A stretch of 64,000 bases of DNA, taken from positions 248,001 to 312,000 of the forward strand of contig JAHRCV010000003.1 in assembly GCA_019083985.1 (NCBI GenBank), given 5' to 3'. Made by a program: the position numbers and the translations under genes. Under the pieces are notes generated by a model. That model did no database searches. It worked only from the letters and a program-made list of their open reading frames with translations, and had not been told where the DNA came from. This stretch comes from Rhizobiales bacterium TNE-4 (lineage in GTDB: Bacteria; Pseudomonadota; Alphaproteobacteria; Rhizobiales; Beijerinckiaceae). How positions within the stretch are numbered: position 1 is the stretch's first letter; each line of letters starts with the position of its first letter. Positions 1 to 64,000 of the stretch are shown here, one piece after another.

Positions 1-47
1 CTCTGCTCGGTTGCTATTTCCCGAAGAATGCTGTCCCAGTTGGGCAT
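1..47 (-). CDS. N-terminal fragment, possibly an SDH_sah-type serine protease
   Basis: ATG at 47 gives MPNWDSILREIATEQ before the sequence runs out. An in-frame TGA lies just upstream, so this is the first possible start in its frame. The opening resembles the N-terminus of the serine dehydrogenase proteinase family (SDH_sah, ClpP-like fold), whose members often begin MPxWxxILxE. Fifteen residues are too few to be sure; this is a guess from pattern memory. Confidence 0.3.
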   Translation of the reverse strand, partial: MPNWDSILREIATEQ

Positions 48-222
48 GGTTATTCACACCTGCTCGCAAAGAGTGGTCGGGAACGCCATACGCTACAAAA
101 GACGGGACATATTCGTAGGCGCCCGGAAGCGTCAGCTCCTCCATCGACGCGGGCTGAGCAACATACCCTGCTCGAATTAACTCAAGAAACCAAGACGTCA
201 TTTCTGGGGTGGGGCGGGTCAT
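1..222 (-). CDS. Open reading frame cut by the left edge, unknown product
   Basis: An ATG at 222 preceded by AGGGAG at a good distance opens a frame that runs without a stop to the window edge (74 codons). It starts MTRPTPEMTSWFLELIRAGY. I do not recognise it. The first 55 or so residues look like real protein (WFLELIRAGY, PGAYEYVPSF), but the last part overlaps a second, better-looking start at 47 in another frame, so the frame may be broken or the gene may end just outside the window. Base composition is more AT-rich than the genes after 640, which suggests accessory DNA. Confidence 0.35.
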   Translation of the reverse strand, partial: MTRPTPEMTSWFLELIRAGYVAQPASMEELTLPGAYEYVPSFVAYGVPDHSLRAGVNNHAQLGQHSSGNSNRAE

Positions 223-293
223 GGCGCATCTCCCTGATTCGCGACATTTTGTTATGGGTCGGAATTTGTCAATGGGCGGTTTACGCCTCACGC

Positions 294-322
294 TTGCCTC
301 CGCCCCTTGGGGCGCGTAAAAT
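294..322 (+). promoter_or_regulatory. Sigma-70-type promoter of tRNA-Gly
   Basis: TTGCCT (294-299) and TAAAAT (317-322) are separated by exactly 17 bases and lie 11 bases upstream of the tRNA 5' end at 334, the expected place for a housekeeping promoter. The GC-rich stretch between the -10 box and the tRNA fits a stringent-type discriminator. Inference from spacing and consensus only. Confidence 0.6.
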
Positions 323-333
323 CCGAGGCGAGC

Positions 334-408
334 GCGGGAGTAGTTCAGTGGTAGAACGACAGCTTCCCAAGCTGTATGTCGAGGGTTCGATTCCCTTCTC
401 CCGCTCCA
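334..408 (+). tRNA. tRNA-Gly (anticodon CCC)
   Basis: The acceptor stem pairs GCGGGAG (334-340) with CTCCCGC (398-404), followed by the discriminator T and an encoded CCA at 406-408. The anticodon stem ACAGC/GCTGT encloses the loop TTCCCAA, so the anticodon is CCC and reads GGG codons. The T-arm GAGGGTTCGATTCCCTT is canonical. Confidence 0.97.
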
Positions 409-470
409 TGGCCTAAACTTCGCGCCTGAACCGGACGCCCGCTTTGGCGTTGCGGGGTGAGGAAGGGACT

Positions 471-641
471 ATGGCCGAGCGCGCCGAAGAGACTGAGCCC
501 GAAACGGGGACATTGCCGATCATCGCGGTCGCCGCAGGTGTCGGCGTGGCGTTACTCGCGACCGGTCTCTATCTCTGGTCGATCCATGGTGCGGCGATCT
601 TTACCGATCTCGTTTCTGCCGCGATTGCATGGTGCTTCTAA
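471..641 (+). CDS. Small single-pass membrane protein next to SCO1
   Basis: A 56-residue protein starting MAERAEETEPETGTLP. A short acidic N-terminus is followed by one hydrophobic segment (about residues 16-36, IIAVAAGVGVALLATGLYLW) and a second moderately hydrophobic tail. The start at 471 is chosen over an in-frame upstream start at 444 because GAGGAAGGGA lies just before it. It ends 4 bases before the SCO gene, so the two are probably co-transcribed, and a role near cytochrome oxidase copper insertion is possible by position only. No family recognised. Confidence 0.6.
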   Translation: MAERAEETEPETGTLPIIAVAAGVGVALLATGLYLWSIHGAAIFTDLVSAAIAWCF

Positions 642-645
642 GCTT

Positions 646-1224
646 ATGAAAGCTTCACGTCTCGCTCTGCCTTTGGTGCTGTTCGTCTTCTCGGCGCTTG
701 CGCTGGGTCTTGTGTTGTTCATCACACTGGGCCGCCAGCCGGGGACCGGAGTCGGCGGGCCCTTCACGCTGACCAATCAGGCCGGACAAAAAGTCACAGA
801 GAAGGCGTTGGAAGGGCCCGGCGCATCGCTGGTCTTTTTCGGCTTCACCCATTGCCCGGATGTCTGCCCGACGGCGCTTTACGAAATCACGCAAGTTTAT
901 CAGGCGCTCGGCCCGAAAGGTGATCGCTTGCGCACATTCTTCATCACGGTCGATCCTGAGCGTGACACACCCGACTTGTTGCGCGATTACATTTCAAGTT
1001 TCGATCCGCGCATTGTGGGGCTGACAGGCACGCCCGAGCAGGCGACGGCCGCACTCAAAGCCTATCGCGGTTATGCCCGTAAAGTTCCGCTTGAGGGTGG
1101 CGGCTATACGATGGACCACACCGCCTTGGTCTATCTGATGGATTCCAAGGGCCGTTTTATCGAGAGCTTCAATTTGAAGCGCCCGCCCGAAGAGGCGGCC
1201 AAAGAGATCCAGAAATATTTATAA
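646..1224 (+). CDS. SCO1/SenC/PrrC-family copper chaperone
   Basis: This 192-residue protein has an N-terminal membrane anchor (about residues 5-27) and a thioredoxin-fold periplasmic domain. The copper-binding CxxxC lies in FTHCPDVCPTAL, and the distal His in MDHTALVY completes the site of the SCO family. Such proteins deliver copper to, or reduce, the CuA site of cytochrome c oxidase subunit II; PrrC homologues also pass redox signals in photosynthetic alphaproteobacteria. The reading frame is open further upstream (to 457), but ATG 646 gives the usual family length and a clean signal anchor. It sits directly behind a tiny membrane protein and is followed by a palindromic repeat. Confidence 0.93.
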   Translation: MKASRLALPLVLFVFSALALGLVLFITLGRQPGTGVGGPFTLTNQAGQKVTEKALEGPGASLVFFGFTHCPDVCPTALYEITQVYQALGPKGDRLRTFFITVDPERDTPDLLRDYISSFDPRIVGLTGTPEQATAALKAYRGYARKVPLEGGGYTMDHTALVYLMDSKGRFIESFNLKRPPEEAAKEIQKYL

Positions 1225-1246
1225 AAAATTGAAGCGGAACCCAAAG

Positions 1247-1337
1247 CCCTCATGGTGAGGAGCCGCGAAAGCGGCGTCTCGAACCACGAGGCCTGTTAGG
1301 CCCCATCGACTTAAAGCAATGCTCCTCAGGATGAGGG
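1247..1337. repeat. Dispersed palindromic repeat, copy 1
   Basis: The element starts CCCTCATGGTGAGGAGC and ends GCTCCTCAGGATGAGGG, so its ends are near-perfect inverted repeats. Inside are GCCGCGAAAGCGGCGTCTCG and a CGAGGC match. The same design, with the shared words TGAGGAG, GCGTCTCGAA and CTCCTCAGGATGAGGG, returns at 10662-10780. It fills the space between the convergent SCO and trpS genes. Repeats of this kind are scattered through intergenic DNA of many Hyphomicrobiales; here it may act as a bidirectional transcription end. Confidence 0.8.
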
Positions 1338-1344
1338 CGATATC

Positions 1345-2376
1345 TCAGTTCAAAAAGCCAACGATCTCTTTCACCGCTTTCATATTCGGCGCGGCTATGG
1401 CACGTGCGCGGTCCGAACCGTCGCGCAGCACAGCGTCAATATAGGCATGATCGGCGGAGAGCTTTTTCATCTCAGCACCGATCGGGCCGAGCTTGGCCAC
1501 GGCCAGATCGACGAGTGAGGCTTTGAATTGCGAAAATTGCCCGCCGCCAAAATCAGACAGCACCTTCTCTTTCGTCGCGCCTGACAAGGCCGCATAGATG
1601 CCGACAAGATTTGCGGCTTCAGGACGCTTGTCGAGCCCCGGCAATTCCGACGGCAAGGGCTCAGGATCCGTCTTCGCCTTGCGCACTTTCTGCGCAATCG
1701 CATCGGCATCATCGGACAGGTTGATCCGCGAATAATCCGACGCATCCGATTTCGACATTTTCTTCGTGCCGTCGCGCAGGCTCATCACGCGCGTTGCGGG
1801 CCCCTGAATGAGCGGCTCCGGCAGCGGGAAAAAACCGTCTCCAAAACCATGCGCGGTAATCGACTCGGCGAAGTCATTGTTGAACTTCTGTGCGATGTCG
1901 CGCGCCAGTTCGAGATGCTGCTTTTGGTCTTCGCCGACGGGAACATGCGTGGCGCGATAGACAAGAATATCAGCGGCCATCAGCACCGGATAATCATAGA
2001 GCCCGATGGACGCGTTCTCCCGATCCTTGCCGGCCTTTTCCTTGAACTGCGTCATGCGGTTCAACCAACCGATCCGGGCGACGCAATTGAACACCCAGGC
2101 GAGCTCGGCATGTTCGGCCACTTGGCTCTGGTTGAAGACGATGTGCTTTTTCGGATCGATGCCGCAGGCGATGAAGGCGGCGGTCACTTCACGAATATTG
2201 GCGACTAGCTGCTTGGGGTCATGGGCCTGCGTGATCGCATGCATATCGACGACGCAATAGATGCAGTCATGGCTGTTCTGCAGCTCGACGAATTTGACGA
2301 TCGCGCCGAGATAATTCCCGAGATGGAGATTGCCCGTCGGCTGAACGCCGGAAAACACCAATTCTTTGAAAGCCAT
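1345..2376 (-). CDS. trpS: Tryptophanyl-tRNA synthetase
   Basis: A class I aminoacyl-tRNA synthetase of 343 residues that charges tRNA-Trp. The HIGH-type motif is visible as [13 protein letters not shown] near residue 11, and the KMSKS loop as [12 protein letters not shown] near residue 206. The start is ATG 2376 ([10 protein letters not shown]), which matches the usual N-terminus. The frame is open 21 codons further upstream, but that stretch looks untranslated. It lies 67 bases after murJ on the same strand and may be the last gene of hslV-hslU-murJ-trpS. Confidence 0.96.
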
Positions 2377-2443
2377 GCGCGTCGGTCCTCGGGATCTCAA
2401 TCTGGCGGGCGTTATGGCAATCGTGAGCCCGGCGCGCAAGCGC

Positions 2444-4006
2444 TCAGGGGCGTTTCAGGTCCGACAGGCGAATGGCGCGTGTCAAAAGCGCCAAGAGCAG
2501 GAAAAGACCCGCTCCAGCGACGACGAAGACGAAAAGCGCCATAGCGCGCCTCAGAAGCGCGACCCCTGTAGCGAAGAAGGGCGCAGCCCAGCGCAGCGCC
2601 GCCCAGAGGAGAAGCCCCATCAGCGCGGCGGCCGCCAGCCCACGCAAGAGCCGCAGCAGAGAGGCGGCATCGGGTTGCCACCAGCCGGCCCTGTGGAGCG
2701 CCACGCCCAGCACCAGCGCTTGTGCGAACGTGCCGAGGCCCGCCGCCACTGCAATCCCGGCGACGCCATAATCCGCGCGCAGGACGAACGCGGCCATGGC
2801 GGTCACGCCCGCGGCGGTGAAGACGGCAAAAAGCGCCGGGCCGGTCCGTTCCTGCGCGAAGAAGGGTTGCGACAAGACCCGCGCCATCGCGGCGAAAGGC
2901 AGGAAGATCGCAAGGCCGGTCAACGCGGCGATGGTCGCATCCGCATCGCCGACCGTGAACGCACCATGCTTGAATAGAATGTCGACGATGGGTCGCGCTA
3001 GCACCGCCAAGCCGATGGCCGCGGGGCAGGCGAGCAACAAGGACCAATGCAGGCCACGCTCGATCTCGTCATGCAGGCTCTGTCCCGCCTTGGCGAGGGC
3101 TGCAAGATTGGGCATGGCGACAATCGCAACCGATGCCGCGACAAAACCAAGCGGCAATTGTGCCACGCGGTCAGCGTAGTGAAGCTGCGGCACGGCGCCC
3201 GGCAGGCCGGATGCAAATTGCAGCGCCACGATGAGAATGAACTGCGATGAGGCTGCGATGATCAGGCCGGGGCCTGCCAGCGCAAAAAAGCGCCGTACGC
3301 TTGGGCCGAAACGGGGCCATGTGAGAAGGGGCGCGTGATGCGAGCGATAGAGCGCCCATGCGACGATGGCCATTTGGATCAGGCCACCGAGTGAAGACGC
3401 TGCTGCCACCCAAAGCGCCGCCCGCTCTGGCGTAATCGTCGCCCAGGCGCTGACATAATAGAGCACCGCGATCATCGCTGCGTTGACGGCAACGGGCGAC
3501 CAACTCGCAATCCCGAAACGGCCTTCGGCAGCCAAAAAGGCCGCCCCCATTGCGCCGAGCACGGCGCCGGCAACAAGCGGAAATGACAGGCGCAAACATA
3601 AGGTGGCAAGCTCTGCGGTTGCGCCGCCGGGTGTGAAGCCGGGCGCCATCGCAAAAATCAAAGCGGGCGCGAACAGCGTCACCACTGCCGAGAGAAGGAG
3701 CAGCAGGAGCGCCATGCTGGCGAGGCTCTCACCTGCAAAGCGTCGCGCAGCCAGATCGCCATCCCGTGTTTTGAGATCAACGCCGACAGGAACCAATGCG
3801 CCATGCAACGCGCCTTCGGACAGGATCTTGCGCGCGAGATAGGGAATACGAAACGCGATGACAAAGGCGTCCGCCGCTGGGCCTGCGCCCAGAAGCGCCG
3901 CCAACATGATATCGCGGACAAAGCCTGTCACACGCGAGACCCCGCCCGCAAAGGCAACCACCGCCGTGTTGCGAAACGTCTTCGGCTCGTTTCGCGTATC
4001 CAGCAT
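2444..4006 (-). CDS. murJ: Lipid II flippase MurJ (MviN family)
   Basis: This 520-residue polytopic inner-membrane protein is of the MOP-superfamily MurJ type, which moves lipid-linked peptidoglycan precursor to the periplasmic face. The N-terminus ([20 protein letters not shown]) carries the conserved SRxxGFxRD element of the family, and hydrophobic segments continue to the C-terminus. ATG 4006 overlaps the hslU stop by one base (TGATG); a GTG one codon earlier (4009) is the alternative. Coupling to hslVU and trpS is positional and common in this order. Confidence 0.94.
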
Positions 4007-5316
4007 CACAGAATAAACCGGCTCAAATCGGCATTCTTGGCGAGATCGCCGACGCTCTTGCGCACATAGTCTGCATCAATGCGGACGATTTCGCCCGAGC
4101 GATCCGTGGCGGTGAAGGAAATGTCATCGAGGACGCGTTCCAGCACCGTCTGCAAACGCCGTGCACCAATGTTCTCGACGGTTGCATTCACATCGACCGC
4201 CACTTGCGCAATGGCCTCGATTGCATCGTCAGCAAAATCGAGCGTCACGCTTTCAGTGCCCATCAGCGCGACCGATTGCTTGATCAAGCTCGCTTCCGTA
4301 TCGGTCAAAATCCGTTTGAAATCATTGACATCAAGCGATGATAACTCGACACGAATCGGCAGGCGGCCTTGCAATTCTGGCAACAAATCCGACGGCTTTG
4401 AGACATGGAAAGCGCCTGAGGCGATGAAGAGAATATGATCGGTCTTCACCGAACCATGCTTGGTGGAAACAGTCGTGCCCTCGATCAGTGGCAGAAGATC
4501 ACGCTGCACGCCTTCACGCGAAACATCAGCACCACCACGCTGCTCACGCGCGCAGATCTTGTCGATCTCATCGAGAAAGACGATGCCGTTGTTTTCGACT
4601 TCCCGGATCGCGTCCTGCACGATCTGTTCCTGATCGAGCAGCGCGTCGCTTTCTTCTGCAATGAGGGGCTCATAGGCTTCGCGCACGGTTGTGCGCCGCT
4701 TTTTCGTACGATTGCCAAAAGCCTTCCCAAAAATATCACCGACAGAAATCGCGCCAACGGAGGCACCCGGCATGCCAGGCAATTCGAACATCGGCATCCC
4801 GTTGCCGCTCGTCTCGCGCATTTCGATCTCGATTTCCTTATCATCGAGTTCGTCATTACGCAGTTTTTTACGAAAAGCGTCGCGTGTCGCCGCACTTGAA
4901 TTGGCACCAACCAGTGCATCAAGGACACGCTCTTCAGCTGCAAGCTGCGCACGCGCTACGACGGCTTTGCGGCGCTCATTACGAACCAACGTGATTCCGA
5001 CTTCGACAAGATCGCGTACAATCTGTTCAACATCACGGCCGACATAGCCCACTTCGGTAAATTTCGTCGCTTCCACCTTGAGAAAAGGCGCATTGGCGAG
5101 CCGCGCCAAGCGGCGCGCGATTTCCGTCTTCCCGCACCCGGTCGGGCCGATCATGAGAATGTTTTTCGGCATCACCTCTTCGCGCAACGCGCCTTGCAAT
5201 TGCTGACGCCGCCAGCGATTGCGCAAAGCGATGGCAACCGCACGCTTGGCGCTGTGCTGTCCGACGATGAAGCGGTCGAGTTCGGAGACGATCTCGCGGG
5301 GCGAAAAATGGGTCAT
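4006..5316 (-). CDS. hslU: HslU ATPase subunit of the HslUV protease
   Basis: A 436-residue AAA+ unfoldase that feeds proteins into the HslV peptidase ring. It begins [17 protein letters not shown], the family signature. Walker A is GPTGCGKTE near residue 57, and Walker B is [11 protein letters not shown] near residue 245. The intermediate I-domain lies between them, and the C-terminus ends RFIL, the tail that docks into HslV. The start codon shares one base with the hslV stop (TGATG), so translation is probably coupled. Confidence 0.97.
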
Positions 5317-5846
5317 CAGGCTTTCGCGCTCTTCAGCGTTTCAATGGTGAGGGTGGTGTTGGTGTAAACGCAGATCTCGCCTGCAATCGTCAGGCTGCGC
5401 CGTACCATCTCTTCGGCAGAGAGATCGAAATCGCTGAGGGCGCGTGCGGCTGCCAGCGCAAACGGCCCGCCTGAACCAATTGCGGCAATATCGCTTTCCG
5501 GCTCGACGACATCGCCATTGCCGGAAATGACGAGGCCGGTCTGCGCATCAGCCACGATCATCATGGCTTCAAGCTGGCGCAGCGCGCGGTCGGTGCGCCA
5601 TTCCTTGGCGAGCTCGACGGCCGCCCGCATCAATTGGCCGGAGTATTGGTCGAGTTTTTTCTCGAGCCGTTCAAAGAGCGCGAAGGCGTCGGCCGTCGAG
5701 CCTGCGAAACCGGCAATCACATCGCCCTTGCCGAGCCGGCGCACCTTGTGCGCACTGGCCTTCATCACCGTCTGGCCGAGGCTGACCTGTCCGTCGCCGC
5801 CCACCGCCACGATCCCGTTCCGGCGCACCATGCAAATGGTTGTCAT
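5316..5846 (-). CDS. hslV: HslV peptidase subunit of the HslUV protease
   Basis: This 176-residue proteasome-like threonine peptidase uses Thr2 of [11 protein letters not shown] as nucleophile after Met removal. The [13 protein letters not shown] stretch is a family hallmark, and SGNGDVVEP with the GSGG segment is also conserved. A good Shine-Dalgarno (AGGAGA) stands before ATG 5846. It is the first gene of a minus-strand run hslV-hslU-murJ-trpS and is divergent from hisB, with about 150 bases between them that should hold both promoters. Confidence 0.97.
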
Positions 5847-5998
5847 CGTCTCTCCTGTCCTCCGCTCTCATGTAGGCGATGCAGGCGGACTGCGGAAGGG
5901 ACCCGAGATGGTGGCGTCCCGGCGCATGACTTGCTAGAAGGCCCCAGCCTCCCGCGCTCGCGGCCGGACGAGGCAGAGAGCCAAATGGACGAAACGCC

Positions 5999-6586
5999 AT
6001 GCGTACCGCCTCGATCGCGCGGAAAACCGCCGAAACCGATATTTCCGTCAGCCTGACCCTCGATGGGACGGGCAAGGCCTCGATTGCCACCGGAGTCGGC
6101 TTTTTCGACCATATGCTCGAGCTTTTTGCCCGTCATGGCTTGTTTGACCTTGAGGTGAAGGCCAAGGGCGACACGCATATCGACGATCACCACACGGTCG
6201 AGGATGTCGGTATCGCGCTTGGCCAGGCCTTCCTGAAGGCGCTTGGCGACAAGGCAGGCATCGCCCGCTATGCCGACGTGCATCTGCCTATGGATGAGAC
6301 GCTGACGCGCTGTGCCGTCGATATCTCCGGTCGCCCGATGCTGGTGTTCCGGACAGTGTTCGCGCGTGAGAAGATCGGGACATTCGACACGGAACTCGTC
6401 CGGGAATGGTTTCAGGCCTTTGCCACTCAGGCTGGCCTGACCCTCCATGTCGAGACGCTTTACGGCGAAAACGCCCATCATATCGCCGAGAGCTGCTTCA
6501 AGGCGCTGGCGCGTACCTTGCGTAAGGCTGTTGCGTTGGACCCGCGTGAAGCGGGCCGCGTTCCCTCGACCAAGGGCTCGCTCTGA
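5999..6586 (+). CDS. hisB: Imidazoleglycerol-phosphate dehydratase
   Basis: A 195-residue enzyme of histidine biosynthesis that converts imidazole glycerol phosphate to imidazole acetol phosphate. Metal-binding His clusters are visible as [15 protein letters not shown] and [10 protein letters not shown], with MDETLTRC between them. It lacks the phosphatase half found in enteric HisB, as is normal for alphaproteobacteria. It opens the cluster hisB-DUF2628-hisH-hisA-hisF-hisE, all on the plus strand with short gaps or overlaps. Confidence 0.97.
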
Positions 6587-6611
6587 GCCGATCTTTTGAG
6601 GCTGAAGGCCG

Positions 6612-7091
6612 ATGGCGACCTATACGATTCTGCTTCCGTCCGGCGCACGCCCCGGACATATCGAGGCGCTTGAGGCGGCCATTCCTGTCAAGAATGGCTT
6701 TCGCACATGGGCGCTTGTGTTCCCGATGCTGTTTGCGCTCGCAAACCGGCTCTGGCGGCCTTTCGCCGCCATGCTCGTGCTGATGGCGGCTTTGGGTGCG
6801 GCGGCCTCGTTTGATCTCATCACCGATTGGGCCGCGCTCCTGCTTGATCTACTGGTCGGTGTTTATGCCGCCAACGCCGCCTCCGATTGGATCATCACGG
6901 CGCGTGAGCGCCAGGGCTTTACCGCGATGGCGGCGATGCCCGGCTTGGATGAAGATGAGGCCCTTGCCCGTTTCGCTCATCATTGGATGGAAGGTCAGAT
7001 CACGCCATCGACAAGCGTTGCGACGGGTCCGGCCATTCGCGCGCCGCAAGGTCCTGTCATCGGCCTCTTCCCCGAAAGCGGCGGTCGATGA
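6612..7091 (+). CDS. DUF2628-type membrane protein within the his cluster
   Basis: This 159-residue protein begins [21 protein letters not shown]. Residues 31-85 contain two or three hydrophobic helices ([21 protein letters not shown] and the following stretch), and the tail is soluble. The pattern, with LW..F at the helix start and a following RxGF/RQGF-type element (RERQGFT), matches DUF2628 proteins, whose function is unknown. A gene of this family between hisB and hisH is common in Hyphomicrobiales. It overlaps hisH by 4 bases (ATGA), so it is translated with the histidine genes, though no role in histidine synthesis is known. Confidence 0.8.
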
Positions 7092-7738
7092 ACGTCGCCA
7101 TCATCGATTATGGTTCGGGCAATCTGCATTCGGCGCTGAAAGCGTTTGAGCGTGCCGCGCAGGATCATCGCATTGAGGCTTCGGTTGCATCGACGTCCGA
7201 TCCCGATGCTGTGCGTCACGCTGATCGCATCGTGCTGCCGGGTGTTGGCGCGTTTGCCGATTGCCGCGCGGGCCTCGATGCTGTGCCGGGCCTCGTCGCA
7301 GCGCTTGAAGAGAGCGTGCACAAAGCAGGCAAACCCTTTCTCGGCATTTGCGTCGGTATGCAATTGATGGCCGAGCGTGGCTTAGAAAAAACGGTCACAC
7401 CTGGGCTTGGTTGGATCAAAGGCGAGATTGCGTTGATCGAACCCAAAGACCCGACATTGAAAATTCCGCATATGGGTTGGAACACCCTGGACGTGCACCG
7501 CCCGCACGCTTTGCTCGACGGCATCAAGACGGGACGCGATGGGCTCCATGCTTACTTCGTCCATTCCTACCATTGCCGGAACGGTGCAACGGATGAATGT
7601 GTTGCGACGTCCGATTATGGTGGACCGGTGACCGCCATCGTCGCGCGCGACAATTGGGTAGGAACGCAGTTCCATCCGGAAAAAAGCCAGCAGCTTGGTC
7701 TGGCTTTACTGGCGAATTTTTTGAGGTGGCGGCCGTGA
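7088..7738 (+). CDS. hisH: Imidazole glycerol phosphate synthase, glutaminase subunit
   Basis: A 216-residue class I glutamine amidotransferase that supplies ammonia to HisF. The nucleophile is the Cys in [11 protein letters not shown], and the catalytic His-Glu pair is in QFHPEKSQ near the C-terminus. The N-terminus is the family-typical [18 protein letters not shown] 7088 overlaps the DUF2628 stop (ATGA). It overlaps hisA by 4 bases as well. Confidence 0.97.
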
Positions 7739-8484
7739 TCCTGTTTCCCGCGATTGACCTGAAAGAAGGCCGTTGCGTGCGCCTCGTGCAAGGCGACATG
7801 GATCAGGCCACTGTTTTCAATGATGACCCAGGCGCACAAGCGACCGATTTCGAAAGCCAAGGTTTTCGTTGGCTTCATCTCGTCGATCTCGATGGCGCTT
7901 TTGCCGGCAAGCCGGTCAATGCGGCCGCGGTGGAAGCCATTCTTAAGCGCGTCACCATTCCGGTGCAGCTTGGTGGCGGCATTCGTGATCTGCGCACGGT
8001 CGAAGGTTGGCTCACCCGCGGCATCAAGCGCGTCATCATTGGCACGGCAGCTGTGCGTGATCCCGCTTTTGTGCGTGAAGCGGCGCGTTTGTTCCCCGGC
8101 CAAATCGCCGTTGGCATCGATGCGCGCGATGGGCGCGTGGCGGTGGAAGGCTGGGCGCGGCTCTCCGAAATGCAGGCCGATGATCTTGGCCGCTCGTTCG
8201 AAGATGCGGGCGTCGCCGCTATCATCTACACCGATATTGCACGCGATGGTGTGCTCAAAGGTCTCAATATGGAAGCGACGCTCGCACTCGCCGAGGCGCT
8301 GACCATTCCCGTCATCGCGTCGGGCGGATTGGCTTCGCTCGATGATGTGAAGCGTCTGCTGCAGCCTGATTGTGCCAAGCTTGAAGGCGCGATTTCCGGT
8401 CGCGCTTTGTATGATGGCCGCCTCGATCCGAAAGAAGCGCTTGCTTTGATCGCCGCCGCCGAGGCCAAAACATCACATGCTTAA
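7735..8484 (+). CDS. hisA: ProFAR isomerase HisA
   Basis: This 249-residue TIM barrel isomerises ProFAR to PRFAR in the histidine pathway. The start is a GTG at 7735 inside the hisH stop (GTGA), giving (M)[16 protein letters not shown], the standard opening with the catalytic Asp in AIDLKEG. The second catalytic Asp lies in YTDIARDG, and phosphate-binding glycines in QLGGGIRD and IASGGLASL. It overlaps hisF by 8 bases. Confidence 0.96.
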
Positions 8485-9250
8485 AGTCCGCGTTATTCCC
8501 TGCCTTGATGTGAAGGATGGGCGTGTCGTCAAAGGCGTGCAATTCGAACAATTGCGCGATGCGGGCGATCCGGTCGAAAGCGCGATGGCTTATGATAAAG
8601 CAGGTGCGGACGAACTTTGCTTTCTCGACATTACGGCCAGCCATGAAAATCGCGGCACGCTGATCGATGTCGTCACGCGCACGGCCGAAGCCTGCTTCAT
8701 GCCGCTGACAGTTGGCGGTGGCGTGCGTACGGTGGATGATATTCGGGCGCTCTTGCTGGCGGGCGCAGACAAAGTCTCGATCAACACGGCGGCCGTGTTT
8801 GACCGGCAATTCGTGGCCCGCGCGGCGGATAAATTCGGCGATCAATGCATCGTCGTCGCCATTGATGCCAAGCGCGTCTCCGCCGATGGCGAAGCGCCGC
8901 GCTGGGAGATTTTTACCCATGGTGGCCGCAAGCCAACGGGCATCGATGCGGTTGATTATGCCCGCGAGGTCGCATCCCTCGGTGCTGGCGAAATCCTCCT
9001 CACCTCGATGGATCGCGACGGCACCAAAGCGGGCTATGATGTCGCGCTGACCCGCGCCGTGGCCGATGCCGTCCCGGTGCCGGTAATCGCCTCGGGCGGT
9101 GTCGGTTCGCTCGACCATCTTGTGATCGGCGTCCGCGACGGCCATGCCTCTGCCGTTCTGGCGGCCTCGATTTTCCATTTCGGCGATCATACGATCCGCG
9201 AAGCCAAGACCCGGCTGGCCGAAGCCGGGCTCCCCGTGAGGATGGATTGA
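8477..9250 (+). CDS. hisF: Imidazole glycerol phosphate synthase, cyclase subunit
   Basis: A 257-residue TIM barrel that takes ammonia from HisH and closes the imidazole ring, releasing AICAR for purine synthesis. It opens [20 protein letters not shown] with the catalytic Asp in CLDVKDG; the second Asp is in TSMDRDGTK. Phosphate-binding loops are TVGGGVRT and IASGGVGS. It overlaps hisA by 8 bases and hisE by 1 base. Confidence 0.97.
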
Positions 9251-9570
9251 TGGCCTTCACCCTCGAACAGCTCGATGCCTTCCTGGCCGAACGGGCCAAG
9301 GCCTCGCCTGACCAGTCCTATACCGCCAAGCTCATCGCGGGCGGGCCGGCCTATGCGAGTAAGAAACTGGGCGAAGAAGTGGTGGAAGCCGTCATCGCCG
9401 CGGTCGAAGGCGATCTCAGAGGCCTCAAAATGGAGGCCGCAGACGTCCTCTATCATCTTTTGGTCGTGCTTCGCTTACGCGGCGTCCCGTTGCAGGATGT
9501 GCTCGCGGAGCTTGAGAGGCGCACGGCGCAATCAGGCCTCGCCGAGAAGGCAGCGCGGCCGCAAGGCTGA
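9250..9570 (+). CDS. hisE: Phosphoribosyl-ATP pyrophosphatase
   Basis: This 106-residue all-alpha MazG-like enzyme removes pyrophosphate from phosphoribosyl-ATP. The [10 protein letters not shown] and [11 protein letters not shown] motifs provide the acidic metal ligands, and [10 protein letters not shown] is conserved in the family. ATG 9250 shares a base with the hisF stop; a TTG one codon earlier is possible. HisI, which is fused to HisE in enterics, is not in the window. Confidence 0.96.
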
Positions 9571-9609
9571 CGCGGTCTTCGCGCCCCCCTCTGCCCGGAC
9601 CCGCATGAC

Positions 9610-10566
9610 GTGAACCCGTTCCGCGATAATGGCGACCTCTCCCCCTTCCGCGTCTTCACGCGGGAGGAATGGGCGGCTTTGCGTGCCGATACGCCGATGA
9701 CCCTGACGGTCGAGGATCTCGTCAAGCTGCAATCCTCGCACGATCCGATTTCGATCGAAGAGGTGGTGGCAATTTATTTGCCGTTGTCGCGTTTGCTTTC
9801 GCTCTATGCGGCCGCCACGCAGGGCTTATTCAAGGCAACGCAGCGCTTCCTTTTGGCGGAAGACGGCAAAGTCCCTTACATCGTCGGCCTCGCTGGCTCG
9901 GTATCGGCGGGTAAGTCGACCACCGCGCGCGTGTTGAAGGCACTGCTGTCGCGCTGGCCCAACACGCCGAAGGTCGAGCTCATCACGACGGATGGTTTTC
10001 TCTATCCGAACGCCGTCTTGCAGGCCGAAGGCCTGATGGAGCGCAAAGGTTTTCCGGAAAGCTATGATGGCACCGCGCTCATCCGCTTTTTGTCGGAGAT
10101 CAAGGCGGGCAAAGGCCAAGTGCAGGCCCCGGTTTATTCGCATCTCGTTTATGACGTGGTGCCGAACGAATATGTGACCGTCGATCGTCCCGATATTCTG
10201 ATCGTCGAAGGGCTCAACGTGCTGTTGCCCAATCGTTTGCCGCGCGATGGAAAATCAATTCCGTTCGTATCAGACTTTTTCGATTTCTCGATCTATCTCG
10301 ATGCCGATGATGATTTGCTCGAGCGTTGGTATGTCGAGCGCTTCATGCGCCTGCGCGAAACGGCGTTCCGCGATCCGCGCTCGTTCTTCACCAAGTATGC
10401 GACGCTGACAGATGCACAGGCGATGGAGACTGCCAAAGGCATCTGGCACCGGATCAACCTGCCCAATCTGCAAGAGAATATTTTGCCGACGCGGCCCCGC
10501 GCCGATCTCGTTTTGACCAAGGGCGCCAGCCATCGCATCGAGCGCGTGGCTCTCAGGAAATTGTGA
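9610..10566 (+). CDS. coaA: Type I pantothenate kinase
   Basis: A 318-residue kinase that carries out the first step of coenzyme A synthesis. The P-loop is [12 protein letters not shown] near residue 97, and TTDGFLYPN, which carries the catalytic Asp, follows. RKGFPESYD and VEGLNVL are family landmarks. The start is GTG 9610, because the nearby ATG at 9605 runs directly into a stop. It sits 39 bases after hisE in the same direction, an arrangement common in Hyphomicrobiales, so it may be read from the his promoter. A palindromic repeat follows it. Confidence 0.96.
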
Positions 10567-10661
10567 GCGCGGGTCGCATTGCCGCGCTGTTCCGTTGTTT
10601 AATCGCGTCATCGCGAGCGCGCAATGCGCCGTGGCAATCCATGATGCGCGTGACGCAAAAC

Positions 10662-10780
10662 CCCTCATCCTGAGGAGGCGCGAAGCGCCGTCTCGAAGGA
10701 CGAGGCGCACCAGCTTGCACTGAAACGACGCCCTTGTTCCTTCGAGACGCGATGCGATGCATCGCTCCTCAGGATGAGGG
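10662..10780. repeat. Dispersed palindromic repeat, copy 2
   Basis: The element starts CCCTCATCCTGAGGAGGCGC and ends ATCGCTCCTCAGGATGAGGG, so the ends are inverted copies of each other. Inside are GCGCCGTCTCGAAGGACGAGG and the mirrored CCTTCGAGACGCGATGCG. It resembles the element at 1247-1337 but is longer and more symmetric. It lies between the convergent coaA and uppP genes; nothing else is visible in the 275-base gap. Confidence 0.85.
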
Positions 10781-10841
10781 CTGAGCATTTATGTTCTGGA
10801 AGTTGGGTTGCCGCGTCATCGCAAGACGCACAGCGTGTCTT

Positions 10842-11657
10842 TCACCCCCACACCATCAACGCTGCCAAGCCCGCCGAGCCGACAGCGATACGCCACCACG
10901 CGAAAGGCTTGAAGCCGTGCTTGGTGACATAATTCAACAGGCCAGAGACAACGATATAGCCTGAGATGAATGCAGTGACGAAACCGATGCCGATCACGCC
11001 GATATCCGACGCACTCAAGAATTTGTAATTCTTGTAGAGATCATACGCGAAGGCGCCCGCCATTGTCGGCATGGCGAGGAAGAATGAAAATTCCGCCGCC
11101 GCGCGTTTCGAGGCCCCCATCAGCATTGCGCCCACAATCGTCGCGCCCGAGCGCGACACGCCGGGGATCATCGCGACGCATTGAATGAGCCCGATCTTGA
11201 GATACATCATCAGGGGAAAGCGCGTCGCATCGTCGCGGTCTTGCGGCAGTTTCATCTCGTCAACGACAAGCAGAATGAAGCCGCCCACGATCAACGCAAT
11301 GCAGACGACAAGCGGATTGAACAGGACGCCCTTGATGAAACTGTGCAAACCCGCGCCGATGATGGCTGCGGGCAGGAAGGCGATGAGCACGCCGATAATG
11401 AAATTCCGCGCATCGCGATCGTGCCGCGCCGCCAGCGCAATGTTCAGAAGGCGGCGGAAATAATAGCCCACAAGGGCCAAGATCGATCCGAGCTGGACGA
11501 GAACGACAAAGGTCTTGCTGAAGCGCTCATCACCGAAATCGAGGTTGAGGAAATGTTCGGCGAGCAGGAGATGGCCTGTCGATGAAACCGGTAAATATTC
11601 GGTAAATCCTTCCAGAACGCCGAGAATGGCTGCTTTCAATGCCGCAATCATGTCCAT
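10842..11657 (-). CDS. uppP: Undecaprenyl-diphosphate phosphatase UppP (BacA)
   Basis: This 271-residue polytopic membrane enzyme recycles the undecaprenyl-PP lipid carrier for cell-wall synthesis and gives basal bacitracin resistance. The two signature motifs are present: [13 protein letters not shown] near residue 17 and [10 protein letters not shown] near residue 167. ATG 11657 ([10 protein letters not shown]) is chosen, with GAGGGA upstream; a TTG at 11666 and an ATG at 11651 are alternatives. It is divergent from the GST-queG-SDR group. Confidence 0.95.
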
Positions 11658-11809
11658 TTCGGTCAAGGTCCCTCTGATGAACGCCGCCGCGCAACCCTTC
11701 GCCCTCTCGAATCGGGTTGTCGCAAACCTTGAGGGGTTCTATACGGGGTCCCCGCGCGGCGCCATGGCCGCGTCCCCTTTCCTGTTCGATGAAACGGAGC
11801 AGCGGGCGA

Positions 11810-12502
11810 ATGGCCACGCTCTACCATCATCCCTTTTGTGCCCAGTCGCGCTTTTTGCGTTTGGTCCTCGGCGAGCTCGGGCTCGACGCTGATTTAATTG
11901 AGGAGCGCGTTTGGGAACGCCGCCTTGATTTTCTGCGCATGAACCCGGCTGCCACCACCCCTGTCTATCAGGAAGAGCAAGTCGGCCTTGTGATTGGCGC
12001 GATGCCAGCCGCCGAATATCTTGATGAGACACGTGGGCTTGCCTTGGGTGAGCGCCGCCTTCTGCCGCCCGATCCAAAAGGCCGGGTCGAGGTGCGCCGC
12101 CTGATGGATTGGTTCAACGGCAAGATGCACCAGGAAGTGACCGGCTATCTGGCCCATGAGAAGATCTTCAAGCGCTTCATGCCGGTCGAGCAGGGCGGTG
12201 GCGCACCCGATATGGCGGCAATCCGCGCGGCGCGTGCCAATATCCGCTATCATCTCGCTTATATCGGCTATCTCCATGCCGAACGGAACTGGCTTGCTGG
12301 CGATGCGCTCAGCTATGCTGATCTCGCTGCCGCAGCCCAGCTCTCGGTGGCAGATTATCTCGGCGATGTGCCATGGGCGGACAACGAAGCGGCAAAACAC
12401 TGGTATCAAAAGGTGAAGTCGCGTCCGTCCTTCCGGCCGCTGCTGATGGATCGCGTCGCAGGGATGGAACCGGCGACGCATTACGCGGATCTCGATTTCT
12501 GA
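11810..12502 (+). CDS. Glutathione S-transferase family protein
   Basis: A 230-residue protein with an N-terminal thioredoxin-like GSH-binding domain ([20 protein letters not shown]) and an all-helical C-terminal domain holding the family motif [11 protein letters not shown] (N-capping Asp). The substrate cannot be told from sequence. The frame is open 31 codons further upstream, but the chosen ATG gives the normal first beta strand. Its TGA overlaps the likely CTG start of queG, and the order uppP / GST / queG / SDR recurs in related genomes. Confidence 0.88.
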
Positions 12503-13626
12503 CGCCCGATAAGCTCCGCGACAGATTGGAAGCCCGTGCCCGCGCGGAAGGGTTCACCGCATTCGGCATTGCATCGCCCGCGAGCGTGCCGCATCTCCGC
12601 GCACGGCTCGAAGAGCATCTCGCCAAGGGTCATCATGGCGGGATGGAGTGGCTGGCGGAAAAGCAGGAATGGCGCGCTGATCCGCGTGCACTCTGGCCCG
12701 ATGTGAAGTCGATCATCATGCTCGGCACATCCTACGCACCGGACAGGGATCCGATGGCGACGCTGACCATGCGTGATGTCGGCACGATTTCGGTTTATGC
12801 GCGCATGCGCGATTATCACGATGTCATCAAAGGGCGCCTGAAACAGATCGCCGGCTTTCTTGCGAAAGACGCTGGCGCAGAGGTGAAAGTTTTCGTCGAT
12901 ACCGCACCCGTTATGGAAAAGCCTTTGGCTGCTGCTGCAGGTCTCGGCTGGCAGGGCAAGCATACAGTGCTTGTCTCGCGCCAGCATGGCTCGTGGTTGT
13001 TTCTCGGCGCAATCTTTACAACGGCTGAGTTACCATTCGATCAAGCGTCACCCGATCATTGCGGTTCCTGTACGCGTTGTCTCACCGCTTGCCCGACCGA
13101 TGCGTTTCCAACACCCTACACGCTCGATTCTCGCCGCTGCATTGCCTATCTCACCATCGAACATCATGGCCCGATCCCGACAGAGTTTCGGGTGCCGATG
13201 GGCAACCGCATTTTCGGCTGCGATGATTGCCTCGCCGTCTGCCCGTGGAACCGGTTTGCAAGTGCGGCGCGCGATGCCAAACTCGCCATGCGCCCTGAAC
13301 TTGTTGCACCGAAGCTCGCCGATCTCGTTCAGCTGGATGATGCAGCCTTCCGCCAATTCTTTGCCGCCACGCCTGTGAAACGTACCGGGCGCGATCGTTT
13401 CGTCCGTAATGTCCTGATTGCCATTGGTAATTCCGGCGATGTGACTTTGGCTGATCACGCGCGCGCGCGGCTTGATGATCCTGCGCCAATTGTGCGCGGC
13501 GCAGCGGTTTGGGCGCTATCACGCCTTTTGCCTCGCTCTGATTTTGAAAATCTGCGTTCATCACAGCTCACACACGAAGCGGATGCGAGCGTGCGTGCCG
13601 AATGGCAGCTGGAGTCACTTACATGA
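12499..13626 (+). CDS. queG: Epoxyqueuosine reductase QueG
   Basis: This cobalamin- and Fe-S-dependent enzyme carries out the last step of queuosine tRNA modification. The catalytic Asp lies in [14 protein letters not shown]. Two 4Fe-4S motifs follow: [16 protein letters not shown], and [11 protein letters not shown] further on. A HEAT-like tail ([18 protein letters not shown]) closes the protein. No ATG or GTG fits the family N-terminus. A CTG at 12499, inside the GST stop (CTGA), would give the typical opening [21 protein letters not shown] 12526 or the distant ATG 12373 are alternatives. Downstream, the gene overlaps the SDR start by 4 bases. Confidence 0.93.
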
Positions 13627-14474
13627 ACATATTTTGTCTTGGCTTTGGCTATTCTGCGCAACGCTTCGCCACGCTTTTTGGCGAGGATTATTTCATTGCC
13701 GGTTCTGTGCGGACAGAGGAGAAAGCGGCAGCGCTGCATCGGCAGGGATTTCAAGCCTTCGTGTTCGATGGCCAAACCATCACGGCGGAATGCTTGAATG
13801 CGTTACGGCAAGCCGATGCACTGATTGTCTCTATTCCACCGGGTGAAGGCAGCGATGGCCACGCTGCGCTCGTCGAAGCGCTCGCGGGCAAAGGTCGGCT
13901 CAAATCGATTCTCTATTATTCCACCATCGGTGTTTATGGCGATCGTGATGGTGCATGGGTGACGGAGAACGATCCCGCCACGCCGATGCAACCGCGCTCA
14001 ATCCGCCGCTATGAAGCCGAATTGAATTGGCAAAAAACAGGCACCATGCTTGGTGCAACAACAGCCATATTGCGCCTGGCGGGCATTTACGGCCCTGGGC
14101 AGAATGCCATTGAACACATGCGCTCTGGCAGTGCACGGCGGATCGTCAAGCCCGGGCAAGTGTTCAACCGCATTCATGTCGATGATATTGCGCGTATCAC
14201 CCGCGCAGCACTTGAACAGCCGCGCGATGGCGCGATTTACAATGTGACGGATGATGAACCCGCGCCACCGCAGGATGTGATCACCTATGCCGCCAAATTG
14301 CTCAAGATGGAACCACCGCCAGAAGTGAATTGGCGTGATGCAGGCCTCTCGCCGATGGGGTTGAGCTTTTACGAAGAGAACAAGCGCGTTTCGAACGCGC
14401 TTATCCGCGCCATTTTCGGCGACGACATCCTGCTTTATCCGACCTATCGGGAAGGTCTCAAATCGTTTCTTTAG
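13623..14474 (+). CDS. SDR-family NAD-dependent epimerase/dehydratase-like protein
   Basis: A 283-residue protein with an N-terminal dinucleotide-binding fold whose glycine motif is GFGYSAQRF (GxGxxxxRF), unlike the classical GxxGxxG. The later parts are of extended-SDR type: [47 protein letters not shown]. The canonical YxxxK is not clear; the Tyr of RRYEAELNW stands in its place. Proteins of this kind (YeeZ-like) have no settled substrate. ATG 13623 overlaps the queG stop (ATGA), so it is in the GST-queG transcript. Confidence 0.82.
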
Positions 14475-14489
14475 AGGGACGCTAAAAGA

Positions 14490-15347
14490 TCACGCGGCAT
14501 GGCGCTCGGCATCTGCGCCAAAATGGGCAATGTAACGCGGTTCAATATCGCTCACCGGTAAAACGACAAGAACGTCGATCGTATTGAATTGTCGGTCGAT
14601 CACCGCACCGTCGCCAAAGCGTGCGCCAAGGCGGAGATAACCCTTGATCAAGGGTGGCATCGCCGCAATGGCGCGTTTGGCATCAAGAGGCGCGTGTCCA
14701 AGCCGGTCCATGGCGACATAGTGTGTATCGATCGCACGCATGCGCCATTCTTCGCGGATCAGTGCATGCCGTGCGAGGAAACTCAGCGGTAGCGTGAGCC
14801 TATCCGGATCGGTCCCATCAAAGCTGGCGCAGCCGAACATGGCGTCGATACGGTGCTGACGCACATAGGTCCAGATCCCATGCCAGAGGAGTTCGACCGT
14901 TCGTTTGTCGCGATAAGGTTTGAGAACGCAGGAGCGACCGAGTTCGAGAAGCCGTGCCTGCGGATGCCGCTGCAAGACGGGCGCAATATCGAATTCGGTT
15001 TCGCTATAGAAACCGAAATGTTGTTCGGCAATCTCGCGCCGGAGTAGGCGATAGGTGCCGACAATCTTGCGCCCAAACTTCTTTTCCGTGTCGACGACGA
15101 GCAGATGGTCGCAGACCGCATCAAACGCGTCCATATCGCGGCGGGACAGTTTGGCAACGAGATCAGGGATGGCCCGACCATCTTCGTAAAACACTTCATA
15201 GCGCAGGCGTTGCGCTTTTTTGATGTGCCGCTTCCGTGTCGCAAGCCGCACTTCAAGCGCACCGATACGGCCGAGAACACGATCTTCGGGTGCAAGCCGC
15301 GAGAGGGGAAGAAAATGCCCTCCGCTCGGGAGACGCAAAGACAGCAT
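14490..15347 (-). CDS. olsB: L-ornithine N-alpha-acyltransferase OlsB
   Basis: This 285-residue GNAT-like enzyme transfers a 3-hydroxyacyl group from ACP to ornithine, the first step of ornithine-lipid synthesis. The family pattern is clear: GALEVRLATRKRHIKKAQRLRYEVFYED, then DAFDAVCDHLLVVD, GTYRLLR, and LELGRSCVLKPYRDKRTVELLW. These proteins are often labelled hemolysin-like. The downstream O-acyltransferase gene olsA is not in the window. ATG 15347 (MLSLRLPSGG) is preferred; the frame is open 14 codons further. Confidence 0.88.
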   Translation of the reverse strand: MLSLRLPSGGHFLPLSRLAPEDRVLGRIGALEVRLATRKRHIKKAQRLRYEVFYEDGRAIPDLVAKLSRRDMDAFDAVCDHLLVVDTEKKFGRKIVGTYRLLRREIAEQHFGFYSETEFDIAPVLQRHPQARLLELGRSCVLKPYRDKRTVELLWHGIWTYVRQHRIDAMFGCASFDGTDPDRLTLPLSFLARHALIREEWRMRAIDTHYVAMDRLGHAPLDAKRAIAAMPPLIKGYLRLGARFGDGAVIDRQFNTIDVLVVLPVSDIEPRYIAHFGADAERHAA

Positions 15348-15363
15348 GATGGCGTGTTCCTGA

Positions 15364-16953
15364 TCAGCCCCGCTTCGGGGCCGCTGCACGTCTTGTCTTA
15401 CACGTCTCTGACAAGCGCATGACAGATTTTTGTGCCGCAGCGTCTCTCAGCCGCATCAACGCAGCAGGCGCAAGCGGTTTCGCCACGACCTCATCCATCC
15501 CTTCCGCTTGGCCTGCGGCCACCATGTCCGGTGTCACGAAGGCTGAAAGGCCGACAATCAGGGCGGGCGGGGCCAAGAACAACGCCTCGACACCGCGGAT
15601 TTGTCGCGCCGTCATGGGGCCGTCGAGCCCAGGCATTCGCCAATCGATCAGGATGAGGTTGAAGGGCGCGCCGTCTTCGGAAAGCCGCCGTGCCACGCAA
15701 TCCACCGCTTCCGTGCCGTCGGCGGCAGCGACCGTCCGGTAGCCATCTTGTTCGAGCAGGCGGCAGGCCAACAGCCGATTGATCGGGCAATCATCCGCAA
15801 CAAGGGCCACCGGCCCTGAATCGGGATCGGACCGATAGGCCCGTCGGCCGATTGCGTTGAGCCGGAGCGATGCCTGTCGCCCCATCACGGGCTTGCGGAT
15901 CACCGGCCATTCCATTTCACCCGCCACAGGCTTCAACGCCTTGCCTTCATCAATGGAGCGCAGAAGCGCAATCGCATCGCAGCCGACAGCCAGCGCCCGA
16001 TGGATCGCCACGTTCAGGCCCCTTTGGCCAAGAGCGGCATCGCCCAGAAGGACGGCACCGGGATGCTCGCCAAGCCAAAGCCCCGCCCGCTCGGGCCGGG
16101 TTATCAGCGCAGTCTCATGGCCGAGACCTTGCAATGTTTCGGCAAGATAAGGCCCTGTGAAGGGTGTTGCTGAAGCGATCAGCACGGGCCGCTTATCGTC
16201 ATGAGGGTCGCTGGCCGCTGCCGGTTTGGGGACCTCGGGGCAATGGAGCGTCAGGGTAAAGCGTGTGCCGCCTTCTGCGCGCGCTTCGACGGAGAGGGAA
16301 CCGCCCAGTGCGCCAGCGATCCCGGCCGATACGGCGAGGCCCAGCCCCAATCCGCCCTGCTCATGCGCTGTGCTCGTGAAGGCCGAAAACAGCGCCGCCC
16401 TGTCAGGTTCGGCGAGGCCCGGCCCCGTATCTTCAACCATGAAGAGAAACGCGCCATCCGCGCCGCGTCGTAGCGCAAGGCCGACCCCGCCCTCTTCGGT
16501 AAATTTGATCGCATTGCTGGCAAGATTGAGCAGGATCTGGCGGATCCGCCCGGCATCGCCGATGACACGGGCAGGAATGGTCGGATCGCAGAAGCCTGCA
16601 AGGTCGAGCTCTTTTGCGGCCGCCTGTCGGTGCAGCAATTCGACCGTGCTCGCGATGACAAGATGCGGATCGAACGGTTCGGCCACGAATTCGATCAGAC
16701 CTTCGCGTAGCCGCACAAGATCAAGCGCATCATCAACCACGGTCAAAATTGCTTGTGCCGATTGGCGGATCACTTTTGCGCAGGCTTGCGCTTCCGGTGC
16801 GAGCGGCATGTCGCACAGCATGTCCGTCAGTCCCATGAGCGCTTGCGCCGGATTGCGGATCTCATGCGCTGCGATCGCAAGCCGCTCATGCCCCGCAGGG
16901 CGTGACGCAAGGGTGTCTTCAGTACGCGAACGCGACTTCATTTTCGCAACCAT
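15364..16953 (-). CDS. Soluble hybrid histidine kinase with a C-terminal receiver
   Basis: A 529-residue protein without membrane segments. The HisKA domain has its phospho-acceptor at His30 in AIAAHEIRNPAQAL. The ATPase domain shows the N box (LASNAIKFTEEGG), G1 (EDTGPGLAEP) and G2 (GGLGLGLAVS). A middle region (about 250-370; PVLIASATPFTGPYLAETL) looks like a decayed receiver. The C-terminal receiver is intact, with DDCPINRLLACRLLE and the acceptor Asp in LILIDWRMPGLDGP. No sensor domain is visible, so the input must come from a partner. It lies behind comM on the same strand with a 39-base gap. Confidence 0.88.
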   Translation of the reverse strand: MVAKMKSRSRTEDTLASRPAGHERLAIAAHEIRNPAQALMGLTDMLCDMPLAPEAQACAKVIRQSAQAILTVVDDALDLVRLREGLIEFVAEPFDPHLVIASTVELLHRQAAAKELDLAGFCDPTIPARVIGDAGRIRQILLNLASNAIKFTEEGGVGLALRRGADGAFLFMVEDTGPGLAEPDRAALFSAFTSTAHEQGGLGLGLAVSAGIAGALGGSLSVEARAEGGTRFTLTLHCPEVPKPAAASDPHDDKRPVLIASATPFTGPYLAETLQGLGHETALITRPERAGLWLGEHPGAVLLGDAALGQRGLNVAIHRALAVGCDAIALLRSIDEGKALKPVAGEMEWPVIRKPVMGRQASLRLNAIGRRAYRSDPDSGPVALVADDCPINRLLACRLLEQDGYRTVAAADGTEAVDCVARRLSEDGAPFNLILIDWRMPGLDGPMTARQIRGVEALFLAPPALIVGLSAFVTPDMVAAGQAEGMDEVVAKPLAPAALMRLRDAAAQKSVMRLSETCKTRRAAAPKRG

Positions 16954-16992
16954 GATGAACTCAATGCACAAGCAAGAACGCTGCAGAGATAA

Positions 16993-18525
16993 TCATCCCG
17001 GCGCGAATTCGTTCGATGGGCGGTACGATAAGGCTTCGGCAAGGTGAATCCTTCGTACATTCTCTGAGCCATCGAGATCGGCGATGGTGCGTGCCACTTT
17101 CAAAACACGATGATAGGCGCGGGCGGAAAGCCGCATGGAATCCGAAGCGGCACGCAATAGCGCTATGCCGTCGGGATCGAGCGCCATTACGGCGTCGATC
17201 TCGGCAGCAGGGCAGGCGGCATTCAGCGCAGGTCCGGTCCAGATCTTCTGGGCATAGCGCACGCCTTGCAGAGTGCGCGCGGCCGTCACACGTTGCTTCA
17301 CGCGTTGGGATGTCTCGCCCTTTTTCGGCGTAATCAGATCGCTGGCACGCACGGCCGGAACGTCGATCGCCAGATCGATCCTGTCGAGAAAAGGGCCTGA
17401 AAGGCGCGCGCGATATTGCGCCATGCAGCGGGCATTGGGTTGTAATTTGCAGGTAAAACCGGCATCGGTTGCCATCCCGCAACGGCACGGATTCATCGCT
17501 GCAATCAGCTGGAACCGTGCCGGATAAGTGATGCGATAATTGGCGCGTGCAATCGCCACCTCGCCGCTTTCGATAGGTTGTCGCAACGCTTCGAGCGTTT
17601 CGCGGCGAAACTCCGGCAATTCGTCGAGAAACAGCACGCCATGATGCGCGAGCGAGATCTCGCCCGGCTGCGCGCGTAATCCACCGCCAACGAGGGCGGC
17701 CATCGACGCTGAATGATGCGGTGCGCGGAACGGCCGCTGATCGGTCAAGGCACCACCGGCAATCAGCCCGGCCACGGAATGGATCATCGAGACGTCGAGC
17801 AATTCGCGCGGGGAGAGCGGTGGCAAGATTGACGGCAAGCGTGATGCCAGCATCGATTTGCCAGCGCCGGGCGGTCCATTCATCAACATGTGGTGCCCAC
17901 CCGCCGCTGCAATTTCGAGCGCGCGGCGCGCGTTTTCCTGCCCTGCCAAATCGGCGAGATCGGGCAGCGGCCCATCGCGCGTACTGATCGCGGGGGCGGG
18001 ACGGCGTAGCACCTGCGATCCCTTGAAATGATTGGCGAGCTGAATGAGCGAACGCGCCGCAATGATCGGGATATCGGGAGAGGCCCACGCCGCTTCGGGC
18101 CCGCACATTTCGGGACAGATGAGACCATGGCCGCGTATATTTGCGCCCACAGCGGCCGGTAAAATCCCGTTTACGGGCAAAAGCGTTCCATCGAGCGCGA
18201 GTTCGCCAAGCGCCGTCAACCCTTCGACGGCATCGGCCGGAATGGCCCCGATCGCCACCATCAATGCAAGGGCAACAGGCAGATCGAAATGACTGCCCTC
18301 TTTCGGAAGATCGGCCGGCGCTAGGTTGACTGTGATCCGTTTCGCCGGCAGCGCCAGTCCGGACGCGATGAGTGCGGAGCGTACGCGCTCGCGCGATTCG
18401 GCAACGGCCTTGTCCGGCAAGCCGACAATATTGAACAGAATACGCCCGGGCGCGATTTGCGCCTGTACATCCACGGCCACCGCTTCGATGCCCTGAAAGG
18501 CGACGGTGGCCACGCGTGCGATCAT
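16993..18525 (-). CDS. comM: YifB/ComM-family Mg-chelatase-like AAA+ ATPase
   Basis: This 510-residue protein has an N-terminal Lon-protease-like S5-fold domain (VQAQIAPGRILFNIVGLPDKA), an AAA+ core and a C-terminal Mg-chelatase-like domain. Walker A is GPPGAGKSML, and Walker B is VLFLDELPEFRRE. The C-terminus has RAYHRVLKVARTIADL. ComM is a helicase that promotes branch migration of incoming DNA during natural transformation; many non-competent bacteria also carry it. Length and domain order are normal. Confidence 0.92.
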   Translation of the reverse strand: MIARVATVAFQGIEAVAVDVQAQIAPGRILFNIVGLPDKAVAESRERVRSALIASGLALPAKRITVNLAPADLPKEGSHFDLPVALALMVAIGAIPADAVEGLTALGELALDGTLLPVNGILPAAVGANIRGHGLICPEMCGPEAAWASPDIPIIAARSLIQLANHFKGSQVLRRPAPAISTRDGPLPDLADLAGQENARRALEIAAAGGHHMLMNGPPGAGKSMLASRLPSILPPLSPRELLDVSMIHSVAGLIAGGALTDQRPFRAPHHSASMAALVGGGLRAQPGEISLAHHGVLFLDELPEFRRETLEALRQPIESGEVAIARANYRITYPARFQLIAAMNPCRCGMATDAGFTCKLQPNARCMAQYRARLSGPFLDRIDLAIDVPAVRASDLITPKKGETSQRVKQRVTAARTLQGVRYAQKIWTGPALNAACPAAEIDAVMALDPDGIALLRAASDSMRLSARAYHRVLKVARTIADLDGSENVRRIHLAEALSYRPSNEFAPG

Positions 18526-18546
18526 GGCCGACCGTCGCGCGATCGC

Positions 18547-19395
18547 TCAGGGCAGGGGATCGGAAAAGACTGAAATGGTTGGCAGAAGATCGGGGCATCG
18601 CAGGTCAACATGTCCCTCGAAATCTTGATCGAGGATCCAAACGAACCGAAACTCTGCATCGTGAAATCCATATCCGGGCTTAATAAAATACTTTGCATCT
18701 TCAGGATTGGGCCACGATTCCCCCTCGTCCAACACGGCATGCGCGTTTTGCTCGTCTAGCTTTTGCCCATGGATCGCATCCATTTCTCCGCGTTGCGTGC
18801 CGACAAGCCGTGACCATTGATACACACAAGGCGCATGCAAAAGCCGAACAACTCGACAATCGATTTGCTGCAACACTTCATTGAGTTTGCGCGTGACGCA
18901 ACTGACGAATCCGTCAGGGTCGTCAATGGCAATGCAATGCTGATAGCGGCCGATATAGACGTATGGATCCAGAAAGGCACGGAATACGAGCGCGCGCCGT
19001 CCAAGCGCAATCGGCAGCGCAGGCGTGGTTGTCTCGCTATGCAGCGCAAGCAGGTACGGAGCATCCGGCGTATCGGGTATATCCGCCGCATTAATGGCTG
19101 GATTGAGCGAGAATGTTTCTAGCCGGATTGCACCTTTGCGTAGCCATGAATGGATCATGGCTTCTGACATGCGACAAAACAGGCGCTCCGGTATGTGATT
19201 ATATTGGAACCGATCACCATCAATATAGCGCCCGAGCGCAATTTCATGCGCGACGATCCATTGTTCGAAACCAAATTTCGGATCGATCCGACGATTGAGT
19301 CGGATCAGCTCACGGGCCGAACGGCGCGCGACACTGTGCAAGTCATAATTGCTCAGTGGCTGCTTATTCAATCTTTGATTGTGTAGTCCTGACAT
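18547..19395 (-). CDS. Unrecognised soluble protein, AT-richer than neighbours
   Basis: A 282-residue protein starting MSGLHNQRLNKQPLSNYDLH at ATG 19395. I do not recognise the family. It has no signal peptide or membrane helix. It is rich in aromatic residues and Cys-containing strands (RQSIDCRVVRLL-like patterns), with YIGRYQHCIAIDDPDGFV in the middle and KYFIKPGYGFHDAEFRFVW near the end. The mix of beta-strand patterns suggests a globular alpha/beta fold. Its codon use is visibly more AT-rich than comM and mutS on either side, so it may be a recent arrival. It points the same way as both neighbours but with 51 bases to mutS. Confidence 0.65.
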   Translation of the reverse strand: MSGLHNQRLNKQPLSNYDLHSVARRSARELIRLNRRIDPKFGFEQWIVAHEIALGRYIDGDRFQYNHIPERLFCRMSEAMIHSWLRKGAIRLETFSLNPAINAADIPDTPDAPYLLALHSETTTPALPIALGRRALVFRAFLDPYVYIGRYQHCIAIDDPDGFVSCVTRKLNEVLQQIDCRVVRLLHAPCVYQWSRLVGTQRGEMDAIHGQKLDEQNAHAVLDEGESWPNPEDAKYFIKPGYGFHDAEFRFVWILDQDFEGHVDLRCPDLLPTISVFSDPLP

Positions 19396-19446
19396 GACGA
19401 ATGATCGTCGGAAATGACTTACAAAATACAAAAAACTGTGTGGCTT

Positions 19447-22158
19447 TTATTTCAAAAGTGATTTGATCCGATAGAGCGCCTCAAGTGCTTCACGAGGCGA
19501 TAAGGAATCGGGGTCAAGTTTTTCAACTTCAACGCGCAATTCATCAGGCGCGTCATTCATGGGTTGCGCGACCCGCGCAGGCTTTGCCGAAAACAAGGGC
19601 AGATCGTCGATCATTTTCTCGACAGGTGTTTGTCTTTGCGTGTCTTCGAGTTCTGCCAAAATGGTGCGCGCCCGTTCAACGACGGCGGCAGGAAGGCCCG
19701 CCAAACGTGCAACCTGAATGCCGTAGGAACGATCAGCTGTGCCCGGCATCACTTCATGCAGGAAGATAACCTCGTTATTCCATTCCTTGACGCGCATGGT
19801 GAGATTGACGAGACGTGGCAACCGTCCGGCCAAGGCCGTCAATTCGTGATAATGCGTCGCGAACAAGGCGCGGCAGCGATTGGCTTCGTGCAGATATTCG
19901 ATCGCCGCCCACGCGATTGACAGGCCATCAAAAGTGGCTGTGCCACGGCCAATTTCATCAAGGATGACGAAGGACCGTTCCGTCGCCTGATTGAGAATGG
20001 CGGCGGTCTCCACCATTTCGACCATGAATGTCGAGCGCCCACGTGCGAGATCATCGGCAGCGCCGACGCGTGAGAAGAGACGATCAACAATGCCAATATG
20101 CGCGGCTTCCGCGGGTACGTAAGAGCCAATCTGCGCAAGCAGCGCAATGACCGCATTCTGTCTAAGATAGGTCGATTTACCGGCCATGTTCGGACCGGTG
20201 ATCAGACCGATACGCCCATCCTCACCCGCGCGTGGCGGCGAAAGATCCGATCCATTGGCAACAAACGCTTCGCCACTTTTCTTGAGCGCACTTTCGACGA
20301 CGGGATGGCGCCCACCCTCGATCACGAAAGCGAGGCTGTCATCAACCTTGGGGCGGTTCCAGCGGCCTTCTTCGGCCCGTTCGGCCAAGGCGGCGATCAC
20401 ATCAATGAGTGCGAGTGCATCAGCGGTTGCTTTGAGTGGCGCGGCATGGGCCATCGCATCCGCGGTGAGGCGGTCGAACACGCTGTTCTCAATCGCGAGG
20501 GCACGATCGGCAGCCGACGCAATCTTCGCCTCCAGCTCACCGAGTTCTGCGGTCGAAAACCGCATCGCATCCTGCATCGTCTGGCGATGGATGAATTGAT
20601 GATCCGCGCGCAAGGTTTCGCCCGCCTGCTGCGGCACTTCGATGAAATAGCCCAGAAAATTATTGTGCTTGATGCGGAGATTTTTGACGCCGGTCGTCTC
20701 GGCATAACGTGCCTGCAGGCTTGCCACCACTTTGCGACTGTCATCGCGCAGGCTACGCGTGGCATCGAGTTCCGCATCATAGCCCGCACGAATGAAATGG
20801 CCGTCGCGCCGATTAAGGGGCAATTCCTCCGCAAGCGCATCGGCGAAGCGGGCGGCAAAAGCCGGGTCGAGTGACCGTAATCCCTGCACGGCCTCAGCCA
20901 GCAAGGGTGGCAGCGTTGAACCGGCCGCAAAGCGGTCGCTCATGCGTGCTGCTGCCATCGCCCCATCCCGCAACACGGCGAGATCGCGTGGCCCGCAGCG
21001 GTTGACGGCAATGCGGCCCAAGGCGCGCGCCAGATCGGGCAGGCGTGCCAAATCGCCACGTAAAAGTGAGCGTAACGCTCTGTCTTCGACCAGTGTCGTG
21101 ATGGCCTCAGCGCGCCGCGCAATCGCATCGACCTGTGTCAGCGGACTGGCAATCCACTCAGCCAACAAACGCCCGCCCTGCGGGGTACGGGTGCGGTCGA
21201 TATCGGCAAGGATTGAACCTGTGCGGTCACCTTGCAAGGTGCGCGTGAGTTCGAGATTGGCACGCGTTGCTGGGTCGATCAGCACCGTTTCGCCTTGGCC
21301 GTCGCGTTGCGGCGGCGACAAAGCGGGACGGACACCCAATTGTGTTCGGTCGATGTAGAGGAGGACAGCCGCCAGCGCGACCGTCTCAGCACGCGAGAAG
21401 CGGCCGAACCCATCAAGCGTCTGCAACCCGTAGAAATCGAGGATGCGCCGTTCTGCATTGGTGGAATCAAGGCCGTCGCGCGCCAGCGGTGTCAGTGCCG
21501 CCCGACAATCACGCCAGATCGGCGTCAGCGCCGGATCATCGATCAGGGAATCGGGCACAAGCAATTCACGCGGATCGATCCGTGCAATGTCAGCGGCCAA
21601 GCGGCCGCCATCGCTGGCAATCAGGCTCACACGGCCAGTCGAAATATCCGCCGATGCAAGCGCGTAATCCCAAGCGTCTTCGCCAGCGCGGATGCGTGAA
21701 ATCGCACAGAGGAGATTGGCACGTGAGGGGTCGAGAAGGCGTTCTTCGGTGATAGTCCCAGGCGTCACCAACCGCACGACATCGCGCTTGACGACGGATT
21801 TCGCGCCGCGCTTCTTTGCTTCGGCCGGATCTTCGGTCTGCTCGCAGACGGCGACACGATGTCCGGCGGCGATCAGCCGCTGCAGATATTCATCCGCCCG
21901 CTCCACCGGCACGCCACACATCGGGATATCGTCGCCCTGATGCTTACCGCGTTTGGTGAGCACGATGCCCAGCGTGCGCGATGCGATTTCGGCATCCTCA
22001 AAGAATAATTCATAGAAATCGCCCATCCGGTAGAACAACAAGGAATCCGGATTGGCCGCCTTGATCTCGATATATTGCGCCATCATCGGCGTGACGCGCG
22101 CGTCCGTCGCGGCGGCTGCGTCTTTGCGCGGGAGGGATGATGCGGCAGTGGCGGTCAT
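19447..22158 (-). CDS. mutS: DNA mismatch recognition protein MutS
   Basis: This 903-residue protein binds mispaired bases and recruits MutL. The N-terminal mismatch-contacting motif [19 protein letters not shown] holds the conserved Phe-x-Glu. The ATPase has Walker [14 protein letters not shown] and Walker [17 protein letters not shown], and the helix-turn-helix dimerisation end reads [18 protein letters not shown] 22158 ([10 protein letters not shown]) has AGGGTG upstream; 12 more codons are open. It is divergent from the malic enzyme gene. Confidence 0.97.
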
Positions 22159-22329
22159 GTGCCGCACCCTAGCAAAGCGCCCGTGCCGCTGCATCGCTCA
22201 GTCTGCTGCTTTCAACGGTTTTCTCCCATCCTGCCCGGCGTCATGATCGTCTGCCTCCGCCGTTTGGCGGGTTGAGCCCGCTGGATCCAATGCTATGGTC
22301 CTGTCAAAGAGCAGGGAGTGACGGCGCCG

Positions 22330-24648
22330 ATGGCTAAGAAAGAAACGACGGGCAAAACCACCCGCAGCGCAGAGACGATGAAACGCGGCCGCCCGGCCAT
22401 CTCCGATCAGGAGGCGCTCCATTTCCACCAGATGGGCCGTCCCGGCAAGCTCGAGATCGTACCGACGAAGCCGATGGCGACCCAGCGTGACCTGTCGCTC
22501 GCTTATTCGCCCGGCGTCGCGGTTCCTGTCAAAGCCATTGCGGAAGATCCATCACGCGCCTTCGATTACACGACGCGCGGCAATCTCGTCGCCGTGATCT
22601 CAAACGGCACCGCCATTCTCGGCCTCGGCAATCTGGGCGCCTTGGCATCCAAGCCCGTGATGGAAGGCAAGGCCGTTCTGTTCAAGCGCTTCGCCGATGT
22701 CGATTCGATCGATCTCGAAGTCGATACCGAAGATCCGGAGGCGTTCATCAATGCCGTCCGCTATCTCGGCCCATCCTTCGGCGGTATCAATCTCGAAGAC
22801 ATCAAGGCGCCAGAATGCTTCATCATCGAAGAGCGCTTGCGCGAATTGATGGATATTCCTGTCTTCCATGACGATCAGCATGGCACTGCGATCATCGCTG
22901 CAGCCGGCATCATCAATGCTTTGGAGCTGACGGGCCGCAATATCAAGAACACGAAGCTCGTTTGTAATGGTGCAGGCGCGGCAGGTATTGCCTGTCTCGA
23001 GCTCATCAAGGCGATGGGCTTTGCCCCTGAGAACGTCATTCTCTGCGACACCAAGGGCGTGGTCTATAAAGGCCGCACTGAAGGTATGAACCAATGGAAG
23101 AGTGCGCACGCCACTGAGACGAAGGCGCGTTCTTTGGCCGATGCCATGCAAGGCGCAGATGTGTTCTTTGGCCTGTCAGCCAAGGGCGCATTGTCGGCTG
23201 AGATGGTCAAAACCATGGCGCCTAATCCGATCATTTTCGCGATGGCCAATCCTGATCCCGAAATCACGCCGGAAGAAGCTATGGCTGTGCGGGATGATGT
23301 CATCATCGCTACGGGCCGGTCTGACTATCCCAACCAGGTCAACAATGTTCTCGGCTTTCCCTATATTTTCCGTGGCGCGCTCGATGTGCGCGCCACGACC
23401 ATCAATATGGAAATGAAGATCGCCGCAACGCTCGCGCTCGCCGAACTTGCACGTGAAGACGTGCCGGATGAAGTGGCGTCCGCTTATCAAGGTGCACGCC
23501 CCCGCTTCGGCCGCGATTATATCATTCCCGTCCCGTTTGATCCGCGTTTGATCTACACCATTCCGCCCGCTGTTGCGAAAGCCGCGATGGAGACAGGCGT
23601 CGCGCGTCGCCCCATCGTGGATATGAATGCGTATAAAGCGCAATTGTCAGCGCGGCGTGATCCTGTCGCTGGCGCATTGCAACGCACGATTGAACGCGTG
23701 CGGCGTTATCCTAAGCGTGTTGTGTTCGCTGAGGGTGAAGAAGAACAAGTCATTCGTGCAGCCGTGTCCTTTGCGGCGCAAGGGCTTGGCACGGCGATCC
23801 TCGTCGGTCGTGAAGACCGTATCTATGAAACGGCCACTTTTGCTGGCATCGATCTTGAGGGCCGCGAAGGTATCGAAATTCACAATGCACGTCTGTCGCA
23901 TCGCAACGCGGCTTATGCGAACTATCTCTATGAACGCTTGCAGCGCAATGGTTATCTGTTCCGCGACTGCCAGCGCCTCGTCAATCAGGATCGCAATCAT
24001 TTCGGTGCGGCGATGGTCGCGCTCGGCGATGCCGATGCGATGGTCACGGGTGTCACGCGTAATTATTCGATTGCGCTGCAAGATATCCGCCACGTCATCG
24101 ATACCAAGCCAGGCCATCGTCTCATCGGTGTATCGCTTGTCCTCGCACGTGGACGGACCGTGCTTGTCGCTGATACGGCAATTACCGAAATGCCAACCGC
24201 GGAGGAATTGGCCGAGATCGCAATTGAAGCCGCACGCGTCGCACGCCGTCTTGGTTATGAGCCACGCGTGGCGATGCTCGCCTTCTCAACTTTCGGCCAC
24301 CCGCCCGGCGAACGTTCGGCAAAAGTGATCGAAGCGGTGCGCATCCTCGATCAGAAGCGCGTTGATTTCGAATATGATGGCGAGATGGCCGCCGATGTCG
24401 CCCTTAACAAGGAATTGCTGCAGCAATATCCATTCGCGCGCCTGTCAGACACGGCCAATGTGCTGATCATGCCAGCATTCCATTCAGCGTCGATCTCAAC
24501 CAAGATGTTGCAGACACTGGGGGGCTCGACCGTGATTGGTCCTTTGCTCGTCGGGCTTGATAAGCCGGTGCAGATCGTCCCGCTGGGCGCGAAGGATTCC
24601 GATATCGTGAATATGGCTGCGCTTGCTGCCTTCAATTTGGGCGGATGA
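22330..24648 (+). CDS. maeB: NADP-dependent malic enzyme with PTA-like C-terminal domain
   Basis: A 772-residue fusion. Residues about 1-430 are malic enzyme: [29 protein letters not shown] and the NADP-binding [15 protein letters not shown]. Residues about 445-770 resemble phosphate acetyltransferase: [33 protein letters not shown], and the final segment with [16 protein letters not shown]. In characterised MaeB enzymes the PTA-like part is regulatory (acetyl-CoA sensing) and not a working transacetylase. ATG 22330 is preferred; GTG 22318 is an alternative. It oxidatively decarboxylates malate to pyruvate and overlaps the next gene by 4 bases. Confidence 0.95.
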
Positions 24649-25262
24649 TGGCACGGCAACCGCAGACACTGGTTTTCGATATCGGCAATGTGCTGATCGC
24701 GTGGGATCCGCGTTTTCTCTATCGCAAGATTTTTGCGGATGAAGCGGAGATGGAATGGTTTCTCGGCCATGTCTGCACATCGGCGTGGAATCTCGAGCAA
24801 GATTGCGGCCGGACTTTCGCTGATGCCGTCGCCGAACGCATCGCGCTCTTCCCGGATCACGAAGTGGCGATCCGGGCATTTGACGAGCGTTGGGAAGAAA
24901 CGGTGTCGGGACCGATTTCTGGCACTGTCGATCTTCTCGCACGCATGCGTGCACAGGGTATCGCTGACTACGCTATCACTAATTTCTCGCACGAGAAATT
25001 TGCGATTGCCAAAACACGTTTTCCATTTTTGGCGGAATTTCGTGGCACCATTGTCTCGGGTGAAGAGAAGCTGCTGAAGCCGGAGCCGGAGATTTACCGG
25101 CTGCTGCTCCATCGCTACGGCCTTGAGGCCGCCGATTGCGTCTTTATCGACGATTCGATCGCTAATGTTCAGGGCGCGCATGCCGTTGGGATGCACGCCG
25201 TTCATTTCACCGGTCCGGATCAGCTCACCACCGATTTGCGCAAGCTCGGCTTCCCGGCCTGA
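24645..25262 (+). CDS. HAD-family hydrolase
   Basis: This 205-residue haloacid-dehalogenase-superfamily protein begins with the nucleophile motif VFDIGNVLIAWDP. Motif II is AITNFSHEKF (Thr-Asn), and motifs III/IV are KPEPEIYRLLLHRY with FIDDSIANVQGA. The cap is a helical insertion between residues 18 and 100. It is close to the YihX/2-haloacid-dehalogenase-like group of sugar-phosphate phosphatases; the substrate is not predictable. ATG 24645 overlaps the maeB stop (ATGATG), indicating co-translation. Confidence 0.87.
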   Translation: MMARQPQTLVFDIGNVLIAWDPRFLYRKIFADEAEMEWFLGHVCTSAWNLEQDCGRTFADAVAERIALFPDHEVAIRAFDERWEETVSGPISGTVDLLARMRAQGIADYAITNFSHEKFAIAKTRFPFLAEFRGTIVSGEEKLLKPEPEIYRLLLHRYGLEAADCVFIDDSIANVQGAHAVGMHAVHFTGPDQLTTDLRKLGFPA

Positions 25263-25274
25263 GCCTTCCGTCCG

Positions 25275-25640
25275 TCAGGACCGCGTCATCAGGCCGAAGG
25301 CGACCTTTTGCGCGTCCATCACCACAGCGATTCGGCCGACATAGGGAATATCCCAAGGCGCCTGCAGGACGGTGCCGCCTCCGCTGACGATGGCCTCACA
25401 GCTTCGGTCAACGTCATCGGTCGCGATGTAAGTGAACCATTGCGGTTGCGTATCGGGTCCAACGTCGGCTGTGGCCATGATCCCGGCAACGGGCTGATCC
25501 CCGGCCATCGCGACCCAATAGGACCCCCCTTGTGGCATGGGCATAGATGAAAACGTCCACCCGAAGACCGTACCGTAGAAGGTTTTGGCAGCCTCGGGGT
25601 CTGGTGTGAGCAATTCGCTCCAATCAATCTGGCCGTGCAT
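25275..25640 (-). CDS. VOC-family (glyoxalase-like) protein
   Basis: A 121-residue protein with two beta-alpha-beta-beta-beta halves typical of the vicinal oxygen chelate fold: DWSELLTPDPEAAKTFYGTVFGW at the start, WFTYIATDDVDRSCEAI in the middle and an end reading VVMDAQKVAFGLM. The paired halves suit a predicted lactoylglutathione-lyase-like or extradiol-type metal site, but only one or two ligands (Glu/His/Asp) can be guessed. ATG 25640 is chosen; a longer start at 25655 exists. It converges on the HAD gene with 12 bases between the stops. Confidence 0.85.
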   Translation of the reverse strand: MHGQIDWSELLTPDPEAAKTFYGTVFGWTFSSMPMPQGGSYWVAMAGDQPVAGIMATADVGPDTQPQWFTYIATDDVDRSCEAIVSGGGTVLQAPWDIPYVGRIAVVMDAQKVAFGLMTRS

Positions 25641-26060
25641 GGTGCAGTCTCCCAATCATGAAAGCCTGTCCGAGGGGGTTTCCCGGCGCAAGCGACTGCT
25701 GCGTGCAGCGATTATGGGCTCTACCCGCATCGCGGGAGTTGATTCACCGAAGCTCGAAAAGTGGTCAAATTGCCTGCAATTTCACGGGCTCTCACCATGG
25801 ACTCAGGCGCCTGTCGGCAGTACAAGGCCAAGCTGATAGGGATCGAACCTTGGCGGTCCAGCTCATCGTGGGAATGTTGCTTTTGCGTCTCCCATGCGTC
25901 GGCACGGACCGGGGCGTGTGGTCCCGTAATGGGTTCACCCTAAGGGTTTGTTAAGCATAACAGGTTTGGGATGGGCGCCGGTTGAGGTCCGTTCCAAAAC
26001 GGCCGCGAGGTCAGAATAACCGTAAAGACCGGCTAAGGCCGGGTGAGATGGGGTTCGGCA
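25641..26060. other. 420-base intergenic region before the coiled-coil gene
   Basis: No convincing gene or RNA seen. Short open frames here have no family features. A small perfect palindrome ACCCTAAGGGT lies at 25937-25947, followed by a locally AT-rich stretch (TTTGTTAAGCATAACAGG) that is a plausible promoter or operator zone for the gene starting at 26061. Confidence 0.5.
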
Positions 26061-27521
26061 ATGTTCTTCCGCAAAGGCAAGGGCGGCTCAAACGATGGTG
26101 GTCCGGCTGGCGAAGCCCCGGTGGCAACGGCAACCGCGGCTGCGATGACGCCTCCGCCTGCTCCCGCGCCCGCCCCCACTGTCGCTGGCACCGAAGATCT
26201 CATCTCGGTCATTTCGGCCTCGTCCGACCTGATCATGGTGCAAGAGAAGCTGAAGAAGTCCGTTCTCAACTTCCAGCGCCAATACGCCCAGAACGTCAAT
26301 TTGCTCGAAGCCTCGCGTGAACAGGTCGCGCAGCTGAATGATCGCAAGCGCCAGCTTGAAGAAACGCTCGATGCGCAAGAGCAGAAGATCGAACAATACC
26401 GCGAGGAACAGGAAGAGCTAATCGTCAAGCTCAACGTCACAACCTCGCAATTGTCGCTTTTGACACGTCAATATCAGGACGTGGCAAAGGAGCGCGAAGA
26501 TTTCGAAGAGCGCACCAAGCTGCTGATGAAGCACAATGCCGCGCTTGAAGAAAACCTACCCAAGCTGCGCCATGCCGAAAGCCTCTTCGAGGCTGAGAAA
26601 GCGGCGCGCGAGGCCGTTGAAAAGCGCCTGTCCGATATGCGGCTCGATCTCGACAGAGAGCGGCAGGAAGTTGCTCTCCTCAGCGAGAAGAACACCGATC
26701 TTTATCAAAACCTGACGCGCAAGGAAGACGAGATCAATCTCGCCACCCGTACGATTGGTGAATTGCGCGCGCAGATCATCGATCTGCAAGGTGTGATCGA
26801 AGAGCAGACCGACAATTATCAGACGATCAAGAATCGCCTCGATAATCTCAGCCAGGAAAAATTCACGCTCGAAGGTACGATCCGTCGGCTTGAGCGCGAG
26901 CTTGAAGATACCCGCGTCAGCAAAGAATCGAAGATCGAGATCCTTGAGCGTCTCAACAATTCGATGCGTGAGACGATCGGCAAGCAAACGATCGAGATGA
27001 ACACGCTGCAAATCAGCGAGCGCAAGCTCTCGGTCGATCTGAAGACCATTGACGCCGTCAATGCGCGCCTGAGCCGGTCACTCGAAGAAGCGAATAATGC
27101 CATTGCGCGCATGGATACGGAGCGCAAGGCGAACAACGCCAAGATCAAGAAGACCGAGCAGGAGAACAAGACCCTGCAGAATCAGGTCGATCTTCTCAAC
27201 GATCAGCTCGAAGTGCTGAAAGCCAAGATCTCGCAGGCGCAGGCGATGAACATCGATCTGCAGAAGACGGCCAACGAGAACAAGGAAAAATTCGCCGAGG
27301 GCGAAGAGCGTATGCGGGTCGAAATCGCCATGCTCAAGGGCTCGGTCGAGTCGTTGCGCAAGGAGCGCGACACGCAGACCCGCGAAATCACCAATTTGCG
27401 CAACATCATCTCCGAGATGAGCATTGTCGGCAAAGCGGTGATCGAGGGCGGCACCAAATCGGAAAATGTCATTCCCTTCAATGCCGACGATAAAAAAGGC
27501 GGCAAGGGCGACGACGAATAA
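26061..27521 (+). CDS. Long coiled-coil protein, filament-like
   Basis: This 486-residue protein has a short basic head (MFFRKGKGGSNDGG), an Ala/Pro linker (APAPAPTV at about 26-40), and then almost uninterrupted coiled coil from about residue 50 to 460. Charged-leucine heptads are obvious, for example EEQTDNYQTIKNRLDNLSQE and ESKIEILERLNNSMRETI. A short acidic tail ends DDKKGGKGDDE. No ATPase or membrane segment is visible. Related proteins are often mis-named ParA or chromosome segregation ATPase; no nucleotide motif supports that. Head-rod-tail architecture recalls bacterial intermediate-filament-like proteins. ATG 26061 is chosen over GTG 26043. Confidence 0.75.
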   Translation: MFFRKGKGGSNDGGPAGEAPVATATAAAMTPPPAPAPAPTVAGTEDLISVISASSDLIMVQEKLKKSVLNFQRQYAQNVNLLEASREQVAQLNDRKRQLEETLDAQEQKIEQYREEQEELIVKLNVTTSQLSLLTRQYQDVAKEREDFEERTKLLMKHNAALEENLPKLRHAESLFEAEKAAREAVEKRLSDMRLDLDRERQEVALLSEKNTDLYQNLTRKEDEINLATRTIGELRAQIIDLQGVIEEQTDNYQTIKNRLDNLSQEKFTLEGTIRRLERELEDTRVSKESKIEILERLNNSMRETIGKQTIEMNTLQISERKLSVDLKTIDAVNARLSRSLEEANNAIARMDTERKANNAKIKKTEQENKTLQNQVDLLNDQLEVLKAKISQAQAMNIDLQKTANENKEKFAEGEERMRVEIAMLKGSVESLRKERDTQTREITNLRNIISEMSIVGKAVIEGGTKSENVIPFNADDKKGGKGDDE

Positions 27522-27591
27522 GCGTCGTTAGGCTTAATCCGGTTGGGATTTGAGCTCACTCTGCCGCGTTGATCGGGCGGGAGGGTATCGC

Positions 27592-27855
27592 ATGATCGAC
27601 AATCGCGAGCAAAGCCGGTTTGAGCGTGAAGAAAATGGCGCGCGTGTCGTCGCGCTTTATCGCCGTGACCGGGACATTTTGATCATCAGGCATGTCGAAG
27701 CCGATCCCATCTTGCGTGGGACCGGCGCTGCGGACCGTCTCATGCGGGACGTCGCAGATTTGGCCCGCAACGAAGCGGTCCTGATCAAGCCTCTTTGCGG
27801 CTATGCTGCGGCCTGGCTCAAACGGAATGCGCGCGATCTGATCGCGTCACATTAA
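27592..27855 (+). CDS. Small GNAT-like N-acetyltransferase (YjdJ type)
   Basis: An 87-residue single-domain protein. It carries the acetyl-CoA loop of the short GNAT-like family as LRGTGAADRLMRDVADLAR, preceded by the strands RDILIIRHVEAD and followed by KPLCGYAAAWLKRN, where the CxYAxxWLxRN pattern is typical of the COG2388 (YjdJ/human GTLF3B-like) group. Substrates of this group are unknown. It starts at ATG 27592, 70 bases after the coiled-coil gene, and converges with the EF-hand gene. Confidence 0.85.
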   Translation: MIDNREQSRFEREENGARVVALYRRDRDILIIRHVEADPILRGTGAADRLMRDVADLARNEAVLIKPLCGYAAAWLKRNARDLIASH

Positions 27856-27875
27856 TGCCGTCTGCGGTATCAGGA

Positions 27876-28133
27876 TCAGTTTGCTGGTGCGGCGATGAAC
27901 TCGATCAGCTCGATCACGCCGTCCTTATTCGTGTCGATACGCACGAACAGAACGTCCGGATAGCCTGCTGCCAGCCATTCGCTGCGCGAGATCTTGCCAT
28001 CCCGATTGGCATCGGCCTTCTTGAATTTCGCCTCGGCCTTCTGACGCTTGCCAGCTGGCGGATCGGCCGCGATGGCGTTGGCTGAAATCAGCGAAGCCGC
28101 AAGGGTGAAGGCCGTCAGACGCCATCCATTCAT
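27876..28133 (-). CDS. Secreted EF-hand protein
   Basis: This 85-residue protein has a clear signal peptide (residues 1-22, ending SANAIA before ADPP). It carries two EF-hand calcium loops: DANRDGKISRSEW and DTNKDGVIELIEF, both with Asp at 1, 3 and 5, Gly at 6 and Glu at 12. It probably binds Ca2+ in the periplasm. No partner is obvious; the gene stands alone between the GNAT gene (convergent) and the dehydratase gene (divergent). Confidence 0.88.
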   Translation of the reverse strand: MNGWRLTAFTLAASLISANAIAADPPAGKRQKAEAKFKKADANRDGKISRSEWLAAGYPDVLFVRIDTNKDGVIELIEFIAAPAN

Positions 28134-28196
28134 GGGAACTCTCTCCACGCAACAAGGGCGCCATCAAGAGCGGTGAAGGTAAAGATTTCGTGAAGC

Positions 28197-28224
28197 GAGA
28201 CGCGATGAACGTCGCTCGCGTCTC
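28197..28224. repeat. Perfect 9-bp inverted repeat upstream of the dehydratase gene
   Basis: GAGACGCGA (28197-28205) and TCGCGTCTC (28216-28224) face each other across 10 bases, 88 bases before the dehydratase ATG and 64 bases from the EF-hand start. Its GACGCGA words resemble the inner part of the 10662 repeat, so it may be a repeat remnant, or an operator shared by the divergent genes. Confidence 0.4.
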
Positions 28225-28311
28225 GGGACCGAGGAGAGGGGCTTGCATGAAGCCCCGCTTCCAATAGCCTGAGCGCCACACCTCGTGTCCTTGCGTTCGG
28301 GAGAGCCATCC

Positions 28312-30024
28312 ATGCGTCGCCTTCGCTCACAAAGCTGGTTCGGGGGCTTAGGCAAGGATGCCTTCATCCATCGCAGCTGGATGAAGAACAATGGGCTCCC
28401 CGATGACGCTTTCGATGGCCGGCCCGTCATTGGCATCTGCAACACGTTTTCCGAGCTGACGCCTTGCCACATTCATTTCCGCGGCCTTATTGAGCATGTG
28501 AAGGCTGGGATTTTGGAAGCGGGCGGCATCCCGGTCCAATTCCCGGTGTTCTCTTGCGGCGAATCCAATCTGCGCCCCACGGCGATGCTGTTTCGCAATT
28601 TGGCCTCGATGGATGTCGAAGAGGCCATTCGCGGCAATCCCATCGACGGCGTCGTCTTGATGGCGGGCTGCGACAAGACAACACCGTCGCTCCTGATGGG
28701 TGCCGCCTCCTGCGATCTTCCCGCGATCGTCGTCTCAGGTGGCCCGATGTTGAACGGCCAATATCGTGGCCGCACCATCGGCTCGGGCACCGATGTCTGG
28801 AAATTGTCCGAGGATGTGCGCGCGGGCAAAATGTCACCAGAAGAGTTCGCCGCGGCTGAGAGCGCCATGTCACGTTCGCCCGGCCATTGCATGACGATGG
28901 GAACCGCGTCGACGATGGCGTCGATGGTCGAAGCGCTCGGCATGTCGCTCGCTTACAATGCGGCCTATCCCGCCGTCGATGCGCACCGCAATCGGCTGGC
29001 GCGGCACACGGGCCGCCGCATCGTGACGATGGTCCATGAAGATCTGCGTCCCTCCGCCATTCTCACCAAGGATGCGTTTATCAACGCCATTCGCGTCGCT
29101 GGTGCGATTGGCGGATCAACCAATGCCGTCATCCATCTCATCGCTATTGCTGGGCGCGTTGGTGTGCCGCTGACGTTGGATGATTGGGATGAGTTTGGCC
29201 GTGATGTGCCGACCATCCTCGATCTGATGCCGTCAGGCCGTTTTCTGATGGAAGATTTTTGTTATGCCGGCGGCCTTCCCGCTGTGATGAAAGAGATTGC
29301 ACCTCTGTTGCGTCCAAATGCGCGGACGGTCAGCGGTTGCACTATGGGCGAACAGATCGCCGGTGCTGAAAACTTCAACCGCGATGTCATTCGTCCCGTG
29401 AGTAATCCGTTGACGGCACAAGGCGGCTTGGCGGTGCTGCGTGGCAATCTTGCACCGAATGGCGCGATCATCAAACCCTCCGCCGCGACGCCATCCTTGA
29501 TGGTCCATCGCGGCCAAGCGGTCGTGTTTGAAACCATCGAGGATTTTAAAGCACGGATCGACGACCCCGCTCTTCCGATCACCGAGACGTCCATCATGGT
29601 GCTGAAGAATTGCGGGCCGAAGGGTTATCCCGGTATGGCGGAAGTCGGCAATATGGCCTTGCCGAAAAAGCTTCTCGAAAAAGGCGTGCGTGATCTCGTC
29701 CGCATTTCAGATGCGCGTATGTCAGGTACTGCATTTGGCACTGTCATCTTGCATGTCGCGCCTGAAGCAGCCATTGGCGGTCCATTGGCTCTCGTGAAAG
29801 ATGGCGATTGGATCGAAGTGAATGTGCCCGAACGCACGCTCAATCTCGTTGTGTCCGATGAGGAGTTGACGCGCCGCCGCCAAGAATGGCGTCCACCGGA
29901 GCCGGCGATGAAAGGCGGCTACCAAAGCCTTTACGTTGAAAGGGTGCTGCAAGCCGATCGCGGTGCGGATCTTGATTTTCTCGTTGGTTGCCGCGGTCAT
30001 GACGTACCGCGCGAAAGCCATTAA
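28312..30024 (+). CDS. IlvD/EDD-family sugar-acid dehydratase (L-arabinonate dehydratase type)
   Basis: A 570-residue dehydratase. Cys52 (SELTPC), Cys120 (AGCDKTT) and Cys193 (GHCMTMG) are spaced 68 and 73 apart. That equals the spacing I recall for the [2Fe-2S] ligands of Rhizobium leguminosarum L-arabinonate dehydratase, and the size also fits that group better than IlvD proper. SGCTMGEQ lies later on. The product would be a 2-keto-3-deoxy sugar acid, and the next gene is of the class that consumes such acids. Which pentonate or hexonate it uses cannot be read here. ATG 28312 (MRRLRSQSWF) is chosen over 28285. Confidence 0.88.
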   Translation: MRRLRSQSWFGGLGKDAFIHRSWMKNNGLPDDAFDGRPVIGICNTFSELTPCHIHFRGLIEHVKAGILEAGGIPVQFPVFSCGESNLRPTAMLFRNLASMDVEEAIRGNPIDGVVLMAGCDKTTPSLLMGAASCDLPAIVVSGGPMLNGQYRGRTIGSGTDVWKLSEDVRAGKMSPEEFAAAESAMSRSPGHCMTMGTASTMASMVEALGMSLAYNAAYPAVDAHRNRLARHTGRRIVTMVHEDLRPSAILTKDAFINAIRVAGAIGGSTNAVIHLIAIAGRVGVPLTLDDWDEFGRDVPTILDLMPSGRFLMEDFCYAGGLPAVMKEIAPLLRPNARTVSGCTMGEQIAGAENFNRDVIRPVSNPLTAQGGLAVLRGNLAPNGAIIKPSAATPSLMVHRGQAVVFETIEDFKARIDDPALPITETSIMVLKNCGPKGYPGMAEVGNMALPKKLLEKGVRDLVRISDARMSGTAFGTVILHVAPEAAIGGPLALVKDGDWIEVNVPERTLNLVVSDEELTRRRQEWRPPEPAMKGGYQSLYVERVLQADRGADLDFLVGCRGHDVPRESH

Positions 30025-30036
30025 GGCGTTACGCTC

Positions 30037-30933
30037 ATGTTGAACGTCGACCATCTCCACGGCATCCACGCTATCCTCTACGCCCTGTTCGATGAGAATG
30101 AAAATCTTGATCGTCGTGCCATGCGGCGACAGGTTGAGATTTGTATGAAGGCAGGCGTGCACGGCCTTGCTGCTTTGGGCCTTGCGACCGAGGTCTCGAA
30201 ATTGAGCGAGACTGAGCGTTTCACCATTATGGATTGGCTGGCGGAAGATCGCTCATCGTTCATTCCAATGTGCTTCACGATTTTTGGATCATCGGTCGCC
30301 GAGCAAACGCGCCAAATTCGTCAGGCTGAAAAGGCCGGTGCCGATTGGGTGATCTTGCAGCCACCCATCGTGGGGTCCTATGGCGCGCGCGAATATATCG
30401 ATTTTTTTATCCGCGTCGCCAATGCCACGCATTTGCCCGTCGGCATCCAGAACGCGCCCGCTTTTTTGGGACGGTCCCTCACCATCACCGATATGATTGA
30501 ACTCAACAAGCATGCGCCTAACGTTAAAATCATCAAGGGCGAAGGGCCTGTCGTCGATATTGCCAATCTCATCGCCGCAACGGAAAACAAATTCGCAGTT
30601 CTGAATGGCCGCGCTGGTCTCGAATTCACTGATAATCTGAAAGCGGGCTGTCGCGGTCTGATCTTGGCGCCCGATTTGATCGATTATTCCGTGAAAATTT
30701 ATGAAGCCTATCGCAACGGCCGCTCTGAAGAAGCGGATGCTCTCTATCAGAAGATCCTGCCTGCCATCGTCTTCACCATGCAGGGCGTCGAAAACCTGAT
30801 CTGCTATGGCAAGCGATTGTTCGCCTATCGCGCGGGGCTGCCCGTGTTTGATCGTGCACCCGCCATGCGCCCAACCGCGACAGGCGACGCCATGGTACGC
30901 AATTACGTCGCCGATCTTGGCGCCTATGACTGA
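30037..30933 (+). CDS. DHDPS/NAL-family lyase, likely 2-keto-3-deoxy sugar-acid dehydratase or aldolase
   Basis: This 298-residue class I TIM-barrel lyase has its Schiff-base Lys in NVKIIKGEGPVV. The usual GTTGE phosphate-like motif is replaced by LGLATEVSKLS, and the usual YNxP segment is IQNAPAFLG, so the general-acid Tyr of DapA is missing; this argues against lysine synthesis. The gene follows the dehydratase by 12 bases. A two-step pentonate degradation (dehydratase, then L-2-keto-3-deoxyarabonate dehydratase or an aldolase) is the simplest reading. No sugar transporter or regulator lies beside them. Confidence 0.82.
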   Translation: MLNVDHLHGIHAILYALFDENENLDRRAMRRQVEICMKAGVHGLAALGLATEVSKLSETERFTIMDWLAEDRSSFIPMCFTIFGSSVAEQTRQIRQAEKAGADWVILQPPIVGSYGAREYIDFFIRVANATHLPVGIQNAPAFLGRSLTITDMIELNKHAPNVKIIKGEGPVVDIANLIAATENKFAVLNGRAGLEFTDNLKAGCRGLILAPDLIDYSVKIYEAYRNGRSEEADALYQKILPAIVFTMQGVENLICYGKRLFAYRAGLPVFDRAPAMRPTATGDAMVRNYVADLGAYD

Positions 30934-30959
30934 GCCACTCTTTCATGCACCTCAGTGAA

Positions 30960-30980
30960 GCATGGGCCGAATGCCCATGC
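30960..30980 (+). terminator. Hairpin between convergent genes
   Basis: GCATGGGC (30960-30967) and GCCCATGC (30973-30980) form a perfect 8-bp stem with the loop CGAAT, 26 bases after the lyase stop and 22 bases before the end of the esterase gene. There is no long T run, so it may slow or end transcription only weakly. Confidence 0.5.
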
Positions 30981-31002
30981 TGCGCTTTGATACATCAGCG
31001 AC

Positions 31003-32673
31003 TTATTGCATCTGATAAAGCGTCTTGATGGACTTCATCTGATAGTCCACGCGCTCTCGATCGAGATTTTTGACGGTCTTTTGTGGACCATTCGTGAATT
31101 CACGCATGACATCGTTTGAAATGTCATATCGCGGCCAGGTCGCCTTGCCGTCATAATTGGGGTTGCCTGTCTTGGCAAAAGACGCCCAGCTTTTCGACAT
31201 TTGCAGAGACATGTCGCGATCATCCTTGCGATCGGGGCTGGTTGTGGGCGTCCAATAGGCGGGCCATTGGTCCTTTTCTTTCATCACGGTATGCGCGTCG
31301 ATGATCGTTTTGCACAAGCTCACCGCCGCCGTCATTTTGGCGGGTGCGCTGTAAACCGTATCAAGCCCCCCGAACATATACGGGATCTCGAAACTATGTG
31401 CTGGACCGATATATTTGTTCCGTAATGTCGGTGTCAGATAGCTGAAATGATAAGCGTAGCTTGGTGCTGCTTTGTTGGCACTATCGGCAAGGAGCTTGAC
31501 GGCTGCCGTGAAGAAGCCGTCCGCCATCATTTGTGCGCCAATCGCTAGGTCGCATTGCGCGGGGTATTTGGCATAGAGCCTGTCGATGATCTTGGGGTCC
31601 TGCCCCATCAGCTTGGTGAACGCATCCTTGTTCACACCACCTACCGTGAACAGGCTGGCATCCCATTTCATCGTTCCGATCATCAATGGAACCTTGTGAT
31701 GTTTGCCTTGCGCGAAGAGCGGCAACGGGTCACCGACAAGAATCTGACCGTCAATGAAAGAGGAGTCGAAATTGCCTTCGGCAAAATCTTGCGGTGTCAG
31801 CATCACCTCATCGGTTGGCAAAGCGCGCAGTTCAGCGAGTGATTTCCGACCCTTTGACGCCACAAATTTATTGTCGTTTTCAATCACGCCGGGCTTGCCA
31901 AAGACTTCTTTTCTTAGGTCTCGCAGCGGCAATTGATTGGGGCTTTGCGCAATCGCCTTGTGAAACAAGCCTTCGGCAGCAGGAGATGTCATCAACCATG
32001 TCACGCTGCGGCCGCCGCCCGACTGGCCAAAAATCGTTACGTTTTTGGGGTCGCCGCCGAAAGTCGCGATATTGTCGCGCACCCATTTAAGCGCCTGGAT
32101 CTGATCCATGATTCCATAATTGCCGAAGGGCTCGCCTTTTGCCTTGGCTTCGTCGATCAATTCTTGTGGCGCGAAAAACCCAAGCCGTCCCATGCGGTAG
32201 TCAATGGAAACAACAATTACACCTTCGCGGATGAGGCCGGGTGGATAGTAATAGGGTTCCCATGACGCGCCCGCGATCAAGCCACCACCATGGATCCAAA
32301 CCATCACAGGCCGGTCTTTGGCGCCCTTCGGTGCATAGATGCTGAGCTTCAGACAATCCTCATTGCCGGGCACAAGCTCGTTTGTGTAGCCAAAGACGAG
32401 CGGTTGCGGACAGGCCTCGCCATATTTGCTGGCATCGCGCACGCCCGTCCAATTCTTCGGGGGCTGCGGTGGACGCCAGCGTAACTCACCGACAGGCGGG
32501 GCGGCATAAGGGATGTTCTTGAACATCACCATCCCATCGCGCTCGACGCCTTGCAGTTTGCCATTCGCAATTTGAACAATGGGTCGCGGTTCATTGAAAC
32601 TAAACTCGGCGTGGGCCGATGTCGTCGCGATGGCGAGTGTCAGGGCGAAAACCGATCCGATCGGGTTTTTCAT
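31003..32673 (-). CDS. Secreted type-B carboxylesterase
   Basis: A 556-residue alpha/beta-hydrolase with a signal peptide (MKNPIGSVFALTLAIATTSA-H-A). The family block EDCLKLSIYAP and the oxyanion segment MVWIHGGGLIAG are present. The nucleophile elbow reads TIFGQSGGGRSV, that is GQSGGG where most members have GESAGG. The catalytic His is likely in GPAHSFEIPYMF. The substrate is unknown (esters or lactones). A longer start at 32691 is possible. It converges with the sugar-acid genes, and any link to them is speculative. Confidence 0.88.
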   Translation of the reverse strand: MKNPIGSVFALTLAIATTSAHAEFSFNEPRPIVQIANGKLQGVERDGMVMFKNIPYAAPPVGELRWRPPQPPKNWTGVRDASKYGEACPQPLVFGYTNELVPGNEDCLKLSIYAPKGAKDRPVMVWIHGGGLIAGASWEPYYYPPGLIREGVIVVSIDYRMGRLGFFAPQELIDEAKAKGEPFGNYGIMDQIQALKWVRDNIATFGGDPKNVTIFGQSGGGRSVTWLMTSPAAEGLFHKAIAQSPNQLPLRDLRKEVFGKPGVIENDNKFVASKGRKSLAELRALPTDEVMLTPQDFAEGNFDSSFIDGQILVGDPLPLFAQGKHHKVPLMIGTMKWDASLFTVGGVNKDAFTKLMGQDPKIIDRLYAKYPAQCDLAIGAQMMADGFFTAAVKLLADSANKAAPSYAYHFSYLTPTLRNKYIGPAHSFEIPYMFGGLDTVYSAPAKMTAAVSLCKTIIDAHTVMKEKDQWPAYWTPTTSPDRKDDRDMSLQMSKSWASFAKTGNPNYDGKATWPRYDISNDVMREFTNGPQKTVKNLDRERVDYQMKSIKTLYQMQ

Positions 32674-32891
32674 GATGTCGCTCTTTAGCATGCTGATGAT
32701 CGTGCGCAGGAAAACGGCGCAGCGCGCCCGCGAGATCGAATGTCAGCCCGTTTATCAATGAGTTCTAATATCGAACGGTATAAAGTCGGCCAGTGAACTC
32801 TTCAATCAGAACACGCTCATTGATCCAAAATGGACACGATGCGCTACGATGGGAAAGCCTGCACTGCGCTCAGTTGAAACGGGCTGGGTGC

Positions 32892-32966
<75 letters not shown>

Positions 32967-33075
32967 GTTGTGCGGCAAGCCTTCGGTAGAAAGCCCCGCG
33001 AACGCGCGTCCTCTTGCCACAGACATTCCGGCGGCGCAACCGCGTGACCCGGATTTCGCGGGTGCGGTCGGGCCT

Positions 33076-34305
33076 CTATTCGGCTGCCGCTGCCTTCTCG
33101 GCCCGATCGAGACCGAAATGGCACCACACCTCATCCAATGCTTGGGCGAGATGGCCGATCAGCGCCTCGTCATGGAAGGGTGTCGGGGTGATGCGAAGCC
33201 GTTCCGTGCCGCGCGGCACGGTTGGGTAGTTGATCGGCTGGATATAGATGCCATGGGTGTCGAGCAGCCGGTCCGATGCAGCCTTGCAGAGCGCGCTGTC
33301 GCCCACCATCAGAGGCACGATATGGGTCTCGTTTGCCAGCACGGGCAGGCCACGTTGGGCGAGCGCGGCTTTTGTCCGGCCGACTGCGATCCGGTGTAGC
33401 CGGCGTTCCTCTTGTGACAGAGCGAGATGGCGAACCGAGGCCAAGGCGGCAGCAGCGACGCCCGGCGGCATCGCGGTCGAGAAGATGAAACCCGGCGCAT
33501 GCGAACGCACGGCATCGATCAGCGGCGCGGACCCGGCCAGATAACCGCCATGGGCACCATAGGCCTTACCGAGCGTGCCTTGAATGACGTCGATCCGGTC
33601 CATCGCGCCGATTTCCTCGGCATAGCCGGCCCCATGCGCACCATAGAGGCCAACGGCATGGACCTCGTCGCAATAGGTCAACGCGCCATAGCGGGCGGCG
33701 AGATCGCAAATGGCATGCAGCGGGCCGACATCGCCATCCATCGAATAGACGCTTTCGAAGGCGATCAGCTTCGGCCGGTTCTGCCCAGCGCGCGCCAAAA
33801 GCTCTTCGAGATGGGCGAGGTCATTATGGCGGAAGATGACGCGCTCACGCCCGGCGGCGCGGACCCCTTCGATCATGGAATTGTGGTTGCCGGCATCGGA
33901 CAGGATCAGGCAGTCCGGCAGCAATTTGGCAATCGTCGAAATACCGGCCCAATTGGCGATATAGCCCGAATTCATCACCAAAGCCGCTTCTTTACCGTGG
34001 TTTTCGGCGAGCGTGTGCTCCAGTTCCACGATCGGGTGGTGATTGCCGGAAATGTTGCGGGTGCCGCCCGCGCCCGCGCCCATGCGCCGGGCCGTTTCAG
34101 CCATCGCCTCGACAACGGTCGGATGCTGGCCCATGCCGAGATAATCGTTCGAGCACCACAGGATCACCGGTGTCCGGCCCTCGGCCGTATGCCGCAGCGC
34201 ATGCGGAAAGCGCCCGACGATCCGCTCAATATCGGCGAAAACGCGGTAGCGGCGCTCGGATTTGAGCGCGTCGAGGGCCTGCGAAAAGAAACGGTTATAA
34301 TCCAT
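33076..34305 (-). CDS. hemA: 5-aminolevulinate synthase
   Basis: This 409-residue PLP enzyme condenses glycine and succinyl-CoA, the alphaproteobacterial entry to haem, B12 and bacteriochlorophyll. It opens [20 protein letters not shown] as in the family. [11 protein letters not shown], the PLP-Asp region [13 protein letters not shown] and the PLP lysine in [13 protein letters not shown] are all present. The end ([19 protein letters not shown]) is typical. The frame is open 105 codons upstream, but ATG 34305 matches the family start. With bchEJ and the B12-controlled receptor operon in this window, it is the shared tetrapyrrole supplier. Confidence 0.97.
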
Positions 34306-34498
34306 GGGGGATGGCTCGCGTCCTTTTGCGGCTCCTTCGCATAGCGAAGCGTCCGCTGCAATGCGGTGGATTGCGCATCCCCCTTCTTTGGGCGGCTCAG
34401 ACCCGCTTTGGCGCTTGTCCCGCCCGAACCCTTCCCCTATGCCTCCTTGGCCCGCCGCAGGGCGCGAATCATCGGCCTTTGTCACCGGATGGTCAGAG

Positions 34499-34657
34499 AT
34501 GGGCGCTGAAGATGACCGACGCAGACGGCTTGCCGCAGCGCTGAGAGACAATCTCAAGCGCCGCAAAGCGCAGGACCGCAACCGTCGCAATTCCGCCGCG
34601 GAGCCGGGCGACAAGGGCACGCCCGAGGCCGCGCCTCAAAACGGCGCGCAGGAGTAG
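34499..34657 (+). CDS. Small basic protein upstream of murA
   Basis: A 52-residue protein with the core [20 protein letters not shown] and a disordered tail. Short proteins with this RRRRLxxALRxNLxRRK core precede murA in many Hyphomicrobiales; their role is unknown. CAGAG precedes ATG 34499. It ends 3 bases before murA, which argues for co-translation. An upstream ATG (34439) would add 20 residues. Confidence 0.7.
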
Positions 34658-34660
34658 GAC

Positions 34661-35953
34661 ATGGATCGCATCAGGATCGTCGGCGGGCAGAAGCTCAATG
34701 GCTCCATCGCCATTTCCGGCGCCAAGAACGCCGCTTTGCCGCTGATGATTGCGAGCCTACTCTCGCGCGATACGCTCACTTTGCACGGTGTGCCGCGCCT
34801 GTCCGATGTGCGCCTGCTGATGCGCATCCTCGGCAATCATGGTGTCGACGCCGCGATCAGCGGCAAACGCGCCGGCCAGCTCACTGACAATGGCGATACG
34901 ATCACGCTGTCGGCGCGCGACATTGTTGATACGACGGCGCCTTACGAACTTGTTGCGAAAATGCGCGCGAGTTTCTGGGTGCTCGCGCCGCTTGTGGCGC
35001 GCATGGGTGAAGCGCGCGTCTCACTGCCCGGCGGGTGCGCGATCGGGACACGCCCCGTTGATCTTCTCCTGATGGCGCTCGAGCGCCTCGGTGCACAGAT
35101 TGATATTGATGCGGGTTATGTGGTGGCCCGTGCGAAGAACGGCCTCATCGGCAATTCCATCCATTTCCCGAAAGTGACAGTCGGCGGCACGCACACCGCA
35201 CTGATGGGCGCTGTGCTCGCGCAAGGTGAAAGCCTGATCGAAAATGCCGCGCGCGAACCTGAAATCACCGATCTCGCCGATTGTCTTTCTAAAATGGGCG
35301 CGAAGATCGAAGGCGCAGGCACCAGCACCATTCGCGTGCAAGGCGTGTCATCACTCACCGGCGCGCATCACACCGTTCTGCCCGATCGGATCGAAGCGGG
35401 CACTTATGCCATGGCGGTGGCGATGGCAGGTGGCGATGTGCTGCTCGAACATGCGCGTGCTGATCTCTTTCAGTCAGCACTTGATAGTTTGGCTGTCGCC
35501 GGTGCTGAGATATCGGCCACCAATGAGGGCGTGCGCGTCAAGCGCAATGGCGCGGGGCTGAAACCTGTTGATGTGACAACAGAGCCGTTCCCGGGTTTCC
35601 CGACGGATCTGCAAGCGCAATTCATGGCCTTGATGCTGAAAGCCAATGGCACATCCCATATTCGCGAAACGATTTTCGAAAACCGTTTCATGCATGTGCA
35701 GGAATTGGCTCGCTTAGGCGCGAAGATCAAACTCGATGGCGACCTTGCGATTGTTGAAGGCAATGCCGCATTGAAGGGTGCGCCCGTGATGGCGACCGAT
35801 CTACGCGCCTCCGTCTCTTTGGTGATTGCCGCACTCGCCGCCGAAGGCGAAACTATGATCCACCGCGTCTATCATCTCGATCGAGGGTTTGAGGCGTTGG
35901 AACAGAAACTCGGCCGCTGTGGTGCCGAGATCGAGCGCGTCAGCGAGCGCTGA
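34661..35953 (+). CDS. murA: UDP-N-acetylglucosamine 1-carboxyvinyltransferase
   Basis: This 430-residue enzyme carries out the first committed step of peptidoglycan synthesis, transferring enolpyruvate from PEP to UDP-GlcNAc. The N-terminus is [20 protein letters not shown] with KNAALPLM. The PEP-binding, fosfomycin-reactive Cys lies in [11 protein letters not shown] near residue 124. [15 protein letters not shown] is conserved. It follows the small basic protein and converges with the UPF0114 gene. Confidence 0.97.
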
Positions 35954-35968
35954 GTTTCAGCGCTGCGC

Positions 35969-36472
35969 TTAGTGCTTCTCGGATGATGCGGCGATCTTAT
36001 CCGTCCAAGCCAGTAGCACGCCGGACGCGACGAAGACGACGTGGATGATCACGAGCCACATCAGATCGCGGTCACTGACATTCTTCACATTCATGAAGGA
36101 TTTCAGCAATTGAATCGCTGAGATGGCAACGATCGATGAAAGCAATTTCAATTTCAGCCCAGTGAAATCGATCTTGCCCATCCATTCGGGCCAATCCTTG
36201 TGTTCGCTTTCGTCGATCTTTGAAACGAAATTCTCATAGCCTGAGAAAATCACGATCACGATCAGCGAGCCCGTCAGGGTAAGGTCGACGAGCGAGAGTA
36301 CGGCGAGGATGACTTCGCTCTCGGTAAGCGTGAAGGCGAGCGGCAGGAAATGCGCGATTTCCTGCACTGTCTTCATCAGCATCAACGCGAGGCTGATGAC
36401 GAGCGCGACATAGAAGGGCGCCAACAGCCAGCGGCTGGCGAAGAGGAATTTTTCCAACGCGCGCTCGATCAT
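35969..36472 (-). CDS. UPF0114 (YqhA-family) membrane protein
   Basis: A 167-residue protein with four hydrophobic segments: about 14-36 (LLAPFYVALVISLALMLMK), 58-80 (VILAVLSLVDLTLTGSLIVIV), 110-128 and 138-157. The N-terminal MIERALEKFLFASRW and the central SGYENFVSKIDES are typical of UPF0114/TIGR00645. Its function is unknown. ATG 36472 has GGAGA seven bases upstream. A strong terminator of msrA stands just before it, so it needs its own promoter or readthrough. Confidence 0.85.
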   Translation of the reverse strand: MIERALEKFLFASRWLLAPFYVALVISLALMLMKTVQEIAHFLPLAFTLTESEVILAVLSLVDLTLTGSLIVIVIFSGYENFVSKIDESEHKDWPEWMGKIDFTGLKLKLLSSIVAISAIQLLKSFMNVKNVSDRDLMWLVIIHVVFVASGVLLAWTDKIAASSEKH

Positions 36473-36487
36473 CAAAGTTCTCCGCAA

Positions 36488-36519
36488 TGAAAAGTCCGGT
36501 GAATCGCTTCACCGGACTT
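36488..36519 (-). terminator. Rho-independent terminator of msrA
   Basis: Perfect 12-bp arms AAGTCCGGTGAA (36492-36503) and TTCACCGGACTT (36508-36519) with the loop TCGC. Read on the minus strand, the stem runs directly into TTTTC, as expected for intrinsic termination after msrA (stop at 36558). Confidence 0.8.
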
Positions 36520-36557
36520 GTACCATCAGAAGGCGCGAGCGTCGCGCCTGCGCTGTC

Positions 36558-37205
36558 TTAAACCGCTAGCCCAATGGGGCAGGACACGCCCGTGCCGCCG
36601 AGGCCGCAATAACCGCCTGGATTTTTGGACAGGTATTGCTGGTGGTAGTCCTCGGCGTAGTAAAACTCAGGCGCCTCGCGGATTTCAGTCGTCACCGGCC
36701 CATAGCCACGGCCCGCCAGCGCCTGGCTGTAGGCCGCCTTGGCGGCGAGCGCCTGCGCCATCTGCTCGGGTGAATAGGTGTAGATGCCCGAGCGATATTG
36801 CGTGCCGATATCATTGCCCTGCCGCATCCCTTGGGTCGGGTCATGGCTTTCGAAAAAGGCCTTCAGCAGCGCTTCGTACGAAATCACTTTCGGGTCGAAC
36901 ACCACAAGGACGACCTCGTTATGGCCCGTCTGGCCTGAGCACACTTCTTCATAGGTGGGATTGGGCGTGTAACCCGCCGCATAGCCGACAGCGGTGACGT
37001 AGACGCCGGGCAGTGTCCAGAAGGCGCGCTCGGCCCCCCAGAAACACCCGAGCCCAAACATCGCCATCTCAAGCCCATCGGGGAACGGGCCTTTCAGCGG
37101 CTGGCCATTCACGTGATGGGTGCGAGCGGTGGGGATGGCGGTTGGCCGGCCGGGCAGGGCCTCAGCGGCATTGGGCATGGCAGTTTTCTTGAGAAAGCCG
37201 AACAT
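36558..37205 (-). CDS. msrA: Peptide methionine sulfoxide reductase A
   Basis: This 215-residue enzyme reduces Met-S-sulfoxide in damaged proteins. The catalytic Cys is in [12 protein letters not shown] near residue 54. [24 protein letters not shown] is the family core (split here as GYAAG and [12 protein letters not shown]). The extra N-terminal 45 residues ([20 protein letters not shown]...) match the long MsrA form common in proteobacteria, and the resolving Cys is likely in the C-terminal [16 protein letters not shown]. It ends with a terminator at 36488-36519. Confidence 0.95.
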
Positions 37206-37331
37206 GGGGGATCTCCTCCTCGTTTGCCGCCAATATGGGGTTGAGATCAGGCTTTTGCGAGGCGGCGTGTCCTTGATCTCGCGCGCCTGCCTCGCCCATC
37301 ATGGGCGGCACTTATCATTCTCGGAGCCCTC

Positions 37332-38114
37332 ATGTCGCAGCCCCGCCGGAAAACGGCCCTCGTCACCAACGCGACGGGATTTGCAGGGCCCCCCGCCGTT
37401 GACGCCCTGCTTGAGGCCGGCTTCACCGTCTTTGCACACGACATCGCCTTCAGCGATCCCGCACAATGGGATGGTTTCCGGCAGGAGCGCGCGCATCTCC
37501 ACCCCGTCTCAGCGGCTGAACCTGAGGTGATCATCGCGCGGGTTTTGCAACACGGCGAACCCTTCTCCGTTCTCGTCAGCAATGATCATTGGCCCGCACC
37601 CAGCCAAGATCCGGCGACGGCACCGGTCGCAGGCTTGCAGCAAAACTATGAGAAACTGGTCGAATTCCCGTTCCGCATGGTTCAGGCGGCGCTCCCCGCC
37701 CTGAAGCAGCAAGGCGGCGGCAACATCGTGATGATCACGTCCAACCGCACCCGATTGCCTCTCTCAGGCGGTGCGTTCCCGGATGCCGCGCGGGCAGCGG
37801 TGAACGCCATGGTCCGGTCTCTCGCCATCGATCTCGCCCCGCATGGGATTGTCATCAACGCGGTGGCCCCCAATTACCTCTATAGCGAGGCCTATTATCC
37901 CGCCGCACTCTTTAGGGAAACCGAACGTGGCCGCGCCTATGTCAGCGCCGCCGTGCCGGTCGGCCGCCTCGCCGAACCGCATGAAATCGGCGAGGTGATC
38001 GCCTTCCTCGCAACCATGAAGACCCGCTTCATGACCGGAGCGATCCTCGATTTTTCCGGCGGCTGGCCCTTCGCCCCTGCACGCCCCACCCATGACGACC
38101 CGTTCCAAGGCTGA
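37332..38114 (+). CDS. SDR protein resembling halohydrin dehalogenases, catalytic Tyr missing
   Basis: A 260-residue Rossmann protein. In place of the NAD glycine motif it has [18 protein letters not shown], which fits the T-x4-F-x-G signature of halohydrin dehalogenases. Other parts also follow that family: a HD at the end of strand 2 (FAHDIAF), [23 protein letters not shown] and a late [12 protein letters not shown]. The catalytic Ser is in MITSNRTR and the Arg in DAARAAV 17 residues later, but the Tyr position between them (GGAFPDAAR) is Pro with Phe beside it. It is therefore probably not a standard HHDH or dehydrogenase. No neighbour suggests a substrate. Confidence 0.8.
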
Positions 38115-38139
38115 GAGGCCGTAGCCGACGGGAAAAAGA

Positions 38140-38167
38140 TTGCACCAATCGGCCCGTGGGCTATAAG
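38140..38167 (+). promoter_or_regulatory. Possible promoter of tRNA-Ser
   Basis: TTGCAC (38140-38145) and TATAAG (38162-38167) are 16 bases apart, about 60 bases before the tRNA. They are close to the housekeeping consensus for this group, but the spacing is one base short of ideal. Confidence 0.45.
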
Positions 38168-38228
38168 CGCGCTCTCAACCGCGTGCCGCACGTTCGGTAC
38201 GAACTCAATGCGCGTTAGTGCATTCTGC

Positions 38229-38317
38229 GGAGGGGTGGCCGAGTGGTTGAAGGCGCACGCCTGGAAAGTGTGTATACGGGAAACCGTATCGCGGGTTCGA
38301 ATCCCGCTCCCTCCGCC
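38229..38317 (+). tRNA. tRNA-Ser (anticodon GGA)
   Basis: A class II tRNA with a long variable arm (GTATACGGGAAACCGTATC region). The acceptor GGAGGGG pairs with TCCCTCC, with one G-T pair, and CCA is encoded at 38315-38317. The anticodon loop CTGGAAA gives GGA (reads TCC/TCT). It marks the left border of an AT-rich patch with unusual genes (38.4-40.5 kb); tRNA-Ser genes are frequent integration sites, though no integrase is seen. Confidence 0.96.
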
Positions 38318-38368
38318 ATTATTTCACGAACAATTTTTGATTGAACGTCATCCCCTCAGGGCTGCCTT

Positions 38369-38854
38369 TCAATGCGCGTGATCGTGATGACCATGGCCGA
38401 AATGGTCGAAAAAGGCCCACGCGCCGAGGGACGCGACGAGCACAACGACACTGCTGATGAGACCGAAACGCAGAATGGCTTGGCCTGACATCATGGCCCG
38501 TCCTTCCAACGTATAAAACGCGATCAGGCTCATCACATAGCCGAGCGGCACGACCCAGACGCTACGCTCCGGTGAATCGGGGAAATGCTGCAAGCCACCG
38601 GTGAAGAATCCGAGCCCGATGGAGGCGACGACGCCATAGCCCAACAGATCTTGCAGCGAGATGCGCTCTTCGCTTTGGCGCTGGGTTATGAAGGCACCCA
38701 CAAGATAGACGGCAATGCCAAGGAAAGCCGTGTACAGCGAACGCTCGCCGCTGAACATGCCGTGATTGACCGCACCGGAAATAAAACTGATGCCGGCATA
38801 TTTGCACAGCATTGCGATGTGACGAGATTCGAACGCACCAGATTCAGACGCCAT
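38369..38854 (-). CDS. Four-helix membrane protein with His-rich tail
   Basis: This 161-residue protein has a soluble start (MASESGAFESRHIAMLCKYAG) and then about four hydrophobic stretches (ISFISGAVNHGMF, LYTAFLGIAVYLVGAF, LLGYGVVASIGLGFFTG, LISSVVVLVASLGAWAFF). It ends FGHGHHDHAH, a cluster of His and Asp that could bind Zn, Ni, Co or Cu. AAGGAG stands before ATG 38854. I do not recognise the family. It converges on the tRNA-Ser end and is divergent from the SPFH gene. Confidence 0.7.
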   Translation of the reverse strand: MASESGAFESRHIAMLCKYAGISFISGAVNHGMFSGERSLYTAFLGIAVYLVGAFITQRQSEERISLQDLLGYGVVASIGLGFFTGGLQHFPDSPERSVWVVPLGYVMSLIAFYTLEGRAMMSGQAILRFGLISSVVVLVASLGAWAFFDHFGHGHHDHAH

Positions 38855-39003
38855 CGGAGACTCCTTTGGGGAGCGTGATAATCTATGGGACGCCACGGGC
38901 GATGCGGCGAATTGGCTCATGGGGCTTGCTGAGCAACGCGAACCCGTCTCATCCGTCGTATTGCTCGCTTTCAGAGGCGTATCTAGCTTCAACGTGCTGC
39001 GAA

Positions 39004-39074
39004 GGGTGAACGCATACGTTCTGTGCATATTGCCCGTGTTGCAGATTGGGGTTCGAATCCCCGTTTACCCGGTA
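39004..39074 (+). other. tRNA-like remnant
   Basis: The 5' GGGTGAA (39004-39010) can pair with TTTACCC (39064-39070) as a 7-bp acceptor stem. Just before it is a perfect T-arm (GGGG-TTCGAAT-CCCC, 39048-39062). The middle cannot be folded into good D and anticodon arms, and the 3' end is GGTA, not CCA. It looks like a decayed or chimeric tRNA, of the sort left at integration sites. No functional anticodon can be assigned. Confidence 0.5.
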
Positions 39075-39084
39075 GGTATCCATA

Positions 39085-39178
39085 GGGTTTTGTTTCTGTG
39101 CGTTGGCCGAAAGGCGAGCGAAAAACAGGCCTGCAGGTGCGACCTCCCCTGCGTATCGTGGCGTCGGAAACAAAACCC
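39085..39178. repeat. 94-nt inverted-repeat element, candidate structured RNA or MITE-like repeat
   Basis: The outer arms GGGTTTTGTTTC (39085-39096) and GAAACAAAACCC (39167-39178) are perfect 12-bp inverts. Inside, CGTTGGCCGAAAGGCGAGCG folds as a hairpin with a GAAA loop, and GCAGGTGCGACCTCCCCTGC as a second hairpin. Together they make a three-way-junction shape. No open frame with family features crosses it. The rest of the 354-base gap (38855-39208) holds only the tRNA-like remnant and the two flanking ribosome-binding zones. Confidence 0.55.
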
Positions 39179-39208
39179 GCTTTTTCTTTTCAAGCATGAG
39201 ATTGCGCG

Positions 39209-39961
39209 ATGATTTCGATCACATTTTTGGCAGGATCAGCAGCCATTATCATCGCTAGCGCCGTTTTGTGGTGGCGACGGAACGTTTTTGTCGTGCTGAT
39301 TTATGACTATCAAAAAGGCTTATCATATCGTCAAGGCCGTCTGATCGGCGTTGTCGATGCGGGCCGTTACCGTGTCGTTCACACCTATTCTTCAATCATT
39401 CCTGTTGATATGAGAAAGACGCATATTTTTATCCCTGCACAGGAAATTTTCACGCGAGATCGAATTTTTATCAAAGTCACGCTCGATGGATTTTATCAGG
39501 TTGCGGATGTTATCCGCGCGCATCACCTGTCCGACTATTCATCAAGAGAATTTTACACGATGGTTCAAGTTGCGCTCCGCAATACGATATCGTCGTTGAC
39601 GCTGGACGAAGTATTGGATCGCAGGAAGGAACTTGGCGCAAATCTTGAGGAGGCGATGCGGGTGCCAGCTCATGAGCTGGGATTAGAATTATCTTCCATT
39701 GTCATCAAGGACATCTTGGTGCCGGCGAGCGTTCGCAAAGCCTATGCCGGTATCCTTGAAGCTCAGAAAGAGGCACAGAAAAAGCTGGAACAGGCGCGCG
39801 GTGAACGGGCTGTCTTGCGTAATCTTGCGAACAGCTCTGCCATGTATAATAAAAATCCGATGCTGCTCCAGGCGCGGTTGATTCAGGCGCTTGGAAGCGG
39901 GGCTAACAGCATTGTGTTCAATACGGTAGACGGATTAGTCCTGACAAGAGGACAGCGCTAA
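39209..39961 (+). CDS. Stomatin/slipin-like SPFH (band 7) protein
   Basis: A 250-residue protein with an N-terminal membrane hairpin or anchor (ISITFLAGSAAIIIASAVLWW) and then an SPFH domain: YDYQKGLSYRQGRLIGVVDAGRY, the DxxV-type VDMRKTH, DRIFIKVTLDGFYQV, and VALRNTISSLTLDEVL. A helical region follows (YAGILEAQKEAQKKLEQARGE). Such proteins scaffold membrane patches. No NfeD partner gene is present; instead a HEPN-like gene follows after 41 bases. Codon use is AT-rich against the surroundings, suggesting transfer. Confidence 0.85.
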   Translation: MISITFLAGSAAIIIASAVLWWRRNVFVVLIYDYQKGLSYRQGRLIGVVDAGRYRVVHTYSSIIPVDMRKTHIFIPAQEIFTRDRIFIKVTLDGFYQVADVIRAHHLSDYSSREFYTMVQVALRNTISSLTLDEVLDRRKELGANLEEAMRVPAHELGLELSSIVIKDILVPASVRKAYAGILEAQKEAQKKLEQARGERAVLRNLANSSAMYNKNPMLLQARLIQALGSGANSIVFNTVDGLVLTRGQR

Positions 39962-40002
39962 AAAAGTGAACATTCATAAAACTGGATTCTTGGATCATAA
40001 AA

Positions 40003-40461
40003 ATGAATGATGACGATATTACTGAAGACGAACGCACCAATGCGGTTGGATTATTCAATTACGCCTGCTCTTACTGGAAATCAGCGGTTGCTCTCGAAGA
40101 AATAAATATTCATGGTATTACGCATCCAGGTGCCCCTATCGATTTTCTTTATGTGCATGCAATCGAGCTATTTTTGAAATCGTATCTCCGACTAACGCGA
40201 AACGTAAATGAATTGAGAAACATAGGTCATCGCCTTGTTGATCTATGCAATTCTAGCGATGAACTCTTCTCTAAAGAAAATAGTCATTTTAAGGAGCTCA
40301 TCGCGCTGATCGCACATCATAAAGTTAACAGCTTAAGCCGCTACATTTACACTGGCACTAAAGATAATTATCCAACTGTCCAGCAGTTAAATGAATTATG
40401 CAATTTCTTGCATTTATCCGTCAGAGCTAGGATTAAAAATGCCGGACTTCCAGTAAGGTAA
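40003..40461 (+). CDS. Helical HEPN-like protein
   Basis: This 152-residue, low-GC protein is predicted all-helical. NYACSYWKSAVALEE, HAIELFLKSYLRL and NIGHRLVDLC follow the HAxELxLKxYL...GHxLxxL pattern seen in HEPN-domain proteins of toxin and defence loci. A strict Rx4-6H nuclease motif is not clear (RNIGH has only three between), so it may be inactive, or a relative of the family. It stands 41 bases after the SPFH gene in the same direction, so a two-gene unit is likely. No antitoxin-like nucleotidyltransferase is beside it. Confidence 0.6.
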   Translation: MNDDDITEDERTNAVGLFNYACSYWKSAVALEEINIHGITHPGAPIDFLYVHAIELFLKSYLRLTRNVNELRNIGHRLVDLCNSSDELFSKENSHFKELIALIAHHKVNSLSRYIYTGTKDNYPTVQQLNELCNFLHLSVRARIKNAGLPVR

Positions 40462-40475
40462 CGGGGTAACGCCTC

Positions 40476-42617
40476 TCACTTCTTCGGCTTTTTCCCGAAC
40501 ACGCCCTTCGTCGTGAATTTTTGCACCTTCTGTCCGCTGCCGCCGGTGCCCGGACGCTGCTTGCCCTTATGGCCGATGCGCGCGCCTTCGCCTTGCTGTC
40601 CGGTTCCCGCCGGTTGCCAATTCGGCACGAGCTGATGTTTGCCGGGGCCAATCAAATCGGCGCGGCCCATGCTCTTTAATGCTTCGCGCAGAAGCGGCCA
40701 GTTTTCCGCGTCGTGATAACGCAAAAACGCCTTGTGCAAGCGGCGCTGGCGGAGATTGCGTACGGTGTCGACAGGTTCTGAGACGCCGCGGCGCACAGGG
40801 CGCAGCGGATTGAAGCCCGTGTGATACATCGCGGTCGACAGCGCCATGGGCGAGGGCAGATAGGTCTGCACCTGGTCGGCGCGATAATTATTTTTCTTAA
40901 GCCACAGCGCGAGGTTCATCATGTCCTCGTCCGTCGTGCCGGGATGGGCCGCGATGAAATAGGGAATCAGAAAATATTTCTTGCCTGCCTTTTGGGCCGC
41001 CTCATCGAACAATTTCTTGAATGCATCGTAGCTGCCGATGCCCGGCTTCATCATTTTTGAGAGCGGGCCATCTTCCGTATGTTCGGGCGCGATCTTGAGA
41101 TAGCCACCGACATGATGCTCGACGAGTTCTTTCACATATTCCGGGCTCTCAACCGCAAGATCATAGCGCACGCCTGACGCAACATTGACCTTCTTCACGC
41201 CCGGTACCGCGCGCACCTTGCGGTAGAGCTGGATCAACGGGTCGTGGCTTGTGTTGAGGTTTTTGCAGATGTCCGGATAGACGCAAGAAGGGCGGCGGCA
41301 CAGCGCTTCCGTCTCGCGATCTTTGCAGGCGATGCGATACATATTGGCCGTCGGCCCGCCAATGTCAGAAATCACGCCGGTGAAACCTTCCGTCTTGTCA
41401 CGGATGGTCTCGATCTCTTTCAGGATCGATTTTTCCGAACGCGATTGAATGATGCGGCCTTCATGCTCGGTGATTGAGCAGAAAGAGCAGCCACCGAAGC
41501 AACCGCGCATGATAGTGACGGAATGACGGATCATCTCCCATGCCGGGATCTTTTGGCCAGCATAGGACGGGTGCGGCGCGCGCGCATAGGGCAGGTCGTA
41601 GACGCCGTCCATTTCTTCCGTCGTCAATGGCACGGGCGGCGGCGTGAGCCAGATTTCCTTATCGCCATGGCGTTGGATCAAAGGCAGTGCATTGCCGGGA
41701 TTGGCTTCTTTGTGCAGCACGCGTGAAGCGCGGGCATAGAGCTCCTTGTCGTCCGCTACCTGCTCGAAGGATGGCATGCGGATAACGGTCGGAATATCGC
41801 CCATTTGCTTGCGGCGAATGCCTTCGTCCGGGCTTTCGATGTCGTCGGCAGAGGCTTCAGCCCAACCCTCAGGCGTTGCGTCGCGCACAAAGGCAACGCC
41901 GCGCACATCGGAAAAATCTTGATCGATCCCGCGCTTGGCGATGCGATGCGCCACTTCGACGAGCGCACGTTCGGCATTGCCGTAAAGCAGCAGATCGCCC
42001 TTCGCATCCATCAGGATCGAGCGACGCACCTTGTCGGACCAATAATCATAATGCGCGATGCGGCGGAGGGAGGCTTCAATGCCGCCCAGAACGATGGGCG
42101 CATCCGGGAAGGCTTCACGGCAGCGTTGTGCATAAACAATCACGGCGCGGTCGGGCCTTTTGCCGCCTTCGCCGCCCGGGGTGTAGCTGTCATTGTGGCG
42201 CAGACGACGATCCGAGGTGTAGCGGTTCACCATCGAATCCATGTTGCCCGATGTGATGCCGAAAAAGACGTTCGGCTTGCCGAGCGCCTTGAAGGCCGAG
42301 GCGTCACGCCAATCGGGTTGCGCGATGATGCCGACGCGAAAGCCTTGGGCTTCCAGAAGGCGTGCGATCAGCGCCATGCCGAAACTGGGATGATCGATAT
42401 AAGCGTCGCCCGTCACGAGAATGACGTCACAGGAATCCCAGCCGAGCTGCTCCATCTCCGCCCGCGTCATCGGGAAGAAGGGCGCCGTGCCGAAACGGTG
42501 CGCCCAATGCTTGCGATAGGAGAAGAGCGGCTTCGCCTCCGGCAGGATCTTGCCCTTCAGGGCAGCGGCGGCCGCAGCGTTGGGTGCGGCATGGGCGGCG
42601 TGAACGGACATCAGCAT
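40476..42617 (-). CDS. YgiQ-family radical SAM protein
   Basis: A 713-residue protein with an N-terminal B12-binding-like region ([21 protein letters not shown]) and a radical SAM core with the CX3CX2C cluster motif in [26 protein letters not shown]-type motifs such as SASGVRYDL are seen here as [11 protein letters not shown], and the tail is Lys/Gly-rich (GVFGKKPKK). The reaction is unknown. GTG 42620, ATG 42617 and ATG 42611 are all possible starts and none has a strong ribosome-binding site. Confidence 0.9.
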
Positions 42618-42715
42618 CACCGGATGATGGAGAAGCGGGGGATCTTCCGCCCGGTGTTGTGTCGGAAATGGAGCGGCCGGTCAACGAATCCGGCCTCGAC
42701 GCTCCTGCTTCAAAG

Positions 42716-42765
42716 TAAACGGGCGGGGTTGCCCCCGCCCGCTCACACATTCCACAGAGGTGGAA
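42716..42765 (-). terminator. Double-hairpin terminator of the lipase gene
   Basis: Read on the minus strand after the lipase stop, the first hairpin is CATTCCAC/GTGGAATG (42748-42767 region), then a GC-rich CGGGCGGGG/CCCCCGCCCG stem (42720-42741) followed by TTTACTTTG. The second hairpin with its T-rich tail is a good intrinsic terminator and insulates ygiQ's upstream region. Confidence 0.75.
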
Positions 42766-42769
42766 TGGA

Positions 42770-44083
42770 TTAATTCTGCACCTGCTCCGCCAGGCAGCCA
42801 TCGGGTGCGGCCTTGCCGGCAAGCCGGTCGGCGATCCACGGCAGATAGAGCGGTTGCGAGGCGCCCGGCGTGGCGAAATGCGTCTTCTCACCCGCGAGCT
42901 GCATCCGCGCGACATTGCCGCCGAGTTTGCACATCCGTTCACGGTAGATTTTGTGCATGATCGGCGGTGCAACGATATCCTTCGTGCCCCAATAAATGAT
43001 GATGGGTGCGACCGGCTTCGTCGCCGTCCCCGCGCTGGCAATCAGCACATCGCCCCATGCTTTGGCATTATCGGGGTTCGGCTTGATCAGCGATGCAAAT
43101 TGGTCGCCATAGGCATAGGTGAAGGCATCGGCCGAGCCATGCACGCATTTATTCTTCAGGATCGTGTCGACTGCTTTCACGCCTTCATCGGTGAGAATGT
43201 CGCTGATTTTCAGCTTATCCGGATAGGCCGCTTGCGCGCCCCACAACACCATCGTGAAATGCGTGAAATTCGCAATGCTGCCCGAAAAGGATTTTGCGAT
43301 ATTGCCTATCATCGCCTGCGCATTGGCGTCGGTTAATCCGCCGGGCGGTGCGAGCGTGGAGAAATCGGGCGGCGCCATTGCAACGCCGCCGACAAGCTTG
43401 ATGCCATCGAAGGCTGTGCCGGTCTGGTTGATATAATCCGCCGCACTGGCAGCGGCAGTCATGGCGCTGCCGCCTTGTGACCAACCATAGACGATGGCGG
43501 TTTTGTTAGCGCCCGTCGCTTTCATGCTTCCAGCAGCACGGATCGCATCAATCGTGTCGCGCGCCTGTGTCGCGGCCAACTGATATTGATGTTTTCCACC
43601 GCCGCCGAGACCTTGATAATCGGTGGCGACGACGACATAGCCCGCCTTGATGAATTCATTGATGGCGGGAATACCGTAATCGGTCCACGAATTGCCGTTC
43701 ATCAAAAAATATTCATTCAGCGGCGCAGTCGGGTTGCCAACTTGCGAAGGGCCGCAATTCTGCGCGGTTCCGGTTGTCCCATGCGCCCATGACATAATGG
43801 GGCGGCCGCCCTTCGGCGCAGCACCGGTTGGTGCAACCACAACACCGGTCACAACGGTCTTTCTTCCTGCCATGTCGGAAGAGATGTACGCAATGCGCCA
43901 TGCCTGTGCGTTCGGTACTGCGGTGGTGATCTTTTCCTTCTTGATAATTTGGCCGAGCTTGCCGTTCGCTTTCAATTGCGTAGCAGCGGCATAGAAGGGC
44001 GGCAGATACATATCGGCCTGTGCGGCGGTGCCGCTCAATAAAAACGCGGCTGCGACACAGCCAAGCACTGATTTGATTCTCAT
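42770..44083 (-). CDS. Secreted lipase/esterase (LIP-type alpha/beta hydrolase)
   Basis: A 437-residue protein with a signal peptide (MRIKSVLGCVAAAFLLSGTA, cleaved after AQA). The nucleophile elbow is IVYGWSQGGSAM. The upstream PIMSWAHGTTGTAQNCGPS oxyanion segment and the late IIIYWGTKDIVAPP (catalytic Asp) with GEKTHFATPG (His) complete the triad. The layout fits the secretory lipase family (PF03583). The frame is open 53 codons upstream, but the signal peptide fixes ATG 44083. A strong terminator follows it. Confidence 0.86.
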   Translation of the reverse strand: MRIKSVLGCVAAAFLLSGTAAQADMYLPPFYAAATQLKANGKLGQIIKKEKITTAVPNAQAWRIAYISSDMAGRKTVVTGVVVAPTGAAPKGGRPIMSWAHGTTGTAQNCGPSQVGNPTAPLNEYFLMNGNSWTDYGIPAINEFIKAGYVVVATDYQGLGGGGKHQYQLAATQARDTIDAIRAAGSMKATGANKTAIVYGWSQGGSAMTAAASAADYINQTGTAFDGIKLVGGVAMAPPDFSTLAPPGGLTDANAQAMIGNIAKSFSGSIANFTHFTMVLWGAQAAYPDKLKISDILTDEGVKAVDTILKNKCVHGSADAFTYAYGDQFASLIKPNPDNAKAWGDVLIASAGTATKPVAPIIIYWGTKDIVAPPIMHKIYRERMCKLGGNVARMQLAGEKTHFATPGASQPLYLPWIADRLAGKAAPDGCLAEQVQN

Positions 44084-44217
44084 GATGAGGGAACCTCGGC
44101 AAAGTTGAAGTCTGAAAGAACAATCTTCAGATTGTGGCAGTTTAGATGAGTCTCTGGCGCATGGGCAGGATCCCGGCCCCAAAATGGGCTTAGCGCATAT
44201 GAGACTAATAAGCCTGA

Positions 44218-44805
44218 TTAAATTATCAGCACAAAGCAGCAAACGCCCTCATGCGTCTGAGCGCCGCATATCGTTTCTTCACAGCGTGCGTGAGGTGATA
44301 TCAATGCACGATAGAGACGTGCGAAAACAGCCGCATGCCAGCCGCACAGACATGTTTCCGCCTGTTCGCCTGCAATCAAAGGGTTATGCTCAATCTCGAA
44401 CTGCCAGGATGTGACGCGTCGAAATTGTCCGCTCCCCACAAAGGTCCATGCATGCTGCGTGATAGCGCGCGAAAGTAACCATGCGGCAATGGGCGTCGGC
44501 AGTATTTTCAGAAGAATTTGGGCAGGCTTGGGAATGCGATGCGCGAGAATGTAATCGGCCGTCCGTATCCCAGCCTCGCGTAAGATAATGGAGGCCTCAC
44601 CGGGTGCGCTGCATCGTACAGCGCGATGCAAGCTTGCAGCATCGGCTTCTGGGATCATCGCATGGCCGTCAGGCAGTGTGTGCAATCCGGCCTGATCGAG
44701 AAGGGCGCGCGCACGCTCTGCGCCAAGTTGCGCGTTCAAGATAGGCCATAATTGCAAGATGGCATTAGGACCGATGAGGTTGAAGGCATCAACCTTCATC
44801 GTCAT
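44218..44805 (-). CDS. bchJ: BchJ, bacteriochlorophyll-biosynthesis accessory protein
   Basis: This 195-residue V4R-type protein starts [20 protein letters not shown]. The segment [16 protein letters not shown], the following [21 protein letters not shown] and the C-terminal [18 protein letters not shown] are the BchJ pattern. BchJ was first called a 4-vinyl reductase, but later work assigns that step to BciA/BciB and gives BchJ a substrate-carrier or assisting role. ATG 44805 overlaps the bchE stop (ATGA). No other photosynthesis gene lies within the window, so the main cluster must be elsewhere, or be lost. Confidence 0.88.
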
Positions 44806-46427
44806 GCGTCCTGCATTTGTTCAGTGCCGCCACCGCAAGCGCGTACTTCGGCCCGTTCTTTCATTTGCGCGCGCACAGCCTCGCGACGCTCAGCCGCTTT
44901 CTGCGCTTTGTCAGCAGATGCGATCCAATCATCCATTTGTGCTTCGGCAATCTGCCGTGTTTCATCAAAATGGAAATCGACCTTGTCTTTGGTCTGTGGT
45001 CCCCAATAACCAGCCTTGCCAAGATCGTAGAAAGTGCGCCCAACGCCTGCTTTCAAAAAGGCGAAGAGGCAACCGAGCAGATAGCGCCGTCTAAAGCCGG
45101 TGCCCCGCCATGGATAATGGAACAGCGCCTTCTTCATATAAAAACGGCGATAATTGTTCATCACGCCGTCGAGGAGTTCGCCGCGCGTCATAGCCGCTGG
45201 CTTCATGATCGGTGTCACGAAATTATATTTGCTAAAGTCGAACACTTGCACCTTGTCTTTCAATTCCTGAAAGAGCGGGGTGAAAGGCCAAGGCGTATAC
45301 ATCGACCAATTGGCGAGGTCTGGCTGCCAATCCCACGCCATGCGATAGGTCTCTTCAAGCGTTTCAGGTGTTTCGTTATCGAGGCCAACGATGAATTGCG
45401 CCTCGACAAGAATGTCAGCTTCGCGCAGCAAGCGGATGGCAGTTTTGTTTTCCTCGACCTTGGTTTCCTTATTGAACTGGTCGAGTTTGAGCTGGGCTGC
45501 GGCCTCCGTGCCAAGGCTTACATGCACGAGCCCCGCTTTACGATAGAATTTCAATAAATCACGATCGCGATAAATGTCGGTCACGCGTGTGTTGATGCCC
45601 CATTTCACCTTGTCGGGTAGGCCACGCGCGATCAGCTCGTCACAAAAGGCAATGAACTTCTTTTTGTTGATGGTCGGTTCTTCATCAGCAAGGATGAAAA
45701 AGCCGACGCCGTGATTGTTGACGAGATCTTCGATCTCATCGACCACGTCTTTAGGGTCACGCACGCGATAATCGCGCCAGAATTTCCATTGCGAACAGAA
45801 AGAGCAAGTGAAAGGGCAACCGCGCGCCAGATTGGGAATGGCGACACGCGTATTGAGCGGAATGTAAATGTAGCGGCTCCAATCGAGGATCGACCAATCG
45901 GGCTTGATCGTTTTGAGATCCTTGACGGTTCCGGCCGCCGCATTGGCGACGATCTGATCGCCGTCGCGATAAGCGAGCCCTTTGATGGTGGCGCGGTCTT
46001 GGGGCCAGCGCCCGTCGCGGATCGCTTCCATCAAGGCCGTGCAGACTTCTTCGCCCTCGCCGCGCACGATCACATCGACCCATGGCGCCTCGCTCAAGAC
46101 CTGCTTGTAGAGAAAGGTCGCATGGACGCCGCCGAGAATGCGGACCGCCTGTGGCGCGACGTCGGCGGCAATCTTGAGCACATCTTCGGCGCGGTAGATC
46201 GAAGCGGTGATGGCCGTCACGCCGATGGCGTCAGGGGCCAAGGCCTTGATCCGAAGGGCAAGATCCTCGTCCGACACATTCTCCGTCATCGCATCGATGA
46301 AATGGATGTCATCGAAACCCGCCTGCCGGAGATGGCCTGACAGATAGGCGACCCACGCGGGCGGCCACGATCCCGCAATCTCGGCACCGCCGGAATGGTA
46401 ATTCGGGTGGACGAACAGAATGCGCAT
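44802..46427 (-). CDS. bchE: BchE, anaerobic Mg-protoporphyrin IX monomethyl ester cyclase
   Basis: A 541-residue B12-binding radical SAM enzyme that builds the fifth ring of (bacterio)chlorophyll without oxygen. It opens [20 protein letters not shown]. The cobalamin-binding-like domain spans about residues 1-150, and the radical SAM cluster is in [20 protein letters not shown] near residue 195. [14 protein letters not shown] and [15 protein letters not shown] are BchE-like. Two regulatory boxes (46443-46460, 46480-46493) lie directly upstream, as expected for this oxygen-controlled gene. The closest alternative is another B12-radical SAM protein, but the bchJ partner makes BchE by far the best call. 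Confidence 0.93.
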
Positions 46428-46442
46428 CGTGGTCCCCTTCGT

Positions 46443-46460
46443 TGTCCAATAAAAGTGACA
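46443..46460 (-). promoter_or_regulatory. PpsR/CrtJ box upstream of bchE
   Basis: TGTCCAATAAAAGTGACA matches TGTc-N10-gACA exactly and lies 15 bases before the bchE start codon. PpsR/CrtJ represses bch, crt and puc genes under aerobic or high-light conditions. Only one box is seen here; these repressors often bind two sites, so a second weaker site may lie further away. Confidence 0.7.
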
Positions 46461-46479
46461 CAAAGGGGCGCGTCTCTAT

Positions 46480-46493
46480 TTGCGCTAGATCAA
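46480..46493 (-). promoter_or_regulatory. FixK/FNR-type box upstream of bchE
   Basis: TTGCGCTAGATCAA fits TTG(A/C)-N6-(T/G)CAA, the site of FixK2/FnrL regulators that act when oxygen is low. It lies 52 bases upstream of the bchE ATG, close to an activator position. It is the natural partner of an oxygen-independent cyclase. Confidence 0.6.
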
Positions 46494-46662
46494 ATCCGTG
46501 GGCTTGTGGCCTCGAAGCCCCTGTTGCGGTCCGCCCCGGAAGCCTCGCGTCTGACCCGTTTTGGCAATCAAATGCAGATTTGACCCATGTTTAGCCACGC
46601 AATGGTCCAGAAATCGGGTATTGAAGAAGCTGTCTTGTCGAAAGGGAAGCTTGAGGTAAGGC

Positions 46663-49392
46663 GTGCCAGATCGCTTTCGGACCATCATGCCGCTGCCGCC
46701 TACTCTCCGTGGGCGGATCGCGCTATTGGCGAGCCTGAGCACAACGGCCATTGTCGTCTTGTTGACACTCGTCTCGGTCGTCGCGGCGATCAGCTTTGCG
46801 CGCGAACGCATGGTCGGCGAGGCGCAGTTCACAAGCCGCCTTGTTGAAGAGCGCCTGTCTCTCGTTATCGAAGGCCTGATCCGGGATGCCGTCCGCCTGT
46901 CGCGCTCGCCCATCGTTTCGACCGCGTTGATGGACACCAAGGACCGCGGCGCGGTCCTGCTGCCCTTCTTGAAAAGCCTTCAATCGGAAGCCGCCAACGC
47001 GCTCGGCGGCCAGTCCTACCTGTTCGATTATCGCGCCCGTCCGGTTCTCTCGACCGAGCAGAACATGCGTGCCGGCCCCCCGGCCGTGGCCAATATGGCC
47101 GCGCAAGCGCTCCGCGATACCAAGCCGGTGGTCGCCATCCTGCCGCCGCAACCGGGCCAGACCGATGCGCAACGCCGCCTGACAATTGCCGCGCCCGTCT
47201 CCTATCCCTACCTTGAAGGCGCCATGGGCGTGCTAGCCCAGACCTATGATTTCGGTGCCATCACCGCACCCGTGCAGCGCTATGGCGGGCGTGATTTCGC
47301 GATTTCAATTGAGCCCAGCGGCGATCAAGCAGAGCCGAGCGGTTCCGCTATCGGGCGGCTCGCTAACCAGCGCCAAATTCGCGTAGCCTATGAAGACGCA
47401 GCCCTCAATCTCACCGTCAGCCTCTATTTCGTCGGTGATCCGCTGGCTGATATTGCGCGCCAATTTACCCTCATGGGCCTTGCGGCTGCCTTGTTGCTGT
47501 CGGGGTTGAGCGCGTTCCTCGCACGGCGGTTTGCCGATCGCATTACATGGCAACTCGCGCTGTTGACGGAGGCATCGACCCGGTTTGCCGCGGGCGAACC
47601 TGTGACGCTCACGCCACGCGGCTGGTCAAGCGAATTGAAAATTTTGGCCGACACGCTCAACAGCGCCTTCATGCAACAGCGCCGTTTGATGCGTAATCTT
47701 GAACAGACGGCCGCCGTGTTCCGTTCGTCGGGCGAGGGCATCGTGGTGCTCAACCGGCATGGCCGCATTCTCGAATCCAACACGGCCTTTGAGCGCCTTG
47801 TCGAATTGACCCCGACCGATTTGATCGGACGGACATTGTGGAGCTTGCCATTCGCCGATGCGCAAGGTGCGATTGGCAATGCGTTGAAAGCGGCGCGCCG
47901 GGGCGAAGCTGTGAAACGCGAATTGCTCTTTCAAAATCAGAAGGAGGAATTGAACCTCCAGATGACATTAAGTCCGGTCGCGACAGATGATGATGACGAG
48001 ACCACCGAATATGTCTGCGTCCTCTCCGATATTACGGCGCAGAAAAATGCACAAAAAGCACTCGCCTATGTCGCGCATCACGATGGATTGACGGGCCTTT
48101 ACAACCGGAATTTCTTCGAGCGCAGTGTCGCGCGCTCCATGAGCCGCGCGTCGCGTGCAGGCGAGAAACTCGCCCTTCTCTTTCTCGATCTCGATCGTTT
48201 CAAGATCGTCAACGATGTCTTTGGCCACGCAGCAGGCGATGAGATCATTCGTGTCGTCGCTGATCGCATCCGCAATCGTTTGCGCGCGTCCGATATTGTA
48301 TCGCGTCGCGGCGGCGATGAATTTATGGTCTTGCTTGATACTGTGGCCGATCCAGAAACCGCCGTCACGCTGGCCAATGCGCTCATCGATATTGTGAATA
48401 CACCGATCACCATTGAATCGGGTGAGACAGTCACTGTGGGCGTGACGATCGGCATCAGCCTTTATCCCGATGATGCTGGTACCGTTGATGATCTCATGCG
48501 GCATGCTGATCTTGCTTTAAATTTTGCCAAAGGCGCGGGCAAAGGTCGTGCTGAACTCTTTTCATCGCATATTCGCGATATCAATAATCGTCGTTATCAG
48601 GTCGAGGCGCGGCTGCGCCATGCGCTCGATCACAGCGCGCTGACCTTCCACTATCAACCGCAGATCGATGTCGAAACCGGTCTGATCTCAGGTTTCGAGG
48701 CGCTTCTGCGTTGGACCGATGACGAGCTTGGTCCCGTTCCCGCGAGTGAAGCAACAAGCGTTGCGGAAGATAGCGGGCTCATGCCGCGGCTTACGGAAGC
48801 CATGCTGATGCAGACCATGCGCGACACAGGGCACATCATCCGCGAGAATGGCGATCAGTTACGCCTGGCTGTCAATTTCTCCGCGAATGATTGCGCTGAA
48901 AACAATATCGTCGAGCGCATCGAACGGATTGCCGCAATCAATAATTTCCCGCTTGATCGTCTGGAAATCGAAGTCACGGAAACCGTTCTTGCCGGGGATC
49001 AACCGCAAGCCATCGAAACGCTCACTGAACTGCGTGAACGTGGTGTCGAGATCGCGATTGACGATTTCGGTGTTGGTTATTCATCCTTGAGCCGGCTCCA
49101 ACGTTTGCCGGTTACACGTCTCAAGATCGACAGTTCTTTTGTGTCGGGCTTGCCGAGCGATCGGGATTCCGATGGCATTATCAACGCCATCGTTACCATC
49201 GCTGATTCACTCGGCATGACAACCTTGGCCGAAGGTGTTGAGACGAAGGCGCAGTTCGATGCACTCAAACGTCTGCGCTGCCATTCCGTTCAAGGATATT
49301 ATTTTGCGCGCGCTCTCTCAATCGACGCATTGCGCGCGTACGTCTTCGAAGTCAACGCGGCAAAATGCACGCTTCCCGCAAAGGTTTCGTGA
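46663..49392 (+). CDS. Membrane GGDEF-EAL protein with Cache-type sensor and PAS
   Basis: This 909-residue protein has a TM helix (about 20-45), a periplasmic region of about 220 residues (dCACHE-like) and a second TM (about 270-290). After the TM come a HAMP-like linker (TLTPRGWSSELKILADTLN) and a PAS domain (GEGIVVLNRHGRILESNTAF). The GGDEF domain has the intact RRGGDEFMVLLD, and the EAL domain has SGFEALLRWTDDE and DDFGVGYSSLSRL. Both motifs are complete, so it may both make and break c-di-GMP. GTG 46663 has the better ribosome-binding site (GAGGTAAGG); ATG 46687 is possible. A binding-protein gene follows after 35 bases. Confidence 0.92.
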   Translation: MPDRFRTIMPLPPTLRGRIALLASLSTTAIVVLLTLVSVVAAISFARERMVGEAQFTSRLVEERLSLVIEGLIRDAVRLSRSPIVSTALMDTKDRGAVLLPFLKSLQSEAANALGGQSYLFDYRARPVLSTEQNMRAGPPAVANMAAQALRDTKPVVAILPPQPGQTDAQRRLTIAAPVSYPYLEGAMGVLAQTYDFGAITAPVQRYGGRDFAISIEPSGDQAEPSGSAIGRLANQRQIRVAYEDAALNLTVSLYFVGDPLADIARQFTLMGLAAALLLSGLSAFLARRFADRITWQLALLTEASTRFAAGEPVTLTPRGWSSELKILADTLNSAFMQQRRLMRNLEQTAAVFRSSGEGIVVLNRHGRILESNTAFERLVELTPTDLIGRTLWSLPFADAQGAIGNALKAARRGEAVKRELLFQNQKEELNLQMTLSPVATDDDDETTEYVCVLSDITAQKNAQKALAYVAHHDGLTGLYNRNFFERSVARSMSRASRAGEKLALLFLDLDRFKIVNDVFGHAAGDEIIRVVADRIRNRLRASDIVSRRGGDEFMVLLDTVADPETAVTLANALIDIVNTPITIESGETVTVGVTIGISLYPDDAGTVDDLMRHADLALNFAKGAGKGRAELFSSHIRDINNRRYQVEARLRHALDHSALTFHYQPQIDVETGLISGFEALLRWTDDELGPVPASEATSVAEDSGLMPRLTEAMLMQTMRDTGHIIRENGDQLRLAVNFSANDCAENNIVERIERIAAINNFPLDRLEIEVTETVLAGDQPQAIETLTELRERGVEIAIDDFGVGYSSLSRLQRLPVTRLKIDSSFVSGLPSDRDSDGIINAIVTIADSLGMTTLAEGVETKAQFDALKRLRCHSVQGYYFARALSIDALRAYVFEVNAAKCTLPAKVS

Positions 49393-49427
49393 GGTCACTT
49401 CTCATCTTGCTATCAGGTACAGGTCCA

Positions 49428-50597
49428 ATGTTGCGTTCGATTCTGTTGAATTGTCTCAGTCTGGTCATGGCGACCGCTGCAATGGCAGCAGAGCCGGTCT
49501 ATCTTCTGCTTGATGCCGAGTTCGGTAATAAGACAAGCACATCGGCCCAAGCGATTGAACGCGGCATTAAAATTGCCATGGACGAGATCAACGCTAAAGG
49601 TGGCGTGCTCGGACGTCCGCTTGAATTGAAAATGAGTGACAATAAAGGCATCACAGCCATCGGCGTCGATAATTTTCGCGCGGCAGGCGCTGATCCAACA
49701 ATCCTCGGCGTATTTGGCGGTAAATTCAGCCCGACCTATATTGAAGTCGCGCCCATCGCCAATGAGATGAAGACGCTGCTCCTCAATCCATGGGGTTCGG
49801 CTGATGCGATCACCGACATGGCGGTCACGCCGTCTTGGGTGTTTCGCCTGTCACTGAAAGATTCATGGGCGGGCCCTGCCTTTGTGGCCGAGGCTGTGAA
49901 ATCAGGACATCGTAGAATTGGCGTCATCACGCCGAATACGGCTTGGGGTCGTAGTAATGTTGCCGCGCTTGAGAAAGCGGCAAAGGACAAGGACGTCGCG
50001 ATTGTCGGTACCGAGTGGTATCATTGGGGTGACAAGACGCTCATTTCCCATTTTGACAGTCTCATCGGCCAAGGCGCGCAAACCATCGTCTTCGTCGGCA
50101 ATGAAGCAGAAGGTGCGATCCTTGCGCGCGAAGTCGCGGCGGGGCGCAATCGCACTATTCCCATCCTGTCGCATTGGGGGATCACCGGCGGCGCATTCGA
50201 GCAGATGGTCGGCGATGCGCTCTACGCCATCGATTTGAAAGTGATCCAAACCTATTCGTTTTACGGCCCGCCCGATCCCGTGAAGACACGCGTTTTGGCA
50301 GCACTGAAAGAGCGATATGGCCTTGCGACGGTTGAAGCGATTGAGAGCCCGGTCGGCATCGCTCATGCTTACGATCTGACACATGCGGTGGCGCGCGCGA
50401 TCGAAACCGCAGGCACTGTCGATCCGGCCGCCGTGCGTAATGCGCTAGAGCGTTTGCCACCATGGCAAGGGCTTGTGCGGCGCTATGATCCCGCTTTCAC
50501 GCCCACCAATCATGATGCGCTGAGGCCGGACAATGTGTTCTTTGCACGCTATGTCCGCGGCAAAGGCATTGTACCGGTCGGCGTCAACCTGAACTGA
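49428..50597 (+). CDS. Periplasmic ligand-binding protein, branched-chain amino-acid type
   Basis: A 389-residue protein with a signal peptide (MLRSILLNCLSLVMATAAMA). It has the two-lobe Peripla_BP_6/LivK fold: a strand pattern of AIERGIKIAMDEINAKGGVLGR, then ILGVFGGKFSPTYIEVAPI, then RRIGVITPNTAWGRSNVAAL. No ABC permease or ATPase gene is near. It is 35 bases after the GGDEF-EAL gene and probably shares its transcript, which suggests the two form a sensor pair. It is not the azlCD substrate carrier, since those do not use binding proteins. Confidence 0.85.
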   Translation: MLRSILLNCLSLVMATAAMAAEPVYLLLDAEFGNKTSTSAQAIERGIKIAMDEINAKGGVLGRPLELKMSDNKGITAIGVDNFRAAGADPTILGVFGGKFSPTYIEVAPIANEMKTLLLNPWGSADAITDMAVTPSWVFRLSLKDSWAGPAFVAEAVKSGHRRIGVITPNTAWGRSNVAALEKAAKDKDVAIVGTEWYHWGDKTLISHFDSLIGQGAQTIVFVGNEAEGAILAREVAAGRNRTIPILSHWGITGGAFEQMVGDALYAIDLKVIQTYSFYGPPDPVKTRVLAALKERYGLATVEAIESPVGIAHAYDLTHAVARAIETAGTVDPAAVRNALERLPPWQGLVRRYDPAFTPTNHDALRPDNVFFARYVRGKGIVPVGVNLN

Positions 50598-50927
50598 TCA
50601 GAGCCCGGTCGCGCGCGCGGCCGCAACGGTCGCAAGCCCGGCCAAAAGCGCAATCAATTCATTGCGTGTTTTGAGCATGGTGAGAAAGGCGCAGGTGATT
50701 CCGATCGCGGCAGGCCAGCCGCCGCGTAGCGCAAGCGGAACCACCGTTGCCATCACAATCGAGCCGGGGAGTGCTGCAAGCCCCCGTCGCACCCGTGCTG
50801 TGAGCGGGACATGCTGCATCAGCCAGAAGCCGCCCGCACGACAGAAATAGGTTGCCGCCAGCATCGCGCAGATCGCGGCAAATGACAGCGGCGTGATCGT
50901 AAACCATTCCGCGAAACGCTCAGACAT
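50598..50927 (-). CDS. azlD: AzlD-family branched-chain amino-acid exporter subunit
   Basis: This 109-residue membrane protein has four hydrophobic segments, including AAICAMLAATYFCRAGGFWL and SIVMATVVPLALRGGW. Together with AzlC it forms a two-part exporter of branched-chain amino acids or analogues. It overlaps azlC by 8 bases. ATG 50927 (MSERFAEWFT) is chosen; 22 more codons are open but lie inside azlC. Confidence 0.87.
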   Translation of the reverse strand: MSERFAEWFTITPLSFAAICAMLAATYFCRAGGFWLMQHVPLTARVRRGLAALPGSIVMATVVPLALRGGWPAAIGITCAFLTMLKTRNELIALLAGLATVAAARATGL

Positions 50928-51642
50928 CGGCGCGCTCCGGCAGGAAGGCACCGGTGAGCGCACCGGCAACCGCGCCTGTGACGATGAACGCATAGCCCGG
51001 CACGATCATCCAAACGAGCGAAGCGACGGTTCCTGCGACGCACCACGGGACGAGATCGGCGCGGCTCTTCCACATCGGCACAAGCATCAGAATGAAAAAC
51101 AGCGGCATCACGAGATCGAGGCCGAACAATTTTGGATCAGGCACAAGGCTGGAGATCAGATAGCCGGGGACGGTCACCGCGCCCCAAACGACCCACAAAA
51201 GAAGACCCGAGCCGAGATAGATCCCGGCATCATGTCCACCTTGTGCGCGATAGCGTTCCGAGATGATCCAGTTCGCATCAGTCAGGAAAAACAGGCTTGG
51301 CCAAAGCTTGATCGCCGGCAGCTGCCCCAGCCATTGATGCAGCGATGCGCCCATCAAGATCAGGCGTGAATTGACCGTGCCAACGATCAGCGCCAAGCCG
51401 AGAATGGCCGTGAAGGTCCAGTTTTCGCGCCACAATTCCAGCGCGACGAGTTGCGAGGCGCCGGCAAAAACCAACCATGAAGACAGGGTGGCTTCGAGCA
51501 GGCTCATATGGGTCTGCGCCGCTGCCGCACCGTAAGCCATGCCAAAAAAGCAAATGCCAGGCAGGATCGGGATGGCGAGTTTCATACCCTCGACAATCCC
51601 GGCCCGCGTGAGCGTGAGGCCCGGCTTTTCAGGAGGCTGCAT
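50920..51642 (-). CDS. azlC: AzlC-family branched-chain amino-acid exporter subunit
   Basis: A 240-residue polytopic protein. The family hallmarks are GICFFGMAYGAAAAQ, FAGASQLVALEL, SRLILMGASLHQWL and FFLTDANWIISER. It is the large partner of AzlD and exports branched-chain amino acids. It stands 4 bases downstream of the TerC gene. ATG 51642 (MQPPEKPGLT) is chosen over the longer open frame that overlaps terC. Confidence 0.92.
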   Translation of the reverse strand: MQPPEKPGLTLTRAGIVEGMKLAIPILPGICFFGMAYGAAAAQTHMSLLEATLSSWLVFAGASQLVALELWRENWTFTAILGLALIVGTVNSRLILMGASLHQWLGQLPAIKLWPSLFFLTDANWIISERYRAQGGHDAGIYLGSGLLLWVVWGAVTVPGYLISSLVPDPKLFGLDLVMPLFFILMLVPMWKSRADLVPWCVAGTVASLVWMIVPGYAFIVTGAVAGALTGAFLPERADV

Positions 51643-51646
51643 GCGA

Positions 51647-52327
51647 TCAGGCCGGCGTGTGGCCCTGTTTGCGCCGCAGCATATAGCCGATCCCAACAAC
51701 CACGACCGCGCCGAGGAGTGCTGCCGGATAATGCAGCTTCTTGGTCAGCTCTTCGCCAATCTGGCCGACGAGGAAGGGGTCGGACACAAACATTTCGCCA
51801 GAAATCCAGCCAAGCAGTGCTGAGCCAGCCCAAACGAGAATGGGGAAACGGGCGATCATCGCCATCACCAAGGTGGCGCCGGCAATGATGAGAGGAATCG
51901 ACACGACAAGGCCGAAGACCAAGAGGCCCACGTCACCACGGGCGACAGCGGCGAGCGCCAAGACATTGTCGAGGCTCATCGCGGCATCTGCGATCGCAAT
52001 GGTTTTCACGGCCTGCCACAGCTTGTCGCTGGCCGGAATGTCTTTCTCGTCCTCTTCTTCGACGAGCATTTTCGAGGCGATCCAGAACAGGAGCAGCGCG
52101 CCGACGATCTTGAGGAATGGCAACGCCATCAACTGCGTCACGATCAAAGCGAACAGGATCCGCAGACCGATGGCGACACCTGCCCCCAGCACCATGCCCA
52201 TGCGCTTCTGCTTGGCCGGCAGATCCCGGCAAGCCAATGCAATCACCACGGCGTTGTCGCCGGAGAGCACAAGATCAATCCAGATAATCTGGAGAACGGG
52301 AATGGCGGATTGTAGCAGCGTGTCCAT
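51647..52327 (-). CDS. TerC/YjbE-family membrane protein
   Basis: This 226-residue protein has seven or so helices and the twin DN motifs of the family: LVLSGDNAVVIALACR near the start, and AAMSLDNVLALAAVA in the middle. TerC/YkoY/YjbE-type proteins export manganese, and some members are tied to tellurite resistance. I looked for a yybP-ykoY manganese riboswitch in the 150 bases upstream and did not find one. It precedes azlC by 4 bases, perhaps as an operon of three transport genes. Confidence 0.88.
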   Translation of the reverse strand: MDTLLQSAIPVLQIIWIDLVLSGDNAVVIALACRDLPAKQKRMGMVLGAGVAIGLRILFALIVTQLMALPFLKIVGALLLFWIASKMLVEEEDEKDIPASDKLWQAVKTIAIADAAMSLDNVLALAAVARGDVGLLVFGLVVSIPLIIAGATLVMAMIARFPILVWAGSALLGWISGEMFVSDPFLVGQIGEELTKKLHYPAALLGAVVVVGIGYMLRRKQGHTPA

Positions 52328-52484
52328 AATCGCCCGCTACCGTGAATCTGCGACCGGCGCAAGACCTCACAATACATTCGGGCTCTCTGGTCAAACCGGC
52401 CCCTCATGATATGCTGACGCCAAGACCAAAACGGTCACAATAAAGACCAACCGGTTACAACACCGGCACGATGAGGGGGCATTC

Positions 52485-52967
52485 ATGGCATCGCATGAGA
52501 CAAGGGACGAATCCGTTCCCCATCCCAGGCGGGGCACGCAGGATATGGCTGCGGGTCTTTTTCTGATTGCGGTGGCATTGATCGCCCTTTGGCAGGCACA
52601 AGGTTTACCTCTGGGCACCTTGCGCTCCATGGGGGCAGGCATGCTCCCCACGGCGCTCGCTGTGCTGTTGGCCGGTTTCGGCGCCGCCATTTTCTTGATC
52701 GGTGCATTGCGCCCCGGCGCGGCGTTCGAGAAGTGGAGCTTTCGCGGACTTCTGTTCGTTCTCGGCGCGATCATTTCTTTCGCGCTCACGGTTCGCTTGG
52801 CCGGCCTGATCGTTGCGGGCCCGTTGACCATGTTGATCGCTGGTGCCGCCGATCCGCAGACGAATTGGAAGCACACGCTGATTTTCTCCATTGTGCTCAC
52901 GGCTTTTTGCATTCTGCTGTTCAAAGTGGCGCTGCGCTTGCCGATCCCTGTCATCACATTCCTGTGA
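52485..52967 (+). CDS. tctB: TctB-family small membrane subunit
   Basis: A 160-residue protein with four hydrophobic helices (DMAAGLFLIAVALIALWQAQ at residues 20-39 and three more). It is the small integral subunit of a tripartite tricarboxylate transporter (TTT). Sequence conservation in TctB is weak, so the call rests on size, hydrophobicity and its place 9 bases before tctA. Confidence 0.88.
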   Translation: MASHETRDESVPHPRRGTQDMAAGLFLIAVALIALWQAQGLPLGTLRSMGAGMLPTALAVLLAGFGAAIFLIGALRPGAAFEKWSFRGLLFVLGAIISFALTVRLAGLIVAGPLTMLIAGAADPQTNWKHTLIFSIVLTAFCILLFKVALRLPIPVITFL

Positions 52968-52976
52968 GCCGCCGCC

Positions 52977-54479
52977 ATGGAACAATTGGTCGATAATCTT
53001 GCGCTTGGTTTTTCCACGGCGCTCAGTCTCAAAAATATTGGACTTTGCTTTTTGGGGTGCCTCGTCGGCACGTTGATTGGCGTTTTGCCGGGTGTCGGTC
53101 CGATCGCAACGATTGCAATGCTCTTGCCCGTCACGTTCGGCATTGATCCGACGGGTGCGCTCATCATGCTTGCCGGCATTTATTACGGCGCACAATATGG
53201 TGGCTCGACGACGGCCATCCTCGTCAACATTCCCGGCGAAGCGACCAGCGTGGTCACGACACTTGATGGTCATCAAATGGCGCGGGCTGGTCGCGCCGGC
53301 GTGGCGCTGGGCATCGCAGCCATTGCTTCCTTCATCGCTGGTTGCATCGCCACGCTGGTGATCGCAGCGTTGGGCGAGCCGCTCACCAAGCTCGCGCTTC
53401 TGTTCGGCCCAGCTGAATATTTCTCGCTGATGGTGATGGGGCTCGTCTTTGCAGTCGTGCTCGCACGCGGCTCGTTGCCGAAGGCGATTGCGATGATCGT
53501 GGTTGGCCTCTTGCTCTCCACAGTCGGCACTGACCTTGAAACGGGACAAGAGCGTCTCACCTTCGGCATCGCTGAATTGTCCGATGGTGTCGATTTCGCT
53601 GTGCTGGCGATGGGGATTTTCGGTTTCGCTGAAATTATTCGCAATCTCGAAAATCCTGAAACGCGTGACGTGGTGCGCGGCAAGATTGGCCGTCTTCTGC
53701 CAAGCAAGGATGATTTCAAACAGGCGCTCGCGCCGATCCTGCGTGGCACGGGCTTGGGTGCCATTCTCGGGATTTTGCCGGGCAATGGTGCCGTGCTGGG
53801 TCCGTTCGCGTCCTACACGCTCGAAAAGAAGATCACGAAAGATCCGTCACGTTTTGGTCGTGGTGCCATCGAAGGTGTGGCTGGTCCTGAAGCGGCGAAT
53901 AATGCGGGTGCGCAAACCGCCTTCATTCCTCTGCTCACCCTTGGTATTCCGCCGAATGCCGTGATGGCGCTGATGGTGGGTGCGATGACCATTCATGGCA
54001 TCATTCCCGGCCCACAGGTCGTGACCAAGAACCCGCAGCTTTTCTGGGGCATGATCGCCTCGATGTGGGTTGGCAATTTGATGCTGCTTGTCATCAACCT
54101 GCCACTGGTCGGGCTCTGGGTGCGCCTTCTCAAGGTGCCCTATAGCCTTCTCTACCCAGCGATCCTGCTGTTCTGCTGCATCGGCATCTATTCGATCAAT
54201 AATTCGACATCGGACGTGATCTTCACGGCGTTTTTCGGCCTGGTTGGCTATGCCCTGCTTAAATTCGGCTATGAGCCAGCCCCTCTGCTACTCGGCTTCG
54301 TGCTGGGCAAGCTGATGGAGGAGAAGCTGCGACAAGCTCTCATCTTGTCACGCGGCAGTTTTGCCACATTTGTGGAGCGACCTGTTTCGGGTGGATTGTT
54401 GCTGGTGGCTGCCATCATGCTGGCCATTGCGCTGCTGCCGTCGATCCGCAAGGGCCGCGACGAAGTGTTCACGGAATGA
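52977..54479 (+). CDS. tctA: TctA-family large permease subunit
   Basis: This 500-residue protein has about 12 helices. The family motifs GVLPGVGPIATIAMLLP, YGAQYGGSTTAILVNIPGE and the second-half GILPGNGAVLGPFASY are present, with GVAGPEAANNAGAQTAFIPL. It forms the transmembrane channel of the TTT transporter for citrate-like carboxylates or other acids. The order B-A-C is complete here. Confidence 0.96.
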   Translation: MEQLVDNLALGFSTALSLKNIGLCFLGCLVGTLIGVLPGVGPIATIAMLLPVTFGIDPTGALIMLAGIYYGAQYGGSTTAILVNIPGEATSVVTTLDGHQMARAGRAGVALGIAAIASFIAGCIATLVIAALGEPLTKLALLFGPAEYFSLMVMGLVFAVVLARGSLPKAIAMIVVGLLLSTVGTDLETGQERLTFGIAELSDGVDFAVLAMGIFGFAEIIRNLENPETRDVVRGKIGRLLPSKDDFKQALAPILRGTGLGAILGILPGNGAVLGPFASYTLEKKITKDPSRFGRGAIEGVAGPEAANNAGAQTAFIPLLTLGIPPNAVMALMVGAMTIHGIIPGPQVVTKNPQLFWGMIASMWVGNLMLLVINLPLVGLWVRLLKVPYSLLYPAILLFCCIGIYSINNSTSDVIFTAFFGLVGYALLKFGYEPAPLLLGFVLGKLMEEKLRQALILSRGSFATFVERPVSGGLLLVAAIMLAIALLPSIRKGRDEVFTE

Positions 54480-54526
54480 CGCCACGTGCGCGGAAGCAAT
54501 AACAAGAACTTAAAAGGGAGAATGCC

Positions 54527-55501
54527 ATGAAATCCATGCTCTCGGCTCTCGGGCTGGCGACCGTTCTCGCGGCCAGCCCGGCTTGGGCCCAGTCCTATCC
54601 CGCCAAGCCCATCACGATGATTGTGCCGTTTGCGGCAGGCGGTCCGACCGACGTGATCGCGCGCATCGTCGCCGATAACATGTCCAAAACGCTCGGCCAG
54701 CAGATCGTTGTCGAAAATGTCGCCGGTGCGGGCGGCACCACGGGTACGACGCGCGCCGCGCAGTCCGCGCCCGATGGCTACACTATCATGATGGGCCATA
54801 TGGGTACGCATGGCGCAGCGCCAGCACTCTATCCTAATCTGAAATATGATCCGTCGAAGGATTTCGAACCGATCGGCATGGCCGCAGGCACGCCGATCCT
54901 GATCGTGGCGAAGAAGAATTTCCCCGCCAAAGATCTGAAGGAATTCCTCGCCAAGGCCAAAGCGGATGGTGACAAGATCAACGAAGCGCATGCCGGCATC
55001 GGCTCCGTCTCGCACACCACCTGCCTTCTCCTGAATGCGCAGGCCGGCCTCAAGCCGACGCAGGTTCCCTATAAGGGCACAGGCCCGGCGCTGAACGATC
55101 TTGTCTCCGGTCAGGTCGATTTCATGTGCGACCAGATCGTTAATCTCGTCGAGCAGATCAAGGGCGGCAATATCAAGGCTTATGCGATTGCAACGCCTGA
55201 GCGTTCACCTGCTTTGCCAGACGTTCCGACAACGAAGGAAGCGGGCCTGCCTGAATATCAAGTCAGTGCATGGAACGCGGTTTTCGCACCGAAGGGCACG
55301 CCGAAGGATATCACCGCGAAGCTGAACGACGCGCTCGGCAAGGCTTTGGCCGATGAGAACACGCGCAAGCGTCTGCTCGAGCTTGGCGCTGTCCTGCCGG
55401 ACAAGGCGGGTCAGACGCAGGATGCGCTCGGCACCTTCGTCGCGCAGGAAGTCGCGCGCTGGACGCCGGTGATCAAGGCTTCGGGCGCGGTTGCCCAGTA
55501 A
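54527..55501 (+). CDS. tctC: TctC (Bug-family) periplasmic binding protein
   Basis: A 324-residue protein with a signal peptide (MKSMLSALGLATVLAASPAW, cut after AQS-type AWA). The Bug signature YPAKPITMIVPFAAGGPTDV follows directly. AGAGGTTGTTRAAQSAPDG and the domain-2 VPYKGTGPALNDLVSG are typical. It delivers a carboxylate to TctAB. AAAAGGGAG lies seven bases before the ATG. A terminator follows at 55528. The substrate could be tricarboxylate, but Bug proteins also bind amino acids and aromatic acids. Confidence 0.95.
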   Translation: MKSMLSALGLATVLAASPAWAQSYPAKPITMIVPFAAGGPTDVIARIVADNMSKTLGQQIVVENVAGAGGTTGTTRAAQSAPDGYTIMMGHMGTHGAAPALYPNLKYDPSKDFEPIGMAAGTPILIVAKKNFPAKDLKEFLAKAKADGDKINEAHAGIGSVSHTTCLLLNAQAGLKPTQVPYKGTGPALNDLVSGQVDFMCDQIVNLVEQIKGGNIKAYAIATPERSPALPDVPTTKEAGLPEYQVSAWNAVFAPKGTPKDITAKLNDALGKALADENTRKRLLELGAVLPDKAGQTQDALGTFVAQEVARWTPVIKASGAVAQ

Positions 55502-55527
55502 GCTTCTGAACGAACGCGAATAAGAGA

Positions 55528-55558
55528 CCGGCCGGGTTAGTCCCGGCCGTTTTCGTTT
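55528..55558. terminator. Intrinsic terminator after tctC
   Basis: The CCGGCCGGG/CCCGGCCG stem (55528-55536 with 55542-55549) and the loop TTAGT are followed by TTTTCGTTT on the plus strand. It is strong for tctC and may work weakly in the reverse direction, where the HTH gene ends at 55537. Confidence 0.85.
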
Positions 55559-55896
55559 ACGAGGGCGAGCCGCGCTGCGAGTTCACTCCAGCGGGTGAGA
55601 TCGTCGATGAAGAACCCGGCGGCTGACCGGCGCACCAGTTTCTGATCTTCAAGTTGGATGAGTTTCCGCCGCACGGTCTCGCGCGGCAATTCAATGGCTT
55701 GGCAGAGCGTCGCGATATTGACCGGCTGCACCGTCACGACTGCGCTATGCGACCCCTCAAGGTTCATGCTGCCAAGCGCGAGGTAGATCAGCACTTGCTC
55801 AATATCGAGACCAGCGGCGGCGCGAAACTTGAACACCCCCGCCAGGGTCTTTTTGACATGCGATGCTAGGTTCAGAACTTCGGACGGTTGGTTCAT
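55537..55896 (-). CDS. Solitary winged-helix (Crp-like) regulator 1
   Basis: This 119-residue protein starts MNQPSEVLNLASHVKK. Its C-terminal half is a winged helix like the DNA-binding end of Crp/Fnr proteins (VNIATLCQAIELPRETVRRKLIQLEDQKLVR), but there is no cyclic-nucleotide domain. The ETVRRKLxxLxxxxLVR recognition helix matches the divergent neighbour at 56141. It lies tail-to-tail with tctC and could control it or the B12 operon. Confidence 0.75.
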   Translation of the reverse strand: MNQPSEVLNLASHVKKTLAGVFKFRAAAGLDIEQVLIYLALGSMNLEGSHSAVVTVQPVNIATLCQAIELPRETVRRKLIQLEDQKLVRRSAAGFFIDDLTRWSELAARLALVNENGRD

Positions 55897-56028
55897 CGAC
55901 GCCGCTACGCTCAGGGAGATCAACGTTTATGGCATGGCTCCGTCGGTGCCCATGATTTGTGATGCCAAAACGGAACGAATGAACCCATCATGGGGAATAT
56001 TTCCCTTTTGGAGCCAAATATGGTTGGA

Positions 56029-56057
56029 TCAATCCGTGCCGGTTTGGCCCGGATTGA
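56029..56057. promoter_or_regulatory. Strong hairpin between the twin regulators
   Basis: TCAATCCG (56029-56036) and CGGATTGA (56050-56057) are perfect 8-bp inverts. Between them GCC/GGC extends the stem around a GGTTT loop. A second small invert, GGGAA-TAT-TTCCC (55993-56005), lies next to it. Both sit in the divergent space (55897-56140) and may be operators for the two winged-helix proteins. There is no T run, so it is not a terminator. Confidence 0.5.
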
Positions 56058-56140
56058 CAACTGGGCCGATAAGCCTGCGCCTGCGGCCTCCATTCTGGGT
56101 TGCGGTACCTGAAAGTTCATTGACGCCAAACGACGCTCTT

Positions 56141-56476
56141 ATGGTTGTTCCTTCTCCCCCGTCCAACCCGGCTTTTCCGGCTGAGACTGCTGCACTCGTA
56201 TTTGAAAATTTTGAACGGCTGCAGCGGGCCTATCGGATCGACATTGCCTCCTGGTTCCTGCTCACCAGCGTCTATTTCAGCAATATTCGCGACTCGAGCC
56301 GGACCATGTTGGCGCTGACGCCTGTGAGCGCCATTGAATTGGCGCGGATCACAGGTCTGTCGCGCGAGACGGTGCGCCGCAAATTGCAGGTCCTGTTGCA
56401 CAAGGGCCTTGTGCGCAAGATCAACCGCTCCTGGGTGGTGACCGATCTGTGCGTTCATGGCAGTCGCGCATCCTAA
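56141..56476 (+). CDS. Solitary winged-helix (Crp-like) regulator 2
   Basis: A 111-residue protein (MVVPSPPSNPAFPAETAALV) that shares its architecture with regulator 1: a helical lead (NFERLQRAYRIDIASWFLLT) and a winged helix (ELARITGLSRETVRRKLQVLLHKGLVR). The frame is open upstream to 55829, but that part is unlike protein. It overlaps the end of the btuD-like gene by 4 bases on the opposite strand. Two divergent paralogues suggest a heterodimer or cross-regulating pair; no target is known. Confidence 0.72.
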   Translation: MVVPSPPSNPAFPAETAALVFENFERLQRAYRIDIASWFLLTSVYFSNIRDSSRTMLALTPVSAIELARITGLSRETVRRKLQVLLHKGLVRKINRSWVVTDLCVHGSRAS

Positions 56477-57258
56477 GCCTCGCGTTCCATCGAGCGTGCC
56501 GCCCATGGTAAGATTGCGCGGACACCGTCGCGTTCAAAGCTGACAATCTCAACGCCAAACACCGCGCCGAGTTGCTCAGGCGTCAACACTGCAGCGGGTG
56601 CTCCATCGGCGGCGATCGCACCCTTGTCCATCAGGATGATGCGGTCGGCGAAACGCGCGGCCAACGCCAGATCGTGCAAGACAACAATCACAAGGCGGTT
56701 CGCGCGCGCTTGGGCTTGCAAGGTTTCCATCACGCTCAGCTGATGGCGCGGATCAAGCGCCGATACAGGCTCATCGGTGAGCAGAATGGGTGCTTCCACC
56801 GCAAGCGCGCGTGCGAGAAACGCACGTGCCTGTTCGCCTCCCGAAAGCGTGGTGATGTCGCGATCGGCCAAAGCGTCGAGATCGCACGCGCTGAGCGCTT
56901 GGGCGATGGCCATGTCATCGCGTGCTGTCAGGCTATCGAGCGTCGCGCCGTGCGGCATACGCCCAAGCGCAACCACTGAGCGTACCGCCAGCGGCCAGAC
57001 CGCCTGTCCTGTTTGCGGCAACCAGCCAATGGTGCGCGCACGTGCGACCGGCGACAGGACATTCAGCGCCTGTCCGTCGAGCGTGATGCTTTTGGTTTTG
57101 AGAAGCCCCGCAAGCGCGCGCAGCAAAGTCGATTTGCCAGCCCCGTTCGGCCCCAGAATGCAAATCAGTTCGCCGCTCTGTGCAGCAAAATCGATCCCCT
57201 TCAGCACAATACGGCCGCCAAGCGAAACGGTGAGATCGTGCGCCGCGAGCTCTGTCAT
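56473..57258 (-). CDS. btuD: ABC ATPase for B12/siderophore-type uptake (BtuD/FecE-like)
   Basis: This 261-residue ATPase has Walker A GPNGAGKST near residue 36, signature TTLSGGEQARAF, Walker B APILLTDEPVSALDP and the H-loop VVLHDLALAARF. It powers the FecCD-type permease encoded just upstream, with which it overlaps by 4 bases. Riboswitch control of the operon argues for B12 or a cobamide as ligand. ATG 57258 fixes the start. Confidence 0.9.
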   Translation of the reverse strand: MTELAAHDLTVSLGGRIVLKGIDFAAQSGELICILGPNGAGKSTLLRALAGLLKTKSITLDGQALNVLSPVARARTIGWLPQTGQAVWPLAVRSVVALGRMPHGATLDSLTARDDMAIAQALSACDLDALADRDITTLSGGEQARAFLARALAVEAPILLTDEPVSALDPRHQLSVMETLQAQARANRLVIVVLHDLALAARFADRIILMDKGAIAADGAPAAVLTPEQLGAVFGVEIVSFERDGVRAILPWAARSMEREA

Positions 57259-58259
57259 GATGCATCCGCCGCAATCGCACCGCGCCGCCGCGCAATAATG
57301 GCAAGGAAGAATGGTACGCCCATCAAGGCCGTCAGCGCACCGACTTTGAGTTCGGTCGGTGCAGGCACAAGACGCGCCAGCATATCGGCACTGAGCGTGA
57401 GCGCGGCGCCCACCAAGGCAGCCGGCAATAACACCGCTTTCGGATCGCCCTTCACTGCATCGCGCACAAGATGGGGTGCAACGAGCCCGACAAATCCTAT
57501 TGCGCCTGAAACTGAGACCGCCCCGCCCAGTGCGCACGCCACACCAAGCACGATCAGAATGCGCTCCCGCACCAAAGACAGGCCGAGACTTTCTGCAGTC
57601 TCTTCGCCAAGGGTCAAAGCGCGCAAGGGTTCGCCCGCGCGCAGAAGAAGAAGCGAGCCAATCACCATGAAAGGTGCGGCCATCGCAACGTGGCGAAACG
57701 AACGATCTTCGAATGATCCCAATAACCAGAATACGATTTCGGTCACAGCGAACGGATTGGCAGAGAGATTGATCACGATCGATGTGAGCGCTGCTGCAAG
57801 GCTCGCAACCGCGAGCCCTGCCAAAATCAATGTGGTGACACCGGCAACGCGACCGGCAACGGCTAAGACCAGCAACACCGACAATAACGCGCCGCCGAGC
57901 GCTGCTACCGGCAACGCAAATGAAAGCGCCTCCACAGTCCCCGTATAAAGGACGAGGACCGCGCCAAGCGCAGCCGCTTGGGGTGCGCCGAACAAGGCTG
58001 GATCAGCGAGTGGATTACGCAAAAGGCCTTGCAAGGCTGCGCCCGACAGGCCGAGCACGAAGCCAACGCTCAACGCCAGCAATGTCCGCGGCAAGCGAAT
58101 GTCATAGATGATCAGTGCTGCCGTCTGATCTTGCCGGATGAAGCCTTTGATCAGATCGATCCATGATAAGGAGACCGATCCGATCATGAGCGACGCGCAA
58201 GTGAGCGCAACGAGAAGGATGATGAGCGCCGGTACAAGACGGACGGCGCGCATCGTCAT
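57255..58259 (-). CDS. btuC: FecCD-family permease (BtuC-like)
   Basis: A 334-residue inner-membrane permease with about ten helices. RLPRTLLALSVGFVLGLSGAALQGLLRNPLADP is the family core (seen here as RLPRTLLALSVG and GLLRNPLADPALFG), and GAIGFVGLVAPHLVR is the second. It works with the ATPase downstream and the TonB receptor upstream. The start codon is one base after the receptor's stop codon. No gene for a periplasmic binding protein (BtuF) is in the operon; it must be elsewhere. Confidence 0.92.
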   Translation of the reverse strand: MTMRAVRLVPALIILLVALTCASLMIGSVSLSWIDLIKGFIRQDQTAALIIYDIRLPRTLLALSVGFVLGLSGAALQGLLRNPLADPALFGAPQAAALGAVLVLYTGTVEALSFALPVAALGGALLSVLLVLAVAGRVAGVTTLILAGLAVASLAAALTSIVINLSANPFAVTEIVFWLLGSFEDRSFRHVAMAAPFMVIGSLLLLRAGEPLRALTLGEETAESLGLSLVRERILIVLGVACALGGAVSVSGAIGFVGLVAPHLVRDAVKGDPKAVLLPAALVGAALTLSADMLARLVPAPTELKVGALTALMGVPFFLAIIARRRGAIAADAS

Positions 58260-58260
58260 C

Positions 58261-60237
58261 TTACCAGCTCGCCTTCAGGCCAGCATAAATCGCCCGGCCT
58301 GATGTGCCATAGCTATACACTTCCTGATACTGCGCATTGGTCAGGTTTTCAGCGCGCAGATAGGCGGTGAAATGATCGTTGAATTTATAACGCGCCCACA
58401 TATCAAGCCGCGCATAGGGGGCGAGCGTCACATTGCCGTAATCGAGCTGTGATCCGACCAGATAAAGCTGCGCTTCAATCTCAGTGTTGGTGATGCCGGT
58501 ATAGATGGCACTCAAACTGCCGCGATTGCGTGGACGGCGCAGCAATTGCGAATCCGTATCGAGATTTTCGCCATAGAGGTAAGTATAGCTGCCTTTGACG
58601 AGCCATTGGCCCGGTACAAGATTATACTTGGCTGACGCTTCGACACCGGAGATCAGCGCGCGTCCCACATTGTAATAGACGCAGCTGAAACCCGCGCAGG
58701 TAAAATCGATCAAATTGCGATAGCGCGACCAGAACGCTGTGCCCGAAAGAACAAGGCGGCCATCAAGCAGCGATTGGTCGATACCGGCATCCACACCAAT
58801 ATTATGTTCCGGTTGCAAAGCCGGCAGATCATTCGCGATCGGCCCATAGGCCGAATACATCTGATAGAGCGAGGGTGCCTTCGCGCCAGTCCCAACGCTT
58901 GCGCGCAGTTTTGTCGTTGTCGTGAGATCGTAGGCGGCCGTGCCGCGCCACGTCCAGAAATTGTCGACGCTTTCGACGCTGTCAACACGACCGCCCACGG
59001 TGAACGACCATTGCTCGGTCGGGGTCCATTGCAGTGTCGAGAACGCCGAATTTGTCACTTGGTTGGCGTCGACATCAATCGTGGCGAGTGATGCGTTGCG
59101 TGGCACCGGCCCGGTCATGCTTTTGGCCGTTTCGGTCTCGTTACGCAGGCCGGTGATCAGGAAGAAGTTATTGTTGATCTTGAAATTGTTCTGAAGCTCT
59201 GCCCCATAACGCTGCCCGCTATAATCATTCGAAGCGAAATAGGGCCCATAAGATGAGGACCAATCATTGATCGAATTGCGATCGGTGCGGTTGCCAAACA
59301 GGTTCAGGGTCGTCGTCATCCGGCCGTCGAGCCCGTCAACCGCACCCTTCGCCCAGAATTGATTGGTGAAGGCGCGCTGCCGGTTGAGTGTCACATCGGC
59401 AAAGCTGATGTCCGCAGGTGTTGCGCCAGGCGATGCACCATTGTCGTAATGCACATTCGACCAGAAACCGAGATAACCCGCTTCAAGACTGACACCATTG
59501 CCATTGGCCCAGCCCAAGCGCGCGCTGCCATTGATTTTTTGCGCCGGATCATTGTCGAACGGGCCGAACGCTGCGTAGCGGCCGATACGATAACCGAAGC
59601 TTGAAAAACCGTCGGTACGGAGGCCGTTCAGCGAAAAGGCATAATTGAAATCGCCATAGGAGCCTGTAAGCGCTGCACGCGCGAGGGCGGTTCCATAAGA
59701 TCCGCCTTCAACGGTCAGCGAGGCTTTGGGATTGCCCGCGCCTTTGCGTGTCACGATGTTGATCACGCCGCCCATCGCGTCCGAACCGTAAAGCGCTGAT
59801 TGTGGTCCGCGCAGAATTTCGATGCGCTCGATATCCGATGGCGAGTAACCGCCAAAATCGAAATCACCCGCGATCGAGGACGGATCGCCAATGCGAACGC
59901 CATCGATCATCACCAAGGTCTGGCTCGGCTTCGAACCGCGCAGCGTGATCGAGGTGTTGCCGCCAATCCCACCCCGTTCGGAGACGAACACCCCTTCGAC
60001 GGGACGCAGCACATCGGCGATACTTTTGGCGGCTTTGTTCTCGATTTCTTCACGGGTGATGACGGTCACCGAGGAACCGGTTTTCGCCACCGCTTGCGGA
60101 GCGCGCAGCGGCGTCACCACAATTTCGTTGGATGAGGGCGCATCCTGCAATTGGGCGAAGGCGGGTGTGGAGAGCGCGGCGATAGCCGCAATGAAGGGAG
60201 GCCGCAGAAGCGGCAAAAAGCGCGTTGGCGCAGTCAT
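58261..60237 (-). CDS. btuB: TonB-dependent outer-membrane receptor, BtuB-like
   Basis: This 658-residue beta barrel has a signal peptide (MTAPTRFLPLLRPPFIAAIA..., ending AFA). A TonB-box-like NEIVVTPLRAPQ follows the signal peptide. The plug shows GSSVTVITREEIENKAAKS and SDIERIEILRGPQSALYGSD, and the barrel ends in the aromatic YAGLKASW. ATG 60237 is chosen over 60300, because the longer frame would lie in the riboswitch. Its leader carries a cobalamin riboswitch, so cobalamin or a related corrinoid is the likely cargo. Confidence 0.93.
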   Translation of the reverse strand: MTAPTRFLPLLRPPFIAAIAALSTPAFAQLQDAPSSNEIVVTPLRAPQAVAKTGSSVTVITREEIENKAAKSIADVLRPVEGVFVSERGGIGGNTSITLRGSKPSQTLVMIDGVRIGDPSSIAGDFDFGGYSPSDIERIEILRGPQSALYGSDAMGGVINIVTRKGAGNPKASLTVEGGSYGTALARAALTGSYGDFNYAFSLNGLRTDGFSSFGYRIGRYAAFGPFDNDPAQKINGSARLGWANGNGVSLEAGYLGFWSNVHYDNGASPGATPADISFADVTLNRQRAFTNQFWAKGAVDGLDGRMTTTLNLFGNRTDRNSINDWSSSYGPYFASNDYSGQRYGAELQNNFKINNNFFLITGLRNETETAKSMTGPVPRNASLATIDVDANQVTNSAFSTLQWTPTEQWSFTVGGRVDSVESVDNFWTWRGTAAYDLTTTTKLRASVGTGAKAPSLYQMYSAYGPIANDLPALQPEHNIGVDAGIDQSLLDGRLVLSGTAFWSRYRNLIDFTCAGFSCVYYNVGRALISGVEASAKYNLVPGQWLVKGSYTYLYGENLDTDSQLLRRPRNRGSLSAIYTGITNTEIEAQLYLVGSQLDYGNVTLAPYARLDMWARYKFNDHFTAYLRAENLTNAQYQEVYSYGTSGRAIYAGLKASW

Positions 60238-60274
60238 ATCAACCTCGAACCGTCCCACCGACGGCGTTGGCGTG

Positions 60275-60470
60275 ATATGTCGGCCGGTCTCCTGGCTCAC
60301 GGGTCACGGCCTTAAAACCCCTTCCCGGATCATCAAGATCCAGTGGTAACGGTTTCAGGCTCGCCGCTCACAGTTGCGGGGGCAGCTGCGGACTAGGGAC
60401 AAGGTCCCGCACCGCATTCCCAGTTTCACCCCCACCACGGGGGCACCGACAAGGTGGTTGAACCTTAGAC
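60275..60470 (-). promoter_or_regulatory. Cobalamin riboswitch in the btuB leader
   Basis: On the minus strand the leader holds GCTGCCCCCGCAACTGTGAG (the conserved core, about 60365-60385) and the B12 box AGCCAGGAGACCGGCC (about 60282-60297). Upstream is the characteristic GGTGAAACTGGGAATGCGGTG. The order and spacing are those of the alphaproteobacterial cobalamin riboswitch. A small hairpin (CCGTCGGTGGGACGG) sits between it and the start codon and may act on ribosome access. It should shut down receptor synthesis when B12 is abundant. Confidence 0.95.
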
Positions 60471-60525
60471 AGCGCAGGCCATGGGAGCAACCCGACTTTT
60501 GGGGGCACCCTCTTGAAAGCCGAGG

Positions 60526-61197
60526 TCATTCCCCTACGAGCACGATATGGACCGAGCGCGGCCCATGCGCGCCGAGCAGCAATTTCTGTTCGATATCGCC
60601 CGAGCGGGAAGGTCCTGTGATCCAATTCACTGTACGCGGCATGTGGCCTTTGCCATCGCGCTCACGAATGCGTTGCCAGACATCTTCATACGAGCCGCGC
60701 ACATCTTTCGCATCGACCACGACGATCGCGTAGTCGGGAAGGAAGTTCAAAGTAGAGGGATTGTCCGGCCCCGATGTCATGATCAGCGTGCCTGTCTCGG
60801 CCACACCGGCGAAGGCGTGATTGACGGCCACGAGATCGCCGCCATCGCTCTTGCCATGCGAGATTTCAAGCGCGGTCTTGTCCCATGGCATGCCGGCAAG
60901 GCGTTCATCTGCGCCCATCCGCAGGCGCGCCGGCAAATTCGTCCGGCGCAGAAAATCAGCGATCGCTTCCGGCACGGCCGCGCGATCTTTCACGCGGTCA
61001 ATCGTGGCAAGCGTGGCTTTCGCCTGCTCTTCAAAAAGGGCCAGTAATGCTTCGCCCGAAAGATGGCCGCGCTCCGGCACGATACCGCGCGGCGCTTTCG
61101 CGATGCGTTCGTTCACCGCTTCACGCCGCGGCTGCTCTTTTCCCGTCACGCCGAGCGAACGACGCACCGAACCGAATATTTCTTCACGCGCGCTCAT
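60526..61197 (-). CDS. lutC: LutC subunit of the L-lactate oxidation complex
   Basis: This 223-residue LUD-domain protein (YkgG) begins MSAREEIFGSVRRSLGV. The family core VAETGTLIMTSGPDNPSTLNFLPD and the terminal GAHGPRSVHIVLVGE are clear. LutABC converts L-lactate to pyruvate. It overlaps lutB by 4 bases and is the last gene of the operon. Confidence 0.94.
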   Translation of the reverse strand: MSAREEIFGSVRRSLGVTGKEQPRREAVNERIAKAPRGIVPERGHLSGEALLALFEEQAKATLATIDRVKDRAAVPEAIADFLRRTNLPARLRMGADERLAGMPWDKTALEISHGKSDGGDLVAVNHAFAGVAETGTLIMTSGPDNPSTLNFLPDYAIVVVDAKDVRGSYEDVWQRIRERDGKGHMPRTVNWITGPSRSGDIEQKLLLGAHGPRSVHIVLVGE

Positions 61198-62624
61198 GCC
61201 TTCGCTCCCTTGCGGGCTTTCCATTGTTCTTGGAACGTGCCGCCTTGTGGCGCGGGGAAATCACGGTAATCCGTCCATCCGCCTGCGAAGGGAAGCGATG
61301 TGAATTTGCCCTTGTCGCGCCCGAACCAAGCGAGCGCCTTCATGCCGAGATTGCTTGCGAAACGATAAAGCATCGGGCGCTTGGCAAAGAAGGCCCACAC
61401 GCCAAGACCTGACCGCACAGTGGCGGGCGTGAGGTGGCGTTCGAATTCCTGCTCGCGCCAATGCCGCATCATTTTCGGCAAGGGAATGCGCACAGGGCAG
61501 ACGCTTTCGCAGCGGCCGCAGAAGGTTGATGCATTCGGCAGATGGCCCGCTTTATCAACGCCAATCAAAGACGGCGATAACACGGCGCCCATCGGCCCGG
61601 GATAGACCCAGCCATACGCATGCCCGCCGACAGCGTGATAAACAGGGCAATGATTCATGCAAGCGCCGCAGCGGATGCAGCGCAGCATGTCTTGGAACGA
61701 AGTGCCAAGCATTGCCGAGCGGCCATTGTCGAGCACGACGACGTGATATTCTTCCGGCCCGTCTACATCGCCGGGACGGCGCGGACCGGTCGAAAATGTC
61801 GTATAGACGCTCATTTCCTGCCCGGTCGCCGAACGTGCAAGCACGCGCAGGATTTGCGATACGTCATCAAGCGTCGGCACGAGCTTTTCAATCGACGCAA
61901 TCACGATATGGATTTTCGGCAAAATCTGCGTGAGATCGCCATTGCCCTCATTGGTGACGATCACTGAGGTGCCTGTTTCGGCGATCAGAAAATTCGCACC
62001 CGTAATGCCAACATCGGCGGCGAGGAATTTTTCGCGCAAAACTTGGCGTGCTTCGGTGAGGAGCTGGACCGGCTCAGAAAGATCACGGTTCGGATCAAGA
62101 TGCGTATGCACGCGGCGGAAATCACTTTCTACCTGCGTCGCATTCAAATGTACGGCTGGCGCGATGATGTGGGACGGTGCTTCATTGCGCAGCTGAATGA
62201 TGTATTCACCCAGATCGGTTTCAACCGGCGTCATGCCGGCCGCTTCGATCGCAGCATTCAGATTGATCTCTTCCGAGATCATCGACTTGCCTTTGGTAAC
62301 GGTTTTGGCGCCCGCCTTACGGCAAATATCGACAATGGCTTGGCGGGCTTCTTCCGCCGTACGCGCCCAATGCACATGCCCGCCCGCATCCTGAACTTTG
62401 TTTTCCCATTTCTCGAGATAGAGATCGAGATTGGCGAGCGTGTGATTTTTGATGTCGCGCGCACTGTCGCGTAGCGCCTCGAATTCTGGCAGCTTTGCCG
62501 CCACAGCGGCGCGCTTGTCGATGAAGCCTTGGCGCACATTGGAGAGCGCCATCTGGAGCTGCTCGTCCTTCAGCGCCTCATGCGCATTCTCTTTGAAATA
62601 AGGAGAGGTGGGATGCGCGGTCAT
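61194..62624 (-). CDS. lutB: LutB iron-sulfur subunit of the L-lactate oxidation complex
   Basis: A 476-residue protein with an N-terminal LUD-like domain (ITGANFLIAETGTSVIVTNE) and two 4Fe-4S motifs: CIRCGACMNHCPVYHAVGG near residue 310 and CGRCESVCPVRIPLPKM near residue 365. It passes electrons from lactate oxidation. It overlaps lutA and lutC by 4 bases each, so the three proteins are made together. Confidence 0.95.
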   Translation of the reverse strand: MTAHPTSPYFKENAHEALKDEQLQMALSNVRQGFIDKRAAVAAKLPEFEALRDSARDIKNHTLANLDLYLEKWENKVQDAGGHVHWARTAEEARQAIVDICRKAGAKTVTKGKSMISEEINLNAAIEAAGMTPVETDLGEYIIQLRNEAPSHIIAPAVHLNATQVESDFRRVHTHLDPNRDLSEPVQLLTEARQVLREKFLAADVGITGANFLIAETGTSVIVTNEGNGDLTQILPKIHIVIASIEKLVPTLDDVSQILRVLARSATGQEMSVYTTFSTGPRRPGDVDGPEEYHVVVLDNGRSAMLGTSFQDMLRCIRCGACMNHCPVYHAVGGHAYGWVYPGPMGAVLSPSLIGVDKAGHLPNASTFCGRCESVCPVRIPLPKMMRHWREQEFERHLTPATVRSGLGVWAFFAKRPMLYRFASNLGMKALAWFGRDKGKFTSLPFAGGWTDYRDFPAPQGGTFQEQWKARKGAKA

Positions 62625-63427
62625 CGTGTCTTCTCCTGACCGTTCGGCGCGCCGATCGGCGGCACATCCGTCATGCCTGCAAGCACTTCGGCCACATGGC
62701 GCACGGCGATGGTCGAACCCATGCGTGAGAGTTTGCCTGCCATGTTCATCAGGCAGCCAAGATCGCCTGCAATCAACATGTCAGGCTCGGCCGCTTCAAT
62801 GTTTTCGGCTTTTTTCGTCACGATGGAATCGGAAATCTCGCCATATTTAACAGCGAACGTGCCACCAAAGCCGCAGCACACTTCGTTTTCGTTCATCTCC
62901 GTGAGGTGCAATCCCTCAACCGATTGCAGCAGCAGGCGCGGCTGTTTTTTCACGCCGAGTTCGCGCAGGCCCGAGCAGGAATCGTGATAGGTCGCGGTCC
63001 CCGAGATAGACGCATCGACTTTCCGTACGCCAAGCACGTCGACGAGGAAGCTCGTCAATTCATAGGTCTTTTCGGCGATCTCATCGGCACGCCGCGCGAG
63101 GTTCGGGTCATGCTTGAAGAGTTCGGGATAATGTTTGCGCACCTGTCCCGCGCAGGAGCCAGAGGGCGCCACGATATAATCATAGCCCTCAAACGCCGTG
63201 ATCATCTGTTCGGCCAAAGCGCGCGCGGTATCGCGGTCACCGGAGTTGAAGGCGGGCTGCCCGCAGCAGGTCTGGGATGGCACTTCGACGATGCAGCCGG
63301 CATCTTCGAGCAGCTTGGCGGTGGCCATGCCGATCGAGGGGCGCATCAAATCGACGAGGCAGGTGGCAAACAGGGCCACGCGCGGCGGACGGGATGAGGT
63401 GGGTGCGGCCAAAAGGGCCTCCTTCAA
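62621..63427 (-). CDS. lutA: LutA (CCG-domain) subunit of the L-lactate oxidation complex
   Basis: This 268-residue protein has two CCG domains typical of GlpC/HdrB-like proteins: SQTCCGQPAFNSGD near residue 53, and NEVCCGFGGTFAVKYGE near residue 192. YHDSCSGLRELGV and the APSGSCAGQVRKH stretch carry further Cys residues. It is the first gene of lutA-lutB-lutC. No lactate permease or LutR-like regulator is beside it. The promoter is probably in the 144 bases shared with the DUF3422 gene. Confidence 0.94.
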   Translation of the reverse strand: MKEALLAAPTSSRPPRVALFATCLVDLMRPSIGMATAKLLEDAGCIVEVPSQTCCGQPAFNSGDRDTARALAEQMITAFEGYDYIVAPSGSCAGQVRKHYPELFKHDPNLARRADEIAEKTYELTSFLVDVLGVRKVDASISGTATYHDSCSGLRELGVKKQPRLLLQSVEGLHLTEMNENEVCCGFGGTFAVKYGEISDSIVTKKAENIEAAEPDMLIAGDLGCLMNMAGKLSRMGSTIAVRHVAEVLAGMTDVPPIGAPNGQEKTR

Positions 63428-63571
63428 TGCTGAGGGCCGGGACGATGGCCTAGACCTAACGCAAGTGCAAGATGGTGTTTCACCGCGCCGTTCTGTACTT
63501 CCGGCCTTGAAGCGCAGGCCTCACCGCCCCATGCTCCAGTTTCGGAAACAGGGCTTGAGCGGAAGCGGGTC

Positions 63572-64000
63572 ATGACCACGACGGGACTGCCTTTCGACGA
63601 TCTCAAGCCACATCCGCAACGCGATGCGGTGCTGGGTGAAGTGCATGCCCGGCCTTTCCATCCGCTCGCGGCCCCGCGCCGTCTCCTTCATTTCGCCTTC
63701 ATGACCGACGCCGCCTCCGCGCGGGCGGACCGGCAGGCGCTCGCCGTCTTTTGTGAGCGACAGGGGCTGCCCGGCCCCGGCGAGAACGCCAAGCACCATC
63801 GGTTGACGTTAGGGGATATGGCCCTGCGCTGGGAACAGCACAGCGAGTTCACCACCTACACCGTCGATGTGCCGGGCGATCCCGCGCGCGCCTTCTTCCC
63901 CGATCCGCGCGCTTTGCCGACGCCTTTCACCGGCTTGCCAGCACCCGGCCCGCTTCTTGTGGCGGTTGATCTGCATATTTTGCCCGCTTCGGCTCACCTC
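63572..64000 (+). CDS. DUF3422-family protein, N-terminal part
   Basis: The first 143 residues of a longer protein that runs past the right edge (family members are about 400-450 residues). DAVLGEVHARPFHPLAAPRR, HFAFMTD, and ALRWEQHSEFTTYTVDVPGD are the DUF3422 landmarks. The missing C-terminus normally carries membrane segments. Function is unknown; the family is common in alphaproteobacteria. It is divergent from lutA. Confidence 0.85.
   Translation, partial: MTTTGLPFDDLKPHPQRDAVLGEVHARPFHPLAAPRRLLHFAFMTDAASARADRQALAVFCERQGLPGPGENAKHHRLTLGDMALRWEQHSEFTTYTVDVPGDPARAFFPDPRALPTPFTGLPAPGPLLVAVDLHILPASAHL

Follow-up and report, generated by a model that had tools for sequence, protein, structure and literature searches.

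The available text of earlier studies documents control of bchE by FnrL and PpsR/CrtJ (PMC4263372, PMC4344238, PMC2908626, PMC5362033). ChIP detects FnrL, as well as PpsR or CrtJ, at bchE of R. sphaeroides and R. capsulatus (PMC4263372, PMC2908626, PMC4344238, PMC5362033), R. sphaeroides bchEJ is listed in a table of PpsR sites (PMC4344238), and CrtJ peaks stand at R. capsulatus bchE (PMC5362033). With G or C in place of the T of the TCAA half-site at -57 of R. sphaeroides bchE, reporter activity fell by about 90% when driven by FnrL and by 70-80% when driven by CrpK; FnrL activation of this gene was reported from reporter fusions only and not from global expression data (PMC4263372). The FixK2 box of Bradyrhizobium diazoefficiens is given as TTGA/C-N6-T/GCAA (PMC9104804, PMC6710368). 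The bchEJ pair lies outside the photosynthesis cluster in Dinoroseobacter shibae (Dshi_2637/2636) and Roseobacter litoralis (PMC6052148, PMC12654162); a D. shibae bchE::Tn mutant kept bacteriochlorophyll yet accumulated MPE, and an acsF::Tn mutant was yellow with MPE (PMC10890935).

We describe here a bchE-bchJ pair in the window, by which we mean the whole 64,000-nt stretch of DNA analysed, from a genome of 3.17 Mb that is 98.84% complete. The evidence makes it very probable that this pair is a standalone low-oxygen operon beside AcsF, activated by FixK, repressed by PpsR and acquired from outside the host's family. The features of the locus are:

42770..44083, minus strand: secretory-lipase-like gene (PF03583, 59.6 bits); downstream neighbor, probably outside the unit
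44218..44805, minus strand: bchJ, 195 aa (TIGR02019, 168 bits, cut-off 74)
44802..46427, minus strand: bchE, 541 aa (TIGR02026, 830 bits, cut-off 481, profile positions 1-497 of 497)
46443..46460, minus strand: PpsR/CrtJ-type box, TGTC-N10-GACA (TGTCCAATAAAAGTGACA; on the bchE strand TGTCACTTTTATTGGACA), -33 to -16 from the ATG
46480..46493, minus strand: FixK-type box, TTGC-N6-TCAA (TTGCGCTAGATCAA; on the bchE strand TTGATCTAGCGCAA), -66 to -53 from the ATG
46663..49392, plus strand: PAS-GGDEF-EAL (c-di-GMP) gene, divergent neighbor of bchE

The two genes overlap by 4 nt, bchJ with the end of bchE. BchE carries B12-binding and Radical_SAM domains (Pfam), and C204, C208 and C211 of its CxxxCxxC radical SAM motif are invariant in the four rows aligned; oxygen-independent cyclase activity is predicted. 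BchJ contains a V4R domain (32.3 bits, cut-off 31). The preliminary description of this DNA had named both genes, with a lipase and a c-di-GMP gene at their sides, and all four are in place, the two Bch proteins scoring above the curated NCBIfam cut-offs. The lipase-like gene has three more matches in the genome (48-56% identity, one with an internal stop). Elsewhere in the window, a cobalamin riboswitch (60265-60465, Rfam 123 bits) precedes genes for a TonB-dependent receptor, a FecCD permease and an ABC ATPase (56473-60465). The best match of the receptor is the B12-receptor model, below its cut-off, and the group, some 10 kb from bchE, is likely an operon for the uptake of B12, which BchE requires. 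The window also holds tripartite tricarboxylate transporter genes (TctA, TctC; 52977-55501) and lactate-utilization-like genes (LUD-domain protein, LutB type and cysteine-rich-domain protein; 60526-63427).

The photosynthesis cluster of the host occupies one stretch of contig C1, with AcsF, BchL, BchM, BchH, BchG, BchP, BchX, BchC and PpsR (TIGR02040, 374 bits) recognized by NCBIfam models, and pufLM. The expectation that the genome would encode the rest of the pathway, with bchEJ placed away from the main cluster, thus agrees with the assembly; the presence of AcsF and the acquired look of bchEJ lay beyond what the preliminary description could see. With a PpsR gene in the genome and TGT-N12-ACA before it, bchE is a predicted PpsR target. 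AcsF is present in 11 of the 11 pufLM-bearing genomes compared. Across 397 genomes of the family, pufLM occurs in 125 (E up to 1e-30) and BchE in 35 (E up to 1e-100), 32 of these 35 being also among the 125 when counted from the two lists, and BchE is therefore a minority companion of the reaction centre in this family. Cyclase distribution among phototrophic Proteobacteria is reportedly the subject of a 2013 paper. One family genome, G216, has two bchE matches (C41:56574-58181 and C37:2548-4152), 71% and 64% identical to that of the window, and a further genome keeps bchE (L112, G058:C63:49597-51206) with its pufLM matches in four pieces. Within the host's cluster we counted 7 PpsR-type boxes (3.5 expected, shuffle maximum 10), 5 of which stand by eye before or between gene starts, and 5 FNR-type boxes (10.2 expected); with counts near or below those of shuffles, neither box type is enriched there by number alone.

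Read on the bchE strand, the upstream layout is TTGATCTAGCGCAA-N19-TGTCACTTTTATTGGACA-N15-ATG, with the ATG at 46427, the PpsR-type box lying 15 nt and the FixK-type box 52 nt before it at a start-to-start offset of 33 nt. The PpsR box had been described correctly to the base, as TGTC-N10-GACA 15 nt before the start codon; for the FixK/FNR box called perfect along with it, the position (52 nt) and the fit to FixK2 stand, whereas the fit to FNR/FnrL fails at the GCAA half. Dinucleotide shuffling of the 110 nt before the ATG (20,000 shuffles) produced the strict PpsR box in 0.02%, the FNR-type box in 3.5% and both in none. Over the 64-kb window the strict PpsR pattern occurs twice, where 0.64 occurrences are expected and 13 of 100 shuffles give at least two, and TTG-N8-CAA has 19 matches where 19.8 are expected; neither motif is rare by itself. 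The pair at its spacing is what is specific. The second strict TGTC-N10-GACA lies at 21490-21507, within the open frame 19447-22194, and is probably there by chance. We searched three same-genus genomes (that of the window, G001 and G002) for the two-box block TTGA-N7-CAA-N(17-21)-TGT-N12-ACA and found exactly one match in each, always at bchE, while the reversed pattern gave no match in the three. Both boxes are thus kept at the same offset in G001 and G002, bearing out their proposed conservation in sister species, and chance can be rejected as the source of the pair on the shuffles and on the single block per same-genus genome. A sigma-70 scan of 44000-46700 returned no promoter-like site (1.5 expected), which is compatible with dependence on an activator, though it proves nothing.

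We further compared bchE promoters among relatives, using 108 upstream regions that were nearest to the query or came from the family (L103, whose start is missing, was left out). Dropping two identical ones left 106 distinct regions. Of the confirmed bchE loci, which number at least 544, the best 80 were taken, so distant bchE genes are under-sampled. An FNR-type box stands at -55 to -95 in 98/106 regions against 0.9 in mononucleotide shuffles, and a PpsR-type box at -18 to -95 in 85/106 against 1.6, counts that are not independent because the rows are related. At the patterns used, the FNR-type box was not found in 8/106 promoters and the PpsR-type box in 21/106; among those failing a pattern are G006 (whose PpsR box is one base off), a series of family genomes (L216-L224) and 6 of the 7 Sphingomonadales. 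The PpsR box lies downstream of the FNR box in 63 of the 106 promoters and overlaps it in 37, both states occurring in 19. In 57 promoters with the downstream arrangement, the window's among them, the offset between the boxes is 33 nt in 40, 32 in 8, 34 in 4, 52 in 4 and 30 in 1. A TGTCAA half-site common to both boxes was found in 37/106 (for example L069, L071, L076 and L088, 54-63 nt before bchE), and repressor and activator would therefore compete there for the same bases. In several rows a second PpsR box follows the shared half-site 7-8 bp further on. The quick BchE tree requires 19 changes for the overlap state and 17 for the downstream state, indicating that both layouts arose or vanished often.

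Detachment from the cluster is common among these loci: we saw no recognizable cluster gene near bchEJ in 53/81, or in 42/64 where the flank is at least 13 kb, in a survey with 25 query proteins of the loci nearest to the query, in which clusters beyond about 6 kb would be missed and further cluster gene names were read by eye. The sister species G002 (79% complete) shows the pair in decay, with bchE broken by deletions and a stop between the same neighbors as in the window and bchJ reduced to a weak 144-nt match; AcsF and pufLM are still there. Its dead bchE (L029:1433-1843) keeps both boxes intact. Identity is still 75% over 358 nt, starting 193 nt ahead of the ATG and reaching into codon 54, which makes the decay look recent. 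We do not favor reuse of the kept boxes as a promoter by the lipase, given this identity over 358 nt and the recent look of the decay; the lipase-like gene is not at this place in G001. The PAS-GGDEF-EAL gene adjoins bchE or its relic in all three same-genus genomes. Species G002 would have lost bchE after the genus had gained it, a course that the trees support.

The case for acquisition comes from two sets of trees, built on loci chosen by closeness to the query. The PufLM tree has 43 rows (3 of 30 genomes, which lack pufLM, the genome with broken pufLM and the near-duplicate L131 were left out); a careful BchE tree used 51 of 109 rows and a quick one all 109. In the PufLM tree the window, G001, G002 and a further family member, G006, are joined at 100/100, apart from Rhodobacterales (100/99), and the family as a whole is scattered (6 changes). 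In the careful BchE tree the window and G001 group with Aquibium, the nearest row (92/91), inside a 16-row set (96/96) made up of 6 Rhodobacterales, 5 Sphingomonadales, 3 other Hyphomicrobiales and the genus, and the BchE of G006 lies in a separate family clade; the corresponding set of the 109-row tree has 32 rows, 17 of them Rhodobacterales. The BchE tree thus contradicts the pufLM tree, and bchEJ was therefore probably acquired from outside the family. The genus probably gained bchE from outside the family's main BchE lineage and did not inherit it with its pufLM. Two more family genomes, G305 and G388, carry bchE from the Rhodobacterales-rich side. We found no empty site or mobile element; among 41 genomes, neither the neighboring lipase gene (at E up to 1e-60) nor the GGDEF-EAL gene (at E up to 1e-150) had a match outside the genus. 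A plasmid search gave no plasmid link for the bchEJ locus, its nearest BchE being 83% identical (Rhodobacteraceae bacterium SC52).

Which protein reads the activator box is the main point at which another reading has some weight. TTGATCTAGCGCAA fits the FixK2 consensus TTGA/C-N6-T/GCAA and is perfect for FixK2, not for FNR/FnrL (TTGA-N6-TCAA), since GCAA replaces TCAA in one half, both in the window and in G002. The base that matches the -57 T of R. sphaeroides is here a G, at -56, as in 8 of 98 bchE promoters with an FNR-type box. The host encodes FixK-like, receiver-only, FixJ-like and FixL-like proteins in a row (C1:75-78 kb), in keeping with the fixK gene looked for in the genome. The first of these has FixK2 4i2o as its best solved-structure match (94 bits), and the FixL-like protein matches solved FixL kinase and heme-PAS chains. 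The FixK, FixJ and FixL models are also the best NCBIfam matches of these proteins, and we keep the names as "-like" because all three are below the equivalog cut-offs (130/300, 194/255 and 339/850 bits for FixK, FixJ and FixL). The FixK-like protein (L145:1483-2205) carries Thr at the position of residue 183 in chain 4i2o, counted on the alignment. That the box is instead a true FNR/FnrL or other CRP-family site, with FixK not the activator, is unlikely: FNR-type boxes do stand here in FnrL-bearing groups such as Tateyamaria (FnrL 391 bits, above cut-off), the box of G001 has the TCAA form and a second CRP-family protein is encoded in the window's genome, but the FnrL model finds nothing above its cut-off of 300 bits in that genome, its sole match being the FixK-like protein itself (112 bits), which by sequence lacks the N-terminal cysteine cluster, and the window's box has G where FnrL needs T. 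The best FnrL-model match in G001 reaches 107 bits, and the model gave none in G002; this genome being 79% complete, FixK may there be unassembled or lost along with bchE.

The other readings concern the genes rather than the box. The first is vertical inheritance of bchEJ, followed by a simple move away from the family's cluster. In its favor, G006, the PufLM sister, carries bchE and pufLM about 35 kb apart on the same contig, and G021 has a bchE of the family type with no cluster gene in the flank examined. Against this, the BchE tree places G006, with 12 more family rows, apart from the genus. In the AU test, a tree constrained to unite the window, G001 and G006 is worse by 261 log units (p 1.25e-73; G006 was named for this test after the PufLM tree), and one uniting the window and G001 with 13 family rows is worse by 62 (p 0.004), six family rows lying elsewhere (L129, L199, L200, L202-L204) having been left out of that second test. 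The BchJ identities agree with the BchE tree on acquisition: among the 23 other loci listed with a BchJ match, 11 are at 52-58% identity to the window, all on the same side as its BchE, 10 at 37-49%, and G006 and G021 at 35%. On the AU tests and BchJ identities we reject vertical inheritance on present data, considering it quite improbable. A silent remnant on its way out is slightly less credible still, for although bchE is dead in G002 and BchJ identity between the window and G001 is as low as 60-64%, both boxes are intact and BchE is 96% identical to that of G001 (dN 0.033 at dS 1.37). BchE is thus under strong purifying selection in this comparison, and constraint on BchJ is far weaker (about 60% against 96% identity). 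Least probable by far is a BchE-like B12 radical SAM enzyme with another job: the superfamily is broad and 22 of 41 relatives have some match, yet the BchE model scores 830 bits against 143 for the next best, HpnR, and the gene stands with bchJ behind a promoter of the photosynthesis type, in a pufLM-bearing genome.

Returning to an acquired bchEJ operon run by FixK and PpsR, we propose the following course of events. The host is an anoxygenic phototroph of the same genus as the MAG Beijerinckiaceae bacterium ZLKRG43, in which low oxygen would lead FixL-FixJ to raise FixK, which would bind at -66 to -53 and recruit RNA polymerase. Class II activator sites are placed by the -41.5 rule, and such a layout would put the bchE transcript start near -18. 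In oxygen, PpsR bound at -33 to -16 would cover the region of the predicted -10 element and transcript start and so keep the promoter shut. BchE would close ring E using B12 and SAM, with no need of oxygen, and bchEJ would provide a second ring-E cyclase for low oxygen, standing in for the oxygen-dependent AcsF of the cluster when oxygen is scarce. Bacteriochlorophyll synthesis under dual redox control, as first put forward, is supported by the regulator and bch genes present and by the kept boxes, the control itself being predicted; light control may be supposed by analogy with the behavior of PpsR elsewhere. More tentatively, and at somewhat less than even chances, bchEJ may be portable and self-regulated: genes and promoter, the latter with its near-fixed box offset, would have passed together between orders of Alphaproteobacteria, to be run by the FnrL or FixK of each host, with small base changes (TCAA to GCAA here) adapting the box.

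If the operon arose and works as proposed, an oxygen-free pigment route would be a single small unit that a phototroph with an oxygen-dependent one can gain and lose again. The genus offers a natural comparison of two intact copies and one dead copy with its boxes kept, and the T-to-G change in the activator box is a sharp test case for activator exchange after gene acquisition. The enzymes, the dual regulation and detached bchEJ are already known elsewhere. In the accessible portions of the open-licence literature we found nothing on a transfer of bchEJ together with its promoter between orders, on the half-site common to both boxes or on a bchE under FixK control.

As far as the available text of the cited papers goes, the bchEJGP operon of R. 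sphaeroides and R. capsulatus resembles the host's locus in having bchE then bchJ, an FNR-family activator box whose 3' half lies at about -57, and PpsR/CrtJ sites. It differs in that bchEJ lies there in the cluster with bchG and bchP under the activators FnrL/CrpK, whereas the host has the pair alone with a FixK-type box. D. shibae and R. litoralis share the detached bchEJ, with AcsF in the cluster for D. shibae (PMC6052148, PMC12654162, PMC10890935). They are Rhodobacterales, whereas the window's host belongs to the Hyphomicrobiales and its pair looks imported. In B. diazoefficiens the likeness lies in the FixK2 box, whose consensus accommodates the TTGA-N6-GCAA of the host (PMC9104804, PMC6710368); FixK2 has a redox Cys at residue 183 of 4i2o, in contrast to the Thr of the host's FixK-like protein. 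Bradyrhizobium bchEJ and Gemmatimonas bchE, finally, are similar in their patchy presence within a genus, as far as the portions of those reports at hand describe it (PMC10569730, PMC7844134), whereas here a sister species shows the decaying copy, boxes included, still in place.
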